Shown here one piece after another: positions 1-46,767 of a stretch of DNA of 46,767 nt. A program made the position numbers and the translations under genes. Under the pieces are notes generated by a model. The model saw only the letters and a list, made by a program, of their open reading frames with translations, made no database searches and had not been told where the DNA came from. Positions within the stretch are counted from its first letter, which is position 1. Every line of letters starts with the position of its first letter. This DNA is from a virus. Location: positions 1-46,767 of IMG/VR virus record IMGVR_UViG_3300045141_000250. One strand, written 5' to 3'.

Positions 1-1005
1 CATGCGTCGGTATTCGCTGGCGTCCCGGAGGACGTGCAGCATTCGGGGATCGAAGACGGTCCCGATTTCCTGTTCGTTGAAGCCGTAGACTTCCATGCCG
101 GCCTTGCGCATGGCTGAAAATTCATTGTTCAGCGTTGCGGTGTCGGTGATCCCGGTTCTTCGTCTGAACTCCTGTTTGCCCCATTCGGCGTAGTCCGCTT
201 CCTGTCGGGCCGCGGCCTGGGTCTGGGCCTGGTATTGCGCCTGGGCTTGGGCCTGTTCGCGCTGCATTTCGCCGGCGATCATCTCCATGCGGCCACGCAC
301 GTGCTTGAAGATCTGCTCCTTCTGATGGGCGCCCTTCGGGTCGACGGAATACTCAGCTTCCCAGTTGAGTTCCTTGGGGTAGAGGTCGGCCATGACCCGG
401 CCGATATATTCGAGCCGTTGCTGGTAGGTCTGGCGGGCTTGGCCGATCTCCTGGGCGACCTGGGCGCTCTGCTGCTCGAAGGTGCGGGCGTATTCCTCGA
501 CCTGGCGGGCGCGCTGGGTAATGGCCTCCTGCTCGGCGTAGCCCTTGACCACTTCCTGGAGAGAGACCTGTTTGGTTTCGCCGCCGACGTCGATTTCGAT
601 TTTGTCGACCGGCTTGCCGTCGTGGGTTAGCGCCCAGCGCGCGGCGTCTTCATCGGGCTCTTCGGCATCGTCAGCCTTGGGCTTATCTTCTGGTTCTTTG
701 GCCTCGGCAGCGGGCTTTTTCTGTTCCTCCGCGGCGGCGTCTGCGGAGCGGGTGAGCTCATCGGCGTCCCCTTCCTCAGCCCTGCCGTCGGCGACTCTCC
801 GCTCTATGCTCTTCAGACGCTCGTCATCCCCGGCGTCGCGGGTGTCGCCGGTTTTCTCGTCGCCTTCGAGGGCTCTGGGTTCGAACAGGGGCTCGGGACG
901 CGAGGAGGTTCCGGAGAAGCGGCCGCTCTCGTCACGGGCGCGTTCGGAGCCGGGGGCGATTTCGTTGCGGAAGGCGTCCGCTGCGGTGTCGAGGCCCTCG
1001 GCCAT
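1..1005 (-). CDS. scaffolding protein, copy A, C-terminus cut by window edge
   Basis: Capsid scaffold-like protein; 335 codons are present and the reading frame is open to position 1. It starts at the ATG at 1005-1003, which overlaps the TGA of the upstream gene (TGATG). The first ~130 residues are acidic, Asp/Glu-rich and probably disordered. A Gln/Ala/Glu-rich, probably coiled-coil stretch follows, which is the usual composition of tailed-phage scaffolds that are removed during head maturation. It is nearly the same protein as the complete 393-residue copy at 44111-45292, where it lies just before the major capsid gene. That position, between portal and capsid, supports the role. The missing part should encode the capsid-contacting C-terminus. 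Confidence 0.8.
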   Translation of the reverse strand, partial: MAEGLDTAADAFRNEIAPGSERARDESGRFSGTSSRPEPLFEPRALEGDEKTGDTRDAGDDERLKSIERRVADGRAEEGDADELTRSADAAAEEQKKPAAEAKEPEDKPKADDAEEPDEDAARWALTHDGKPVDKIEIDVGGETKQVSLQEVVKGYAEQEAITQRARQVEEYARTFEQQSAQVAQEIGQARQTYQQRLEYIGRVMADLYPKELNWEAEYSVDPKGAHQKEQIFKHVRGRMEMIAGEMQREQAQAQAQYQAQTQAAARQEADYAEWGKQEFRRRTGITDTATLNNEFSAMRKAGMEVYGFNEQEIGTVFDPRMLHVLRDASEYRRM

Positions 1006-1256
1006 CAGGCGGCGCTCCTGCCTTGAGCGCGGACAGCGGCGTTGTATTCGTTGATCTGCGTCTTGAGCCGGCCGAGGACGAATCCAAGCACCCTGAGTTC
1101 GGCGACGATGTCGTCCCGGCGCTCCCTGTCTCTGACTGTCAGAAGTTCGTTGACCAGGGCGTCGCGCATGTCGGCCTGGACCTTCTCGAACGCCTTGCTT
1201 TCGATGATGTCCTTGGCCTCGAAGGCGAGTTCCCGTTTGGCTGAGAGGTCGTTCAT
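1005..1256 (-). CDS. small conserved head-module protein, copy A
   Basis: This 83-residue charged, mostly helical protein is of unknown function. It begins MNDLSAKREL and has a counterpart at 45292-45546. The two share the first ~25 residues (ending ESKAFE) and the C-terminal INEYNA motif but differ strongly in the middle, far more than the flanking portal and scaffold copies do. It overlaps the upstream gene by 4 nt (ATGA) and the scaffold by 1 nt, so it is translated as part of the portal-scaffold operon. A head assembly or connector accessory role is inferred only from position. Confidence 0.7.
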   Translation of the reverse strand: MNDLSAKRELAFEAKDIIESKAFEKVQADMRDALVNELLTVRDRERRDDIVAELRVLGFVLGRLKTQINEYNAAVRAQGRSAA

Positions 1257-1444
1257 TCTGCGGCCCAGAACGACAGAGCGCTGGCGGCGCTAAGAGCCTT
1301 CGCAAGGGCGACCGATTTGCGGCCCAGGTTCGGAATGCGCATCAGATCCGCCTCCGGCTGCCTGATAAAGGCCTCGAATGCGATGCCCTGGTTGCGGGCG
1401 CCCTGACGCAACCGAGTCATCCGCCCGTCTTTCTTCTCATTCAC
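1253..1444 (-). CDS. helix-hairpin-helix mini-protein resembling RNA polymerase alpha C-terminal domain
   Basis: A 63-residue protein with a GTG start overlapping the portal stop (GTGA) and an ATGA overlap with the next gene. Residues ~31-52 read EADLMRIPNLGRKSVALAKA, which closely follows the second helix-hairpin-helix of bacterial RpoA C-terminal domains (E.coli alpha has ELLKTPNLGKKSLTEIK). In RpoA this element contacts DNA UP elements and transcription factors. The protein is about the size of the isolated domain, preceded by a short basic N-terminus. The gene is absent from the otherwise parallel second copy of this locus, where portal and the 84-residue gene are directly adjacent. Its role is unknown; DNA binding or interference with host RNA polymerase is inference. 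Confidence 0.7.
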   Translation of the reverse strand: MNEKKDGRMTRLRQGARNQGIAFEAFIRQPEADLMRIPNLGRKSVALAKALSAASALSFWAAE

Positions 1445-3762
1445 GACCCGTCCCCATTATCCGGGGCCTGCTGCGCCGCCTGCGCGGCTTGCGCCGTCTG
1501 GGCCTGCAACTGGGCTGCTTCCCTTTGCTGGGCGATCTTGGCCTGATCGGTGGCGTAGCTCATCGCCATGTCGTGGGCCTTGAGCGTTGCGTCGAGGTGG
1601 GCCTGGTGAATGTCGACGCCGATCTTGGCGGCTTCGATGGGGTCGACGGCAGTCGGGCCGGCCGGGCTTGCGCCGACGAACACCTTGGCCCGTTCGATCT
1701 CGAGCTTCTGTTGATCGTAGGCGGCTTTCTGCTTCAGTTGCTCGTGGCGGAAGGCGTCGTCGGCCTGCTGTTTCTGCTGCCTGATCTGCTGGTCGCCGAT
1801 CGCCTGGGCGGTTTCCGACTTGACCTTCTCGTACTGGGCTTTTGCCGCCACCGTCATGGCGTCGGGTTCTTTTGGAGCTGAAGCTATCTGCTGCAGGGCC
1901 TGGGGGGCGGGGGTCATGAAGTAGCGGCCGACGTTCTTGATGTTGCTGAGCGCCAGCATGTCGGTGATGGTGTTGAGGTATTGCTGGATGCCGGTCACCG
2001 GATTGCCGGGGCCGAACTGCTGCATGATCATTTCCTGGGTCTGCTTGATCTGCATCAGGCTCTGGAAGCGGACGGTGTCGGAGCCTTTGCCCAGGGTTGA
2101 GTTGACTTCGACCCCCATTGAGGCGTCGAAGGTCGAGGTGTCGATCGGGGTCCACTTGCCGTTGATGCGGAGCGTCCGGCGCTGGTTGGGGGACTCGGCG
2201 ATTTCGTTGTAGAGGCCTTCGAAAAGGTCTTTGAATCCCGTTTCGGCGAGGACTCTGGCGATGAGTTCGGTGCGTTCCTGCTGGCCGTTGATGATGGCTT
2301 CGACGCCGACCTGGGTCGAGGACTGCAACTGCTTCGGGTCCAGTCCTTTCGCGGCGTCGGACATGCCGGTGCGGCGTTGCAGGACATCGTTCATGAGTTC
2401 GATGACGGGAAGCGCCTGCTGGCCGGCGAAGGGGGTGGTGACGTAGGAGATGGCGTCGCCGGGGTTGCCGCGGACGCGGATGATGCCGCCGACGTCGTCG
2501 TTCTGGGCGTCGTCCATGTCGACGACCAGTTCGTTGATGGCGCTCTTCGGGTTGATGGACTCGGCGAGGGAGTCGAGCACCCCGCGCATCATGTTGGTCT
2601 TAAACTTCTGGACGTCCTGGACGTAGTCGGCGAGGGAGTCCCCCACGATGGTGTGGGAGATGGGGTCGCAGCCGAACACGGCGAATTTGACCCGGTTGGC
2701 TTCGCGATCATGGACGATCTTATGGTCTTCGCCCATGGTGCAGATGTATCTTAATTCCGCGACCCCATCGCCGTCGCGGTCGACCTTGATGTACCATTCG
2801 CCGTAGAGGACGCCGTCGCTGATCCTGGTCGACATGGAGCGGCCAGGATTGCGGAGCTGGCTTTCCATGGTGAAGTTGTTGATGTCCTGCGACTGCAGGT
2901 AGTCGAGACATTGCTCGCGGTCGTAGCCCATGGCGGTGAGTTCATCGATCGGAACGACGCGCTCGTGGCCGACGATGCGGGAGGTTGAGAAGCTTCTCGC
3001 GTACCTGTCTAAGCGCATCTCTTCCGGGGGCACGCCCATGACGCGGATGACGGGTTTGTCGACCTGGTACTCGAACACGACCTCGTCGTAGGTTCCGGTT
3101 TGCGGGTCCTGTTGGCCGACATGGACGAGCTTGGCGGTCGGGTCCTGGCTTTGCAGCATCTGGACCTGGGGGCCGGAGAGGTTGACGAAGCTTTTGCGCT
3201 TCTTTTCCTTATTGTCGTCGGTCCACCATTTGACGAAGCCGGTCCTTACCGTGAGCGCGTCCTTGAACGCGCCATGGAGGATTAAAAACCCTGGGTTGTC
3301 CTGCCAGAAGACGAAATTGATGTAATTGGTTTGCTGGGCGGCGGCGTCGACATCGGCTTCCGTTCTCGGGACGAGGTTGACGACGTTTTCACTTGCGGCG
3401 AACAGGCGGATGAGGCTCGGCAGGGTGAGCATGACGGCGTCGCGGACGTCGGTTGAGACGTAGGTCGACTTATGGGCGCTTTCTTTGTCGTAGCCGAGAA
3501 TCTGCTCGTAGGTAGCGTTGGGGTCCTGGATGATCTGGTTGTCGGTGTAGGGGGACCCGTCGGGGTTCAGGGACGGCAGGTAGCCGTAATAGTACTTCTG
3601 GGCGGTATCGCGCGCTGGGGCGAGGACACTACCTTCATAATCCCGGCTATCGCTGATAATGGCCTGGACGAACTGCTCGTAACTCGCTGGATCGGCGGGG
3701 TCATAGCCCCCGTCCCGCGGCCCGCCCTCCTTGAAATGCGCGAATAATCTCTCGATGGCCAT
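1441..3762 (-). CDS. portal protein (P22/SU10-like)
   Basis: This 773-residue portal would form the dodecameric ring at the capsid vertex through which DNA is packaged and ejected. The length fits the large portals of P22- and SU10-like podoviruses (about 700-800 residues). The central region contains the DRDGDGVAELRYICTMGEDHKI segment of wing/stem type, and the C-terminal ~150 residues are Gln/Ala-rich and helical, consistent with a barrel. It is followed by scaffold and, at the other end of the window, by the capsid gene, the usual head-module order. It starts at the ATG at 3762-3760 with no strong ribosome binding site. A second, slightly divergent copy begins beyond the right edge (45543-46767). 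Confidence 0.9.
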   Translation of the reverse strand: MAIERLFAHFKEGGPRDGGYDPADPASYEQFVQAIISDSRDYEGSVLAPARDTAQKYYYGYLPSLNPDGSPYTDNQIIQDPNATYEQILGYDKESAHKSTYVSTDVRDAVMLTLPSLIRLFAASENVVNLVPRTEADVDAAAQQTNYINFVFWQDNPGFLILHGAFKDALTVRTGFVKWWTDDNKEKKRKSFVNLSGPQVQMLQSQDPTAKLVHVGQQDPQTGTYDEVVFEYQVDKPVIRVMGVPPEEMRLDRYARSFSTSRIVGHERVVPIDELTAMGYDREQCLDYLQSQDINNFTMESQLRNPGRSMSTRISDGVLYGEWYIKVDRDGDGVAELRYICTMGEDHKIVHDREANRVKFAVFGCDPISHTIVGDSLADYVQDVQKFKTNMMRGVLDSLAESINPKSAINELVVDMDDAQNDDVGGIIRVRGNPGDAISYVTTPFAGQQALPVIELMNDVLQRRTGMSDAAKGLDPKQLQSSTQVGVEAIINGQQERTELIARVLAETGFKDLFEGLYNEIAESPNQRRTLRINGKWTPIDTSTFDASMGVEVNSTLGKGSDTVRFQSLMQIKQTQEMIMQQFGPGNPVTGIQQYLNTITDMLALSNIKNVGRYFMTPAPQALQQIASAPKEPDAMTVAAKAQYEKVKSETAQAIGDQQIRQQKQQADDAFRHEQLKQKAAYDQQKLEIERAKVFVGASPAGPTAVDPIEAAKIGVDIHQAHLDATLKAHDMAMSYATDQAKIAQQREAAQLQAQTAQAAQAAQQAPDNGDGS

Positions 3763-3835
3763 TGACTTTTGGGCCGACTATCTTTGTTCGCGAAGGACCG
3801 ATCCCCTCCGGGCCTTTTAGACCCCCTGTTCGGTC

Positions 3836-4219
3836 TTAACGCGGCGGGTAGGTCTTGGTGGTGTAGGTCATGGTCTTGGGGTCATAGACCGTGACGACGT
3901 ACTGGCTGGCGATCTCTTCCGGGACGGGGGCGGGGGTATAGACGTCCTCCGGCACATCCGTTCCGCCTTGCGGCAATACCTCCGGTAGGGAATTGTCTGG
4001 ACGGTTGCCGGTCCAGCTTCCCGGCGGACGATTGCCTGGATGCTCGCCGCCGCCCGAGCCCCAGCCGGGATCGACAGGCCCGCCCCACGACCCTGGGGGG
4101 CGATTGGCCGGATGACCAGGATAAACAGGCCCACCCCCAACATGCCCAGGAGGGCCGCCAGGAAGCTCGTTGCTGATGTGTCCGCCCTCGAGCGGGATGA
4201 TCCAGTAAGCTTGCGGCAT
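3836..4219 (-). CDS. Pro/Gly-rich hypothetical protein upstream of portal
   Basis: This 127-residue protein is not recognised. The middle is low complexity, with repeats of the form HPxNRPPGSW (twice) and GGPVxPG. The C-terminal ~30 residues look folded (QYVVTVYDPKTMTYTTKTYPP). An AAAGGAG ribosome binding site lies just before the ATG at 4219. It is the first gene of the minus-strand portal operon and diverges from the terminase gene across an 82-bp gap. It could be a minor head or packaging accessory protein. Confidence 0.65.
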   Translation of the reverse strand: MPQAYWIIPLEGGHISNELPGGPPGHVGGGPVYPGHPANRPPGSWGGPVDPGWGSGGGEHPGNRPPGSWTGNRPDNSLPEVLPQGGTDVPEDVYTPAPVPEEIASQYVVTVYDPKTMTYTTKTYPPR

Positions 4220-4262
4220 GGGGCGCGGCTCCTTTGAATGGCCGATCCCGTTTAGCGCTAAC

Positions 4263-4309
4263 TTGCCAGCTTAGCAAGATTGTCTCAGAAACCTGTGCAG
4301 GATGTCTCA
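4263..4309. promoter_or_regulatory. divergent control region between terminase and portal operon, with paired TGAGAC motifs
   Basis: Two GTCTCA hexamers (TGAGAC on the minus strand) lie at 4282-4287 and 4304-4309, exactly 22 bp apart, and the second overlaps the terminase start. On the minus strand one unit reads TGAGACatcCTGCACA, almost the same as a unit at 8150-8165. A short inverted repeat CTTGC-cagctta-GCAAG sits next to it. This could be an operator, a phage-specific promoter element or a terminase recognition site. The choice among these is inference. Confidence 0.45.
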
Positions 4310-5666
4310 GGAACCAGACGGCGCCGACATAACCGATAGGCCCGAAGGGGATCGGTCCCTTCCCCCTGGCGGGGGGGATAACACGACCCTCATCCCGTAT
4401 TTGCCGCGCAAGCATTTTCGGGCGCTGCATGCTTCCGGGAAGCGCTGGATGTTCGTGTGCGCCCATCGAAGAGCCGGGAAAACCGTCGCTCTCGCCAATC
4501 ACCTGATCCGGGCGGCCTCGCAGAATGGCCGCAAGTGGCCGCCGCCGCGGTACGCCTATGTCGGGCCTTCGTTTGATCAGGCCAAGGATTTAGTCTGGTC
4601 CTACCTCAAGCAGTACACCGAGAATATCGGCGGCACCCGCTATCTCGAGGGGGAGCTGGCCTGTCTTCTGCCCAATGGGGCGATCATCAAGCTCTATGGC
4701 GGGGCAGCGGCCTATGAACGCATGCGGGGGATGTATTTCGACGGCATCGTGCTCGACGAGTATCCGCTACTGAATCCTGCGGTGTTTGGGACGGTGGTTC
4801 GGCCCTGTCTCGCCGATTATCACGGCTTTGCGCTGGTTTCAGGCACTTCGAACGGCGACGACCACTTCAACCACTTAAGGCTTCGCACCGAGAGCGACCC
4901 GCGCTGGGACCAGTTCATCATCCCGCTGTCCTCGACCGGCGAGGAGGCGTTGAGCAAGGAAGAGGCGATCGAACTCAGCCAGGACATGACGGCTGAAGAA
5001 TTTAGTAGGGAGCTCGAATGTTCGTTTGATGCGCCAGTGGAAGGCGCTTACTACGCCGAGGCGCTCAACAAGCTCGCGGCCCAGGGGCGGATCTGCGCGG
5101 TCCCCCCGGACCTTTCCCAGCCGGTCATCACCGCGTGGGACTTAGGGATCCACGACTACTGCTGCATTTGGCTTTATCAGATTGCGGGCAGGGAGATTCA
5201 TTTCATCGACTACATCCAGGACAAAGACAAGGGGTTGGACCACTACGCCCGCGAATTAAGGAACCGGGCGCACAAGGGGGGCTATACCTATAAAGCGCAT
5301 TGCCTGCCCCACGACGTCATGGCGCGGGAGCAATCGACCGGGCAGAGCAGGAAAAGCTTCCTCGAGAACGAACTCGACGAGCCGGTAATCCCCGCGCCGC
5401 TCTCCAGCGTCGAGGACGGGATCGCCGCAGCCCGTTCCTTCATGGGGCTATCGTGGTTCGATCAGGTGAGGTGCCGGCAGGGGCTGCAGATGCTGCGCGG
5501 CTACCATAAGTCGAAGATGGGGAAGCCGGTGCATGGACCGGGCCCCCATTCCCATGGCGCGGACGCATTTAGGTGCTTCGCGGTGGCCTTCCACCTGGTG
5601 GGGGGCTTAAGGGCCCGCACCCTTGGGCAGGGGCCGCTCAGACGGAAGATCCGGGGGCTGGTTTAG
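4302..5666 (+). CDS. terL: terminase large subunit
   Basis: A 454-residue DNA-packaging ATPase/nuclease. The N-terminal ATPase has a Walker A at ~55-61 (HRRAGKT, the usual terminase variant) and a Walker B at ~149-153 (IVLDE). The C-terminal RNase H-like nuclease begins around residue 277 (ITAWDLGIHD, first acidic residue D280) and has a late acidic position in HGADAF near residue 425. The full length suggests an active motor that docks on the portal. The gene is on the plus strand, opposite to portal and all head genes, which is unusual. The ATG at 4302 is the furthest upstream in frame and gives the short Pro/Gly N-terminal tail; its ribosome binding site is weak, so the start is less certain than the gene. 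Confidence 0.95.
   Translation: MSQEPDGADITDRPEGDRSLPPGGGDNTTLIPYLPRKHFRALHASGKRWMFVCAHRRAGKTVALANHLIRAASQNGRKWPPPRYAYVGPSFDQAKDLVWSYLKQYTENIGGTRYLEGELACLLPNGAIIKLYGGAAAYERMRGMYFDGIVLDEYPLLNPAVFGTVVRPCLADYHGFALVSGTSNGDDHFNHLRLRTESDPRWDQFIIPLSSTGEEALSKEEAIELSQDMTAEEFSRELECSFDAPVEGAYYAEALNKLAAQGRICAVPPDLSQPVITAWDLGIHDYCCIWLYQIAGREIHFIDYIQDKDKGLDHYARELRNRAHKGGYTYKAHCLPHDVMAREQSTGQSRKSFLENELDEPVIPAPLSSVEDGIAAARSFMGLSWFDQVRCRQGLQMLRGYHKSKMGKPVHGPGPHSHGADAFRCFAVAFHLVGGLRARTLGQGPLRRKIRGLV
4339..4362 (+). repeat. dispersed GGCCCGRAGGGGATCGGT repeat, copy in terL
   Basis: A GC-rich element GGCCCGAAGGGGATCGGTCC inside the terminase N-terminal coding region. Related copies on the opposite strand lie at 3794-3820 (non-coding, before portal), 7301-7330 (non-coding) and 7446-7474 (inside a gene). 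The first two share almost the whole element, including the trailing CTTC. The other two share a GGTTCTAC extension. Confidence 0.4.
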
Positions 5667-5680
5667 CGGACCAGGACGTC

Positions 5681-5705
5681 GAGCATCCTCACGCACCGGA
5701 TGCTC
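5681..5705. terminator. candidate bidirectional terminator between terL and xre
   Basis: A perfect 8-bp inverted repeat, GAGCATCC and GGATGCTC, with a 9-nt loop sits where the plus-strand terminase gene and the minus-strand XRE gene converge, overlapping the XRE stop codon. No U-run follows on either strand, so it is a hairpin in the right place and not a textbook intrinsic terminator. Confidence 0.4.
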
Positions 5706-6030
5706 CCAGCCGATGAAGGAGGCGATGACAGAACGCCAATGTGGCTTCTTGGATGGCTGTTTCCCACAGACGCGCTTTTACCGGCGCTTGCCTAGGGGCG
5801 GAGCCATCGAGAAGATCGGCCGGCTGAACGCCAAGCGCATCGGCCAAGCATTTTAGATAGGGCGGGCTCGGCGAGTTCCGTCCGCTTTCCCAGGCTGAAA
5901 TCCGGTCACGGTTCCTGGCGACCAACTTGCCCTCGCTCGATATCATTGAGCCCCATATCACGCGCGCCAGGTCCGATGGTATCCAGCCTTTCGCTTCTCG
6001 CAGGGCTATCAGCTTGGAAGGGGAGAACAT
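5689..6030 (-). CDS. XRE-family HTH regulator
   Basis: This 113-residue protein has an N-terminal Cro/CI-type helix-turn-helix spanning about residues 5-66 (LIALREAKGW...DRISAWESGRNSPSPPYLKCLADALGV) and a short C-terminal tail without a peptidase or other effector domain. The HTH contains an insertion of about ten residues before the recognition helix. The ATG at 6030 was chosen because GGAGG lies eight bases upstream; the longer open frame to 6201 lacks such a site and would add a basic, low-complexity extension. It is co-transcribed after the ribbon-helix-helix gene at 6048-6284. The pair looks like a repressor module acting on the operator at 6285-6348. Confidence 0.85.
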   Translation of the reverse strand: MFSPSKLIALREAKGWIPSDLARVIWGSMISSEGKLVARNRDRISAWESGRNSPSPPYLKCLADALGVQPADLLDGSAPRQAPVKARLWETAIQEATLAFCHRLLHRLGASGA

Positions 6031-6047
6031 TTTTGTTTCCTCCGTTT

Positions 6048-6284
6048 TTATTGTTGATCGTCGGGAAAGGCATCTTTCGCGCTGAGGCCGCTTGGCTGCA
6101 TGACGTGAGGATTGGCGCGCACGTACGCCTCCTCGGCCTTGGCGATGTCCTGCTCCATAGTTTCGTGGATTGCCCAACGTATCGTGCGGCTGAGCGTCCA
6201 TTTATTGTGTTTTGCGACGGCCTCGAGCCAGAGAACGGTCGCCTCGGGGAGCAACCCGTTTATGCGGCGTGTTTTCTCGTCCAT
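6048..6284 (-). CDS. ribbon-helix-helix DNA-binding protein
   Basis: This 78-residue protein is small, with an N-terminal Arc/CopG-like fold: a beta strand at about RINGLLP followed by two helices (EATVLWLEAVAKHN and TLSRTIRWAIHETM). Such dimers insert the strand into the DNA major groove at short repeated sites. Matching repeats (ATTAAGAAG half-sites) lie directly upstream, so autorepression is likely. It is first in an operon with the XRE gene, 17 bp apart. RHH proteins also occur as antitoxins, but no toxin-like partner is visible here. Confidence 0.8.
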   Translation of the reverse strand: MDEKTRRINGLLPEATVLWLEAVAKHNKWTLSRTIRWAIHETMEQDIAKAEEAYVRANPHVMQPSGLSAKDAFPDDQQ

Positions 6285-6348
6285 CTTCTTAATTCCGTTA
6301 TGCGCGGCATTAAGAAGATAGTTATGACGATTGTTAGGAAGATGTCAA
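6285..6348 (-). promoter_or_regulatory. promoter and operator of the RHH-XRE operon
   Basis: On the minus strand, TTGACA (6348-6343) is followed after 17-18 bp by ATAACT/TAACTA (about 6325-6319), a good sigma70-like promoter. A perfect 9-bp inverted repeat, CTTCTTAAT at 6285-6293 and ATTAAGAAG at 6309-6317, lies just downstream of the -10. A third, imperfect half-site (TTAGGAAGATG, near 6334-6344) lies between the -10 and -35. Occupancy would block the promoter, fitting autoregulation by the RHH or XRE protein. Confidence 0.65.
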
Positions 6349-6378
6349 GGCCTGGTTTAGTGCTCGGCCGGAATGTCA

Positions 6379-6813
6379 CTACCCGGCTTCCGGCCCATCC
6401 AGTTCCTCCATCAAGCGGTCTGCCGGCTCGAGCCACCTGAGCGTGATGGTCCGCCCTGCAGCCTTGTCCTTCAGTTCCAGGGTCGCCGACCCGCTCGCCT
6501 CGTGACCGAATCCCCTTCTCCTTGCCGCCCCGGTGCGCAGGAACTCCTTGGCCGCATAGAAGCGGTTCTGGAAACTCCCCTCGTCCCGCAAGCCCTCGAA
6601 CAGCACCCCCACCGCCTCGTCGACCGCGCCCTCGTACACCTCGTCGACCGCCCCACATAATCTCGGGCTCATGGCGACGAATTTCCGCAACCGCCGCCGC
6701 TCGACCCCAAGCTTCTTGGCGACCTTGATAATGCTGCCGTCATGCTCGGCCAGCAGTTCCTCAATCCTGTCCTCATTAAGAGGGGCTTCGAAAATAATGA
6801 CCTCAGCCGTCAT
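6379..6813 (-). CDS. small-terminase-like HTH protein
   Basis: This 144-residue protein has an N-terminal helix-turn-helix (about residues 16-45: IEELLAEHDGSIIKVAKKLG then ERRRLRKFV). A helical region and the motif NRFYAAKEFLRTGAARRRGFG follow, an arrangement seen in terminase small subunits and related phage HTH proteins. Small terminases recognise the packaging site and hand DNA to TerL. A shorter paralogue is encoded at 10871-11158 with the same order of motifs. It lies on the opposite strand from terL about 700 bp away, so assignment as the true TerS is likely but not proven. It is last in the operon starting at 7732. Confidence 0.65.
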   Translation of the reverse strand: MTAEVIIFEAPLNEDRIEELLAEHDGSIIKVAKKLGVERRRLRKFVAMSPRLCGAVDEVYEGAVDEAVGVLFEGLRDEGSFQNRFYAAKEFLRTGAARRRGFGHEASGSATLELKDKAAGRTITLRWLEPADRLMEELDGPEAG

Positions 6814-6818
6814 TTCCG

Positions 6819-7286
6819 CTATACTCCACCCGCGGGGGCCGAGGCCTCCACCTCGCGCGCTTCAGGCCTTCCTTCGTCGGTTTCCCCTGAAGCCGCCCCC
6901 GCAGCCTCCGAAGAACCAGCCGACCAAGCCTTCAGCCCGCCCCACCGCGGCCGATCCGTCACCTCGTCAACAACCCGTAGCCGAAGCGTCTCAATCGCCC
7001 CAACCAACGCAAAATGATCACGCGACGTCCAGCCAGTGTTGACCTCGCCTTCAACAGTCACATAAGCGATCCCAAACGCCGCAACCCGCCCAGCCCGCGC
7101 CTCAACAACCATCTCCTCAGCCAACGCTATCCCGTCCTTGAGAAAAGACCCTAACCACCGAACACGCTCCAAGGAAGCCGTCGAAGCCGCTTCCAACGCC
7201 CCAACCTTCTCCTCAACCCGCCTCAGCCGCTCATCAAAACTCCCCTGCGCCCGCCGCGCCCAGTCCCGGAACTCAGATTCCTGCAT
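6819..7286 (-). CDS. hypothetical coiled-coil protein
   Basis: A 155-residue protein with no recognised family. Residues ~1-60 form a probable coiled coil (FDERLRRVEEKVGALEAAS). A central segment with strand-like character (GRVAAFGIAYVTVEGEVNTGW) and an acidic, Ala/Gly-rich tail follow. It starts at the ATG at 7286 behind AAGGGA. It sits between the 7328-7732 gene and the small-terminase-like gene in the same direction, so it is probably co-expressed with them. Confidence 0.6.
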   Translation of the reverse strand: MQESEFRDWARRAQGSFDERLRRVEEKVGALEAASTASLERVRWLGSFLKDGIALAEEMVVEARAGRVAAFGIAYVTVEGEVNTGWTSRDHFALVGAIETLRLRVVDEVTDRPRWGGLKAWSAGSSEAAGAASGETDEGRPEAREVEASAPAGGV

Positions 7287-7300
7287 AGAACCAATCCCTT

Positions 7301-7330
7301 GTAGAACCGATCCCCCTACCGGGGCCTTCA
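7301..7330 (-). repeat. dispersed GC-rich repeat, intergenic copy
   Basis: On the minus strand the element reads GGCCCCGGTAGGGGGATCGG, continuing GTTCTAC. It is followed at once by a second partial unit, AAGGGATTGGTTCTATG, whose ATG is the start of the 6819-7286 gene. A related copy lies at 7446-7474, inside the next gene upstream. See also the copies at 3794-3820 and 4339-4362. Confidence 0.4.
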
Positions 7331-7732
7331 GGCCTCATCGCCCACGCCCTTCTTGCGCCGAAACCACGTCGCCTTGCTTACCCCAGCCGCCTCCCAAGGC
7401 CTCATCCCCTCAACCTTCGGACGCCCGCCCTTCGGCCCCGAACGCCGTAGAACCAATCCCCCCTCCGGTGGCCTCAAACCAGCCGCAGGACCCTTACCCC
7501 GCGGTTCAGGTATCTCCGTCAACGCCATCAACTCCCCCAAATTTCGTATAGGCCGCCCCGAGGCAATGTGCCTCTTCACCCGAAGCGACGCCCGAATAAT
7601 CCCTACCTTCTCATCAATGTCCTCACTCTCAACATACCGACGCTCAATCGCCGTCAACCCACTCCCCCGCCCAAGCCCCAACCGACCCCCCTTATCAGGG
7701 CTGTCCCCCTTAAATTCCCCGCCCCTAGACAT
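7328..7732 (-). CDS. hypothetical basic protein with C-terminal HTH-like segment
   Basis: This 134-residue protein has an unknown family. Residues ~36-75 are charged and helical. The C-terminal ~35 residues (PKGGRPKVEGMRPWEAAGVSKATWFRRKKG) look like a small DNA-binding helix-turn-helix of a kind common in phage HTH proteins. I place the start at the ATG at 7732 (MSRGGEFKGD); the frame is open upstream to 7972 but that part encodes a Pro-rich stretch running through the TGAGAC cluster and is probably not translated. It would be the first gene of the operon leading to the small-terminase-like protein. Confidence 0.6.
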   Translation of the reverse strand: MSRGGEFKGDSPDKGGRLGLGRGSGLTAIERRYVESEDIDEKVGIIRASLRVKRHIASGRPIRNLGELMALTEIPEPRGKGPAAGLRPPEGGLVLRRSGPKGGRPKVEGMRPWEAAGVSKATWFRRKKGVGDEA

Positions 7733-7784
7733 GAGACAAATACCCCACCGTGAGACCAATGAGACCGTCTCAGTTTTAGTCTCA
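7732..7784. promoter_or_regulatory. cluster of five TGAGAC/GTCTCA sites
   Basis: TGAGAC occurs at 7732-7737, 7751-7756 and 7760-7765, and its complement GTCTCA at 7767-7772 and 7779-7784. The middle pair forms a 13-bp palindrome, TGAGACcGTCTCA. The cluster abuts the start codon of the minus-strand gene at 7732, the expected place for an operator. The same hexamer recurs in pairs at 8128-8165 and at 4282-4309. Confidence 0.55.
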
Positions 7785-8031
7785 TTCTTGCCAGTCCAGC
7801 AAGCATCCTTTGTGGTTTTACGCGAGCTTATGTGAATTAGGGGAGGTGGGTTAGAGCGGAATGGGGCCCCCGGCGCTGGTTCCGGAAGAGGCCGGGGGGT
7901 GGGGGGCCAAAACGCTTCTGGCAGGGCGGCGAAGGGCGGTCCGGCCAGCGCAGCGATCCACATGCTGCCCACATGCGGCGTCGACGCGAGACGACAGCAT
8001 CAACAATGTCAATGACTTAGCTCACGATACA

Positions 8032-8050
8032 CCGTGATGCTTAATCACGG
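8032..8050. promoter_or_regulatory. inverted repeat in the 7733-8207 non-coding region
   Basis: CCGTGAT and ATCACGG form a perfect 7-bp inverted repeat around GCTTA, with a further TCACG just upstream, so three related half-sites are present. No T-run follows. The surrounding ~475 bp between 7733 and 8207 has no supportable gene and appears to be purely regulatory. Confidence 0.4.
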
Positions 8051-8127
8051 GATGGTTAATGAGTAGCCATTGGCCAGCATCATCGTGCGGTTTAAATGGC
8101 CCGGAATGTTTGAGGCGAGGGCCCGTT

Positions 8128-8165
8128 TGAGACGCATTGCACAGAGGATTGAGACGTCCTGCACA
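8128..8165 (+). repeat. tandem TGAGAC-N3-YTGCACA units
   Basis: Two direct repeats start at 8128 and 8150, exactly 22 bp apart: TGAGACgcaTTGCACA and TGAGACgtcCTGCACA. The unit recurs on the opposite strand near the terminase start (4282-4309), also with 22-bp spacing between hexamers. Spacing of two helical turns suggests cooperative protein binding on one DNA face. Confidence 0.55.
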
Positions 8166-8207
8166 AAAAGGGCGTGTTGGGATTAATATGGCCCTATCTA
8201 AAAGGGT

Positions 8208-8531
8208 TTAGGAGGTTAGGTTTGGATTGTTGGGGGCAATGAATGAGGCTCGAGCAGGAGTGCAGTTAGTTCGGACCATCGAGGTTCGGTACTGATCGAG
8301 GAGGGATTGTTGGGAGAGCTGCGGGACTTGGTGACGAGAAAGCGTGGCGCGTTCGGCTCTTAGCTGCTCATTCTCTGCCCATAGGGCATGCCATGAGGTG
8401 CGCCAGTGGTTGAGGGCGAAGGTGGCGCGCTCGAGCTCGGCTTCGAGTTCAAGCTCGCGCTTGGTCTTCTGCGGGAGGATCGGCTTGATCGGGAACAGGA
8501 CTAGGCCCAGGAACAGGCTTGTCAGGCTCAT
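8208..8531 (-). CDS. hypothetical protein with N-terminal hydrophobic segment and coiled coil
   Basis: This 107-residue protein opens with a hydrophobic stretch (residues 2-20, SLFLGLVLFPIKPIL), followed by a charged coiled coil (KRELELEAELERATFALN and WAENEQLRAERATL) and a polar tail. The layout of a short anchor plus a coiled coil resembles an inner-membrane spanin, but spanins have longer external parts and sit beside lysis genes, which are at 41-43 kb here. It overlaps the upstream gene by 83 nt in another frame. Confidence 0.5.
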   Translation of the reverse strand: MSLTSLFLGLVLFPIKPILPQKTKRELELEAELERATFALNHWRTSWHALWAENEQLRAERATLSRHQVPQLSQQSLLDQYRTSMVRTNCTPARASFIAPNNPNLTS

Positions 8532-8748
8532 TGGAGGCTCGCTGAGGGAATTGGGATGAAGCGATGGTGGCGAGGGCGGCTGTGAGGGCGGAAGCCGCTA
8601 CGCGCCAGCGTTGGGCTTCTTCGGGCGGGATTCCGCTGTCAGCCTTGCGCTGGCATGTGCGCTGGAGGGACAAGAGCAGCGCTTCGGGCTCATTGAGCTC
8701 GATCAAAAGGCGCGTCGACTCGGCCAGCTCTTGCTCTTCAAATGTCAT
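8449..8748 (-). CDS. hypothetical small acidic protein
   Basis: A 99-residue protein with a helical N-terminal ~65 residues (EEQELAESTRLLIELNEPEALLLSLQ and EAQRWRVAASALTAALATI) and a Pro-rich tail. It is first in a two-gene minus operon whose promoter should lie in 8749-8815, divergent from the plus-strand small-gene array. The Pro-rich tail is encoded where it overlaps the next gene, so the overlap may constrain it. The function is not recognised. Confidence 0.55.
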   Translation of the reverse strand: MTFEEQELAESTRLLIELNEPEALLLSLQRTCQRKADSGIPPEEAQRWRVAASALTAALATIASSQFPQRASNEPDKPVPGPSPVPDQADPPAEDQARA

Positions 8749-8815
8749 TGCATCATCCTAACACATTGATATCGCTAAGACCACAAAAATAATTGCCGGA
8801 TGGGCAAGATTTCCC

Positions 8816-8844
8816 TTGACGCCGTCGCGTAGTGGCCTTATGTC
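8816..8844 (+). promoter_or_regulatory. promoter of the small-gene array
   Basis: TTGACG (8816-8821), 17 bp, then TATGTC (8839-8844): a sigma70-like promoter about 40 bp before the first small gene. Transcription would begin near the GGTGGC hairpin at 8853, placing that hairpin at the very 5' end of the mRNA. Confidence 0.5.
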
Positions 8845-8852
8845 ATGTGCAT

Positions 8853-8869
8853 GGTGGCGATAGGCCACC
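8853..8869 (+). promoter_or_regulatory. leader hairpin 1 of the small-gene array
   Basis: GGTGGC-GATAG-GCCACC is a perfect 6-bp stem with a GATAG loop, 13 nt before the ATG at 8883. A GAGGAGAAAT ribosome binding site lies between stem and start. The same stem core and loop recur at 9100-9114. Confidence 0.55.
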
Positions 8870-8882
8870 GAGGAGAAATATC

Positions 8883-9083
8883 ATGAATGGTTCGAAAGTC
8901 ACGCACCGCAATGGAACGTCATTCGTCGCGCTGCCAGTTGAAGCGCAACGTCCAATCGCTGGCGGTTGTCAGTGCGCCTATTGCAAAGCCAACCCCGATA
9001 AGCAGCCCATGTGGGACACATTGGCGATCGGCGCCGACACGCCGCGCGCTTGGACAGTCCACTATCCTGATTTGCCGCGCTAA
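8883..9083 (+). CDS. small CxCxxC protein
   Basis: This 66-residue protein is of unknown function. A CQCAYC motif at about residues 29-34 could bind a metal, though only three cysteines are present. The tail is Trp/Pro-containing (PMWDTLAIG...WTVHYPDLP). The start at 8883 is supported by GAGGAG and by the hairpin directly upstream; the frame is open further upstream but without a ribosome binding site. It is the first gene of an array of similarly led micro-genes. Confidence 0.75.
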   Translation: MNGSKVTHRNGTSFVALPVEAQRPIAGGCQCAYCKANPDKQPMWDTLAIGADTPRAWTVHYPDLPR

Positions 9084-9099
9084 ACCCTTGCCCCATAGC

Positions 9100-9136
9100 G
9101 TGGCGATAGGCCACATAACAAAGGAAACCGACGATA
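9100..9136 (+). promoter_or_regulatory. leader hairpin 2 with AAGGAAACCGACGAT ribosome-binding leader
   Basis: GTGGC-GATAG-GCCAC (9100-9114), identical in stem core and loop to leader 1, is followed by AAGGAAACCGACGAT and then the ATG at 9136. The post-hairpin leader is repeated almost exactly before 9422. Confidence 0.55.
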
Positions 9137-9342
9137 TGATCACCCTCGAAAACATCATGACGATGGCCCAGCGCGAGGCAAACCAAGATCGCCGCCTGAT
9201 GACGGTCTGGAACCTCAACCGTTATTCGCCCCTGTACGTCATCCGATTGGCGCGGGACGGCGATGCAGAACGCGCCGGCTTCGTGGCTACAATTCATCCC
9301 GAAGAGCCAAACGAAGATGACCTCGCAGCAATGGAGGCCTGA
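9136..9342 (+). CDS. small hypothetical protein
   Basis: This 68-residue acidic protein has no recognised family. It is rich in charged residues with a central strand-like stretch (LYVIRLARDGDAERAGFVATI) and an acidic helical end. The ATG at 9136 follows AAGGAAACC at proper spacing, which rules out the longer open frame from 8887. It has its own leader hairpin, so its translation may be set independently of its neighbours. Confidence 0.7.
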   Translation: MITLENIMTMAQREANQDRRLMTVWNLNRYSPLYVIRLARDGDAERAGFVATIHPEEPNEDDLAAMEA

Positions 9343-9384
9343 GACAGCCAGCTCATGGCCGCCGGTTCTGTCGACGGCCATTGG

Positions 9385-9422
9385 CGGGCGATCTTGCCCG
9401 GTAATGAAGGAAACCGACGATA
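9385..9422 (+). promoter_or_regulatory. leader hairpin 3 with AAGGAAACCGACGAT leader
   Basis: CGGGC-GATCTT-GCCCG (9385-9400) followed by AAGGAAACCGACGAT and the ATG at 9422. The stem differs from leaders 1 and 2 but both arms change together, so pairing is kept, which suggests RNA structure is selected. Confidence 0.55.
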
Positions 9423-9547
9423 TGAAAACCCTGTTTGTCACAATTGTCCTGGCCATTGCCGCCGTGTCGTTCTCGCAGGAGGCGTTCGCCTACAATCAGT
9501 GCACCACCAGCTGCTACGGCAATCAGTGCACCACTCAGTGCTTCTGA
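9422..9547 (+). CDS. secreted cysteine-rich micropeptide
   Basis: This 41-residue protein has a clear Sec signal peptide: MK, a hydrophobic core LFVTIVLAIAAVSF, and an AFA cleavage site at ~23. The predicted mature peptide is only 18 residues, YNQCTTSCYGNQCTTQCF, with four cysteines in two near-identical halves (NQCTTSC and NQCTTQC). Two disulfides are likely after export. I do not recognise a family; a periplasmic or extracellular host-directed peptide is inference. Its stop overlaps the next ATG (TGATG). Confidence 0.75.
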   Translation: MKTLFVTIVLAIAAVSFSQEAFAYNQCTTSCYGNQCTTQCF

Positions 9548-9615
9548 TGGCGCGAACCATCTTCGGCCTCATGGCCATAGGCGCGCTGCTTTATGCGTGT
9601 CGCCACTTCACCTGA
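9547..9615 (+). CDS. 22-residue membrane micropeptide
   Basis: MARTIFGLMAIGALLYACRHFT: one short hydrophobic segment with a basic C-terminus. It starts within the stop of the secreted micropeptide (TGATG) and ends just before the terminator at 9623, so it is the last gene of this transcript. Coupled translation supports a real gene, but size alone makes it uncertain. Confidence 0.45.
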   Translation: MARTIFGLMAIGALLYACRHFT

Positions 9616-9622
9616 TAACCAG

Positions 9623-9648
9623 CCCCCGGCCTCAAAACCGGGGGTTTT
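9623..9648 (+). terminator. intrinsic terminator after the small-gene array
   Basis: CCCCCGG-cctcaaaa-CCGGGGG is a perfect 7-bp GC stem followed immediately by TTTT: a classic Rho-independent terminator. A TTGACA hexamer follows three bases later (9651-9656), so transcription of the next gene may restart there. Confidence 0.85.
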
Positions 9649-9650
9649 CC

Positions 9651-9700
9651 TTGACAAGCCTATGGCTAAAGGCCAGCTTAGGCGAGACGAAGGAACCCGA
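9651..9700 (+). promoter_or_regulatory. leader 4: TTGACA, small hairpin and GAAGGAACCCGACA leader
   Basis: TTGACA at 9651-9656 could be a -35 element, though the matching -10 is poor. TGGC-TAAAG-GCCA (9663-9675) is a short stem-loop. GAAGGAACCCGACA before the ATG at 9703 is a variant of the leaders at 9121 and 9408. Confidence 0.4.
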
Positions 9701-9702
9701 CA

Positions 9703-9912
9703 ATGGCGACCATAACCCCCACCGCAGAGCAATTGCAGCGCGCCCAATGGGATTTGATCTTGCGCGACCTTGAATTGCGCGGCGAGCAAATCCGCCAAAT
9801 GAAAGCCTTCGAGGGCCCGCGCCTGTTCATTCAAGCCTTGTCCGCAGCCGCTGCAGTGTTCATCGCCGGCGCCGCCGTTGGAGGCCTTCTGATCCATTGG
9901 CTCGGCGGATGA
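9703..9912 (+). CDS. small single-pass membrane protein
   Basis: This 69-residue protein has a charged helical N-terminal part (residues 1-45, AEQLQRAQWDLILRDLELRGEQIRQMK) followed by one transmembrane segment (about 46-66, LSAAAAVFIAGAAVGGLLIHWL). It is therefore a tail-anchored protein with a cytoplasmic domain. It has the same type of leader as the preceding micro-genes. The family is common in phage genomes but no function is known to me. Confidence 0.75.
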   Translation: MATITPTAEQLQRAQWDLILRDLELRGEQIRQMKAFEGPRLFIQALSAAAAVFIAGAAVGGLLIHWLGG

Positions 9913-9944
9913 CCCTGAGAGGCCCACAGAGCGGCCTTTGCCCC

Positions 9945-9965
9945 GAGGTGGACCAAAGTCACCTC
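9945..9965 (+). promoter_or_regulatory. hairpin upstream of the capsid-mimic gene
   Basis: GAGGTG-gaccaaagt-CACCTC, a perfect 6-bp inverted repeat 48 bp before the ATG at 10014. It is further from the start than the array leaders, so it may be unrelated to them. Confidence 0.35.
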
Positions 9966-10013
9966 AAATCGCCCGAAGGCCGCCCACGGGCCTCCTACGG
10001 GCGTTGGTGAGCC

Positions 10014-10253
10014 ATGACCTTCACCGCTTGCAAATCGCGCTCGACTGCCCGACGCCGCTATCCGGGCGCCGCCCATATCGTTAAGGTGGACGGCGGCTAT
10101 ATGTGCTTCACTTCGACGACGGCGTATTTGTCGGCGTGCGCCAACGACGTGCGCCTTTTTGATTCGCCCGCTGCCTCAGCGTTGCGCCGCCGCAACGTAA
10201 AAAGCCGCCTCTTTGACTGGCGGACCGAGTTCCCGCAGAAGCGCGAGCCATGA
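10014..10253 (+). CDS. small protein carrying a copy of the capsid N-terminal segment
   Basis: This 79-residue protein has two parts. Residues ~20-46 (VKVDGGYMCFTSTTAYLSA) resemble short phage hypothetical proteins. Residues 49-72 match residues 30-53 of this phage's major capsid protein (43085-44095) without gaps, 17 of 24 identical: SALRRRNVKSRLFDW here, SAIRRRNVKNRIFDW in the capsid. The similarity is visible in the DNA too. No further capsid sequence follows, so this is a peptide-sized copy and not a degraded full gene. It ends in an ATGA overlap with the HTH gene. Function is unknown; a decoy, an assembly inhibitor acting on competing phages, or a fragment left by recombination are the options. 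Confidence 0.75.
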   Translation: MTFTACKSRSTARRRYPGAAHIVKVDGGYMCFTSTTAYLSACANDVRLFDSPAASALRRRNVKSRLFDWRTEFPQKREP

Positions 10254-10504
10254 CCGCCGATGAACTGCGACAGGCCCGCAGCCAACTCGGCGTCTCAGGC
10301 GCAGAGTTCGCCCGCGCCTTCGATGTCTCAGAACGCACCTTGCGCTCATGGGAGGGCGCAATCCATAACAAACGCCTGATCCCCGTCCCACGCACAGTCG
10401 CAATCCTGACCAAGCTCGCGCTTAAAAATCCCTCAATCCGTCGCGAACTCGGGCTTACGAAAGCCAAAAGTGCCACGCCCCAGGAACCAAACGCCCAAGC
10501 CTAG
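10250..10504 (+). CDS. HTH transcriptional regulator
   Basis: This 84-residue protein has an N-terminal XRE/MqsA-like helix-turn-helix at residues ~4-55 (LRQARSQLGVSGAEFARAFD then SERTLRSWEG), with a helical C-terminal region. It is coupled to the capsid-mimic gene by ATGA and overlaps the zinc-ribbon gene by 35 nt. It probably regulates this cassette or a host/phage promoter; the target is not evident. Confidence 0.8.
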   Translation: MTADELRQARSQLGVSGAEFARAFDVSERTLRSWEGAIHNKRLIPVPRTVAILTKLALKNPSIRRELGLTKAKSATPQEPNAQA

Positions 10505-10892
10505 CCGCTTAAGCCTGCCAACCCTGACCATCTGGAGCCTGCGCAAGGCCGGGATTATCAATCCGTCCATGGATAGCGCCGAAGTCGAAGTCGGCGGCCT
10601 CAGACGCAAGGTCGGCCTCTGGCACATGCCTTTCTGGAACAAAGGCTCATGGTCCTACTTCCTCTGCCCTCACTGCGGCCGCACATGCCAGAAATTGCGC
10701 CTCTACGACGGCCGCGTCACCTGCCGGCAATGCGACGGACTCCCCCGTGACCGCGGCAAAGACATCGACAGCATCCGTCAGAAGCTCGCCACGCCAAGGC
10801 ACAATGCAAGCTCGCTTGAAACCTCGCTCAGACGCGCCATAATCGCCCAACGTCGGGAGAAACTCAAAAGATGGCCGCCCCCCAGGACCTAG
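10470..10892 (+). CDS. zinc-ribbon protein
   Basis: This 140-residue basic protein has a treble-clef/zinc-ribbon motif, CPHCG (about residue 67) paired with CRQCDG (about residue 86), separated by TCQKLRLYDGRVT. Small phage proteins of this type are frequent in alphaproteobacterial prophages and probably bind nucleic acid. The start overlaps the HTH gene by 35 nt. The C-terminus is strongly basic. Confidence 0.7.
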   Translation: MPRPRNQTPKPSRLSLPTLTIWSLRKAGIINPSMDSAEVEVGGLRRKVGLWHMPFWNKGSWSYFLCPHCGRTCQKLRLYDGRVTCRQCDGLPRDRGKDIDSIRQKLATPRHNASSLETSLRRAIIAQRREKLKRWPPPRT

Positions 10893-11158
10893 ATCCCGAA
10901 CTGATCGCCGAGGCGCTCACTAAGGCCGAAGGCTCCGTCTGGAAGGCCGCCAAGACGCTGGGCGTCAGGACCGGCGAATTGCGCCGCTTCTGCCTCAAAG
11001 ACCAACGCCTCATGGACGAGGCCCTCGAGGTCAATGAGCTCGCCCTCGACAAAGCCGAAGCCCAGGTGTTCAGAGCGCTGCGAACCGGCCCGCTGTCAAA
11101 CCGCCTGCAGGCCGCTGCCTTTATCGTCAGGAGCCGGGGAAGGCGACGACGCTCGTAA
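10871..11158 (+). CDS. second small-terminase-like HTH protein, short
   Basis: This 95-residue protein parallels the 6379-6813 protein: GSVWKAAKTLGV then GELRRFC (HTH), then a helical part and SNRLQAAAFIVRSRGRRRRS. It stops right after this motif, whereas the paralogue continues for about 40 residues, so it could be truncated or a minimal form. It overlaps the zinc-ribbon gene by 22 nt and the convergent minus-strand gene by 63 nt. It may be a terminase-like DNA-recognition subunit or a competitor of one. Confidence 0.65.
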   Translation: MAAPQDLDPELIAEALTKAEGSVWKAAKTLGVRTGELRRFCLKDQRLMDEALEVNELALDKAEAQVFRALRTGPLSNRLQAAAFIVRSRGRRRRS

Positions 11159-11314
11159 AGCCTCTATCATGCAGCCCAGCAGGCGACCGGTAAGCATGTC
11201 CCTAAACTGCTCATCGCTGGCCTCGACCCCAAGGGCCCTGCATTTTTCAATTTCCCTGGCGATCCAAGCTTCATAATCCTTCGCCGTCTTCGGTAGCGCG
11301 GGATTTTCCAGCAT
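11096..11314 (-). CDS. small hypothetical helical protein
   Basis: This 72-residue protein has a helical core (TAKDYEAWIAREIEKCRALGVE then EQFRDMLTGRLLGCMIEALRAS). It shares its first base position with the end of the upstream Ig-like gene, so they are coupled. Its last 63 nt lie opposite the second small-terminase-like gene. No family is recognised. Confidence 0.55.
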   Translation of the reverse strand: MLENPALPKTAKDYEAWIAREIEKCRALGVEASDEQFRDMLTGRLLGCMIEALRASSPSPAPDDKGSGLQAV

Positions 11315-11886
11315 CAGGGCACCGCAATCGCATTGGAAGGCGGCGCCGCCGTCGAGCCAGTTGCGTTCGTGGCCGTCACCACCGCCGTAATCTGCTTGCC
11401 CCCGGTGTCAGCGGAAACCAGCGTGTAGGACGCCGCGGTGGCGCCCGAAATAACAACCCCGTTGCGATACCAGGCATAGGCGTATGAAGTGGGCGTTCCG
11501 GCCCAGTTGCCCTGCGTCACGCTGCACACCGTCCCCACGACCGGCGGCGAGGCGTTGGCCGAGGCATAGGGCACGTCGATGTTGCCGGGAGGCGAAAGCA
11601 CCCCAATCACCCCGTCAATCGCCGCAATCATCGTCGCCGCCGAGAGATTGCCAGCCTTGCCGATGTTGACCAAGTTGCAGAGGTCGCGGGTCAGGCGCGA
11701 CTGGCCCGGCGCGGAGTCGCTCAAGAGGCCAGCCGCCGGCGTCTGTATCGTCCGGTCGTGGGTCGTCACGTCAGACGCCAGCGCCGTCGACACCGCCTGC
11801 ATCTCAGCAGCCAAGTTGGCGTTGGCATAATGGATTTTGGCCAAAAGGACGACTTCGCCTTGGAAGTCTGGATAGCGCATCGACAT
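11314..11886 (-). CDS. Ig-like domain structural protein
   Basis: This 190-residue protein has a helical N-terminal ~105 residues and a C-terminal Ig-like beta-sandwich of about 80 residues (GTVCSVTQGNWAGTPTSYAYAWYRNG ending TNATGSTAAPPSN). The Ig part is closely related to the Ig-like repeats of the 886-residue tail protein at 37208-39868 (GTWTNSPTSYQYAW). Such domains decorate phage capsids and tails and promote weak binding to surfaces. It sits in an accessory minus-strand operon far from the tail genes, so it may be an optional virion decoration. Confidence 0.7.
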   Translation of the reverse strand: MSMRYPDFQGEVVLLAKIHYANANLAAEMQAVSTALASDVTTHDRTIQTPAAGLLSDSAPGQSRLTRDLCNLVNIGKAGNLSAATMIAAIDGVIGVLSPPGNIDVPYASANASPPVVGTVCSVTQGNWAGTPTSYAYAWYRNGVVISGATAASYTLVSADTGGKQITAVVTATNATGSTAAPPSNAIAVP

Positions 11887-11888
11887 TT

Positions 11889-12644
11889 TCAGTACCCCAA
11901 CGGTCTCTGCGGCGGATAAGGAACTGGGACCGACCCATACCCATTCGGCGGCTGATTACCCCCCAGCAAGGCCAGAAGACCAGACGGATTGAGCCGCGGC
12001 GTATCCGGCCCGTAAGGCGTCGGGCCAGCCGAGGCGATTTGGCCGCCGGGAGTCGCAGCCGACACCGGCTGCGCATTCGCTGCAGGAGCGTTGGGATTGA
12101 CCCCAGGCTGCTGGCCGCGGTTGAAAAGCCCGGCAAGATTGAGCGCTGACATCTTCGGCGGCCCGCCACGCGCCTGGCCCCCGCCCTCTGCTGGCGCATT
12201 GGGCCGGTCAATTGGGACGAAGCGATCGTTGGGCTGGTAATAGCCGAGATTCGCAGCCCCAGCCCTGCGCTTCATGGGAGGGGCCGCCGTAGCGCCAAGC
12301 GAGGCTAATGGACCTGCAGGCGCAGCATCTGCCGGCCTCGGCGTCGCGCTCGGCGAGCCAGGAGGCGTTGGCATCCCAGTGGGCGTGGAGCTGTCTGGCC
12401 AGTTGAACGCAGGCGGCGTCCGGGCATAGTTCGTGCTGTCCGGGTAAGCGCCTATGCCAATCGGATTACCATACCTGTCCCGGCTCAGTATCGTCCCAGC
12501 CGGCGAAGACGGCGTTGCCCCGGGCAGTTGAAACGGAGCGCCGCCCGTTGGCGACCCGCCTGTGGGATCAGCCCCGCCGCTCGGGTTCGCCCAGTTGCCG
12601 CCAAGCGACTGCAGCCAAGCCCAGAGATCGTCAGACCCAGCCAT
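11889..12644 (-). CDS. Pro/Gly/Ala-rich hypothetical protein
   Basis: This 251-residue protein is mostly low complexity (Pro, Gly, Ala, Ser) with few charged residues. Only short segments look structured, such as DDLWAWLQSLGGNW at the start. Similar composition occurs in the internal virion proteins at 26855-28890. It sits two nt upstream of the Ig-like gene and shares one base with the gene before it. A virion-associated role is inferred from composition and neighbours only. Confidence 0.6.
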   Translation of the reverse strand: MAGSDDLWAWLQSLGGNWANPSGGADPTGGSPTGGAPFQLPGATPSSPAGTILSRDRYGNPIGIGAYPDSTNYARTPPAFNWPDSSTPTGMPTPPGSPSATPRPADAAPAGPLASLGATAAPPMKRRAGAANLGYYQPNDRFVPIDRPNAPAEGGGQARGGPPKMSALNLAGLFNRGQQPGVNPNAPAANAQPVSAATPGGQIASAGPTPYGPDTPRLNPSGLLALLGGNQPPNGYGSVPVPYPPQRPLGY

Positions 12645-13003
12645 CAGCGGCGAGCTTCGTGCGCCTCGACCGGGCGGTGCGAGACCCCAGGCACGACCTT
12701 GGGCTTGTCGTCAGGGCCACGCTCGTCGTGCTCGGCCTTCCACGCCTCAACGCCCTTGGCGGCCATCTCCTCCGAACGCTCGCGCTGCTCGTCGGCGATC
12801 GTCCTCACCGGCGGCTCAACCTTGCGATCGCGCGCTGCGCTCTCCGCAAGCTCAAGCTTGGCTTCCTGGGGATCTTTGGAGTGCGCCTCGGGGACATGCG
12901 CGGCTGCCGGCGGCTGGTGGGGCGGCGGGTTCGGCGGCCGAGCCGGGGGAGGCGCTGGCTTCGGGGGTTCGGGTTTCGGCGGCGGATGCGGAGTTGTGGC
13001 CAT
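12644..13003 (-). CDS. proline-rich N-terminus / charged C-terminus hypothetical protein
   Basis: This 119-residue protein is polyproline-like for residues 1-38 (PPPKPEPPKPAPPPARPPNP), followed by a charged helical half (DEQRERSEEMAAKGVEAWKAEHDERG). The ATG at 13003 has AGGGAGAG upstream, better than the ATG at 13048. It is in the accessory operon leading to the Ig-like protein. Function is unknown. Confidence 0.6.
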   Translation of the reverse strand: MATTPHPPPKPEPPKPAPPPARPPNPPPHQPPAAAHVPEAHSKDPQEAKLELAESAARDRKVEPPVRTIADEQRERSEEMAAKGVEAWKAEHDERGPDDKPKVVPGVSHRPVEAHEARR

Positions 13004-13047
13004 TGAAACTCTCCCTGATTTGGGGCTTCGTCGTTGAGCATACACCA

Positions 13048-13332
13048 TTACTGGGCGTCCGTCATAGCCTTGGCTCTCCGCGTGACAGCCTTAAAAACGC
13101 AATGAACGAGGAAATCAACGACCGAACGCATGAGCTCAATCTCAGCCTGCGCCTTCGCTTCCTTCATTGTGTTCTTGGCCACCCACTTCGGATAAACCCG
13201 TTGGCGAAACTCAAGTTCCCGCCTGCAACAACTCAGAAGGTCATTCAGGTTCACCTCGTGCCACTCCATCGCTGGATCGCTGATCCTCACTATCGGCGCG
13301 CGATGGTCCTGGCTCTCTGGAAACGCCTTCAC
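13048..13332 (-). CDS. conserved small phage protein (hypothetical)
   Basis: A 94-residue protein whose core, LLSCCRRELEFRQRVYPKWVA followed by a second helix (KEAKAQAEIELMRSVVDFL), resembles widespread small phage proteins of unknown function with an RELxxRxxVYPxWV motif. The GTG start at 13332 has GAGGG upstream; an ATG at 13269 is the alternative. It overlaps the preceding gene by 92 nt in another frame. Confidence 0.6.
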   Translation of the reverse strand: MKAFPESQDHRAPIVRISDPAMEWHEVNLNDLLSCCRRELEFRQRVYPKWVAKNTMKEAKAQAEIELMRSVVDFLVHCVFKAVTRRAKAMTDAQ

Positions 13333-13576
13333 CGGCGCCCTCGAAGCAAATCTTGTAGGTTTTGATCATCGCCAGGCAGCACAAGCGCAGTTGCTTGATA
13401 TGCACGCCTACTGTCAGCTCCTCGCCCCGGTACGCCGCCTCGCCGATCGACCGGCAGTAGCTCGCCGCCATGTCCGCGTCCCTTATCAGCTCGTCGAACC
13501 CCTGGTTGCGCAGGAACGAAACCACCTCGGGCGACGCCGGCTTTAGGCCCGCAGGGGGTTGGTTCTTTCCGGGCAT
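13241..13576 (-). CDS. hypothetical helical protein
   Basis: This 111-residue protein is first in the accessory minus operon. Residues ~17-75 appear folded and helical (VVSFLRNQGFDELIRDADMAASYCRSIGEAAYRG then GVHIKQLRLCCLAMIKTY). The tail after residue 80 is polar and encoded in the region overlapping the next gene. No family is recognised. Confidence 0.55.
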   Translation of the reverse strand: MPGKNQPPAGLKPASPEVVSFLRNQGFDELIRDADMAASYCRSIGEAAYRGEELTVGVHIKQLRLCCLAMIKTYKICFEGAGEGVSREPGPSRADSEDQRSSDGVARGEPE

Positions 13577-13929
13577 TGATCATGCTCTTTTTCCCGTCTC
13601 GGTTGTTACACGCCACTTTACTACGGTATAGCGCACTATAGTACCCGCCGCTAACCACCAGCCCTCAGGTCTGTCACCAACCTTTGCAAGGGGCTTGGAA
13701 GGAAGTGTCCACTGAACCCTAGACGGTTACTTTCATCTGCTAACTATCAAGGTATGGTATTACTTAGGCCGCGCGCGAGCGTGCGCGAAACGTTTTGGCT
13801 CGCCCGGCCCCGGCAGCACCCGCGGCAAGCCTTCATCGTTCTCCAGGAACACTTGCGTCTTGGAGTTGTTGTAATTTCAGGCTATTGGCCTAGATGATGG
13901 GCGGGATCCAACCCTCATCAAAAATGTGG
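13577..13929. promoter_or_regulatory. non-coding control region with TATAG-CGCA-CTATA inverted repeat
   Basis: I see no gene in these ~350 bp. A short perfect inverted repeat (13627-13640) lies 51 bp upstream of the ATG at 13576, a likely operator or promoter core for the accessory operon. Further right the sequence has a GCGCGCGAGCGTGCGCG run near 13771 but no ribosome binding site with an open frame. Confidence 0.4.
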
Positions 13930-13963
13930 CCTGGACGGGGTTCGGCCAAACGCCCCGTCCAGG
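13930..13963 (-). terminator. strong hairpin terminator of the 15217-13974 operon
   Basis: CCTGGACGGGG and CCCCGTCCAGG form a perfect 11-bp inverted repeat with a 12-nt loop, ten bases after the last stop codon of the minus operon. On the minus strand CCACATTTTTG follows, giving a short U-run. It is the strongest hairpin seen in the window. Confidence 0.75.
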
Positions 13964-13973
13964 TTATTTCAGG

Positions 13974-14162
13974 TTAGCGCCTCCTTCGTTCCGGGTCGCC
14001 GGCAATCACCGCTGGCGGTTCGATTTCAAGGGGCGGCTCGAGCCCCAAAACCTCAAGGATGAACTTGGGGATCGCGGATCCGAGCGGAATCCAAGGATCA
14101 GGGGCGCCAATATCCTCGCGCTCGCCCTGCTCGCTCAGCCGCCTGATGAGATCGCCGGTCAT
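13974..14162 (-). CDS. small hypothetical protein
   Basis: This 62-residue protein (MTGDLIRRLSEQGERED...) has a helical start, a Pro-rich centre and a basic tail. The ATG at 14162 overlaps the upstream stop (ATGA), which decides the start over 14189. It is the last gene before the terminator. Function is unknown. Confidence 0.6.
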   Translation of the reverse strand: MTGDLIRRLSEQGEREDIGAPDPWIPLGSAIPKFILEVLGLEPPLEIEPPAVIAGDPERRRR

Positions 14163-14344
14163 CGGGCTATCTCCCGCCCGAATTCCCAACTCTTTAGCGT
14201 CTCGGCCGTCGCATCAAGCGCAGCAGAAACCGCCTCAAGTTCGTCGCCGCGCTCGACCGATTTCTCGGCCAGCGCCAGATAGTGTCGGGCCGCCGTCTCG
14301 ACGGCCTTGATCTGCTCAGAGAGGGGCACGGGCTCGCCGGTCAT
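14159..14344 (-). CDS. small hypothetical helical protein
   Basis: This 61-residue, wholly helical acidic protein (SEQIKAVETAARHYLALAEKS then DELEAVSAALDATAETLKSW) is common-looking in rhizobial phages but of no known function. It is coupled by ATGA on both sides, between the VRR-NUC nuclease and the 62-residue protein. Confidence 0.65.
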   Translation of the reverse strand: MTGEPVPLSEQIKAVETAARHYLALAEKSVERGDELEAVSAALDATAETLKSWEFGREIAR

Positions 14345-14745
14345 GCGAACGCCTCGCGCGTCTTAATTCCCCACGCCTTGAAGGCCGCCCGCGCGTCGTC
14401 GATTCCGCGCACCACCGCGCAGCGTGCGCCCGACCTTTCAAGACGCGGCAGCAACTCGCTTTGCGCGTCGCTTAGGCGTCCTCGTTTCGGGGTCTTGATC
14501 TCGAAAAACCCGGCTTGGCCACCCGGCAGGACGAGCCCAAGATCCGGCATGCCGCTCAAAGTGCCGGTCCATTTCATCCGCGCCGCCTCGGGCTTGGACC
14601 GAAGGCCCCCGTTCGGAATCGCGTAAACCACGACGCCAGGGCAAACCCAGCGAATCCACTCGACCACTGCGGCCTGGACGCGCGCCTCGGCGTTGCCGTC
14701 ACGGCGACGCTCGAGCGGACGAGATTGCAGCGCCGCCTGGCTCAT
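14341..14745 (-). CDS. VRR-NUC domain nuclease
   Basis: This 134-residue protein is a single-domain PD-(D/E)XK-type VRR-NUC nuclease. Visible motifs are VYAIPNGGLRSKPEAARMK, then GTLSGMPDLGLVLP (catalytic D), then FFEIKTPKRGRLSDAQ (E-x-K) and a C-terminal helix. Stand-alone phage VRR-NUC proteins are thought to act on branched or flapped DNA, likely Holliday junctions. The start at 14745 (MSQAALQSRP) overlaps the upstream stop by ATGA. Being in the operon behind the Cro-like gene, it is probably expressed when the phage leaves lysogeny. Confidence 0.85.
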   Translation of the reverse strand: MSQAALQSRPLERRRDGNAEARVQAAVVEWIRWVCPGVVVYAIPNGGLRSKPEAARMKWTGTLSGMPDLGLVLPGGQAGFFEIKTPKRGRLSDAQSELLPRLERSGARCAVVRGIDDARAAFKAWGIKTREAFA

Positions 14746-14993
14746 GCCTCCCGCCTCGTCTTGGCGGGAGCCTTGAGCTGCAGGCTCATGCGCTCGATGT
14801 CCTCGGCGGTCCAAATTGGAGAACTGGGCTTAAGCGTGATCGCCCATTGCCGCATGAGGGCGGGCGACGGATTGCGCACCCCCATCTCGACGTGATGGAT
14901 GTGGGCGCGGCCGACGCCGAGCAGCCCAGCAAGAACCGCCCTGGACAGCCCCGCATCCTTGCGGGCGGCGATCAGGTTCTCGCGCGGGGTCAT
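14742..14993 (-). CDS. XRE-family HTH protein
   Basis: This 83-residue protein is essentially one HTH domain (LIAARKDAGLSRAVLAGLLGV then RAHIHHVEMGVRNPSPALM), plus a charged tail. It lies second in the Cro-side operon with ATGA overlaps to both neighbours, a position like lambda cII. It may act on the early plus-strand promoter. Confidence 0.8.
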   Translation of the reverse strand: MTPRENLIAARKDAGLSRAVLAGLLGVGRAHIHHVEMGVRNPSPALMRQWAITLKPSSPIWTAEDIERMSLQLKAPAKTRREA

Positions 14994-15217
14994 GCGGCGT
15001 TCTCGCTCACTGGCCAGATATCGGGCCGCAGATCGGAACGGGAGATTTGTCCGCTGGTCGCCTTCTCGATCTCAAGAGCCCGCACCGGCGGGGTTTTTCG
15101 CTGAGCCCAGCGCGTCACGGTTCCCGGGTTGACATGAAGGAGCGAGGCAAGCTGCGCGAGACTCATTCCTCGCCGGTAAAGGAGAATTTTCAGGCCAGGG
15201 TCTTGCATAAGTTGCAT
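14990..15217 (-). CDS. Cro/YdaS-like HTH repressor
   Basis: This protein of about 75 residues has a YdaS/Cro-type HTH: LKILLYRRGMSLAQLASLLH, then NPGTVTRWAQRKTPPV, then the signature SRSDLRPDIWP near the C-terminus. It diverges from the plus-strand XRE gene across a short operator region, the standard cro-cI arrangement. Possible starts are ATG 15217 or 15208; both lie in or next to the GTTGC/GCAAC operator and lack a ribosome binding site, so the mRNA may be nearly leaderless. Confidence 0.8.
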   Translation of the reverse strand: MQLMQDPGLKILLYRRGMSLAQLASLLHVNPGTVTRWAQRKTPPVRALEIEKATSGQISRSDLRPDIWPVSENAA

Positions 15218-15228
15218 TGTTGCGCAAC
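15211..15228. promoter_or_regulatory. operator near the Cro-like start
   Basis: GTTGCattGTTGCGCAAC, with a perfect GTTGC/GCAAC palindrome and an extra GTTGC arm. It overlaps the candidate start codons of the Cro-like gene and matches the two sites at 15680-15730, so one regulator probably binds both places. Confidence 0.6.
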
Positions 15229-15275
15229 TAACAACGGCGCGCAAGACAAAAAGATGCAATATGAGCTAACGACAT

Positions 15276-15641
15276 ATGGAAACCCTCGCGGCTACCCTCC
15301 CATCCATGGGAACGGTAGTCACAATACATCAACTAAAACAGGGCCATAGGCCTCATTTTATCCCCCAATGGGCCGAGCATCGGCGCCTTGCTCAGAAAGA
15401 TATTGTCGAAGCGTTAGGCGTGGATAAAGGGGTTGTCTCCCGCTGGTTCAGCGGCAGCACCCCGTCCGTAAAATATCAGGAAGCGCTGGCCGGCTTGTTC
15501 GAAACTGAACGTGAAAACCTTTTCCGGCACCCTGACGAAGACTGGCTCGCCGCGTTCTTTGCCGGGCGGCGCAGGGATGAGATCGAGCGCATCAAGGCCA
15601 CGCTCGAAGCCGCCTTTCCGCGTAGCGTCAGCCACGCCTGA
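15276..15641 (+). CDS. XRE-family repressor (CI-like)
   Basis: This 121-residue protein has an HTH at residues ~35-75 (WAEHRRLAQKDIVEALGVDKGVVSRWFSG...), and a C-terminal helical region but no LexA/CI-type self-cleaving peptidase. It is divergent from the Cro-like gene and precedes the early operon, so it is the best candidate for the lysogenic repressor. Induction would have to work without RecA-driven self-cleavage. The ATG at 15276 is used; an ATG at 15306 is an alternative because neither has a good ribosome binding site. Confidence 0.75.
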   Translation: METLAATLPSMGTVVTIHQLKQGHRPHFIPQWAEHRRLAQKDIVEALGVDKGVVSRWFSGSTPSVKYQEALAGLFETERENLFRHPDEDWLAAFFAGRRRDEIERIKATLEAAFPRSVSHA

Positions 15642-15679
15642 CATCTACCAAACTGCCCTCGGCTAATTTGCCTTAAAAA

Positions 15680-15730
15680 GTTGCGAGTTGTGCAACAATT
15701 CCTGTTGCCACTGGTTGCGAGTTGTGCAAC
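15680..15730 (+). promoter_or_regulatory. paired early-operon operators
   Basis: GTTGCGAGTTGTGCAAC occurs twice without change, at 15680-15696 and 15714-15730, 34 bp apart and just before the first early gene at 15740. Each is an imperfect palindrome with GTTGC/GCAAC ends, as at 15211-15228. The arrangement fits repressor control of the early plus-strand operon. The 15642-15739 gap otherwise has no gene. Confidence 0.7.
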
Positions 15731-15739
15731 AACACTCGC

Positions 15740-15955
15740 ATGACGCAAGCCCAGCCCCGCTACCTGAACCGCCTCCTCGAGTTTTGGAACGCTGCGGACG
15801 CCGAGTTGGCGAAGCGGGGCGAGCCGCCGCTCACATACGAGCACGCCCGCGAACTGTTCGACCTTGAGCTTGAGCCGCAGGACGTTCCCGCTGTCCTGAC
15901 GAAGCCAACGCGAGAGGACCGGGCTGTCCCCACCATTGAAGGAGCCGTTCCATGA
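15740..15955 (+). CDS. first early-operon protein, hypothetical
   Basis: This 71-residue acidic protein (RYLNRLLEFWNAADAELAKRGEPPLTYEHARELFDLE...) has a helical N-terminal half and a polar tail. It starts nine bases after the second operator with no clear ribosome binding site, suggesting a very short or leaderless 5' end. It resembles small phage early proteins with unknown roles and is coupled to the next gene by ATGA. Confidence 0.7.
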   Translation: MTQAQPRYLNRLLEFWNAADAELAKRGEPPLTYEHARELFDLELEPQDVPAVLTKPTREDRAVPTIEGAVP

Positions 15956-16281
15956 AAATCTGGCGAAAAGGCGTTACCGCGCGGCAATGGTCAGCCGATC
16001 CCAGCAATGGGAAGTTAACAGCCCGCCCCGGCCGCTTCTTCACCCTTAAATTCTGGATGCCGTCGAAGGGCGGCGGGGACACTGAGGTCATGGTTCGGTG
16101 CGAGCCGGGCGACTTCGATCTCTTGCTCAAAGCTATGGCCGCCGCCGATGAGGCGGCGACACTCCACGCGATCGGCGAGGTCCTCGTCGCCCGCACAACG
16201 CCGGTAGCTGCAAAGCCTCCGGTCGTTGGCTTTCAAGTGGAGCCATCCGCAGCCCGGCAAAGCGAGGCAGCCCTCGCATGA
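15952..16281 (+). CDS. hypothetical early protein
   Basis: This 109-residue protein is basic at the N-terminus with a strand-rich segment (KLTARPGRFFTLKFWMPSK then DTEVMVRCEPGDFDLLLKAM) and a disordered Ala/Pro tail. No family is recognised. ATGA overlaps connect it to both neighbours in the early operon. Confidence 0.65.
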   Translation: MKIWRKGVTARQWSADPSNGKLTARPGRFFTLKFWMPSKGGGDTEVMVRCEPGDFDLLLKAMAAADEAATLHAIGEVLVARTTPVAAKPPVVGFQVEPSAARQSEAALA

Positions 16282-16454
16282 CTGTCACGCTAACCCTGAC
16301 TGACGATGAAGCCCGCGCATTGCGCGATCTGGCAGAAACCTATCTCGCCAATGACGGGCCTGCCTTCGAATGCATGCCCGATTGGCCTCAGCCCCACGCC
16401 CCGGAAACCCTGACGGCGCTCCGCACCCTCATCCTGAAGGAAGTTGCGGCATGA
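16278..16454 (+). CDS. small hypothetical early protein
   Basis: This 58-residue protein begins MTVTLTLTDDEARALRDLAE and ends LTALRTLILKEVAA, with two helices around a Pro-rich loop. Overlaps of four bases at both ends place it firmly in the operon. Function is unknown. Confidence 0.65.
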   Translation: MTVTLTLTDDEARALRDLAETYLANDGPAFECMPDWPQPHAPETLTALRTLILKEVAA

Positions 16455-16675
16455 CCGGCCGGCCGCCCCCCACCGCTGAGATCCTCACCCATTTTTGCGT
16501 CGACGGGGACGCGGTCCTCATGCGGCGCGACCGCGAAGCGCTCATCTTCATCGGCGTTTGCGAGGTCTGTGACGGCCACGGCCGCAACTGCCAGCTCTGC
16601 GGTTGGGAGCACGCTGAACGCACCTCGCCTGCGGGTGGCCCGTTGTGCGCCGAGTGCCTTGAGGCGCTTCAATGA
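16451..16675 (+). CDS. small putative zinc-binding protein
   Basis: This 74-residue protein has three CxxC pairs (CEVC, CQLC and CAEC), which suggests one or two zinc sites (DnaJ-like or ribbon type). The ATG at 16451 overlaps the preceding stop. It is probably a nucleic-acid or protein-binding accessory factor of the early operon. Confidence 0.7.
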   Translation: MTGRPPPTAEILTHFCVDGDAVLMRRDREALIFIGVCEVCDGHGRNCQLCGWEHAERTSPAGGPLCAECLEALQ

Positions 16676-16980
16676 AGCTCACGGAAGACGACGCCGCCGT
16701 CATCAAAGGCATGCTCGCCCGCGGCGATAAGCAGCAATGGATCGTCGCGTGGTTCGGCGGCGACTTCAATCCGGGTCGCGTCGCTGAGATCAACACGGGA
16801 GCCAAGTTCGCCGACGTGAAGGCGGCCGGACGGGAAAAACTGCCTCCAATCGGGCCTTACGTTTCGGGGCGCTCAGCGCACCAGGCGTTGGTCTATCTCG
16901 GGCCAATCAAGGCCGCCGTCGACCGCGCCCTCAAAGCCCTCACGGTCTTGGACGATGAAGAGAACCACAATGGCAAATGA
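16672..16980 (+). CDS. conserved phage early protein with HTH-like start
   Basis: This 102-residue protein has an N-terminal ~40 residues (DDAAVIKGMLARGDKQQWIVAWFGGDFNPGRVAEINTG) with the look of a homeodomain-like HTH often found in rhizobial phages and genomic islands. The rest is helical. It overlaps the methyltransferase start by 11 nt. DNA binding is likely; the target is unknown. Confidence 0.65.
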   Translation: MKLTEDDAAVIKGMLARGDKQQWIVAWFGGDFNPGRVAEINTGAKFADVKAAGREKLPPIGPYVSGRSAHQALVYLGPIKAAVDRALKALTVLDDEENHNGK

Positions 16981-18004
16981 AATCAGTTTGGTTCGTTATG
17001 AGGCGGCGCGCCAGGCGCTCGCAGAGGCTCAGCGGATCGATGAAGTTAAAGACATTCGCGACAAGATGGTCGCGCTCAGCGCCTACGCGAGGCAAGCGAA
17101 AGACGCCGAGCTCATCGGCTATGCGACCGAAATCAGGATGCGAGCCGAACGGCGGCTGGGCCAAATGCTGGTCGATCAAAAGGCGTCGATCGGTCTGAAT
17201 AAAGGCGCCGCTGGTTCACGTGTCATCGGTTCCAAGAGGGAACCAGTGATGGATGATCGTCCGAAGCTCGCTTCTGTCGGCATCGACAAAAAGCTTTCGT
17301 CACGCGCGCAGCGGACAGCCGCCGTCCCTGACAAGGATTTCGAGGAGCGGTTGCTGGACCTTAAAGCGTCCGTCATCTCGGCCGCTGAGAGCACAGCGGA
17401 AGAACGTCGCATAGCCAAGATGGAGCGCCGCATCGAGCGGGAAGCAGAGTTGGGCGCAACTCTGCAGGCCCTGCCAAACAAGCATTTTGGCGTTGTTTAC
17501 GCTGACCCAGAGTGGCGCTTCGAGGTTTGGTCCCGCGAGACCGGCTTAGATCGCGCCGCTGATAACCACTATCCGACGAGCGCTACTAACATCATCGCAA
17601 GTCGCGATGTGGCGACGATCGCCGCCAACGATTGTGTACTGTTCCTGTGGGCGACTGCTCCAATGCTACCGCAAGCCATCGAAGTGATGAAGGCCTGGGG
17701 CTTTGAGTACAAGACTCATTTCGTCTGGGTGAAAGACAGGATCGGCACCGGCTACTGGAATCGCAATAAGCATGAGTTGCTGCTGGTGGGGACTACGGGC
17801 GATGTCCCGGCGCCAGCGATGGGCACCCAGTTTCCGAGCGCCATCGAGGCTCCGGTCGGACGCCACTCCGAGAAGCCAGACTTCGCTTACGAAATTATCG
17901 AATCCTATTTCCCGAATCTGCCGAAGATCGAACTCAATGCGCGCCAGCGCCGTCCCGGATGGGACACTTGGGGATTGGAAGCTCCTGCGGATGCGACCCC
18001 ATGA
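16970..18004 (+). CDS. MT-A70-family DNA adenine methyltransferase
   Basis: This 344-residue protein has an N-terminal ~150-residue helical domain and a C-terminal MT-A70 methyltransferase domain from about residue 165. The catalytic motif appears as ADPEW in place of the usual DPPW, followed by the RFEVWSRETGLDRAADNHYPT segment typical of this phage subgroup. SAM-binding and core motifs are present (CVLFLWATAPMLPQAIEVM, FVWVKDRIGTGYWNRNKHE). It would add N6-methyladenine to phage DNA, probably protecting it from host restriction. It starts at 16970 behind GAAGAGAA and is coupled by ATGA to the ERF gene. Confidence 0.85.
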   Translation: MANEISLVRYEAARQALAEAQRIDEVKDIRDKMVALSAYARQAKDAELIGYATEIRMRAERRLGQMLVDQKASIGLNKGAAGSRVIGSKREPVMDDRPKLASVGIDKKLSSRAQRTAAVPDKDFEERLLDLKASVISAAESTAEERRIAKMERRIEREAELGATLQALPNKHFGVVYADPEWRFEVWSRETGLDRAADNHYPTSATNIIASRDVATIAANDCVLFLWATAPMLPQAIEVMKAWGFEYKTHFVWVKDRIGTGYWNRNKHELLLVGTTGDVPAPAMGTQFPSAIEAPVGRHSEKPDFAYEIIESYFPNLPKIELNARQRRPGWDTWGLEAPADATP

Positions 18005-18708
18005 CCGACGCCCAGCATTCAGACGCGACGGCCGGCGCACCCCCTTTGCCGGCCCCGCCAGTCCCGGCGGATGGACATCCGCAATTGCCGTCCGCCGGGG
18101 CGACGGTTGCATCCGGCGACGGCGGCAAGATCGCCGAGGCTCTAGCGAAGGCCCAGGGCGAAATCCGCAATCCAGGCCGCGGCTCCGAAAACCCGCACTT
18201 CAAAAGCAAATACACCAACCTCGCTGACGGCATAGCGGCGATTCGGGGTCCGCTATCGAAGCACGGAATCGCCTGGGTGCAGATCACCCATGTCGACGGC
18301 GACTTCCTAATGCTGACCACCAGCCTCATTCACGCCGTCTCGGGCGAGACGCTAGACGCCACATGGCCGGTCGGGGCCTACGCCAAATTGACCCCGCAGC
18401 AGATGGGTTCGGCCCTCACTTACGGCAAACGCTACAGCCTGTTCTCGCTCGTCGGCGTCGCCGGGGCCGACGAGGACGACGACGGCAATGCGGCTTCCGG
18501 CAAAGGCAAGGAGGATGACGGCCCGCTGATCGACGAGGATCAGGTCGCCGAGATCCAAGAGCTTCTCGCCGAAACCAAGAGCAACGTCGGGGTGTTCTTC
18601 CTCACCCTCGGCTGCACCACCTTTTCCGACATGACGGTCCCCCAATACCGAAAGGGGATCGCCTTGCTCAACGAGAAGCGCCGCCGCATGGCGACGGCAA
18701 CGCCATGA
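18001..18708 (+). CDS. erf: ERF-family single-strand annealing protein
   Basis: This 235-residue protein has a disordered Pro-rich N-terminus (~45 residues), then the ERF core: IAEALAKAQGEI, FKSKYTNLADGIAAIRGPLSKHGIAW and QQMGSALTYGKRYSLFSLVGVAG. An acidic linker follows, and a C-terminal helical region. It anneals complementary single strands during phage recombination and works with a 5'-3' exonuclease, here the YqaJ protein encoded directly downstream. Start and stop overlap neighbours by four bases. Confidence 0.9.
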   Translation: MTDAQHSDATAGAPPLPAPPVPADGHPQLPSAGATVASGDGGKIAEALAKAQGEIRNPGRGSENPHFKSKYTNLADGIAAIRGPLSKHGIAWVQITHVDGDFLMLTTSLIHAVSGETLDATWPVGAYAKLTPQQMGSALTYGKRYSLFSLVGVAGADEDDDGNAASGKGKEDDGPLIDEDQVAEIQELLAETKSNVGVFFLTLGCTTFSDMTVPQYRKGIALLNEKRRRMATATP

Positions 18709-19334
18709 CCGCCGATGACCGCCAGGCCTTCCTACAGGCGCGCTGTGGCTCGGTGGGCGCGTCCGACGTGCCAAACATCATCCGGCGCACCAAGACCGGC
18801 TACAGCGCCTCCAGGGCCAACCTGATGGCCCTCAAGGTGGTCGAGCGCCTGACCGGGCTCCCGGCAGAGACCTACCAGAGCGCAGCCATGACGGCGGGGC
18901 TCGAGCGGGAGCCTCTGGCCCGAACGGCTTACGCATTCATATCCAACGCTGAGGTTGAGACGATCGGCATCGTCCGCCATCCGCTGATTGAAGGAGCTCA
19001 TGCCTCGCCGGACGGAGCGATCGGGACTCTGGGCTTGGTTGAAATTAAGTGCCCCCAACCTGCGGCGCATCTCGACACGCTGCTGAACGAAAAGATCGAC
19101 AACGACTACTTCGCGCAGATGCAGTGGCAAATGGCCTGCACCGGCCGCCACTGGGTGGACTACGTGAGCTGGTCGCCGGATTTCCCGCCATCGATGCAAC
19201 TGTGGTCCGAGCGTGTCGAACGCTCGCCGGAGGTCATCGACGAGCTCGAGCGCGAGGTCTGCGTGTTTCTTCTCGAGCTCAAGACCAAGGTCACTGAACT
19301 CAAGAAGCGTTACGACCTCAGCGAGGCGGCGTGA
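18705..19334 (+). CDS. YqaJ/lambda-exonuclease-like recombinase nuclease
   Basis: This 209-residue protein has PD-(D/E)XK nuclease motifs in order: GASDVPNII near the start, GLEREPLAR (~60), ASPDG (catalytic D, ~103) and LVEIKCP (E-x-K, ~112), then an aromatic helix with YFAQMQWQMACTG. This is the YqaJ viral recombinase fold. It would resect double-stranded ends for the ERF annealase. It is translationally coupled to erf. Confidence 0.9.
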   Translation: MTADDRQAFLQARCGSVGASDVPNIIRRTKTGYSASRANLMALKVVERLTGLPAETYQSAAMTAGLEREPLARTAYAFISNAEVETIGIVRHPLIEGAHASPDGAIGTLGLVEIKCPQPAAHLDTLLNEKIDNDYFAQMQWQMACTGRHWVDYVSWSPDFPPSMQLWSERVERSPEVIDELEREVCVFLLELKTKVTELKKRYDLSEAA

Positions 19335-19382
19335 ACTGGAATGAGCGAGCCGACTCCATCGGCCAAACAAAGGTGGGACACA

Positions 19383-20093
19383 ATGAAAAAGCTTTTATTG
19401 ACGACGGCTTTGCTGGGGGCATTGGGGTTGAGCCCGGCGCTGGCCGCCGATACGGCGCTGACGCTATGGAACTCGGCTAACCCCGGCGGCGCGGTGACCG
19501 CAATCGGCACCACCACGGCGGTGCTCTCGGGGTCCAACCTTGGCGGCATCACCATCTCGACCAGCGGCGTGCTGCGGGAAACCGTGCCTAGCAACGGGAT
19601 GACGGAATCCAACCTGTTCATCACCAACACCACCGGGAGCGTGCAGACGCTGGACATCTTGGCTGGGACGAACAGTTTTCTTGGTCCCAACAATGCGTTC
19701 AATGCGTCGGCCACTATCCTCATCGGAACCGGTTCTGCCGAACTCACCGGCGAGTTCTTCGTGGATCCGCTCAACACCCTGAACGGCGTGAACACAGGCC
19801 CGGTGGTCGGAACCCAGATCGGCGGCACTTTTGACAGCGGTTTGCTGACGGGGCCGTTCTCGTTCTCGTCCAATAGCCCAGACGTCCCGTTCTCGGTGAC
19901 CGGCCTCTACGGCATGGCCGAGGAACTGCAACTGACTTTGCAGCCGGGAGCGTTCATCGGGGTTCAAAGCATTTCGATGAACGCCACCAATGCGGTGCCC
20001 GAGCCGTCGACCTGGGCGATGATGCTTGGCGGCTTCGGCCTGATGGCTTTGTTGGGCCTGAAGCGTCGTAAGACCGCGCGCTTCGCGGTCTGA
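19383..20093 (+). CDS. secreted PEPxxWA-CTERM protein
   Basis: This 236-residue protein has a Sec signal peptide (MKKLLLTTALLGALGLSPALA) and a Ser/Thr/Gly-rich beta-type central domain. Its C-terminus is a complete PEP-CTERM tail: VPEPSTWAMMLGGFG, a hydrophobic helix, then LKRRKTARFAV. In alphaproteobacteria PEPxxWA tails are cut and handled by exosortases, typically delivering proteins to the cell surface or polymer matrix. Strong ribosome binding sequence AAGGTGGG precedes the ATG at 19383. It lies inside the recombination operon between the YqaJ nuclease and NinB, and its codon use looks like its neighbours. The start could be read from 19341, but that would bury the signal peptide. This class is not expected in a phage, so it may be a cell-envelope modifying cargo gene. 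Confidence 0.85.
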   Translation: MKKLLLTTALLGALGLSPALAADTALTLWNSANPGGAVTAIGTTTAVLSGSNLGGITISTSGVLRETVPSNGMTESNLFITNTTGSVQTLDILAGTNSFLGPNNAFNASATILIGTGSAELTGEFFVDPLNTLNGVNTGPVVGTQIGGTFDSGLLTGPFSFSSNSPDVPFSVTGLYGMAEELQLTLQPGAFIGVQSISMNATNAVPEPSTWAMMLGGFGLMALLGLKRRKTARFAV

Positions 20094-20157
20094 CATGTCG
20101 TTGCGTAAGCGTTGCGGCGTACCTTCGCCGTCTGAGACCCCTCAAGGACGGTGAATA

Positions 20158-20183
20158 GGGGGAGAGTCCGACGGCTCTCCCCC
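20158..20183 (+). terminator. strong hairpin after the PEP-CTERM gene
   Basis: GGGGGAGAG-tccgacgg-CTCTCCCCC, a perfect 9-bp stem without a following U-run, eight bases before the next small ATG. It could end or attenuate transcription, protect the mRNA 3' end, or hide the start of the 20192 gene. The spacing to neighbouring genes here (98 bp) is exceptional for this tightly packed operon. Confidence 0.5.
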
Positions 20184-20191
20184 GACCGGCC

Positions 20192-20293
20192 ATGAGCAAG
20201 CTAATCATCCTCGCACTCCTAACCTTCATCACCAGCCAATGCGTCTCGACGCCGCCCTGCCGCGTCAGCACCATCAACCACGCATGCCAGTAA
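20192..20293 (+). CDS. 33-residue putative secreted peptide
   Basis: MSKLIILALLTFITSQ followed by CVSTPPCRVSTINHACQ. A hydrophobic N-terminal segment then a short polar tail with three cysteines gives a signal-peptide-like or single-anchor peptide. There is no convincing ribosome binding site because the upstream hairpin occupies that place. A lipobox is not met (TSQC). Confidence 0.4.
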   Translation: MSKLIILALLTFITSQCVSTPPCRVSTINHACQ

Positions 20294-20331
20294 CCCATCT
20301 CACACTGGCCGATTTGAGGAACACCGACCGC

Positions 20332-20718
20332 ATGAGCGAGCCGAACGTCGAGGAAATCGTGGCGCGGATGGAGGGCCAGATCGGCGATCCTTGGCACGAT
20401 ATAGACTGGGCCGACCTCCGCGCCCTCATCGCCTCATGGCGCGGGCGGGGAGAGGCGCTGAAGCAGATTAGCGAGTTTACTCGCACAGCCTATTCGGCGT
20501 CAGGCAAGGACGACCGCGAATTTCCAAGCGAGGAAGCTGCGATTGCATTGGCCATCCTCGCCGCAGAACCCGCCAGCGGGGAAAAGGAGCACGAAAATGT
20601 TGATGTTCGCGATAGGATTTCTAGCGTGTCTGCTTCTGGTGAAGACGGATACTTGGATGGAGAGAAACGATCCGTAGCCCCTCCACCCGGGCCACCGCAG
20701 GGCGAGGAGGAGGCATGA
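20332..20718 (+). CDS. hypothetical early protein
   Basis: This 128-residue acidic protein has a helical N-terminus (NVEEIVARMEGQIGDPWHDIDWADLRALIASWRGRG) and a disordered Ser/Pro/Glu tail. The ATG at 20332 follows GAGGAACACC; the frame is open from 20239 but that part lacks a ribosome site. It is coupled by ATGA to the following membrane protein. Confidence 0.6.
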   Translation: MSEPNVEEIVARMEGQIGDPWHDIDWADLRALIASWRGRGEALKQISEFTRTAYSASGKDDREFPSEEAAIALAILAAEPASGEKEHENVDVRDRISSVSASGEDGYLDGEKRSVAPPPGPPQGEEEA

Positions 20719-20870
20719 TCAACGTCGTCACCATCGCCATCGGCATGGCGCTCTTGGTCATCTCGCTCGCCGCGCGTCATGCCGACGCGCCTGCGCTTGT
20801 CGCTTGGAGCAGTTGGGGCGGCTCAGTGCTGGTGATTGTAGGCGTCGGAAGGGTGATCTTTCTCACATGA
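20715..20870 (+). CDS. small membrane protein with two hydrophobic segments
   Basis: This 51-residue protein has two hydrophobic stretches (VVTIAIGMALLVISLAA and GGSVLVIVGVGRVIFL) joined by a short polar loop, so a hairpin in the inner membrane. It overlaps NinB's start by ATGA. Superinfection exclusion or similar membrane roles are possible but only guessed. Confidence 0.6.
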   Translation: MINVVTIAIGMALLVISLAARHADAPALVAWSSWGGSVLVIVGVGRVIFLT

Positions 20871-21262
20871 CCCGCGCCCTCTTGGTCCTTCGTCGCGACG
20901 CCGACCGCTCAAAGGCGGTCAACTGGATCACGTCCGCCCCGGCAGGAACCCGCGTTGAGTTCAAGGCGCCCCGCAGAACCCTCGACCAAAATTCGCGGTT
21001 CTGGGCAATGTTGACGGACATCTCCCGGCAGAAAGAACACATGGGCCGTCGCTATACGCCCGACCAATGGAAGGTGCTGATGCTGCACGCCTGCGGCCGA
21101 GAGATCCAGTTCCTTCCGGCGCTTGATGGCTCAACCTTCATTCCTTGGGGCCAATCCTCGTCCGATCTCTCGAAAGAAGAAATGTCGGAGCTGATCGATT
21201 TCATGGGCGCCTGGGGCGCTGAGCACGGCGTCACATTCCATGACCGCGAGGCGGCGGCATGA
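20867..21262 (+). CDS. ninB: NinB-family recombination protein
   Basis: This 131-residue protein matches the NinB/Orf family: VEFKAPRRTLDQNSRFWAML, then YTPDQWKVLMLHACGREI, then FIPWGQSSSDLSKEEMSELIDFMGAWGAEHGV. Lambda NinB is a single-strand DNA-binding recombination mediator that helps load the annealing protein. Here it completes a set with erf and the YqaJ nuclease. It is the usual length of the family, with ATGA overlaps on both sides. Confidence 0.9.
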   Translation: MTRALLVLRRDADRSKAVNWITSAPAGTRVEFKAPRRTLDQNSRFWAMLTDISRQKEHMGRRYTPDQWKVLMLHACGREIQFLPALDGSTFIPWGQSSSDLSKEEMSELIDFMGAWGAEHGVTFHDREAAA

Positions 21263-21642
21263 GAAAGATCGCTCCCTGGATCGGAACGACCGACGACGCC
21301 AAAATCCCATTGCAGGTACAGCTGCGCGTCTTGGTGAGACAGCATGGACGATGCGCCGTCACCGGCCACAAGTTCACGCCGGGGGACGCGAAGCGTCTGG
21401 ACCATATCGTTCCCCTCGCCGATGGCGGCCTGCATGGCGAGACGAACTTGCAGTGGATTCTCGACGTCGAGCACAAGGCCAAGACCAAGGCGGAAGCCGA
21501 AGTGCGCGCCAGGGTTCGGAGCATCGCCGCCAAGCACGCGGGGCTAGAGCGCCGGCGCAAGAGCAACTGGGGCCGGAAAGAGCCGAAGCCGCCGCTTGCG
21601 GTGGCCGCGGGCAAGTCGGAGATAGCGCGGAGGTACCAGTAA
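21259..21642 (+). CDS. HNH endonuclease (short)
   Basis: This 127-residue protein has an HNH core: QHGRCAVTGHKF, then LDHIVPLADGGLHGETNLQWI and a final H in VEHKAK. The motif has a conserved D-H and N in the expected order. The C-terminal half is basic. Small phage HNH enzymes often nick DNA for packaging or recombination. Its stop overlaps the next ATG (TAATG). Confidence 0.8.
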   Translation: MRKIAPWIGTTDDAKIPLQVQLRVLVRQHGRCAVTGHKFTPGDAKRLDHIVPLADGGLHGETNLQWILDVEHKAKTKAEAEVRARVRSIAAKHAGLERRRKSNWGRKEPKPPLAVAAGKSEIARRYQ

Positions 21643-22163
21643 TGGGTCGCCCGCTTATCGATCTCGCCGGACAACGGTTCGGCCGCTTAGTGGTGGTGAG
21701 ACTTTCGCACTCCGGCCCCCGCAAGCGCGCTTATTTCCTATGCCGATGTGATTGCGGCAACGAACACCTCGCGCGCAGCGATGCATTGCGCAGGGATAGC
21801 ACAAGAAGCTGCGGCTGCCTTCAAGCCGAAGAGGCGGCGCGCGGAACTCACGGAGAGGCCGGAGGTGGTCGCAAACGGCTCAAGGCCAGCGTCGAATACA
21901 GAACTTGGTCGACGATGATCCAGCGCTGTGAAAATCCGAGAGCTACCGATTACGAACGATACGGCGGCCGCGGCATTAAAATTTGCCAACGCTGGCGCGA
22001 ATCCTTCGAGGCTTTTCTCACCGACATGGGCCGAAGGCCTGCAGATAAGCGCAGCGTCGATAGGATCAACAACGATGGCAACTATGAGCCTGGCAACTGC
22101 CGATGGGCGACGCCTATCGAGCAAAGGCGCAATCGCTCTGACAGTCGTCATGCTCATGTATGA
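21642..22163 (+). CDS. HNH/AP2-type homing-endonuclease-like protein
   Basis: This 173-residue protein opens with a cysteine module (QRFGRLVVVR, FLCRCDCGNE, SCGCLQAE). A C-terminal module characteristic of phage homing-like proteins follows: WSTMIQRCENPRATDYERYGGRGI, then ICQRWRESFEAFLTDMG and SVDRINNDGNYEPGNCRWAT. Such proteins bind long DNA sites. The cysteine module is related to the two at the start of the 41365-42189 protein. It could be a mobile-intron-free homing enzyme or a phage HNH partner. Confidence 0.75.
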   Translation: MGRPLIDLAGQRFGRLVVVRLSHSGPRKRAYFLCRCDCGNEHLARSDALRRDSTRSCGCLQAEEAARGTHGEAGGGRKRLKASVEYRTWSTMIQRCENPRATDYERYGGRGIKICQRWRESFEAFLTDMGRRPADKRSVDRINNDGNYEPGNCRWATPIEQRRNRSDSRHAHV

Positions 22164-22386
22164 ACCTGCCAGCGCGCATTGTTTCTCGATTTGGCGTTAC
22201 CCCCAAGCCCAGCATTGCAAGGTCCGGCTTCCCGTCGTCGCGTCTTGGAAGCCGCGCTTGACCCCGGCGCGGATGGCTACCGCAACCGCTCCATCCGCGC
22301 CGGCGGTTGAACTCCCCCTCGATGAGGACACGGCGCGGGCACAGGCAATTGAGAGGCTCAAGTTGATGCTGGGAGAGATTCAATGA
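22156..22386 (+). CDS. uncertain small gene after the HNH protein
   Basis: Two overlapping frames are possible. One gives 76 residues (MYEPASAHCFSIWRYP... ending AQAIERLKLMLGEIQ), whose last ~35 residues look real and which overlaps the next start by ATGA. The other starts at ATG 22160, coupled to the HNH stop by ATGA, and gives 33 residues ending at 22261. A frameshift joining the two would make a protein with a well-coupled start and a good C-terminus. I favour the 22156 frame, with low certainty. Confidence 0.4.
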   Translation: MYEPASAHCFSIWRYPQAQHCKVRLPVVASWKPRLTPARMATATAPSAPAVELPLDEDTARAQAIERLKLMLGEIQ

Positions 22387-22703
22387 ACGAGAGGCCAAGT
22401 CTGCGCGAGGCGATGCGCAACGCCAACATCGAAGCGATGGACGACGAGGCCGAGGAGATGGGCCTGCAGGCGGTCGCGACTGCGCTCGCCGCCCCGCCGC
22501 CCAAGCGCCTCGAGCCAACTGAGGAGGAGCGCCAGCGCGACCTGGATGGGGCGTTAGCGGACAGCATTGAGATCGTTTCCCGGCACCGCACGCGGTTGGG
22601 GCGTCGTATATGCACCCGCTCTGATGGCGAGATCGTGCGCCTTATCTTCGAGGCCCTGCGCCGCATGCCATCCGAAACCAGCGATCCAGGTTTTCCATCA
22701 TGA
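22383..22703 (+). CDS. hypothetical early protein
   Basis: This 106-residue charged protein has a helical N-terminal half (REAMRNANIEAMDDEAEEMGLQAVATALA), a linker, and a helical C-terminal part (GEIVRLIFEALRRMP). No family is recognised. It is coupled to the excisionase gene by a four-base overlap. Confidence 0.6.
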   Translation: MNERPSLREAMRNANIEAMDDEAEEMGLQAVATALAAPPPKRLEPTEEERQRDLDGALADSIEIVSRHRTRLGRRICTRSDGEIVRLIFEALRRMPSETSDPGFPS

Positions 22704-22915
22704 TGACGCCCAACCCTAAAGGCCGCCTCATCGTCCTTCGCGAGGCGGCCGAGCGCGGGCACATGCATGTAGAGACCTTACGAAGCCTTTTGCTCGCCGG
22801 CAAAGGACCGCCAGCGATTAAACGGCCAGGCTCAAGCCATTGGCTATTCTGGACTGGCGAATTTGACGCTTGGCTTGAGAGCGGCCGCGTTAAGCAGACT
22901 GGCGCAAAGGCGTGA
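22700..22915 (+). CDS. xis: excisionase-like (AlpA/Xis) winged HTH protein
   Basis: This 71-residue protein has a MerR/AlpA-like winged helix: VLREAAERGHMHVETLRSLLLAG, the wing, and HWLFWTGEFDAWLESG. It is the last gene of the early plus-strand operon and converges on the integrase gene with a 26-bp overlap, the usual place for an excisionase that redirects integrase toward excision. The match is by size, fold signs and position. Confidence 0.7.
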   Translation: MMTPNPKGRLIVLREAAERGHMHVETLRSLLLAGKGPPAIKRPGSSHWLFWTGEFDAWLESGRVKQTGAKA

Positions 22916-24083
22916 CGTTAGCGCCCATCAGCGTCGTCAGCTTGGCGGCCCAAGAGTTCATGGCGTCCCGCTGCTTATTGAGGGTGACAGATCGGTTATA
23001 AACGCCCGCAATTCCGCCTCTGACGCCCGTTGTATGGCCAAGCAAATCCTCAATGACGAGCGAGTCAACGCCTGCCTCATAAAGACGGGTCGCAACGGTG
23101 CGTCTGATGTCGTGAAGAGTCCAACCCTCTCCTGCGAGGGCGCGCAGCCGATTGATCGCGTTTCCCCAACCCGAGAACGGCGCCCTAAATCCCGAACCAT
23201 TGCCAAAAATATAAGCCTCGTCCCTCTGACCTTCGGCACGCTCCGCGAGCATCGCAGCGATGGTGTCTATCATCGGAATGACACGCTCGTTGGTTTTCGC
23301 CACTTCGCCTCTAACCTTGATCGTTCGCGCCGCGAAATCGAGATCGCGTGGTTGCAGATTGGCGACCTCGCCCTTGCGCATGCCGGTGTGCAAAAGCACG
23401 CGCACGATGTCGGAAAACGGCGTTCTGTCAGTTGTCAGACGAGCGATTGCGCCGAGCTCATCGTCGGTAAGCACGCGCGTTCGCGCCTTTTCGACACCCC
23501 TCTTTTTCACGCCGGCAAGGGCCACCGCCTGGACAAGCTCACGCTCATGCAACCATCCAAGCCAAGCGCGTATTTCGGCTTGCGCGCGATTGCGAGCGAC
23601 GGGCCCATTTTCCTTTTCGATGACGTCGAGTCGGGTGACGAGTTCGCCCTTGGTGAGCGATGCAACCGGATCATTGTTGAACGGTTCGACCGCGCGCCGC
23701 AGTTTCGCCATGCGCTCGCGTCGCGAAACCTCTTTGGCTCCGCGAAGGAAGTCGGTCTCATAAAGTTGAATCGCAGCGCGAACGTCCTTGGTGAGCGCCA
23801 ATTCGATTCGCCGCGCGGTCACCGCCTGCTTGCGTTCGGCGTTAGGGTCACGGTCTTCGCCAAGCGCCAGCTTATGCTTGAGGACGGCGGTGCGCGCATC
23901 GGCGAGCGTGTTTACCGCCAAGCTTACGCGCGCCGACTTTTTCGTCAGGGGCGAGCGGTATTCGTAGCTGAACGACCGCTTGCCAGTGGGGTAGATCCGC
24001 ACGGTGAGGCCTCGCTCGCGCAATTCCGTGAAGCCTTCCTTGGGCAAAGGCGTGGTGTCGATAATTCGCTGAGTGAGGGTCAT
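22890..24083 (-). CDS. int: tyrosine-recombinase integrase
   Basis: This 397-residue site-specific integrase has an N-terminal Arm-binding part of DUF4102 type (LRERGLTVRIYPTGKRSFSYEYRSP), a core-binding helical domain, and a catalytic domain. The catalytic residues are Arg in HTGMRKGEVANLQ, His-x-x-Arg in HDIRRT, His in LLGH and the nucleophile Tyr in VYNRS. It belongs to the P4/rhizobial-type group that often targets tRNA genes. The ATG at 24083 follows AAAGGAACCGACGAACC, so the longer frame to 24131 is rejected. It marks the phage as temperate. Confidence 0.95.
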   Translation of the reverse strand: MTLTQRIIDTTPLPKEGFTELRERGLTVRIYPTGKRSFSYEYRSPLTKKSARVSLAVNTLADARTAVLKHKLALGEDRDPNAERKQAVTARRIELALTKDVRAAIQLYETDFLRGAKEVSRRERMAKLRRAVEPFNNDPVASLTKGELVTRLDVIEKENGPVARNRAQAEIRAWLGWLHERELVQAVALAGVKKRGVEKARTRVLTDDELGAIARLTTDRTPFSDIVRVLLHTGMRKGEVANLQPRDLDFAARTIKVRGEVAKTNERVIPMIDTIAAMLAERAEGQRDEAYIFGNGSGFRAPFSGWGNAINRLRALAGEGWTLHDIRRTVATRLYEAGVDSLVIEDLLGHTTGVRGGIAGVYNRSVTLNKQRDAMNSWAAKLTTLMGANVTPLRQSA

Positions 24084-24100
24084 GGTTCGTCGGTTCCTTT

Positions 24101-24116
24101 GTCCACATATGTGGAC
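24101..24116 (-). promoter_or_regulatory. perfect palindrome in the integrase leader
   Basis: GTCCACATATGTGGAC is a perfect 16-bp palindrome ending four bases from the AAAGGAACC ribosome site of int. It could be an operator or an mRNA hairpin controlling integrase translation. A second short stem, GCGTT-tcgc-AACGC, lies at 24121-24134. Confidence 0.55.
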
Positions 24117-24500
24117 GGCTGCGTTTCGCAACGCGGCTGTAGCACACGGTGTAGAAAACCGTCAAGCACGATAAATCCCAGCGCGTCCCTAGCTTTCCAA
24201 GGATCAGGCGCTTGGGTTTGCTGGGCTTCGATGTGTGCATTTAGAGGGGCTTTCGTGACTGACGATCACATGCCTGGGTTCAGCGCATTCCTTGGCGCCC
24301 GCGTACAAGACACTGAAAGGAAAGATAAAACTACCATCATCGGGAAATTAAAAAATGCGTCTGCACACACCGCCAGCCCAGAATGTGTGCGTCCATGTGG
24401 GCAGGCGTGGCCTGCAGAAGCAACAGATTGGCCTAGGAAAACAGTTGCGGGTCCGCTGCGCGTGGCCTATGTTGTCTACAAGGCAACCGACGAACCGACG
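24117..24500. other. non-coding region upstream of int, candidate attP zone
   Basis: No gene is supportable in these ~380 bp. GCACACA (24363-24369) and TGTGTGC (24384-24390) form an inverted repeat that could be an integrase arm or excisionase site. No tRNA 3'-end sequence is visible, so the core attachment site cannot be placed. Confidence 0.35.
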
Positions 24501-24734
24501 ATGATTGACACTCTCAAGCTATCCAATCGGCTTAAGGCCGCGCGCATGCCGTCCGAACAGGCCGAAGCCATATCCGAAGGCTTGGCTGAAAGCCTGAAGG
24601 AAAGCTATGTCACCCGAGAGTTTCTGGACGCACGCCTCGCGTCTCTGAAAGGCGAGATTGACGTCCTCAAATGGATGGTGGGCTTCAATCTGGTCATGAC
24701 GGTCGGCATTCTCTGGCGGGTGTTCGCGCACTGA
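24501..24734 (+). CDS. DUF1640-like coiled-coil membrane protein
   Basis: This 77-residue protein begins with LKAARMPSEQAEAISEGLAESLKE, continues VTREFLDARLASLKGEIDVLKW and ends in a transmembrane segment (GFNLVMTVGILWRVF). This order matches the bacterial DUF1640 (CCDC90-like) family of coiled-coil membrane-anchored proteins, whose role is not known. It is preceded by GGCAACCGACGAACCGACG, similar to other leaders in the window. It and the next gene are transcribed opposite to int. Confidence 0.75.
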   Translation: MIDTLKLSNRLKAARMPSEQAEAISEGLAESLKESYVTREFLDARLASLKGEIDVLKWMVGFNLVMTVGILWRVFAH

Positions 24735-24759
24735 ACCGACGAAGTGAGGAAGCGGAAGT

Positions 24760-24960
24760 ATGAGCAAGGAGCCGTTCTTCGGACCAGGCCGCCCCCCGTG
24801 GAAAGCGGACTATGAGTGGCGCGAGATCAATCAGCGCGCAAAAGACATTTCCCCATGCAAAAAAAACGACGTGACGATGCTGGATATACTCAGCGCGCTA
24901 CTGTTCGGCATAGTGTTTGTGCCCCCCATCATGTGGCTCATCGGCAATCTTCTTCACTGA
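24760..24960 (+). CDS. small membrane protein
   Basis: This 66-residue protein has a polar N-terminus (FFGPGRPPWKADYEWREIN) and a C-terminal transmembrane segment (MLDILSALLFGIVFVPPIMWLIGNLL). GAGGAAGCGGAAG lies before the ATG. Its last bases overlap the converging 633-residue gene. Function is unknown. Confidence 0.6.
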   Translation: MSKEPFFGPGRPPWKADYEWREINQRAKDISPCKKNDVTMLDILSALLFGIVFVPPIMWLIGNLLH

Positions 24961-26855
24961 CCCGGCAGCCTGTTGGCCGCGCCCTGGCTATAGATGAACT
25001 GGCGCACCCAGTCGCGCAGCGGCGACGGCGCCGTGGCTGGCGAGAGCGGATTGTATGTCCCTAAAGGGTTCTGCATGGTGCGTGACGCTATGGTCTGCCG
25101 CAGCGCCGCTTCCGCAGCCTGTTGCTCGGCCCTGTTCGCAGCGGCAGTGTACGCGCTATAACCCGCCTTCCCGCCAGCGTATAGCAGGCCTGTGCCGGCT
25201 TCCTCGCCCATACGCGCCCACCACGGCTGATGACCTGTCCCTTCCCCGCCTGTCGCGGCGTTCACGCCTTCGCCTAGGCCTATCGCCGCCAATGGCCCGA
25301 GGACGAAATGTTTCGTACCCCAGTCCAGCGCCGTTGGCTTGCCCGTGGTCTTGGCGAGCGCTGTGGTGGCGGCATTATAGGGCGAACCTTGCGGCGCCCA
25401 AACGCCGGGCTTGCTCTGCGCATCGCGAGCCGCCTGATCAGCGAGCCACGATCCAGCCTGCGTCCCGATGTCCTTTCCCGCTGGCGTTGCGCCAACACTA
25501 TTCCACACGTCGGCGCGTTCCATGTCCCTGGCCTTACCGGTCAGGAAATCGCCTTGTTGCTTAGTCCAAGCCGCGAATGATGGCTGGGTTAGCTGACCGT
25601 CCGCATAGGGGAACGACTGACCGTTGATCTTGATTGTTCCTTCGCCGGTCGCTGGCACCTTCACATTCGGCATAGTCGGCGGCGTCCAATTTGCTGGGAC
25701 GCCCGTTTGCGGCGTCCCATCCTGAAGCACGCCCTGCAACTGCTTCTCGTAATGCCGCGCATAGTTTTGGTCATTTGCCGAGGCGTTGGGATTGCCCTGG
25801 ATTTCACCCAGAGCTTTTTGCGCTCCGTGAATATCGTCGGCCGACAGTTGCGGCTTCTTAAGCAGAGTGTTGATTTCAGCTTGGGTCTTTGGGGCGTCAT
25901 CCCACTTGTAGCCGCTCCAGTCCCGAAGCGAGTTTTGGGCGTCAATCGGGTCGATCTGTGGGTGAACTTCTTTCGTGGCATCGTAGAGGATGTCAGGGAG
26001 AGGCTTGTATGCCTGCTTTGCCTGGGCAAAATAGTCTTGCGCTGATGGGCTGGTAGGCAGCTTGCTTCCGGTGCTCGGAGCGCCAACGACACCCCCGGAT
26101 AGGACCCCAATGCCGATATCCCAAGGCGATAAGCTTTCGTTGCGTCCTACCTCGCCCATTGCGGTTGAACCGCCGCCGACTGTCGCGCCCGCGACACGGC
26201 TCGCCGCCCATCCGGGCAATTTGGAGAGGAAAGGCGCGGCGCGAAGGCCCTGCGCTACGGAGCCGAGGGGTCCGGCGCCGGTCATGTTTGCGGCGATCGT
26301 GCCCGCTGGACCAAGTCGGGCGCTCGCCGCCGCCGTGTCAGCCTTTGCCGCCGCGAGATTGCTCAGATAGTCGTTGGCGCTATTCTGACCTGTGGCTTGC
26401 TGCCTAACAACATTGGCGATGGTGTTCGGGTTCTGGGCGTTGCCCGTGATATCGTTGTAGACCGCCTTCTGGCTGGCCAGCAGGCTATCACCTATGCCTA
26501 AGGTGTTGGCCGCCGTGCGCCCATAGTCGGCCGCCGTCTGCCCGAGCTGTCCGATGCCTTTTCCAGCCTCTGCGAGATGCGCCATGAGGAAATCATTCCA
26601 CGACGACTTGGCGGCGCGTGGGTCGAAGGCGCTCATCTGCCCGAGACTGTCCGGCTGATTGAATGAGGCTGGGGTGTCGCCAGAACTTGCGGCCGAGGAA
26701 GCGGAAGCGGCTGGGACAGCCGTCATGGGCGCGGTTGGCTGGTTGAGCGACTGGGCGGCCGCTCTCCCTGTCGGCACGGCGGGCGCAGCCGTAGGCTGCT
26801 GCGGTTGTCCCGGCGTGGACGACTGTCCGAGCGGGATCGCGTCTGATCTAGGCAT
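24954..26855 (-). CDS. internal virion (ejection-type) protein, 633 aa
   Basis: Last gene of the long late operon. The first ~75 residues are disordered (Pro/Ala/Ser/Gln). A long Ala/Gly-rich helical region (residues ~85-260) includes segments that look membrane-active (GPAGTIAANMTGAGPLGSVAQ), and the C-terminus is Ala-rich and helical. Composition and position, after nozzle, tail and hydrolase genes, fit a podovirus internal protein ejected with the DNA. No enzymatic motif is visible. Its ATG overlaps the upstream stop (TGATG). Confidence 0.65.
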   Translation of the reverse strand: MPRSDAIPLGQSSTPGQPQQPTAAPAVPTGRAAAQSLNQPTAPMTAVPAASASSAASSGDTPASFNQPDSLGQMSAFDPRAAKSSWNDFLMAHLAEAGKGIGQLGQTAADYGRTAANTLGIGDSLLASQKAVYNDITGNAQNPNTIANVVRQQATGQNSANDYLSNLAAAKADTAAASARLGPAGTIAANMTGAGPLGSVAQGLRAAPFLSKLPGWAASRVAGATVGGGSTAMGEVGRNESLSPWDIGIGVLSGGVVGAPSTGSKLPTSPSAQDYFAQAKQAYKPLPDILYDATKEVHPQIDPIDAQNSLRDWSGYKWDDAPKTQAEINTLLKKPQLSADDIHGAQKALGEIQGNPNASANDQNYARHYEKQLQGVLQDGTPQTGVPANWTPPTMPNVKVPATGEGTIKINGQSFPYADGQLTQPSFAAWTKQQGDFLTGKARDMERADVWNSVGATPAGKDIGTQAGSWLADQAARDAQSKPGVWAPQGSPYNAATTALAKTTGKPTALDWGTKHFVLGPLAAIGLGEGVNAATGGEGTGHQPWWARMGEEAGTGLLYAGGKAGYSAYTAAANRAEQQAAEAALRQTIASRTMQNPLGTYNPLSPATAPSPLRDWVRQFIYSQGAANRLPGQ

Positions 26856-28186
26856 CAGGGCTTCTTCTTCGCTTGGCCGTCGGTATCTATGAACACTTTG
26901 CCGGACGGAAGGGCGTCATAGGCAGCGTCAGCTTCGGTCGTCCTCATTTTACTGAAGTCGGGAATGTTGCGCTTGGGGCCGCCCGTCAGGTCCTGGTTGG
27001 GAAGGACGTACTTGGCATAATCCTCGTCCGAGAGCCTGGGGTCGTCACCCTTCTGCGCCGCGCCGAACAGGCCGGCCCGGTGCTGGGCCAGTTGGTCGCG
27101 ATATTTCTGCGCCGCAGCAAAGAAATCGTTGGGGTCCTGGTTCAATTGCCCCATTGTGCTTTGCGACGGCGCATCTCTGGCGAGTTCCGCTTGGGTGACA
27201 CGGCCCGCGCCTTTGAAGTCCTGCACCCCGGCCGCGTACTGCATCCCCATGATCTGCTGGTAGAGCGACCACGCCTTCTTGCCCTTGTCGTCCATCGTCG
27301 CCACCGGCCGCATCGAGCCGCCGGTGCCGAGAAATTCCTTGGCGCCCTCCTGCATCTCTGGGGTCATGAACTGATCGAGCGCCGAGATCCCCTTGTCGTA
27401 GTTCCCGAGCGCCGGGGCGAAATTGTGCTGGTCGGCGACGAGGTCGGCAGTCTTCGTTTTGGCCGCTGTGTCGCGGGTTGTGATCACCTCCCGCTGGTTC
27501 TGGTCCCATGCGCCTTCGCTCGCCAACTCAGGTGGCAATGGCTGTCCGGGGTTCGCCTTCTGGAACTGCAGTACCTGCTGCTTGTATTCCTTGTCGGTCT
27601 GGGTGCCGGTGAGGCCCATCTGGCTCTTGAGGACGTCGCCGAACAAGCTGGGATTGGCGGCGAACACTGGAGCCAGACTCTGATCGAGGCCGGCTTTGTC
27701 GAGCATGCCGGGCAACGCCTGCCGGTACGCCAAAAGGGCTTGGTTCTGCTGCTGGTACTGTTGCAGTTGCATGAGGTTGTTGAACATCGAGCCTGCGTCT
27801 TGGCCCTGCGGCCCCGCTATCGCCTTCATCATGGCGGGCGTGACGCGCCCCGGATGGAGGGCCGCCGCCACGCCACTGAGGCCGCTCCAAAACCCCTCCC
27901 TCGCCTGGTTCTGCTGCGACAACGCCATGTAGGCCTGCGCCAAATCGGGTGGAGATTGATAGACCTGCGGCTGCGGGGGCTGTTGGGGCGCTGCCGGCCC
28001 TCCCGAGGGGTCAGGAGAGCCGCCAGGCCCCGCCGGGCCTCCTGGGGGGGCGTTCTGCCCGGCGAGTGGTTGTGGACCCTGGGGGCTTCCTGCTTGCCCT
28101 GGGGCCTGCCCGAGCGAGGCGGCAAGCTGCGCCTCAGCAGGAGGCCTTCCAAACAACGTCTGAAGGATATCAAACGGGCCAGCCAT
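26855..28186 (-). CDS. internal virion protein, 443 aa
   Basis: The N-terminal ~100 residues are Pro/Gly/Gln-rich. From ~100 onward it is helical, with Gln-rich segments (MQLQQYQQQNQALLAYRQ) and the stretch FMTPEMQEGAKEFLGTGG. It is coupled to the 633-residue gene. Gln/Ala-rich helical proteins in this position in podoviruses are ejection proteins, so that is the inferred role. No catalytic motif is seen. Confidence 0.6.
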   Translation of the reverse strand: MAGPFDILQTLFGRPPAEAQLAASLGQAPGQAGSPQGPQPLAGQNAPPGGPAGPGGSPDPSGGPAAPQQPPQPQVYQSPPDLAQAYMALSQQNQAREGFWSGLSGVAAALHPGRVTPAMMKAIAGPQGQDAGSMFNNLMQLQQYQQQNQALLAYRQALPGMLDKAGLDQSLAPVFAANPSLFGDVLKSQMGLTGTQTDKEYKQQVLQFQKANPGQPLPPELASEGAWDQNQREVITTRDTAAKTKTADLVADQHNFAPALGNYDKGISALDQFMTPEMQEGAKEFLGTGGSMRPVATMDDKGKKAWSLYQQIMGMQYAAGVQDFKGAGRVTQAELARDAPSQSTMGQLNQDPNDFFAAAQKYRDQLAQHRAGLFGAAQKGDDPRLSDEDYAKYVLPNQDLTGGPKRNIPDFSKMRTTEADAAYDALPSGKVFIDTDGQAKKKP

Positions 28187-28188
28187 GG

Positions 28189-28890
28189 CTAATACCCCAG
28201 TCCTTTAAGCGTGTTGCCGAAGCCCTGCTGGAATTGCGATCCAGGCCCGCTCTGCGCCGGCTTGAAGTTTTGCATGAACGCCCGCAGCGCGCCGCTCGAT
28301 GGCTGGGAGCTGGTCGGGCTCGCCGGCACGTTGGCCCCCGGAGTCGTCACTTTGCCGGGGTTGGCGAGCGCGCTGAGAGTGGCTTGCCACATATTCGGGG
28401 GCGCGGGCGGCGCTGGGCCTGCCGGCGCTGATTGTTTCGGCATCCCCATCGTGGGGTCCATGCCCAGGAGCATCATCAAGCCAGAAGCGTCGTTCGAAGC
28501 CTGCGAGCCGTAGTCGCCCCCCGCGAACGAACTCAGCGGAATGTCGCCGGATGGATTTCTCACCCCCAGCTTGTCTACAGCGCCAGGGGTATAAATCCCC
28601 TGCGGATAACTGGTGGGCGTCGAATTCAGCGTCGTGCCGGGCGCTTGCTGTTGTCCTTGCCCCGCATTGTATTGCGCCAACTGTGCCTGATAGTTGCTCT
28701 GCGCCGCGTTGTTGGCGTCGGTGTAGCTTTGGATCGGGTTGCCCATGGCGTCGGTCGGCGCGCCGGCATACGAACTCGGCCACGGCAATGCTTTGTTGCT
28801 GAAGAGGCTGTACTGATTGAGCCACTGATCCGGAGAGAACAAAGCATCCGGGTTTTGCGGCTGGAATGTCACGTTGCTTAGGTCAGCCAT
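28189..28890 (-). CDS. virion-associated hypothetical protein, 233 aa
   Basis: Asn/Gln/Pro/Ser-rich protein with few charges (ALFSPDQWLNQYSLFSNKALPW...). The only helical segment is near residue 170 (MWQATLSALANPGK). Composition is like the neighbouring internal proteins. It overlaps the start of the gene before it by eight bases. Confidence 0.6.
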   Translation of the reverse strand: MADLSNVTFQPQNPDALFSPDQWLNQYSLFSNKALPWPSSYAGAPTDAMGNPIQSYTDANNAAQSNYQAQLAQYNAGQGQQQAPGTTLNSTPTSYPQGIYTPGAVDKLGVRNPSGDIPLSSFAGGDYGSQASNDASGLMMLLGMDPTMGMPKQSAPAGPAPPAPPNMWQATLSALANPGKVTTPGANVPASPTSSQPSSGALRAFMQNFKPAQSGPGSQFQQGFGNTLKGLGY

Positions 28891-30232
28891 AACTCTGGTC
28901 CATCCACTGCTGCAAGTTCGACATCAGCGAAGTGCCGTACACGGACGGCTGCGTCTGTATGCCGTAACCCGTCCACGGGTTTTGGCCCGGCGGGGCCGAG
29001 CCCCATGTCATCGGCTGATTGAGGCCTGCCATTCGCTGGGCGTAGATCTGGGGGTTGCCGAGCAGCGGCGAGACATTGCGCGCCCCCGGCGCAGGCGGGA
29101 TATTGGGCTTGATGTCGGGCGGCTTTTGGGCGTCGTCAGACTTGCCGAGATCCTTCTGCAAGTCTGCGGCGAGACCTTCCATCTTGCCGCCGAGGCTGGC
29201 CATTGGGTTCGAGTTGATGGTCGTGCCAGGCGTGGTGGGGATCGGCGGATTGACTGTCGATCCTGGCGTCCCCAGCGCGGCCCCTGGGCCGCCGGCCTGG
29301 GCGGTGGGATCCATCGGGCCGGGGGCCTCTGAGGCATTCACCGCTGGCGCTACGCCCGATTTGAGATAGGCCTCCGCGTAGGGATCGCCCTTCCATGGAC
29401 CGAGGCCACCAGCCTTCATCTGATCCATGGCGAAGCGATCGGCGGCCTGCCATTGCGCCGGATCGCGCGGATCAATTTTCTTGGCGAGCGCTAAGTTGCC
29501 GAGCCCGTTGCGGACATTGAGCTGGAAATCGCCGAAGCTGAATGGCTTGCCGTTCTCGACGTCCACGGTCGACGCGGCGTTCGGATTGCTCGCGCTCCAA
29601 GCTCTTAGGCCTTCAGCGTTTGCGATACCGAGCGCCAAGTTCGGATTGAGCCCGATCGACTTGGCGTAGTCCTGAATGAACTGTGAATGAGAGCCGGCGA
29701 GCGGGGAGGAGTTGACGGTAAGGCCTGGATTGATCGATGGCGTCGCGCTGGCGATTGCCGGCCCAGTCCCGTTCGCGCCATTGTAGGCGTTCCACACGTT
29801 TTGAAAGTTGCCGCTCGACCGCGCCGCCTTGAGCGAGGCCAAGAGCTGTGGGGTTTGTTCAAGCGGCTGCGGCGGCAATTGCCAGTGGTTGAACTCCTTT
29901 TCGTTGCCAATCCCATAGGGGTTGTGCAGCCCATTGGCCTGGGCGATCTGCGCCCATTGCTGGGTGATTTTGCCATTCGGGCCGTCGAGACCCGAAATGT
30001 CCGAGGCTAGACCATAGCCGTGCGACGAGTTGCCGCCGGCGTCATAGGCAGAGCCGGTCGTCGTGTCGCTGCGATAGCCCGACATGAGGCCAACGGGCAG
30101 CCCGGCCGCACGCGCCTGGCGGATCGCATTGGCCAGCGAGCTCGCAAAATCTGGATTGAGGTTCGATGTATCGCCCTCCCGATCCGGGTGGGCGCTAAAC
30201 CCGCTCAGATAGGCATAGGGGTCGTCAGCCAC
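28883..30232 (-). CDS. virion peptidoglycan hydrolase: M15 peptidase plus lysozyme-like domain
   Basis: This 449-residue protein has two cell-wall domains. Residues ~45-130 carry peptidase M15 (D-Ala-D-Ala carboxypeptidase/VanY-type) signatures: LMSGYRS, SSHGYGLASDISG (zinc His and Asp) and the terminal FNHWQ. Residues ~185-290 resemble the lysozyme-like domain of podovirus hydrolases (GIANAEGLRAW, FSFGDFQLNVRNGLGNLA, DPRDPAQWQAADRFAMDQ, GGLGPWKGD) with a glutamate in NAEGL. The rest is Pro-rich linker. It should cut host cell wall during DNA delivery. The GTG start at 30232 has AGGGGAG upstream. Confidence 0.8.
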   Translation of the reverse strand: MADDPYAYLSGFSAHPDREGDTSNLNPDFASSLANAIRQARAAGLPVGLMSGYRSDTTTGSAYDAGGNSSHGYGLASDISGLDGPNGKITQQWAQIAQANGLHNPYGIGNEKEFNHWQLPPQPLEQTPQLLASLKAARSSGNFQNVWNAYNGANGTGPAIASATPSINPGLTVNSSPLAGSHSQFIQDYAKSIGLNPNLALGIANAEGLRAWSASNPNAASTVDVENGKPFSFGDFQLNVRNGLGNLALAKKIDPRDPAQWQAADRFAMDQMKAGGLGPWKGDPYAEAYLKSGVAPAVNASEAPGPMDPTAQAGGPGAALGTPGSTVNPPIPTTPGTTINSNPMASLGGKMEGLAADLQKDLGKSDDAQKPPDIKPNIPPAPGARNVSPLLGNPQIYAQRMAGLNQPMTWGSAPPGQNPWTGYGIQTQPSVYGTSLMSNLQQWMDQSYG

Positions 30233-31670
30233 TGAGTGCTCCCCTCAGTTGCGGCATCCGCATGCGGCGCGGCCTCATCGGCTTCGGTCCAGCGAGTGGC
30301 CCTAGTCCCCCAGTGGCAATGGCCCCCAGGTTTGGCCCAGGCATCCGCGGGCCGCCCATTGCCCCCGCAGCGACAGGCGGGGCCATTGCTCCCATCGGCG
30401 GCCGTGCGCCTGCGATAGCAGCCAGATTTGGCCCCGGCATGCGAGGTCCGCCCATCGAAGCTGCCGGGATAGGCGGCCCCATCGCCGGCCCCCGTGGGAC
30501 GGCAAGCGCGCCCATGATCGCCGGGTGAACCGCCATCTTGCCGCCCGAGCCGGGGATCTTCGCCACCGCGCCGGGCCCGAATTTCTTGGCGACGTCCTCG
30601 GCCATCGGTCCTACCACCTTGGGATACGTCTTCGGGTCGCCCTTGTAGCGATAGGCGTGAATGGCGATGCCGGACGGATGCATGCCGACCTTGGTGATGT
30701 CGGTCTTCAGCCGCCGGTCGGACGCAGGCATGAACATCGACGCCAGTGAGCCAGCGGCCTTCAGGCCGCTAAGCGCCGCTGACAGCGGGTCGGCGGACTG
30801 CTGCGTCTGGGTGGTCGAGGCGCTCTGCGTCCCCTGCTCATAAGGCGTCATTCCGAGCGCGCTCTGTAGAACCGAGAGCTGTTGGTTCGGGTAATTGGCG
30901 GCGTTCTGGAACTTCGCTATCTGCGCATTGATCTGGTTTTGCGCCTGCTGCTGTTCCGCCTGGCCTGCGGTCAGCTGCTCGCCGAAATTGCGCAGTTGCG
31001 AAGCCTGCGCCTGGTTGCCGAGCTCGCCGAGGCCGCTCGAGGCTTGTAGATTGAGGTTGCCCTGGTTCTGCTGCGCCGCCTGGTTGGCCAGCGCCGCCTG
31101 CATCCGGCCGGCAATGTCCGTCTCAGCCGCCGTTTGCGCTTGGCCGAAGTTGGCTTGATTCAATTGCGCGGCCATCTGCGCCATGTTTTGCGCGCCCTGG
31201 GCCTGCGTCACGCCCTGCTGGATGCCCTGCCTTGAGCCGCCGAAGGCGTTCGCCGAGTTCGCTGCGTTCTGCTGCTGGTTCTGCGACAACGCGAGCTGCT
31301 GCTGCATGATCGGCAGCGTTTTGTTGATCACGTCCTGAGTGTACGGGTTCATGTAGGGCGAGAGATCGGTGTTCGAGAGCTGCCCCGCTGTCACCTGCTG
31401 CGGCTGCTGCCCGAGCACGCCGAGGTATCCAGCCTGCGCCGCATTGTATTGGTCCTGTCCGGCATTCCCGCCGGTCGCAGCCGTATTCCAGCTCTGCTGC
31501 ATCTGCGGGCTGACATCAGCAACCATCTGGCCCTGGTACTGCTGCAAAGGTTGTTGCGCGACGTTCTGCGCGAAGGCATAATTCTGCTGGGCTGCGTCGT
31601 TAATCCAAGGAGGGAATTGCTGAACAGACTGGCTTTGAGTGTTCTGTGTAGTGTCGCTTCCGCCGCCCAT
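30225..31670 (-). CDS. Gln-rich virion protein with S74-type intramolecular chaperone segment
   Basis: This 481-residue protein (start ATG 31670, behind GGGAAATG) has a long Gln/Asn/Ala-rich helical region (to ~residue 310). A peptidase S74-like segment follows (SDRRLKTDITKVGMHPSGIAIHAYRYKG...VVGPMAEDV), normally the C-terminal autocleaving chaperone of phage fibres. After it comes ~90 residues of Met/Pro/Gly repeats (GGPRMPGPN occurs twice), atypical because S74 domains usually end the protein. A homologue of the S74 module is in the 33881-34885 fibre. It could be an internal or tail protein that trimerises. Confidence 0.7.
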   Translation of the reverse strand: MGGGSDTTQNTQSQSVQQFPPWINDAAQQNYAFAQNVAQQPLQQYQGQMVADVSPQMQQSWNTAATGGNAGQDQYNAAQAGYLGVLGQQPQQVTAGQLSNTDLSPYMNPYTQDVINKTLPIMQQQLALSQNQQQNAANSANAFGGSRQGIQQGVTQAQGAQNMAQMAAQLNQANFGQAQTAAETDIAGRMQAALANQAAQQNQGNLNLQASSGLGELGNQAQASQLRNFGEQLTAGQAEQQQAQNQINAQIAKFQNAANYPNQQLSVLQSALGMTPYEQGTQSASTTQTQQSADPLSAALSGLKAAGSLASMFMPASDRRLKTDITKVGMHPSGIAIHAYRYKGDPKTYPKVVGPMAEDVAKKFGPGAVAKIPGSGGKMAVHPAIMGALAVPRGPAMGPPIPAASMGGPRMPGPNLAAIAGARPPMGAMAPPVAAGAMGGPRMPGPNLGAIATGGLGPLAGPKPMRPRRMRMPQLRGALSG

Positions 31671-31672
31671 GG

Positions 31673-32038
31673 TCACATTTCCCGATGAAAGAGGAAGTTC
31701 TTCGCCTTCAGCCGCCAGCCGAGACGCCGCCAGCTTCCTTCGCGCAGCCAGCCCATGCGTCCATAGGTCGACAGCAAGCCACAGTTGTTCTCGTCGGCGT
31801 AGTCCAGAATCTTGGCATGCAGGGCGTCGACATCGGAGAGGTCGCCGACGTAAGCGATGAGCTGCAATTGCCTGGCGCGAGGAAATTGCTGCACCTGAGT
31901 AATCGCCCACGAATTGTTTTCCGTGAAGGACTGCATCTTGCCTTCGGCGATCGCCGCCAAGATGTCCGACACGGAATAGAGGCCGCCTATCCGGTCGAGC
32001 ACCCGCGCAAGTTTCCGGTGATAGATAGCCGCGGTCAC
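31673..32038 (-). CDS. conserved podovirus hypothetical protein
   Basis: This 121-residue protein has the segment VSDILAAIAEGKMQSFTENNSWAITQVQQFPRARQLQLIAYVGDLSD followed by NNCGLLSTYGRMGW. This pattern is shared by a small conserved gene found near internal virion genes in many podoviruses and resembles a GNAT-like fold fragment. It has a GTG start overlapping the previous stop (GTGA). The exact function is unknown. Confidence 0.65.
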   Translation of the reverse strand: MTAAIYHRKLARVLDRIGGLYSVSDILAAIAEGKMQSFTENNSWAITQVQQFPRARQLQLIAYVGDLSDVDALHAKILDYADENNCGLLSTYGRMGWLREGSWRRLGWRLKAKNFLFHREM

Positions 32039-32316
32039 GCCATCATCCTCGTACTCCCGAGGTCTATCGCGACCGCGACGATCGTCCCGTCAGTCTTGAC
32101 CTGAAGCGAGAAGACAGCCGGCGTGGTTCCTACCGGCGCATCATTGGCCCGCAGCAGGATTCCAGGCAGCGCGGTGCCCGTCTTCATCTGGGCGGCGAAA
32201 CCGTGGCGGCACCAGAGCGCGAAGGTGCGCAGATAGCTGGTCAGCGCCGGGCTGACGTCAGGCATGCTCGGCAGATCGGGCGGCGGCTGGGGCGTGACCG
32301 GCGTTGGCTGGGGCAT
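32035..32316 (-). CDS. hypothetical small tail-region protein
   Basis: This 93-residue protein has a Pro-rich N-terminal 25 residues, then a folded-looking beta part (LPGILLRANDAPVGTTPAVFSLQVKTDGTIVAVAIDLG). It overlaps the nozzle gene's stop (TAATG). It probably is a small virion component; no family is recognised. Confidence 0.6.
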   Translation of the reverse strand: MPQPTPVTPQPPPDLPSMPDVSPALTSYLRTFALWCRHGFAAQMKTGTALPGILLRANDAPVGTTPAVFSLQVKTDGTIVAVAIDLGSTRMMA

Positions 32317-33884
32317 TAGCGGTCGCCTCGTTGCACGGCGTCCACAAGATGAGCGCCGACGGTAAATGGCAGGACCGGCGGCCCATCGACCTCGATCTTG
32401 AGCCGGATGTCTCGGCCAGTGGTGCGGAAGTCAACGTAGCCATCGTCACGGACCGACCTCGGCGTTGTCTGCAGCTCAGGCGCCCCCGTCGAGCGGCTGT
32501 TGCGGTAGAACAACGAATATTTCAGGTTTGTAATATCGCCTTCGATGTCCGGCAGCATCTGCTTAACGGTGATCAGCTGCGCGCCCCAGGTGAGGTTAAG
32601 GTCGAACGTCTCCGCGAACGGCAAGTCCGCATTGACGTAGACATTGCCGAGCTCATGCTCGAAAGCGACCAGGCCATCGGCCATGATCGTCTGTGCGGTG
32701 AAGCTCGCCGTGATGCCGGCGGAACGGCTCATCCTTCCCTGACTGAACCAGCCTTCTTTATAATTATACACAAAACACCGCGTGTTGTAGGGCTCGCCAT
32801 CCTGCGGGAAGAACCACCAAAACTCGCTGAAATTGCCGACGTGGACCGCGCATGCCTGCTCGCGCACGTTGACGAGGTCGATGTCGTCGTCGACCCATGG
32901 GCGCACCTTGCATTGCAGTGGCGTCATCGTGGTGCCGTCGAACATGAACATCCCCTGCTGGCTCATCCACAGCGCCATCGCCGACGATACGATGACGCTC
33001 TCTGGCGACCACGGCGTGCAGTTGTTGCCAAGTTCGACGTAGTTGTAGACGTAGGGAATGCCAAGGAAGCTCGACAAGTACGCCTTATGAGCGGTCCAGA
33101 AGATGGTGCCGTTGCGGGTCGCCTTAGCCGTCACGATCGGCGAGGCCGGCTCGATATCGAGGAAGCCGGCCTGCGAGGTGACATTGCTGAAGTCCCAGGC
33201 GTGAAAATTCTCCTGGTCGCACCAGCCGAAACGCCGAAACGAACCGCCATCAGTCGTGCCGTCATTAACCATGCCGAAAATGACGACGAACCTCTCTTGG
33301 GTGACGACAAACAAGCGGCCCAAGGGCGCGAAGCCGGTACCGGTGTCCGTGCTCGTCACCTGGGTCATGGCAGCATCGGGGACGCCCGTGCCGCCGCCGA
33401 GCGGGTCCCATTGCAATAGCCGTCCATCCGGCGACGTCATGGCGAGAAGGATCTGGCCAAAATTGTCGAGGCTCCAGGCGTTCGGCAAGACGTCGATCGG
33501 GATGATCGTCACGTCCGTGCGCGGCGTGCCATAGTCCTCGGCCGAGTAATCTCCATCGCCGTATCCCCCGGTCGTCGGAAACGTCGGGCCAATCATGCCG
33601 TCGACGGGGGTGATCTCGACAAGCGTCCCGCCAGTGTCGACGTAGATATTCTGCTCGCAAAGATAGGCGATGCGGTGAACCCCGTTGAGGTCGTACCAAG
33701 AATGCACGGCGCGGCAGCGCGAGGCGAAGCCATAGCTGTATTGAGCCTGCCCGCCCACAGGACTCATTTGACCCTCGACCCACCGCATCAGGTTGCATTC
33801 AGCCCAGTTCGAAGACCGCATCTTTTTCGTTGCCGTAGCGACGACGCCGGGGGGTATTTCGAGCGGGCGGAATGGCGTGCTCAC
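32316..33884 (-). CDS. tail nozzle / DNA stabilisation protein
   Basis: This 522-residue, mostly beta-strand protein opens with FRPLEIPPGVVATATKKMRSSNWAECNLMRWVEGQMSPVGG and GVHRIAYLCEQNIYVDTGG. These match the conserved start of podovirus nozzle/stabilisation proteins (P22 gp10-like, SU10 nozzle), which form beta-propellers and close the channel below the adaptor. Length fits. A GTG start overlaps the upstream fibre stop (GTGA). Adaptor and portal genes in the same genome complete the tail set. Confidence 0.8.
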   Translation of the reverse strand: MSTPFRPLEIPPGVVATATKKMRSSNWAECNLMRWVEGQMSPVGGQAQYSYGFASRCRAVHSWYDLNGVHRIAYLCEQNIYVDTGGTLVEITPVDGMIGPTFPTTGGYGDGDYSAEDYGTPRTDVTIIPIDVLPNAWSLDNFGQILLAMTSPDGRLLQWDPLGGGTGVPDAAMTQVTSTDTGTGFAPLGRLFVVTQERFVVIFGMVNDGTTDGGSFRRFGWCDQENFHAWDFSNVTSQAGFLDIEPASPIVTAKATRNGTIFWTAHKAYLSSFLGIPYVYNYVELGNNCTPWSPESVIVSSAMALWMSQQGMFMFDGTTMTPLQCKVRPWVDDDIDLVNVREQACAVHVGNFSEFWWFFPQDGEPYNTRCFVYNYKEGWFSQGRMSRSAGITASFTAQTIMADGLVAFEHELGNVYVNADLPFAETFDLNLTWGAQLITVKQMLPDIEGDITNLKYSLFYRNSRSTGAPELQTTPRSVRDDGYVDFRTTGRDIRLKIEVDGPPVLPFTVGAHLVDAVQRGDR

Positions 33885-34885
33885 CTTGCCTCGAGCTCCT
33901 GCACGCGCGCCGCCAAAGTCTTCACGGCGTTCACCAGGGCATACACGAGCTCTGAAGCATCGAGGTCGCGCAGATCGTCAACCGCCTTGCCGTCAACATA
34001 CCCCGCTCGTTTGGTCACCATGCCCGGGAAAACAGCCTCGACGTCCTGCGCAACCAGGCCGACGAACGGCTTGCCCCGAACCCGCTCCAACTTTGACTTC
34101 TTGCCCGGTTCGGCGTCGTTGCCTTTAAAGCGGTAGACGACCGGCTCAAGTTTCATGATCTCGTCCAAGCCAAGGGCGTAGGGACGCTCGACGGTCTTGA
34201 TGCGGGCGTCGCTCGAATTGGCCCACGAGCCGCCGCCTGGCTTGTAGCCTTGGCCGGTGATGCCGAACGCCCCGCCCGCGTCCATCTCCGCGAGTTCGAC
34301 GCCCGCACCGATAAAGGCGATCGATCCAGAACAATTTATCGACCAACCCGAGGCGAATTGAAGAACGCTGTTGCCAAGAACCGTAGCGCTTCCGTTCACT
34401 AAATATTGGGCAGCGTTTGCTCCACCCGTCGCACCCATTGCGCCGCCGACGTTCAACGTCGTGCCGATTGTCACTGCGCCGCCGACGGCCAACCCGCCCG
34501 CGCCAATGATCACCTGGCCCGAGGCGCGATTGATTTCAAACGGATTGGAAAGAAACCCGCCCGCGTCACCGTAAGCCTGGATTAGGAAATTCGCCCCGGC
34601 GTTGCCGCCTGTTTCAGCTTCGCCGTCGCCAAGGAACATCCCCCAACGCATCGCGCCTGCTGCTTGACCATAGATTTGGTTGACCGCTGGCCCAGTAGGG
34701 GTGTTGAGAACGATCTCGTTCGGGGCCACAAGGACGGTGCTGATCCCCTCAATCGCCTCGGCAACCTCGAACATCGTGGTGTCGATGCCATCGAGGTCGT
34801 TGTTGAGTTCAACGCCCCAAGTGCTCGTGTCGCCGCCGACTTGAGGCTTGATCCAACCGAAGTTGGCCGTGAGCGTGCTAGCCAT
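33881..34885 (-). CDS. tail fibre with S74 intramolecular chaperone
   Basis: This 334-residue protein starts MASTLTANFGWIKPQVGGDTSTWG, a typical virion-attachment N-terminus shared with the 35069-36448 fibre. The middle is Gly/Ala-rich beta repeat. The C-terminal ~110 residues are a peptidase S74/endosialidase-type chaperone: SDARIKTVERPYALGLDEIMKLEPVVYRFKG, then FVGLVAQDVEAVFPGMV and a coiled coil (LVNAVKTLAARVQELEAR). It trimerises and self-cleaves to finish fibre folding. The start at 34885 replaces a longer unsupported frame. Confidence 0.85.
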   Translation of the reverse strand: MASTLTANFGWIKPQVGGDTSTWGVELNNDLDGIDTTMFEVAEAIEGISTVLVAPNEIVLNTPTGPAVNQIYGQAAGAMRWGMFLGDGEAETGGNAGANFLIQAYGDAGGFLSNPFEINRASGQVIIGAGGLAVGGAVTIGTTLNVGGAMGATGGANAAQYLVNGSATVLGNSVLQFASGWSINCSGSIAFIGAGVELAEMDAGGAFGITGQGYKPGGGSWANSSDARIKTVERPYALGLDEIMKLEPVVYRFKGNDAEPGKKSKLERVRGKPFVGLVAQDVEAVFPGMVTKRAGYVDGKAVDDLRDLDASELVYALVNAVKTLAARVQELEAR

Positions 34886-35066
34886 GCGATTCAGTCTCCG
34901 GCGGCGTATACGGCTTCGGTGTGTTGCCCGCCGCCAACCACTCTTGATAGGCGGCGTAATCCCGGTTTCTCGGACCGACTGGTATCCATGCCTGATCAAC
35001 GTCACGTAAGACGATCTTAGGATTGGCTGTCAGCGTGTAGGTTGAGACAATTTTAGGGAGCAGCAT
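34878..35066 (-). CDS. small tail-fibre-associated protein
   Basis: This 62-residue protein (MLLPKIVSTYTLTANPKIVLRDVD... ending YTPPETESHG) contains DYAAYQEWLAAGNTPKPYTPP, typical of small fibre-assembly or fibre-tip proteins in phages. It overlaps the S74 fibre start by eight bases and follows the 459-residue fibre by two. Chaperone function is inferred. Confidence 0.65.
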   Translation of the reverse strand: MLLPKIVSTYTLTANPKIVLRDVDQAWIPVGPRNRDYAAYQEWLAAGNTPKPYTPPETESHG

Positions 35067-35068
35067 CG

Positions 35069-36448
35069 CTAAATCTCCACTGAAGCAGTGAATATCACGT
35101 TTATGACTGCTTGGCCGGTCGCCGTGGCTGTTCCCTGACACCCAAAAGCAATTCCACTATCCGATAGCGTCTGAGAAGTAACGTTAGAGCTACCGTTCGA
35201 GTTCATCGTTAATGTCGCAACGTCAATCATTGGGGTATGCATTGCCGAGGCGGCAACATAACTCCCCGCCCCCGCGTTAAAGCCAGCGAGAATTTGACCG
35301 ACCATGTAATATGCCTGACATCTCCCATATCTTACGGCCAGCGGCTCGAACACAAACGGCGTGGCGATGCTGCCAAGCTCCAGCTTGACGCCGGTGAACG
35401 CCCACTTCGCGCCGCTGGTGTTGCTTAAGATCACCGAGCTGGTAGCGCGAGTAGCAGTCGTGGTGCTCTGCCATACGTTGGTCGTGGCAGTGTTGCTGGT
35501 CGAGCCAGAGCCAAGGTCGAAATCAACATACATAGCCGTGGCGTTGACCCAACTTGTATCGGTGTCGCCTGGAACGGTGATAACAATCCTTGTCCACGCA
35601 TTGGCGGTGGGTATAGAATAGGTAGTAACGTAAGATCGGAACGATGGCGAATTATTGTTGGTAACAGCTAAAGAAAACGTGCCGGTTACGCTAGAAATGA
35701 CCCAGAACGATATTGTTATCGATTGCGGGCTCACGCCTCCCCAACCGAGATCAGCATAAGAGTCACGCAAAATACCTTGTTGAATTACGTTGCCGTCCGC
35801 CGCCGCCGCCGCAACAGCGGTCAACGCCTGCACACCCTGACAATATTCAAAGCCCGCCGGCGGCGAATACGGGTAATTGATTCCCCAATTCCATTTGGTT
35901 ATCTTGGTGGAGTAGACCAGCCAGCGATCCAGCATCCACGCGGCAGCGACCGTGACGGCGTTACCAGAACCGGGCGTATATCCACGCTGATTGACGTACA
36001 TATCGCCGTTGTCGATGCGGTTGGGATTGGAGAAGACCGCACCCGACAAAGCCGCGCCAACAAAGGCGGTGGTGGCAAGCTTGGTCGTGCTGTCGCCCGG
36101 GGCTGGCGTCGAAGCGGTCGTCGGCACACCAGTGAACGCCGGCGACGCAATCGGAGCGCGCGTCGTGTCGGTCGGATGGATGTGATCGCTATGCGCGAAC
36201 GTCGTCGCGGAACCGGCAGCCGCCGTCCCGTCCATCGCTGGCGTGGTTGCCGAGAAGTTGGTCGCAACGCCATGGACGGTCGAATCGATGCCGTCGAGAT
36301 CGGCGTTGAGCTCGGTCCCCCAGGTGTTGAGGTCGCCGCCGATGGTTGGCTTCGTCCAGCCGTAATTGGCGGTCGGAGCCCCCCGAGGGTCTACAGCCGG
36401 GGAGGCGCGCAAGGATATGCGAGGCGGACGCACGGGCCCCTTAGCCAT
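35069..36448 (-). CDS. tail fibre / receptor-binding protein
   Basis: This 459-residue protein has the same head-proximal motif as the next fibre (TANYGWTKPTIGGDLNTWGTELNADLDGID). A DHIHPTDTTRAP segment (a common fibre repeat) follows, and a large C-terminal beta domain of ~280 residues resembling a carbohydrate-binding jelly roll (DNGDMYVNQRG...FSLAVTNNNSPSF...). Base composition here is less GC-rich than in neighbouring head genes, fitting exchange of receptor-binding modules between phages. It starts at ATG 36448, eight bases inside the upstream gene. Confidence 0.8.
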   Translation of the reverse strand: MAKGPVRPPRISLRASPAVDPRGAPTANYGWTKPTIGGDLNTWGTELNADLDGIDSTVHGVATNFSATTPAMDGTAAAGSATTFAHSDHIHPTDTTRAPIASPAFTGVPTTASTPAPGDSTTKLATTAFVGAALSGAVFSNPNRIDNGDMYVNQRGYTPGSGNAVTVAAAWMLDRWLVYSTKITKWNWGINYPYSPPAGFEYCQGVQALTAVAAAAADGNVIQQGILRDSYADLGWGGVSPQSITISFWVISSVTGTFSLAVTNNNSPSFRSYVTTYSIPTANAWTRIVITVPGDTDTSWVNATAMYVDFDLGSGSTSNTATTNVWQSTTTATRATSSVILSNTSGAKWAFTGVKLELGSIATPFVFEPLAVRYGRCQAYYMVGQILAGFNAGAGSYVAASAMHTPMIDVATLTMNSNGSSNVTSQTLSDSGIAFGCQGTATATGQAVINVIFTASVEI

Positions 36449-36821
36449 GACAAAGCTCCGCTTCTTCCCATTCGACTGCCGGACACGGCGGTGAAGGGCT
36501 CCACAATGGTCCAGAGGACAGCGTGGCGGCCATGACGACATTCAGGTTCATTTGACCGGCAAACTTCCTGGTGTCGCTCAGTGAGGCGCTATAGGTCACC
36601 TGAGGCCGTATGCCGCCGCTGACCTTGCGAACCAGATTGGTCAGGTTGGAACCGGCATAGGTGATTGACGGCCTTAGGTCGCCCTTAAGGTTCGCCTTGC
36701 CGGCTTCGGATATGGAACCGGCAAAGGTGACCGACGGCGCGAGGTTGCCCGCTAACGACCAAGTCGTTCCCTGGCCGTAGACACCTTGGCCGTAATAGCT
36801 TTGGCCATAGGCGCTCGCCAT
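36441..36821 (-). CDS. beta-repeat tail protein
   Basis: This 126-residue protein contains four tandem ~23-residue repeats (LAGNLAPSVTFAGS, LKGDLRPSITYAGS, VSGGIRPQVTYSAS, FAGQMNLNVVMAAT), each likely a beta hairpin. A Tyr/Gly/Gln-rich head (YGQSYYGQGVYGQG) precedes them. It is probably a small virion surface or fibre-linked protein. Confidence 0.65.
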   Translation of the reverse strand: MASAYGQSYYGQGVYGQGTTWSLAGNLAPSVTFAGSISEAGKANLKGDLRPSITYAGSNLTNLVRKVSGGIRPQVTYSASLSDTRKFAGQMNLNVVMAATLSSGPLWSPSPPCPAVEWEEAELCHG

Positions 36822-36822
36822 G

Positions 36823-37194
36823 TCATTGCGCCGTGATGGTCAGCGCGCCGACGACGAAGCGCGTGATGTCGCCCGAACTAACCAGCGTCGGCGCGGTCAA
36901 CTGGCCTGAGCCCTGGAACACGCCTGCGGTCGCCGCCGTCCAAATGCCGAAATAGGTGATGGTGCCCCAGCCCGATCCGGTCGCGGCGGGATAGGTGACG
37001 ATGGCGGTGTTGGCAGCGACCGTTGGCTCGTTGCCGGTATTCGAGAACGCAACCGGCCCTTGGCGCGCATAGCCGCTGCCAGACACTTCGGTGGCCCCGG
37101 TCGTGCCGGGATCACTGATGTGGAGCGAGACAAAGGCATTGGTCGTCAGCGGAGTGAGGATCGCCGCTTCGCCTGCGGGGGATAGGCCGGTCAT
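36823..37194 (-). CDS. small tail protein of the 'LHxxDPGxxGxxE' type
   Basis: This 123-residue beta protein has the recurring pattern FVSLHISDPGTTGATEVSGSGYARQGPVAFSNTG and ends FVVGALTIT. This is a widespread small phage tail-fibre-region protein. It sits between the repeat protein and the 886-residue adhesin in the fibre cluster. The molecular role is unknown. Confidence 0.7.
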   Translation of the reverse strand: MTGLSPAGEAAILTPLTTNAFVSLHISDPGTTGATEVSGSGYARQGPVAFSNTGNEPTVAANTAIVTYPAATGSGWGTITYFGIWTAATAGVFQGSGQLTAPTLVSSGDITRFVVGALTITAQ

Positions 37195-37207
37195 TTCGAT
37201 TTCTCCA

Positions 37208-39868
37208 TTAGGGAACCCCGATTGCGGTCATGTACGTGCGAAGGCGGTTGTAGAGGGCGAGCTGGCCCGCGCTGCCAAGCGAAGCGCCGATGAAGGCGGC
37301 GCTGATGGTCGAGGTTGCGGTAAAGCCGCCCGCAGGTATGTCGCCAATCGCAAAATCAATATTCTCTAATGCAACAGACGGAGCCCCATCTGTATTTTTA
37401 AGAACAGCATCGAAGTACATTGGAACGGTACCCGGTCCTGTTCTATCTGCACTATACCAGCCATTCGTCGCTGGTGAAGGCGTCTCGCTTGTTCCATTGC
37501 TGGCGTTGATGCCGACATAATAATTACCATCAGAAAATCTTGGCAAAAGGGTTACTTGAGCGACCGATGCGCTTGTCCCAAGAAATATTCCACCTAAAGG
37601 CGCGTTGTACGCCCAAGCGCCAATGCTAGCGGAATTGAGTGTAAACTGTACGGTGGTTAAAGGCAGGAGGCCTGTGTCAAGCCCGCCAGCCGCAAACGCC
37701 GAGAACCCCTGATACGCCGTGAACGTCGCGCTCCCCGTCAGCGGATAACTCGCACTCACAAGATTCAGCCGCGCGTCGGTCGCATTCTGTTGCGCCAACA
37801 CATACAGCGCGTCGAGCTTCGCCCACACGCCGTCGCTGACCAGCCCGTCGATCAGGTTGGCGATGTTGGTCCCATTGCCCCCCTCGTTGCCGCCAACGGT
37901 GCGGGCGAGATAGGCGAGGGCTTGGGAGCTATGTCCGCCTGCGCCATCCCATGGGCTGAACCCCGCTGGCGGGGCGTACTTCTGGCTGGCGGCGGTGGGC
38001 TGGAGGGTCCAGACTTCGCCTGTGTTTTCCATCGTCAAAGCCGGGAATAAAGCTCCGACTGTCGCCGGAACAAAGGACACCATCGGCAGAGACCCGGTCG
38101 CTGGATTGCCGCTCGCCAGCCAAACATTGTTTTGCGCCAACCAAAAATTCCCAGCGGTGAAATCCACCGCTAGCGCCCACACGTCATTATTGGCGGGGAA
38201 AGCCGTCGTTGTCGCATTTGACGTAAATCCAGCGGAAATATTATTGCCGCCATAACCAATTGCGGCCGAATATGATGAGTTCCCCATTGCTAGCCCAGCG
38301 TTGGCGCTGGCGGACGCCAATCCAAAGAAATCATTTCCAGAGGTTTGAGTTGCCTTAAACTCTACATAGAGCTTGCCAGATGTTGCGCTGACCGTAGAGC
38401 GGAGGAATTGATTGGCGTTGACGCCAGCGGGAGCCGTCGCCGTCAGGCCGCCGTTGGTCAAAGTAAAGCCTTTGATGGCGGCGTCGCTGGCGGACCAGAC
38501 GGAGGTCGATGGCGTTACCGGGCCGCCGTCCCACGCTTGGAAGCCGGGTGGGGGGAGGTACGTCTGTTGCGCGGGCTGGGACCGGAGGGTCCAAGTTCCC
38601 GACGTAGAGTCATTAAGTGTAAGGCCGGGAAATAGAGCCCCTACTGTAGCAGGCGTGAATGTCGCTAACATCCCTGTGCCAGCCGTCGGATTACCGCTAT
38701 TTTCCCAAACATTGTTTACAGCGAACCAAACATTGCCAGCAGTAAAGTCTATAGCCACAGCCATAACGTCGCCAGCAACCGGAGCGTACGCAGTCGCATT
38801 AAATAATTCCGTAAACCCGGAAACAAGAGTTGCTCCTGATGACCAAAATCCAACTGAAAAAGAGGTACTGCCAAGATAAGACGCAAGAATAGCAACTGAC
38901 GTAGCGCCAGCAAACATCTCAGTGGACGCTGAGGTCGAAGTGGCAAATTCTATGTATAACTTTCCTGATGTTTTACTGATGGACCCGCGAATAGTTTGCC
39001 GCGTCGCCGTGGTTGACGCTACCGTCAGCCCGCCGTTGGTGAGCGTCATGCCATTGGCGGTTGCGTCGGCGGCGGACCAGACGGAGGTCGCGCCACCAGC
39101 CGCAATGGCCAGCGTGTTCGACGCCTGCGAGGCGCTGCCGCTGGAATTGGTCGCCGTCACCAGACACCCGACCGACGTCCCCCCATCTGCGCTGACGGTG
39201 ATGTACGTGGAAGAGGTCGCCCCCGAGATATTCGCTCCCCCACGCTGCCACTGATAGGTGAAGGTCGGCGAGTTCGTCCAAGTCCCGTTGGTTGTGGTCA
39301 AGGTCGAACCGACCGTCAGGGAGCCGCTGGCTACGGGAGCCGCCGTATTGGCGGGGACGCCCAAAATCGACAACGCATTCGACGCCGCCGATAGACCCGG
39401 CCCAATGGCGTTTATCGCCGTAACCGTACAGCTGATCGACCTCCCGGCGTCGCTCGCAACCACGACATAGGTCGAGGCGTTGCGTGGGCTGCCCGCGCCG
39501 CTCCAGGCGTATTGATAGCTGGTAGGCGAGTTCGTCCATGTTCCCGTAGTGCAGGAGAGGGTCGAGCCAACCGTCAGCGTCCCGCTCGCCACCGGAGCCA
39601 CGGTGTTAACGGGAGAGCCGGGAAGCACCCCGATCCCTTCGGTAAGGTAGCCGCCGATCCAGATCGGAGACGCGCCCCCAGTCGGCGTCCCGCCGTACCC
39701 CTTAACCCAAACCGGCGACGCGCCAGCCGCCGGCGTGCCGCCATACCCGGCAATCCAAGACTCCGTCGCGCCGGCAATTGCGCCGCCATACCCCACAATC
39801 CAGACCGGGGACGCGCCGCCAGTCGGCGTCCCGCCGTACCCCGCAATCCAGATTGGATTCGCGACCAC
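37208..39868 (-). CDS. large modular tail adhesin with W-GYGG repeats, Ig-like and SPRY-like domains
   Basis: This 886-residue protein has, in order: five tandem repeats of the form SPxW(I/V)xGYGGTPTGGA (residues ~5-80); two Ig-like domains (~85-255); two SPRY/concanavalin-like domains of ~190 residues (SVWSAADATANGMTLTNGG and SVWSASDAAIKGFTLTNGG); and a C-terminal beta domain (~680-886, TASYPLTGSATFTAYQGF). The N-terminal repeats probably give attachment or spacing, and the lectin-like domains bind host glycans. GTG start at 39868 overlaps the TAG of an upstream 18-codon frame. Confidence 0.75.
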   Translation of the reverse strand: MVANPIWIAGYGGTPTGGASPVWIVGYGGAIAGATESWIAGYGGTPAAGASPVWVKGYGGTPTGGASPIWIGGYLTEGIGVLPGSPVNTVAPVASGTLTVGSTLSCTTGTWTNSPTSYQYAWSGAGSPRNASTYVVVASDAGRSISCTVTAINAIGPGLSAASNALSILGVPANTAAPVASGSLTVGSTLTTTNGTWTNSPTFTYQWQRGGANISGATSSTYITVSADGGTSVGCLVTATNSSGSASQASNTLAIAAGGATSVWSAADATANGMTLTNGGLTVASTTATRQTIRGSISKTSGKLYIEFATSTSASTEMFAGATSVAILASYLGSTSFSVGFWSSGATLVSGFTELFNATAYAPVAGDVMAVAIDFTAGNVWFAVNNVWENSGNPTAGTGMLATFTPATVGALFPGLTLNDSTSGTWTLRSQPAQQTYLPPPGFQAWDGGPVTPSTSVWSASDAAIKGFTLTNGGLTATAPAGVNANQFLRSTVSATSGKLYVEFKATQTSGNDFFGLASASANAGLAMGNSSYSAAIGYGGNNISAGFTSNATTTAFPANNDVWALAVDFTAGNFWLAQNNVWLASGNPATGSLPMVSFVPATVGALFPALTMENTGEVWTLQPTAASQKYAPPAGFSPWDGAGGHSSQALAYLARTVGGNEGGNGTNIANLIDGLVSDGVWAKLDALYVLAQQNATDARLNLVSASYPLTGSATFTAYQGFSAFAAGGLDTGLLPLTTVQFTLNSASIGAWAYNAPLGGIFLGTSASVAQVTLLPRFSDGNYYVGINASNGTSETPSPATNGWYSADRTGPGTVPMYFDAVLKNTDGAPSVALENIDFAIGDIPAGGFTATSTISAAFIGASLGSAGQLALYNRLRTYMTAIGVP

Positions 39869-39924
39869 TATCTTGACCCCTGCGTAACAAACAGTAGGGC
39901 TGCAGCGAAGAGGAGACGCCTCAT
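39868..39924 (-). CDS. 18-residue hydrophobic leader-like ORF
   Basis: MRRLLFAAALLFVTQGSR, coupled at its start to the adaptor stop (ATGA) and at its stop to the adhesin start (TAGTG). It reads like the front part of a signal peptide. It may be a bridging micro-gene that keeps translational coupling, or the real N-terminus of the adhesin if a -1 frameshift occurs. Low certainty. Confidence 0.35.
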   Translation of the reverse strand: MRRLLFAAALLFVTQGSR

Positions 39925-40547
39925 CCGAAGGACCTCACTCTCGAGCGCGTGACCCGCGAGCCGCTCGCCTTCGACCTCAGATGGTCGGCGTTGAGCTTGG
40001 TAATTGTTTCGTCAGTCAGCTGCTTGTAAACAGCCGCCGTCGACTCCTCCCCAACCGCATGCAGCCCGGCCCGATATATGGCGGCGTTGAGATAGAGGCT
40101 CGGATATTTTGTGTAAATAAAGCTCTGAGTGTCATCAGCGAGCGCTGGCACTTCGCCATAATAGGCGATCTTGTACTGGACGCCGTTGATCGTGTCGGGG
40201 CTGCCCCCGAAGTAGATCTGGCGACCTTCGATTGTATAATACCCATAGCTCCAATTGTCGCGGAGGTTGAAGAACTCATCGCGCGCCTTGTAGCGGATCG
40301 GCAGAAAGGCATCCGCGCCATTGTCATTCTGGATCTTTACGAGATCCATTTGCAGCCAGTCGTCGGGCAGCGGCGCGCAGCGTGCGGTGATGAGCGCGCT
40401 ATCGTTCTGGATCATCCGGTCGACGCGCAAGTCCTGATTGAAAATCTGTTCAGCCTGACGAATGAACGATGTCACCAGCGCATCGGAGAAATCCTGCCGG
40501 TTCGTCCAGTCCATGATCTGCGCCTTCAAATCCGAGTAGTCGCTCAT
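39921..40547 (-). CDS. head-tail adaptor protein (SU10-like)
   Basis: This 208-residue protein opens MSDYSDLKAQIMDWTNRQDFSDALVTSFIRQAEQIFNQDLRVDRM, the helical opening typical of SU10-like podovirus adaptors. It continues with a beta part (LPDDWLQMDLVKIQN...). It would join the portal to the nozzle. ATG at 40547 follows GGGGGAAGCCGCA; the longer frame to 40565 is not needed. It overlaps both neighbours by four bases. Confidence 0.85.
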   Translation of the reverse strand: MSDYSDLKAQIMDWTNRQDFSDALVTSFIRQAEQIFNQDLRVDRMIQNDSALITARCAPLPDDWLQMDLVKIQNDNGADAFLPIRYKARDEFFNLRDNWSYGYYTIEGRQIYFGGSPDTINGVQYKIAYYGEVPALADDTQSFIYTKYPSLYLNAAIYRAGLHAVGEESTAAVYKQLTDETITKLNADHLRSKASGSRVTRSRVRSFG

Positions 40548-40708
40548 TGCGGCTTCCCCCAGCAATCGAGCCCCTGAACGTCAGGGTTGGCTTGCTTGAT
40601 TTGGACACACACCTCCTTCGACGGCATCTGCAACTGAACCGCAGGGAAGTCCACGCACTTGCCGGGACACGTCGTGGCGTGGACGAGGAAAACCAGGAAC
40701 CAGGTCAT
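40544..40708 (-). CDS. small cysteine-containing exported-like protein
   Basis: This 54-residue protein starts MTWFLVFLVHATTC, a short hydrophobic start, and has four cysteines (positions 14, 18, 34, 49). It overlaps the membrane protein stop and the adaptor start by ATGA each side. It may be an outer-membrane or periplasmic lysis accessory such as an Rz1-like product, but the lipobox is not met. Confidence 0.5.
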   Translation of the reverse strand: MTWFLVFLVHATTCPGKCVDFPAVQLQMPSKEVCVQIKQANPDVQGLDCWGKPQ

Positions 40709-40923
40709 CTCAACCGCCAGACCGGCAGACCGACCTCAGCCACGCCAAGGGCCTGCATCAGAACGCCGATTAAAAAGAGGACCAAGATGACGGCCAGGAT
40801 CGCCTGGATCACCCGCGGGGCCGGGTCTGGGAGGGGGAACAAGCCCAACAGGTAGGTGACGAGCCACCAAATCAGTCCAAACACTATTATGTAGATGACA
40901 AGGGTGAGAAGTGCGCCGATCAT
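40705..40923 (-). CDS. two-helix membrane protein, holin candidate
   Basis: This 72-residue protein has two transmembrane segments (ALLTLVIYIIVFGLIWWLVTYLLGLF and VIQAILAVILVLFLIGVLM) linked by PLPDPAPR, with a basic end. This type recurs in alphaproteobacterial phages next to lysis or tail genes. Holin function is the natural guess, as it is two genes from the 59-residue membrane protein and near the endolysin. Confidence 0.65.
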   Translation of the reverse strand: MIGALLTLVIYIIVFGLIWWLVTYLLGLFPLPDPAPRVIQAILAVILVLFLIGVLMQALGVAEVGLPVWRLR

Positions 40924-41099
40924 GGCCCAGCCTTTCCGCAGTTTTCGACCAGCATCCTGGTCAGCGTCTGACGCTCATCCCTTTGCACATTGGCGACGTA
41001 CAAAAGGGCGAAAAGCATTCCGGCGTTGAGAACGACGACGACGAGCAGAAGCGGACTCGTCTTGAGCGCGCCGATCGTCTCAACGCCGAGTTGGGTCAT
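40920..41099 (-). CDS. single-pass membrane protein, lysis-associated candidate
   Basis: This 59-residue protein has one transmembrane segment (SPLLLVVVVLNAGMLFALLYV) with a polar C-terminal helix (QRDERQTLTRMLVENC). It overlaps the two-helix protein by ATGA. A short protein of this pattern often accompanies phage holins, so a regulator or spanin-like role is possible. Confidence 0.6.
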   Translation of the reverse strand: MTQLGVETIGALKTSPLLLVVVVLNAGMLFALLYVANVQRDERQTLTRMLVENCGKAGP

Positions 41100-41275
41100 T
41101 TGCCGTACTTGCCCCCCTTGGAAGGGTGGTAGTTCTTCTGCCCCGGAGCCGCCTGCGCCTTGCGGGCAAGCTCGCCTATGACCCCGCCGGGCACGCCGGC
41201 GGCTTTGAGTTGCGCCGCCCTTCCGCCATGACCGAGCTTGTTGGACTTGCCCTGAAAGGTTCCGGTTTTCTTCAT
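41096..41275 (-). CDS. small conserved Gly/Lys-rich protein
   Basis: This 59-residue protein (MKKTGTFQGKSNKLGHGGRAAQLKAAGVPGGVIGELARK...) is basic and glycine-rich and of a type found in many phages of this group, without a known role. The ATG at 41275 is preferred to the longer frame from 41341. It is the first gene of the sub-operon running down to the adaptor. Confidence 0.7.
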   Translation of the reverse strand: MKKTGTFQGKSNKLGHGGRAAQLKAAGVPGGVIGELARKAQAAPGQKNYHPSKGGKYGK

Positions 41276-41292
41276 GTCAGCGCTTCCTGTGC

Positions 41293-41298
41293 TATAAT
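41293..41298 (+). promoter_or_regulatory. consensus -10 box upstream of the Endonuclease VII-like gene
   Basis: TATAAT stands 67 bases before the ATG at 41365. The -35 at the 17-bp spacing is poor (CTTCAT), yet this is the only perfect -10 box noticed outside coding DNA. It fits an independently transcribed insertion within the minus-strand late operon. Confidence 0.4.
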
Positions 41299-41364
41299 GC
41301 GCGACGGCCCGCCGCTGAAACGACGAGCCGCCACTTGACACAACCGCTCTCGGAAGGAGCCGTT

Positions 41365-42189
41365 ATGCCCGCTTTCAAAGATATCACTGGTAAACGCTTC
41401 GGACGACTGGTCGCCATTGGGTTGGCCAGCAAGAATGCCGTAGGCGGCTCGTGGTGGATCTGCCGGTGCGATTGCGGCGATGAAACTGCCGTTCCTATTG
41501 GCCGCCTCACCATGGGACAAACTTCTAGCTGCGGATGTCTCCATCGCGAAGTGACTCGCAAATTCAACACCACGAAACGCATAGACATTACAGATCAGCG
41601 CTTTGGTCGTCTGACGGCTCTTAGAGATTCGCATAATACAGCTTCTGGCCGAGCTTGGATTTGCCGTTGCGACTGTGGAACGGAAATACCCGTGACCGTT
41701 GGCGCCCTTCGTCGCGGACACAATCGTAGTTGTGGATGTCATGCTCGCGCGCAAACGCGTGTCACGAACGGCGTGCATGAAAGATGCTGCACTGTCTGCA
41801 AAGAATACAAACCGGCGTCGCAATTCAATCGTCAGCCCAAATCGATCGACGGACTTCAAAGTAGTTGTAGGCCATGTATGGTAAAACGAGGTGACCTCTG
41901 GCGGCGTAACAATCCTGGACGCAGCCGCGCCAGAAAATACGGCCTTACCGCCGAAGAATGGAATGCTCTTTTTAAAAAACAAGGTCATGTATGCGCGCTG
42001 TGTGACTCGTCCGATCCCAACTTCAAACACGGTTTCCACACTGACCATATCGAAAGAGATGGCCGCACAATTGTGCGTGGCATTCTTTGTCGTTCATGCA
42101 ACATAGCAATGGGCCACTACGATAGGGTTATTGCACCACGATTAGACCGTATTACAGATTACGTGAGCGCCTCCAGGAAGGCCAAATGA
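41365..42189 (+). CDS. Endonuclease VII-like HNH enzyme with two CDCG modules
   Basis: This 274-residue protein is on the opposite strand to the surrounding late genes. Residues ~5-60 and ~70-125 are two tandem cysteine modules (KRFGRLVAIG, CRCDCGDE, SSCGC; then QRFGRLTALR, CRCDCGTE, SCGC). A CxxC pair follows (CCTVCKEYKP, CRPC), then a recombination endonuclease VII-type core: KYGLTAEEWNALFKKQGHVCALC, HTDHIERDGRTIVRGILCRSCN. T4 Endonuclease VII resolves branched DNA; phage relatives act as homing enzymes. GGAAGGAG sets the ATG at 41365. Its DNA is visibly less GC-rich than its flanks. The inferred nature is a mobile homing-type gene inserted in the lysis region. Confidence 0.8.
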   Translation: MPAFKDITGKRFGRLVAIGLASKNAVGGSWWICRCDCGDETAVPIGRLTMGQTSSCGCLHREVTRKFNTTKRIDITDQRFGRLTALRDSHNTASGRAWICRCDCGTEIPVTVGALRRGHNRSCGCHARAQTRVTNGVHERCCTVCKEYKPASQFNRQPKSIDGLQSSCRPCMVKRGDLWRRNNPGRSRARKYGLTAEEWNALFKKQGHVCALCDSSDPNFKHGFHTDHIERDGRTIVRGILCRSCNIAMGHYDRVIAPRLDRITDYVSASRKAK

Positions 42190-42749
42190 TAATTTTTTAT
42201 CACCTCAGCCTTGTCTAACGCGTTCACGCACTTACGCGCGTTATAAGCATCGTCTTTTGTCTCGTTGAAGTAGTCTCCGACCTTTGCGCCTGTGAACCAT
42301 CCCCACACGAGCCCATCGAGTAATATCAAGGCCGCCGGCTCAAGCTCTAACGCGCGATGAGGATATTGTTCAAATGGAATTTCCGTAGCATATCGTTCGG
42401 CAAGATTTTTTTCTGCCTTCTGGTAGTTTTCCCACCACGTTATTTGGACCAGTCCTCTTCCGAAATAAACCTCGTCGTAGGGACCAGCGGGAACCCCGTA
42501 TGGCATTCCTTGCCCCTTACCATATTCCTCTATAGCATCCCATACGAAAGCTGATTCGTGATGGGCAGTCCCCATTGCATAAGCTAACCAACGAATGTCT
42601 TTATCAAAGAAATACCTCTCCCAGCAGTCGAGGACCGCATTCATGCCGTCGACCTGGCGTTGACTGAGAACGCCGTAGAATAGGCTCTCGCGCACGCTAT
42701 CGAAGAAGGCCTTGCGGTCGATAGGCCCGGAGGGGGTTGGTCCTGTCAC
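42159..42749 (-). CDS. GH19-like endolysin
   Basis: This protein of about 196 residues has chitinase-19/lysozyme motifs: WLAYAMGTAHHESAF (catalytic E), then EEYGKGQGMPYG and YFGRGLVQITWWENYQKAEK. It should cleave the glycan chains of host peptidoglycan at lysis. The GTG start at 42749 overlaps the upstream stop (GTGA) and follows GGGAGGGCCGG, so I favour it; an ATG at 42800 would add 17 residues and overlap the neighbour by 55 bases. It lies opposite the tail of the Endonuclease VII-like gene by 31 bases. The gene is less GC-rich than the capsid region. Confidence 0.85.
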   Translation of the reverse strand: MTGPTPSGPIDRKAFFDSVRESLFYGVLSQRQVDGMNAVLDCWERYFFDKDIRWLAYAMGTAHHESAFVWDAIEEYGKGQGMPYGVPAGPYDEVYFGRGLVQITWWENYQKAEKNLAERYATEIPFEQYPHRALELEPAALILLDGLVWGWFTGAKVGDYFNETKDDAYNARKCVNALDKAEVIKNYHLAFLEALT

Positions 42750-43054
42750 ACCCGGCCCTCCCAGGCGCGGAACGGCCGCGCTTCCCAACTGTTCAGCCAC
42801 TTCCGGAAGGCATCGTCGTCGTCCCAGATGCCGCGGCGCTTGAGGTCCTCGGCGACGATGAACGGGATCGAGGCCACATCCTTGTTGTCGGTAAGGCCGG
42901 TCTTGTGGTTTTCGCGCCGGCGCTGAATGCCCTTGAAGATGTCCTCAAGGTCCTGCTCGACCTTGATGGCGAACTCGCCCGGCCGGTCAGGATCAGCGAA
43001 TATAGTCCGGCGAATGCCGTTGGCGTTATGGTATAAACGCCGAAGGTCGCTCAT
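42746..43054 (-). CDS. small conserved hypothetical protein after the capsid gene
   Basis: This 102-residue charged protein (LYHNANGIRRTIFADPDRPGEFAIKVEQDLEDIFKGIQRRRENHK...) is a conserved neighbour of capsid genes in this type of phage. The motif DDDDAFRKWLNSWEARPFR is at the C-terminus. Function is unknown; a minor head or adaptor accessory is possible. Confidence 0.7.
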   Translation of the reverse strand: MSDLRRLYHNANGIRRTIFADPDRPGEFAIKVEQDLEDIFKGIQRRRENHKTGLTDNKDVASIPFIVAEDLKRRGIWDDDDAFRKWLNSWEARPFRAWEGRV

Positions 43055-43084
43055 TCGCCGGACCCCTTTACTTCACTAGAACCG

Positions 43085-44095
43085 TCACGCCTTGATACCA
43101 TTGAACAAAATGTGGGCCGCTGCGTTCCTTTGCTCTAGACCAAACTCAACCACTACCATCCTGGTCTCCGCATCACCTACCCGCGCCATAAGATATTGCC
43201 TGAAAGCGCGGAAATAGGCGACGGCCGCATAGTCGGGATCGATCAGAAGCCCTACGTCCACCGGCACCCATCGGCTTGGGGCCACCTTAATACGTCCGAA
43301 ATCGGTAGCAATCACATCTATCGTGCTTACCACTTCATTCTTCCCAACGAGAACTTGCGTTGTGCTACGTCCGACGAACGTAGATATCGTCCTCTTTGGC
43401 CCCGGCGGGACGATCCACAGGCTTGGGCTGGCGCCATTGGTGTAGGCGTTCTGCATCGCCTGGCCGAGCATGGCTTCCGAGACCTGGATCTGGGAGCCGC
43501 CGGCGACTGCGGCGAAGGCGTCGGTTGCAGCGACGGGGAGGCCGGCGACGACGCCAGCGACCGCGCCGCCCGCGCCGGCTGCCTGGCCGGTTCGAGGCGT
43601 TGCGACCCGCCCGACCCAATGAGCGAAGCCTTCGGTGATGCGGGCGGTTGGCCCGGTGTCATTACCGTCGACGCGGGGCTGGCGGGAGCAGATCGCCGTT
43701 TCCATGTCGGACTTGAGCGCCTTGGAAGTGAGCGCCATTTGGTGGGCCATTTCGGACCCTTTACCCGCGGCGTCGGCTTCCTCTTGGGTTCCCGACACGG
43801 TGGCGTCACGCTCGGAGATTTGCGTGACGTTGTTTTGCCGGATGGTCGGGGTCGACAAGGCGTTGGTGAGCTGGAAGCCTTCGAACTGGGCGTTGTAGCC
43901 GGCTGTCGGGTAGGCAGGGGCTACGGTCGGCAGGTTCTCGGTCTGCCAGTCGAAGATCCTGTTCTTTACGTTGCGCCTTCGGATCGCCGACATGACCGGC
44001 GTGTCGAAGGGGTCGATGTTGTAGATTGCGTTGGATAGATCTTCACGATTTCCTGTCGCCTGATAGGTCGTGAAGGCATTGGTGACCTTTGCCAT
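43085..44095 (-). CDS. major capsid protein (SU10-like, HK97 fold)
   Basis: This 336-residue protein follows the scaffold gene by 15 bp. The N-terminal arm (residues 1-55, LSNAIYNIDPFDTPVMSAIRRRNVKNRIFDW) is the conserved start of the SU10-like major capsid family, and the rest fits the P- and A-domains of the HK97 fold (ERDATVSGTQEEADAAGKGSEMAHQM, IWIVPPGPKRTISTFVG-type stretch, VPVDVGLLIDPDYAAVAYFRAF). It forms the icosahedral shell with the scaffold. Residues 30-53 are repeated in the small protein at 10014-10253. Confidence 0.92.
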   Translation of the reverse strand: MAKVTNAFTTYQATGNREDLSNAIYNIDPFDTPVMSAIRRRNVKNRIFDWQTENLPTVAPAYPTAGYNAQFEGFQLTNALSTPTIRQNNVTQISERDATVSGTQEEADAAGKGSEMAHQMALTSKALKSDMETAICSRQPRVDGNDTGPTARITEGFAHWVGRVATPRTGQAAGAGGAVAGVVAGLPVAATDAFAAVAGGSQIQVSEAMLGQAMQNAYTNGASPSLWIVPPGPKRTISTFVGRSTTQVLVGKNEVVSTIDVIATDFGRIKVAPSRWVPVDVGLLIDPDYAAVAYFRAFRQYLMARVGDAETRMVVVEFGLEQRNAAAHILFNGIKA

Positions 44096-44110
44096 TGCTG
44101 CCTCGCAGAT

Positions 44111-45292
44111 TCATTTGAGAAGTCTCTCGAAGACGGCGGCGGTGGCGTCGATTGAGCCTCCGGTGCGCGCCTGGTTTTTGAGAGCGTCATCAATGCTTCT
44201 GCGGGCCGCTGAGCCGATTGGTCTTGCGCTTCCGGGAGCTAATGTGCGTCCTTTGTCATGCATGACTGGTCTGGGTTTGTTAGCCATCATGCGTCGGTAT
44301 TCGCTGGCGTCCCGGAGGACGTGCAGCATTCGGGGATCGAAGACGGTCCCGATTTCCTGTTCGTTGAAGCCGTAGACTTCCATGCCGATCTTGCGCATGG
44401 CTGAAAATTCGTTGTTCAGCGTCGCGGTGTCGGTGATTCCGGTTCTTCGCCTGAACTCCTGTTTCCCCCATTCGGCATAGGCCGCCTCCTGCTGGGCGGC
44501 GGCTTGCGCCTGGGCCGTGTACTGAGCCTGGGCCTCAGCCTGCTCGCGCTGCATTTCCTGGGCGATCGAGGTCATCCGGCCGCGGACGTGCTGGTAGACT
44601 TTCTCTTTGTCGTGGGCGGCCTTCGGATCGGTGGAGTATTCGGCCTCCCAGTTGAGCTCCTTGGGATAGAGGTCGGCCATGACCCGGCCGATATATTCGA
44701 GCCGCTGCTGGTAGGTCTGGCGGGCCTGGCCGATCTCCTGGGCGGCTACCGCGCTCTGCTGCTCGAAGGTCCTGGCGTATTCCTCGACCTGGCGGGCGCG
44801 TTGAGTGATGGCTTCCTGTTCGGCGTAGCCCTTGACCACTTCCTGGAGGGAGACCTGTTTGGTTTCGCCGCCGACGTCGATTTCGATTTTCTCGACTGGC
44901 TTGCCGTCGTGGGTCAGAGCCCAGCGCGCGGCATCCTCGTCAGGCTCCCCTTCGGCGTCATCCGTCTTGGGCTTGTCTTCGGGCTCTTTGGCCTCGCCAT
45001 CGGGCTTTTTCTCCTCGGCGGCGGCGTCGGCGCTGCGGGTGAGTTCTTCAGCGTCCCCTTCCTCGCCCCTGCCGTCGGCGACTCTTCGCTCGATGGCCTT
45101 GAGACGCTCGTCATCCCCGGCGTCGCGGGTATCTCCTGTCTTCTCATCGCCTTCGAGGGGGCGCGGCTCGAACAGCGGCTCGGGGCGCGAGGACGTACCG
45201 CTGAAGCGACCGCTCTCGTCCCTGGGGCGCTCGGAGCCCGGGGCGATCTCGTTGCGGAAGGCGTCCGCCGCTGTATCGAGTCCTTCGGCCAT
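44111..45292 (-). CDS. scaffolding protein, copy B (complete)
   Basis: This 393-residue protein is the complete counterpart of copy A at 1-1005. The N-terminal ~130 residues are acidic and disordered; residues ~150-300 are coiled coil (YAEQEAITQRARQVEEYARTFEQQS, and Gln/Ala-rich stretches); the C-terminal ~60 residues are basic with helical ends (ARRSIDDALKNQARTGG, FERLLK), a usual capsid-binding feature. It lies between the connector gene and the capsid gene. TGATG overlap sets the start. Confidence 0.85.
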   Translation of the reverse strand: MAEGLDTAADAFRNEIAPGSERPRDESGRFSGTSSRPEPLFEPRPLEGDEKTGDTRDAGDDERLKAIERRVADGRGEEGDAEELTRSADAAAEEKKPDGEAKEPEDKPKTDDAEGEPDEDAARWALTHDGKPVEKIEIDVGGETKQVSLQEVVKGYAEQEAITQRARQVEEYARTFEQQSAVAAQEIGQARQTYQQRLEYIGRVMADLYPKELNWEAEYSTDPKAAHDKEKVYQHVRGRMTSIAQEMQREQAEAQAQYTAQAQAAAQQEAAYAEWGKQEFRRRTGITDTATLNNEFSAMRKIGMEVYGFNEQEIGTVFDPRMLHVLRDASEYRRMMANKPRPVMHDKGRTLAPGSARPIGSAARRSIDDALKNQARTGGSIDATAAVFERLLK

Positions 45293-45546
45293 CAGACGCC
45301 GCCCCGGTTCTGGGCGCGCACGCCTGCGTTGTACTCATTGATCAGGGCTCTGAGCTGGCCGGCGATCTCGTCAATCACCTTGATCTGGGCGACCAGTTCG
45401 AGCTTCTTTTCGGTGGTGGCGGCGGTGGTGATAAGCGTGTTGACCAGGCGATCGCGCAGGCCCGTCCTGGCCGCCTCGAACGCCTTGCTTTCGAGGATGT
45501 CCTTCGCCTCGGTGGCGAGTTCCCGTTTGGCGGACAGGTCATTCAT
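45292..45546 (-). CDS. small conserved head-module protein, copy B
   Basis: This 84-residue protein is the counterpart of 1005-1256, keeping MNDLSAKREL and INEYNAGVRAQ but with a different middle (TGLRDRLVNTLITTAATTEKKLELVAQIK). It is directly coupled to portal copy B (ATGA), because the helix-hairpin-helix gene of the left copy is missing here. Confidence 0.7.
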   Translation of the reverse strand: MNDLSAKRELATEAKDILESKAFEAARTGLRDRLVNTLITTAATTEKKLELVAQIKVIDEIAGQLRALINEYNAGVRAQNRGGV

Positions 45547-46767
45547 TGACCGTCACCGCTATTATTGTTCTGTTGCGCCGCCTGGGCGGTCTGCGCCTGC
45601 AGGTTGGCCGCTTCCCGCTGCTGGGCGATCTTGGCCTGGTCGGTGGCGAATTTCATCTGCATCTCGCGGTGCTGCATTTCCGCATCGAGATGGGCGGTGT
45701 GGACATCGACGCCGATCTTGGCGGCCTCGATTGGATCGACGGCGGTTGGGCCTGCCGGGCTCGCGCCGACGAACACCTTGGCCCGTTCGATTTCGAGCTT
45801 CTGCTGGTCGTAGGCGGTTTTCTGCCTGAGCTGCTCGTGGCGGAAGGCGTCGTCGGCCTGCTGCTTCTGTTTTCGGATCTCCTGGTCGCCCATCGCCTGG
45901 GCGGTTTCCGACTTGACCTTCTCGTATTGGGCTTTTGCCGCGACCGTCATGGCGTCCGGCTCTTTCGGCGCGGCGGCGATCTGTTGCAGCACCTGCGGGT
46001 TGGGGGTCATGAAGTAGCGGCCGACGTTCTTGATGTTGGCGAGCGCGAGAATGTCGGAGAGGGTGTTTTGATATTGCGGAATGCCGACCACCGGATTGCC
46101 GGGACCGAACTGCTGCATGATCGTTTCCTGGGTCTGCTTGATCATCATGAGGCTCTGGAAGCGGACGGTGTCGGAGCCTTTGCCCAGGGTTGAATTGACT
46201 TCGACTCCCATCGAGGCGTCGAAGGTCGAGGTGTCGATCGGGGTCCACTTGCCGTTGATGCGCAAGGTGCGGCGCTGGTTGGGGGACTCGGCGATTTCGT
46301 TGTAGAGGCCTTCGAAAAGGTCTTTGAACCCCGTTTCGGCGAGCACTCTGGCGATGAGTTCGGTGCGTTCCTGCTGGCCGTTGATGATGGCTTCGACGCC
46401 GACCTGGGTCGAGCTCTGCAGTTGTTTGGGGTCCAATCCTTTGGCGGCGTCGGACATGCCGGTGCGGCGCTGCAGGACGTCGTTCATGAGTTCGATGACG
46501 GGGAGCGCCTGCTGGCCGGCGAATGGGGTGGTGACGTAGGAGATGGCGTCGCCGGGGTTGCCGCGGACCCGGATGATGCCGCCGACATCGTCGTTCTGGG
46601 CGTCGTCCATATCGACGACCAGCTCGTTGATGGCGCTCTTCGGGTTGATGGATTCAGCGAGGGAGTCGAGCACCCCCCGCATCATGTTGGTCTTGAACTT
46701 CTGGACGTCCTGGACGTAGTCGGCCAGCGAGTCCCCGACGATGGTGTGGGAGATCGGATCGCAGCCG
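45543..46767 (-). CDS. portal protein, copy B, N-terminus beyond window
   Basis: The C-terminal ~408 codons of a portal like the one at 1441-3762; the frame is open to the window edge. Most differences are scattered substitutions; the last residues differ (AQQNNNSGDGQ here, AQQAPDNGDGS on the left). An internal ATG at 46685 is not the real start. It begins the right-hand repeat of the head module. Confidence 0.85.
   Translation of the reverse strand, partial: GCDPISHTIVGDSLADYVQDVQKFKTNMMRGVLDSLAESINPKSAINELVVDMDDAQNDDVGGIIRVRGNPGDAISYVTTPFAGQQALPVIELMNDVLQRRTGMSDAAKGLDPKQLQSSTQVGVEAIINGQQERTELIARVLAETGFKDLFEGLYNEIAESPNQRRTLRINGKWTPIDTSTFDASMGVEVNSTLGKGSDTVRFQSLMMIKQTQETIMQQFGPGNPVVGIPQYQNTLSDILALANIKNVGRYFMTPNPQVLQQIAAAPKEPDAMTVAAKAQYEKVKSETAQAMGDQEIRKQKQQADDAFRHEQLRQKTAYDQQKLEIERAKVFVGASPAGPTAVDPIEAAKIGVDVHTAHLDAEMQHREMQMKFATDQAKIAQQREAANLQAQTAQAAQQNNNSGDGQ

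Follow-up and report, generated by a model that had tools for sequence, protein, structure and literature searches.

A phage micropeptide gene representing the smallest version of a family of exported viral peptides with predicted disulfide hairpins

T4 Spackle is a phage envelope protein that excludes superinfection. Among animal peptides, a hairpin geometry is known from the tachyplesins and polyphemusins, to which gomesin is similar. Tachyplesins and polyphemusins are 17 or 18 residues long and contain two disulfides with the spacing C-x3-C-x4-C-x3-C (PMC6315362), and they carry net charges of +6 and +7 (PMC6315362; PMC13001179). The arbitrium peptide AimP is treated in a review of phage small proteins, in the text of which the words "periplasm" and "disulfide" are absent (PMC11323111). 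The micropeptide described here shares predicted export, small size and location in a phage accessory gene with Spackle-type exclusion proteins, and it resembles AimP (PMC11323111) in being tiny, phage-encoded and exported in a temperate phage. With tachyplesins and polyphemusins it has in common the length, the cysteine spacing and a Tyr after the second cysteine, the viral disulfides being predicted. In contrast to these strongly cationic animal peptides, it is viral and neutral, with many Thr, Asn and Gln residues; the two groups showed no homology in sequence, and the viral relatives reach three strands and 8 cysteines.

The window, i.e. the whole stretch of DNA analyzed (46,767 bases), is an IMG/VR virus record of a tailed phage, in which genes for the portal, terminase, major head protein, integrase, Erf, exonuclease, DNA methyltransferase and endolysin were recognized. 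The phage is temperate, since an integrase and regulators are present. The nearest named relative of its terminase belongs to Ochrobactrum phage vB_OspP_OH (53% identity), and further relatives include Rhodoferax, Methylophilales and Pelagibacter phages. Positions 1-2674 and 44288-46767 repeat each other with 83 to 90% identity; the repeat covers part of the portal gene together with a scaffold-like gene, and resembles the closure of a circular genome across strain variants. An exported protein encoded at 19341-20093 has a sorting signal of the PEPxxWA-CTERM type, scoring higher than the curated cut-off and suggesting that the host possesses an exosortase.

The micropeptide gene occupies positions 9422-9547 of the plus strand (41 codons plus stop), and re-reading of the sequence returned exactly the frame and coordinates of the initial annotation. 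Its product consists of a predicted signal peptide, MKTLFVTIVLAIAAVSFSQEAFA (9422-9490), and a mature part of 18 residues, YNQCTTSCYGNQCTTQCF (9491-9544). The export proposed earlier is supported by a typical signal-peptide-like start with an n-region Lys, a hydrophobic core and an EAFA cleavage motif, recognized by reading and by a crude signal-peptide rule, and modeled by AlphaFold as a helix at residues 3-15. Directly upstream, the Shine-Dalgarno-like leader AAGGAAACCGACGAT (9407-9421, plus strand) includes AAGGAAA just 5' of the frame, and a portion of it, GGAAACCGACGAT, is common to the peptide gene and the gene at 9136.

The DNA pattern of CTTxCYGxxCTTxC recovered at least 120 stretches in the viral contig collection and 4 in a 257-Gb genome collection. 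By reading, the motif was in frame with a stop one residue past the last cysteine in all 120 viral matches listed, and 115 of these had a signal-peptide-like start by a rule devised for this analysis. Further patterns added variants of the family; a loosened pattern gave 92 matches, many of which were out of frame or lacked a signal peptide and were dropped, and an over-tight pattern demanding NQ repeats gave none. The window peptide combines a signal-peptide-like start, the module C-x3-C-Y-G-x2-C-x3-C, which in the family is followed by one to three residues and then the stop, and four cysteines in even, in-register pairs (position sums 67 and 67). Judged by sequence, its gene is a true member of this viral family of CTTxCYG exported peptides. 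Rather than a lone oddity, the peptide is the smallest version of a large family of viral peptides, and the conserved cysteine pattern among homologues, on which the first reading had been made to depend, is seen in both motif position and cysteine counts. In a tree built on few columns, with rough support, the window peptide falls in a short 4-Cys branch with L144, L207, L209, L210 and L271 (L numbers denote individual loci), joined more deeply by bacterial copies from SAR11 and from a planctomycete (L199).

Searches of existing resources agree with the initial remark that such peptides are rarely described. The 44 members scanned against Pfam, PHROGs and NCBIfam gave no credible family match, with no score passing a curated cut-off and no convincing E-value (best E-values 0.0016, 0.00048 and 0.004, respectively). 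One member matched Spackle weakly in PHROGs (E 0.0035) and in Pfam (E 0.13); these matches probably reflect the signal peptide, and there is otherwise no sequence relation. A profile search against PDB gave a single match (E 5.1), and the best E-value of a PDB fold search, 0.89, was uninformative. In tblastn searches of the named-phage and plasmid collections, the window peptide found signal-peptide-like matches or none. A 6-Cys relative used as query matched three records, two of them along 80% or more of its length, namely MW202462 and MW202544, both of 34,712 bases from Manatee Spring; at this place the annotation of MW202462 has no gene on the strand of the peptide and one on the other strand. 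Among the papers listed on phage-encoded, secreted or disulfide-rich small proteins, no title or abstract described such a family, which the catalogue of small phage genes by Fremin and colleagues may contain unnamed, and the listed matches to the motif letters look by title like primers or frog peptides. An environmental virus family of more than a hundred sequences is described by no library searched, despite the commonness and regular cysteine code of its members, whose length of under 60 residues is the probable reason.

This code was analyzed in 114 unique peptides with a signal peptide; 26 rows without a recognized one were left out, among them five clear members at contig ends or with no fitting start (L157, L159, L166, L167 and L188). 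The number of cysteines is even in every one of the 114 (4, 6, 8 or 12), and in an earlier count of 93 unique peptides the only odd number (5) belonged to the truncated L159. In the longer forms, numbered from the first cysteine as 0, the N-terminal C0 is linked with C17, the residue before the second cysteine of the C-terminal module: 101 peptides have both and 13 neither. A single exception among 115 unique peptides, L323, keeps C0 and has Arg at position 17; it came later, from a pattern selecting against cysteine at that position. The 8-Cys forms add an inner pair in register (20 of the 20 peptides with three N-terminal cysteines). The position sums coincide at 17 for C0+C17, C6+C11 and the turn N8-G9, and at 41 for C14+C27 and C18+C23 of the C-terminal module around the turn YG. 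One extra residue in the first turn shifts both pairs together, and most mid-points carry turn motifs such as NG, GG, QG or PDG. The tree requires no more than two or three changes of cysteine class, and the counts therefore do not amount to 114 independent events. Within it, the long 4-Cys forms L165, L180 and L183, which lack both partners, nest inside the 6-Cys group, and by their sequences this clade has probably lost both cysteines together. A 12-cysteine relative, L248, to which no pairs were assigned in the count, has a much longer cysteine-rich N-terminal arm.

AlphaFold models agree with this register, the models and the covariation resting on the same sequences and hence not being independent. 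For the window peptide (44 family sequences, mean pLDDT 65, a modest confidence) strands were assigned by DSSP at residues 27-32 and 35-40. For the 8-Cys L086 (50 sequences, mean pLDDT 79) they form a three-strand meander (18-27, 30-39 and 42-47), whose turns center on sums 57 and 81, the same as those of C20-C37 and C26-C31 and of C34-C47 and C38-C43. All putative disulfides of both peptides are in register with the strands. The two disulfides claimed for the mature peptide thus hold as a prediction, and its two near-identical halves are better read as two strands of a single hairpin. After Sec export and removal of the signal peptide, the 18-residue peptide would be oxidized in the periplasm to an antiparallel hairpin with bonds C27-C40 and C31-C36 around the turn YGNQ, Gly-Asn forming the turn itself; in relatives, a further strand would be joined by one or two additional disulfides in register. 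Export, processing and the oxidized hairpin are predictions with strong support, and we consider this structural part highly probable.

The peptide gene lies between a minus-strand gene (8449-8748) and a plus-strand gene for an HTH regulator (10250-10504). In L002, whose terminase is 94% identical to that of the window, the flanks, the leader and start context, and the terminator are all conserved, the regulator being 92% identical; the slot after the homologue of the 8449 gene holds a different, 71-residue exported protein without evident similarity to the window peptide. Such an exchange of exported peptides fits the expectation for an accessory cargo slot. The alternative protein (13367-13582 of L002) is Gln-rich with the C-terminal end RCAARNYQNCY. 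In L209, a homologue of the window peptide (58.5% identity) adjoins a homologue of the 8449 gene. In L012 and L073, which have these flanking genes too, no exported peptide was recognized between them by a crude scan, nor did crude filters find such peptides in 76 terminase-relative loci, many of which end short of the slot.

The coupling to a 22-residue membrane peptide proposed in the initial annotation did not hold up as well. The frame (9547-9615, plus strand), encoding MARTIFGLMAIGALLYACRHFT, does start in a TGATG overlap, but it is not conserved alongside the peptide, as a search of the loci compared, of low power at 22 residues, matched it nowhere beyond the window, and is possibly incidental. 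In L271, a 22-codon frame also follows the peptide directly in a TGATG overlap, downstream of 2298; it has a zinc-ribbon look and is unrelated to the membrane frame of the window. The strong terminator noted after the gene is borne out in part. A terminator-like hairpin with a short T run (9621-9650, plus strand; stem-loop at 9621-9646, then TTTT) folds at -17.7 kcal/mol (z -2.67) and, by eye, has an equivalent in the corresponding position of L002 with a paired stem change, but a strict terminator scan, the rule of which wants a longer T run, did not list it.

The genes around 123 loci (the listed matches of the first pattern and a few others) were crudely called and clustered. Ten representative neighbor proteins were scanned: four match replication or recombination functions (Erf, primosomal protein, SSB and exonuclease), one matches endolysin, three match best to families of unknown function and two had no match. 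The Erf-like cluster is near 45 of the 123 loci, the primosomal cluster near 27 (the next gene downstream in 20) and the SSB-like cluster near 24 (the next gene upstream in 18), pointing to early expression of the longer relatives, as far as gene order can tell. The peptide gene of the window has a different setting. The cluster with the endolysin representative is near 8 loci, for which a role at the time of lysis would also fit.

Several other explanations of the gene were weighed. The frame is very short, as would be expected of an incidental open frame without a product; this reading is nevertheless extremely improbable, because homologues carry the same module exactly at the C-terminus after signal peptides, and short-form members differ by synonymous codons (128 synonymous versus 68 non-synonymous differing codon pairs among seven of them, a ratio partly fixed by the search pattern). 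A released, bacteriocin-like antimicrobial that disturbs the membranes of competitors, as the horseshoe-crab hairpin peptides do, would be in line with the identical cysteine spacing, the Tyr after the second cysteine and the predicted hairpin. Against it, the strong positive charge of the tachyplesin and polyphemusin group is found neither in the window peptide (net charge 0) nor in the 114 family members (-2 to +1), there is no cationic or amphipathic pattern, and no immunity gene was recognized. The near-zero charge disfavors membrane lysis, so that of the antimicrobial role suggested at the outset the classical lytic form loses ground and another mechanism is possible; as a whole we find this explanation quite unlikely.

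A secreted, arbitrium-like signal that reports infection density and biases the choice of lysis or lysogeny is suggested by a tiny exported peptide in a temperate phage with regulators. Such a signal is still less probable, however, as it would need to cross the outer membrane, and the cysteine core hardly varies even between very different phages, in contrast to signals that determine specificity. The scanned neighbors include no receptor-like partner and no match to an AimR-like PHROG; in contrast to AimP, the window peptide thus comes without a receptor found and with a predicted disulfide-laddered core. Its many cysteines could also point to an envelope helper in redox chemistry, metal handling or lysis, such as a substrate or decoy for Dsb, a peptide that binds metal or a factor that assists lysis, and the endolysin-type cluster near 8 loci as well as weak matches to MerP (7 of 44 members, best E 0.057) and CopI (5 of 44, best E 0.0091) agree with this. 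The latter are probably signal-peptide matches, though; an even number of cysteines in register agrees with disulfides and not with metal sites, and the annotated neighbors are mostly replication genes, which leaves a helper of this kind unlikely.

We favor an exported hairpin peptide serving as an envelope accessory factor of a temperate phage, an explanation to which, taken whole, we give an even chance. Weighing against it are the exception L323, the few cysteine-pair changes in the tree, the modest confidence of the window model, the endolysin-type cluster, the SAR11 chromosomal copies described below and the outcome of the crude scan in L012 and L073. That the peptide is an accessory factor at the host envelope, acting outside the cytoplasm, is what we infer with somewhat more confidence. 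It would act on the envelope or at the cell surface, where the rigid Thr, Asn, Gln and aromatic faces of the hairpin would bind a partner. Superinfection exclusion, by which the infected or lysogenic cell would be protected from other phages, is the single most likely use, but as a specific assignment it is doubtful. Ice-binding and amyloid-like roles, an idea taken from the Thr- and Asn/Gln-rich faces, were set aside as there was no evidence for them.

The 4-Cys peptide also occurs at one chromosomal position in three Pelagibacteraceae (SAR11) genomes (L198, L200 and L201). In these copies a signal peptide precedes the same module, YSYCTTSCYGNSCTTYCY(D/E)Y; they differ from the window peptide in two extra C-terminal residues and in their conserved chromosomal position and gene order. 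By eye, a stem-loop lies directly 3' of the gene, and in two of the three loci the peptide is beside a lipoamide-dehydrogenase-like gene (named by eye). Among 147 Pelagibacteraceae genomes two matched, one being the known copy and the other dissimilar, and among 385 genomes of the class the known copy was the one match; with the search patterns used, bacterial copies are rare. The planctomycete copy is about 100 bases from the end of its locus in AT-rich DNA, and a chimera is suspected for this reason. As the SAR11 copies demonstrate, retention of the peptide is possible outside phages; these copies also tie this peptide class to very abundant marine bacteria.

More broadly, the family may represent a virus-borne class of exported effectors built on an expandable disulfide ladder, widespread, extracytoplasmic and convergent with the animal hairpin geometry, a generalization we offer tentatively. 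It is conceivable that this largely virus-borne and undescribed class extends from two strands with two bonds to three strands with four bonds, and its targets could perhaps be the host surface, rival phages or processes between cells. The regularity of the cysteines allows exact and cheap tests, and offers an entry point to what phages put beyond the host cytoplasm.

Palindromes of the form TGGC-N5-GCCA are found at 8855-8867, 9101-9113 and 9663-9675, within leader sequences of small genes that surround the peptide. The whole window contains five, and five or more occurred in only 1 of 100 shuffles; ahead of one gene, the stem is retained in L002 with a different loop.

Follow-up and report, generated by a model that had tools for sequence, protein, structure and literature searches.

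In tailed phages, mosaic gene fusions arise by illegitimate recombination. The small gene P0001 described here resembles such fusions in that gene pieces are joined at a protein or domain boundary within a variable small-gene slot, but it differs from them by its donor, an essential and highly conserved major capsid gene from the same phage group. The capsid family concerned is SU10_MCP/DUF5309 (PF17236; PDB 7z45 and 9ny2), whose N-terminal region provided residues 49-73 of P0001. Unlike members of this family, P0001 holds only about 25 of some 330 residues, lacks the HK97 fold and displays changes at near-invariant positions.

Capsid pieces have also been described as triggers of host defence, namely the T4 Gol peptide with Lit and the capsid recognized by CapRel-SJ46 (PMC9712102). 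P0001 would share with these systems the relevance of a short stretch of capsid sequence beyond its role in the capsid. Yet, in Gol and CapRel the piece lies inside a real capsid protein and sets off defence, whereas P0001 stands as a fusion gene of its own for which no sensor is known, and the analogy to Gol and Lit is to be taken as a weak one. Since the capsid is the trigger in these systems, an unaltered free capsid peptide would work against the phage.

Capsid origin of the P0001 segment

The window analysed here is the whole stretch of 46,767 nucleotides of IMG/VR record IMGVR_UViG_3300045141_000250; its relevant features are collected in Table 1. P0001 is an intact gene with start-stop coupling to the HTH gene that follows, and its frame obtained the highest codon-usage score, by a modest margin. 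Its location in a regulatory/accessory cassette, as proposed in the initial annotation, was borne out. The protein itself had no counterpart in Pfam or PHROG, even at E=1 (PF17236 included), and its structural model gave no significant Foldseek match.

Table 1. Features of the P0001 locus, of the major capsid gene (MCP) and of N-domain homologues (the latter in coordinates of their own records)
Feature	Position	Strand	Remarks
Leader	9922..10013	+	conserved in L086 and L087; in L087 the HTH gene follows directly (alignment)
Direct repeat GAGCCATGACC, copy 1	10009..10019	+	at P0001 start
P0001, 79-aa fusion ORF	10014..10253	+	ATG start; ATGA overlap of its stop with the start codon of the following gene
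N-terminal small phage domain, residues 1-44	10014..10145	+	tail-less homologues; pLDDT 84-90; predicted beta-alpha-beta-beta-alpha
Junction stretch, residues 39-48	10128..10157	+	MCP match at L39 and S40 alone (codon table)
Capsid-derived segment, residues 49-73 (FDSPAASALRRRNVKSRLFDWRTEF)	10158..10232	+	genome match, ungapped alignment, capsid-segment comparison
Direct repeat GAGCCATGACC, copy 2	10245..10255	+	at P0001 end and HTH gene start
HTH regulator gene	10250..10504	+	landmark of the P0001 slot; conserved in both L086 and L087
MCP, SU10_MCP/DUF5309 family	43085..44095	-	PF17236, E=5e-77; PDB relatives 9ny2 and 7z45
MCP residues 30-54, N-terminal region resembled by P0001	43934..44008	-	genome match and alignment
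N-domain homologue L088	4005-4145		46 aa, without capsid tail
N-domain homologue L092	2001-2138		45 aa, without capsid tail
N-domain homologue L093	1054-1191		45 aa, without capsid tail
N-domain homologue L098	1501-1713		70 aa, with an unrelated tail

The gap-free alignment of P0001 residues 49-72 with MCP residues 30-53 (17 of 24 identical), on which the initial annotation was founded, is real. Apart from P0001 itself, the MCP was the sole match of P0001 in the genome (E=5e-10), and the pair emerged again from an all-against-all blastp of the ORFs of the window (E=4.9e-10). In a 2.3-Gb search, the segment also matched the capsid of an Ochrobactrum phage (E=3e-3). Among phages in culture, the closest to the present one is vB_OspP_OH. 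Judged on sequence, this homology is far above chance, and the capsid origin claimed for the segment was thus confirmed.

The likeness to the capsid stood, but its description as a near-exact copy did not. Three IMG/VR scans, with MCP or segment queries, provided 114 distinct capsid segments of the SU10_MCP/DUF5309 family, among which the best match to codons 49-73 was 58/75 for DNA and 20/25 for protein, both in other phages; over the three scans no closer donor was found. The nearest amino-acid match was the capsid of L003 (20/25), as compared with 17/25 for the MCP of the window, whose 82% DNA identity to P0001 was confined to 39 nt. Since DNA agreement was 58/75 at best and the own MCP reached 17/25, the segment is, on sequence grounds, an old or foreign piece of capsid gene and not a fresh copy. 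Duplication within the same genome was discarded as a recent direct source, the DNA being too diverged and the MCPs of other phages being nearer in amino acids.

P0001 displays S, A, A, S and R in place of capsid residues T32, V34, M35, N45 and Q51, which were conserved in 114/114, 109/114, 112/114, 114/114 and 114/114 segments, respectively. Such changes at capsid-fixed positions are expected after loss of capsid constraint. The RRRNVK-R-FDW-TE core was retained. The alignment displayed no clear capsid match in residues 41-48 or beyond residue 73, which places the beginning of the capsid part near residue 49 and the fusion point, approximately, within the junction stretch. An AlphaFold model of the MCP had a pLDDT of 30 and was unusable.

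The initial annotation placed P0001 33 kb away from the MCP, which holds for contig coordinates but not for the real distance. Positions 1-2674 of the window repeat positions 44288-46767 at 83-90% identity, with duplicated portal and scaffold genes, and because of this repetition the assembly has probably passed around a circular or permuted genome and continued into that of a sister strain. On the actual map, where the contig ends overlap, the distance would be about 10 kb, a spacing also found in G003 (MCP at ~3.6 kb, HTH gene at ~14.3 kb). The annotated MCP may therefore belong to the sister strain and not be the exact partner of P0001. The same wrap-around effect was seen in another related genome, G086, a 44.4-kb contig (L182 and L232) with an MCP start at both ends.

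Other resemblances were recorded within the window. Two adjoining genes of the structural region, at 35072-36541 (-) and 33884-35029 (-), have a 37-aa stretch in common (68% identity). A cassette protein (11317-11955, -) is ~40% identical over 103 aa to the largest of the structural-region proteins (37211-39934, -); the two may have a domain in common, or a further structural piece may have been transferred. Two small regulatory-type frames on opposite strands, at 10820-11155 (+) and 6382-6861 (-), are 39% identical over 90 aa. The window also encodes a DNA methyltransferase (16955-18004) and an HNH endonuclease (21240-22163).

The N-terminal domain and its gene slot

Homologues of residues 1-44 of P0001, with identities of ~40-56%, are encoded by other soil phages as small proteins (L088, L092, L093 and L098). 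Three of these end after the domain and L098 carries an unrelated tail, in contrast to the capsid tail of P0001; the latter was missing in all four clear homologues and also in one weak relative, L094. Fusion to an unrelated N-terminus, as initially proposed, was hence substantiated by the tail-less occurrence of this domain elsewhere. The homology covers residues 1-40, including the ARRRYP and KVDGGYMCF motifs, and twelve positions were invariant in the five proteins (M1, F3, A12, R13, P17, A19, I22, G27, G28, M30, C31 and F32). Three of the phages bearing N-domain homologues (G006, G050 and G051) also possess a capsid of the SU10_MCP/DUF5309 family.

The domain matched no family in Pfam, PHROG or PDB, and bacterial genomes searched with P0001 and with the domain yielded no homologue. 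An AlphaFold prediction for P0001, based on five sequences, displayed ordered residues 2-44 (pLDDT 84-90), as opposed to ~51-56 for the tail, whose arginine-rich residues 52-72 were predicted to be helical at low confidence. An insertion inside the domain, suggested by a mafft alignment that puts the family W over W69 of P0001, was also considered and rejected: the predicted domain ends at about residue 44, which makes a simple 3' fusion likelier. The N-terminal domain is most likely the working part of P0001. From its gene position one might guess at an early host-takeover or regulatory accessory role.

Among relatives that possess this cassette, L086 and L087 were the nearest, and they have both the leader and the HTH gene in common with the window. 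The content of the slot between them is variable, since it is empty in L087, harbours an unrelated 72-aa ORF in L086 (L086:4786-5004) and P0001 in the window. Further copies of the L086 ORF were not found in IMG/VR, and a residual likeness between its gene and the 3' end of P0001 (RTE..PQ) was dismissed as not significant. In the search for donor and breakpoint, where the best donor DNA remained the 58/75 match, P0001 proved to be flanked by the 11-bp direct repeat GAGCCATGACC, which has no other copies in the window. The pair may be a trace of P0001 insertion or merely a shared start-codon context.

A search with P0001 covered 108 related records, of which at least 20 have a length of 38 kb or more and many are fragments; the capsid segment occurred outside the MCP in none of the 108, each match being an MCP or a tail-less N-domain gene, in a database sample that is small and from which very near relatives may be missing. 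The segment was thus neither conserved in homologues nor recurrent with other N-termini.

History of the capsid tail

The explanation that we favour, and hold as a whole with moderate confidence, is that P0001 represents a small early/accessory protein of chimeric make-up, whose N-domain and capsid fragment were joined by illegitimate recombination and whose tail has no dedicated function. A compact domain of ~44 aa, located in the slot between the conserved leader and the HTH gene, would have gained at its 3' end ~20-25 codons from the N-terminal region of the major capsid gene of a related, unsampled phage through non-homologous recombination. In line with an illegitimate fusion, N-domain and MCP each occur alone in relatives, and no extended donor homology was observed at the junction. 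The tail would have been tolerated because the C-terminus of the domain is free and variable in relatives. It would then have drifted from capsid constraint, and no action on capsids is required. Tail-less homologues as the rule, together with absence of the segment from relatives, were among the cases in which the initial annotation itself would speak of a recombination scar. Since this is the situation encountered, a recombination product is favoured.

A codon model built on 89 capsid sequences, where the segment displayed an omega of 0.019, was used to place P0001. When change since the split from the sampled capsids was taken to be exclusively neutral, the fit was ~10 log units poorer than under constraint. 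Constraint throughout was, however, matched by a scenario in which the segment first evolved under capsid constraint in an unsampled donor and then drifted neutrally, in a model that is uniform across sites and probably underestimates post-capture change at invariant ones. Synonymous sites were near saturation with respect to every sampled capsid, and 18-20 of the 25 residues were retained. Conservative replacements exceeded the neutral simulation with p ~0.02 when all seven were counted and ~0.15 for the five likeliest to be post-capture. The seven amino-acid changes need a modest neutral distance, over which the 79-codon frame would stay open with a probability of ~0.3-0.4. These tests fit a weakly kept peptide as well as a drifting scar, and room must be left for selection on the tail.

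A kept peptide could have been co-opted against capsids, its tail docking on MCP or scaffold and either poisoning the heads of competitors or delaying the phage's own assembly early on. The retained core, the mostly conservative replacements, the intact coupled gene and a synonymous divergence that is high relative to the amino-acid divergence are consistent with such a role, but the last point is equally accounted for by an unsampled donor. Moreover, the fusion occurred once in 108 related records, homologues do without the tail and five near-invariant capsid residues are replaced, so that we regard co-option as unlikely. The narrower proposal of an early small protein whose capsid peptide would bind MCP or scaffold and hinder head assembly of related competitors is somewhat less likely still; if true, P0001 would have arisen by domain fusion as a restriction factor that is carried by a phage and based on a capsid fragment. 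No precedent for a capsid-fragment inhibitor was found in the literature searched, and a capsid-binding or other capsid-directed role for P0001 is possible but unsupported. The tail might also serve P0001 itself and be kept for that reason, for instance as a basic helix that binds nucleic acid or stabilizes the protein. Its arginine-rich composition, its low-confidence helical prediction and the conservative changes would suit this proposal; the other homologues lack such a tail, and we give it the same small chance as co-option.

A decoy, in which the peptide would bind the sensor of a Lit- or CapRel-like host defence without triggering it, finds a basis in the known capsid-sensing systems (CapRel-SJ46, and the Gol peptide with Lit; PMC9712102). 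There, however, the capsid is the trigger, and a peptide made early in infection would activate the defence, save in an altered form. The fusion moreover did not recur among relatives, and we hold a decoy to be very improbable. To our knowledge, no sensor has been described for the SU10_MCP/DUF5309 capsid family. Equally improbable is an assembly artefact, in which capsid reads from a different phage of the metagenome would have been the source of the segment. The contig is indeed a strain composite whose ends overlap at 83-90% identity, but identical or near-identical capsid DNA was not found (58/75 at best), a stretch of less than read length would have had to be joined chimerically on both sides, and the change of residues fixed in 114/114 capsids indicates that it is not part of a working capsid gene.

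Implications

The initial annotation had viewed P0001 as a dedicated capsid-peptide gene, acting as a blocker of competing phages, a decoy or a tuner of head assembly. With homologues devoid of the segment and none of the 108 records carrying it outside the MCP, this view was not sustained. Should the tail nevertheless act on capsids, which the present evidence does not show, P0001 would represent a rare prokaryotic equivalent of virus-derived capsid restriction factors. As it stands, P0001 provides a case of a non-structural phage gene that captured codons of a highly conserved structural gene, both parents of which are found separately in relatives.
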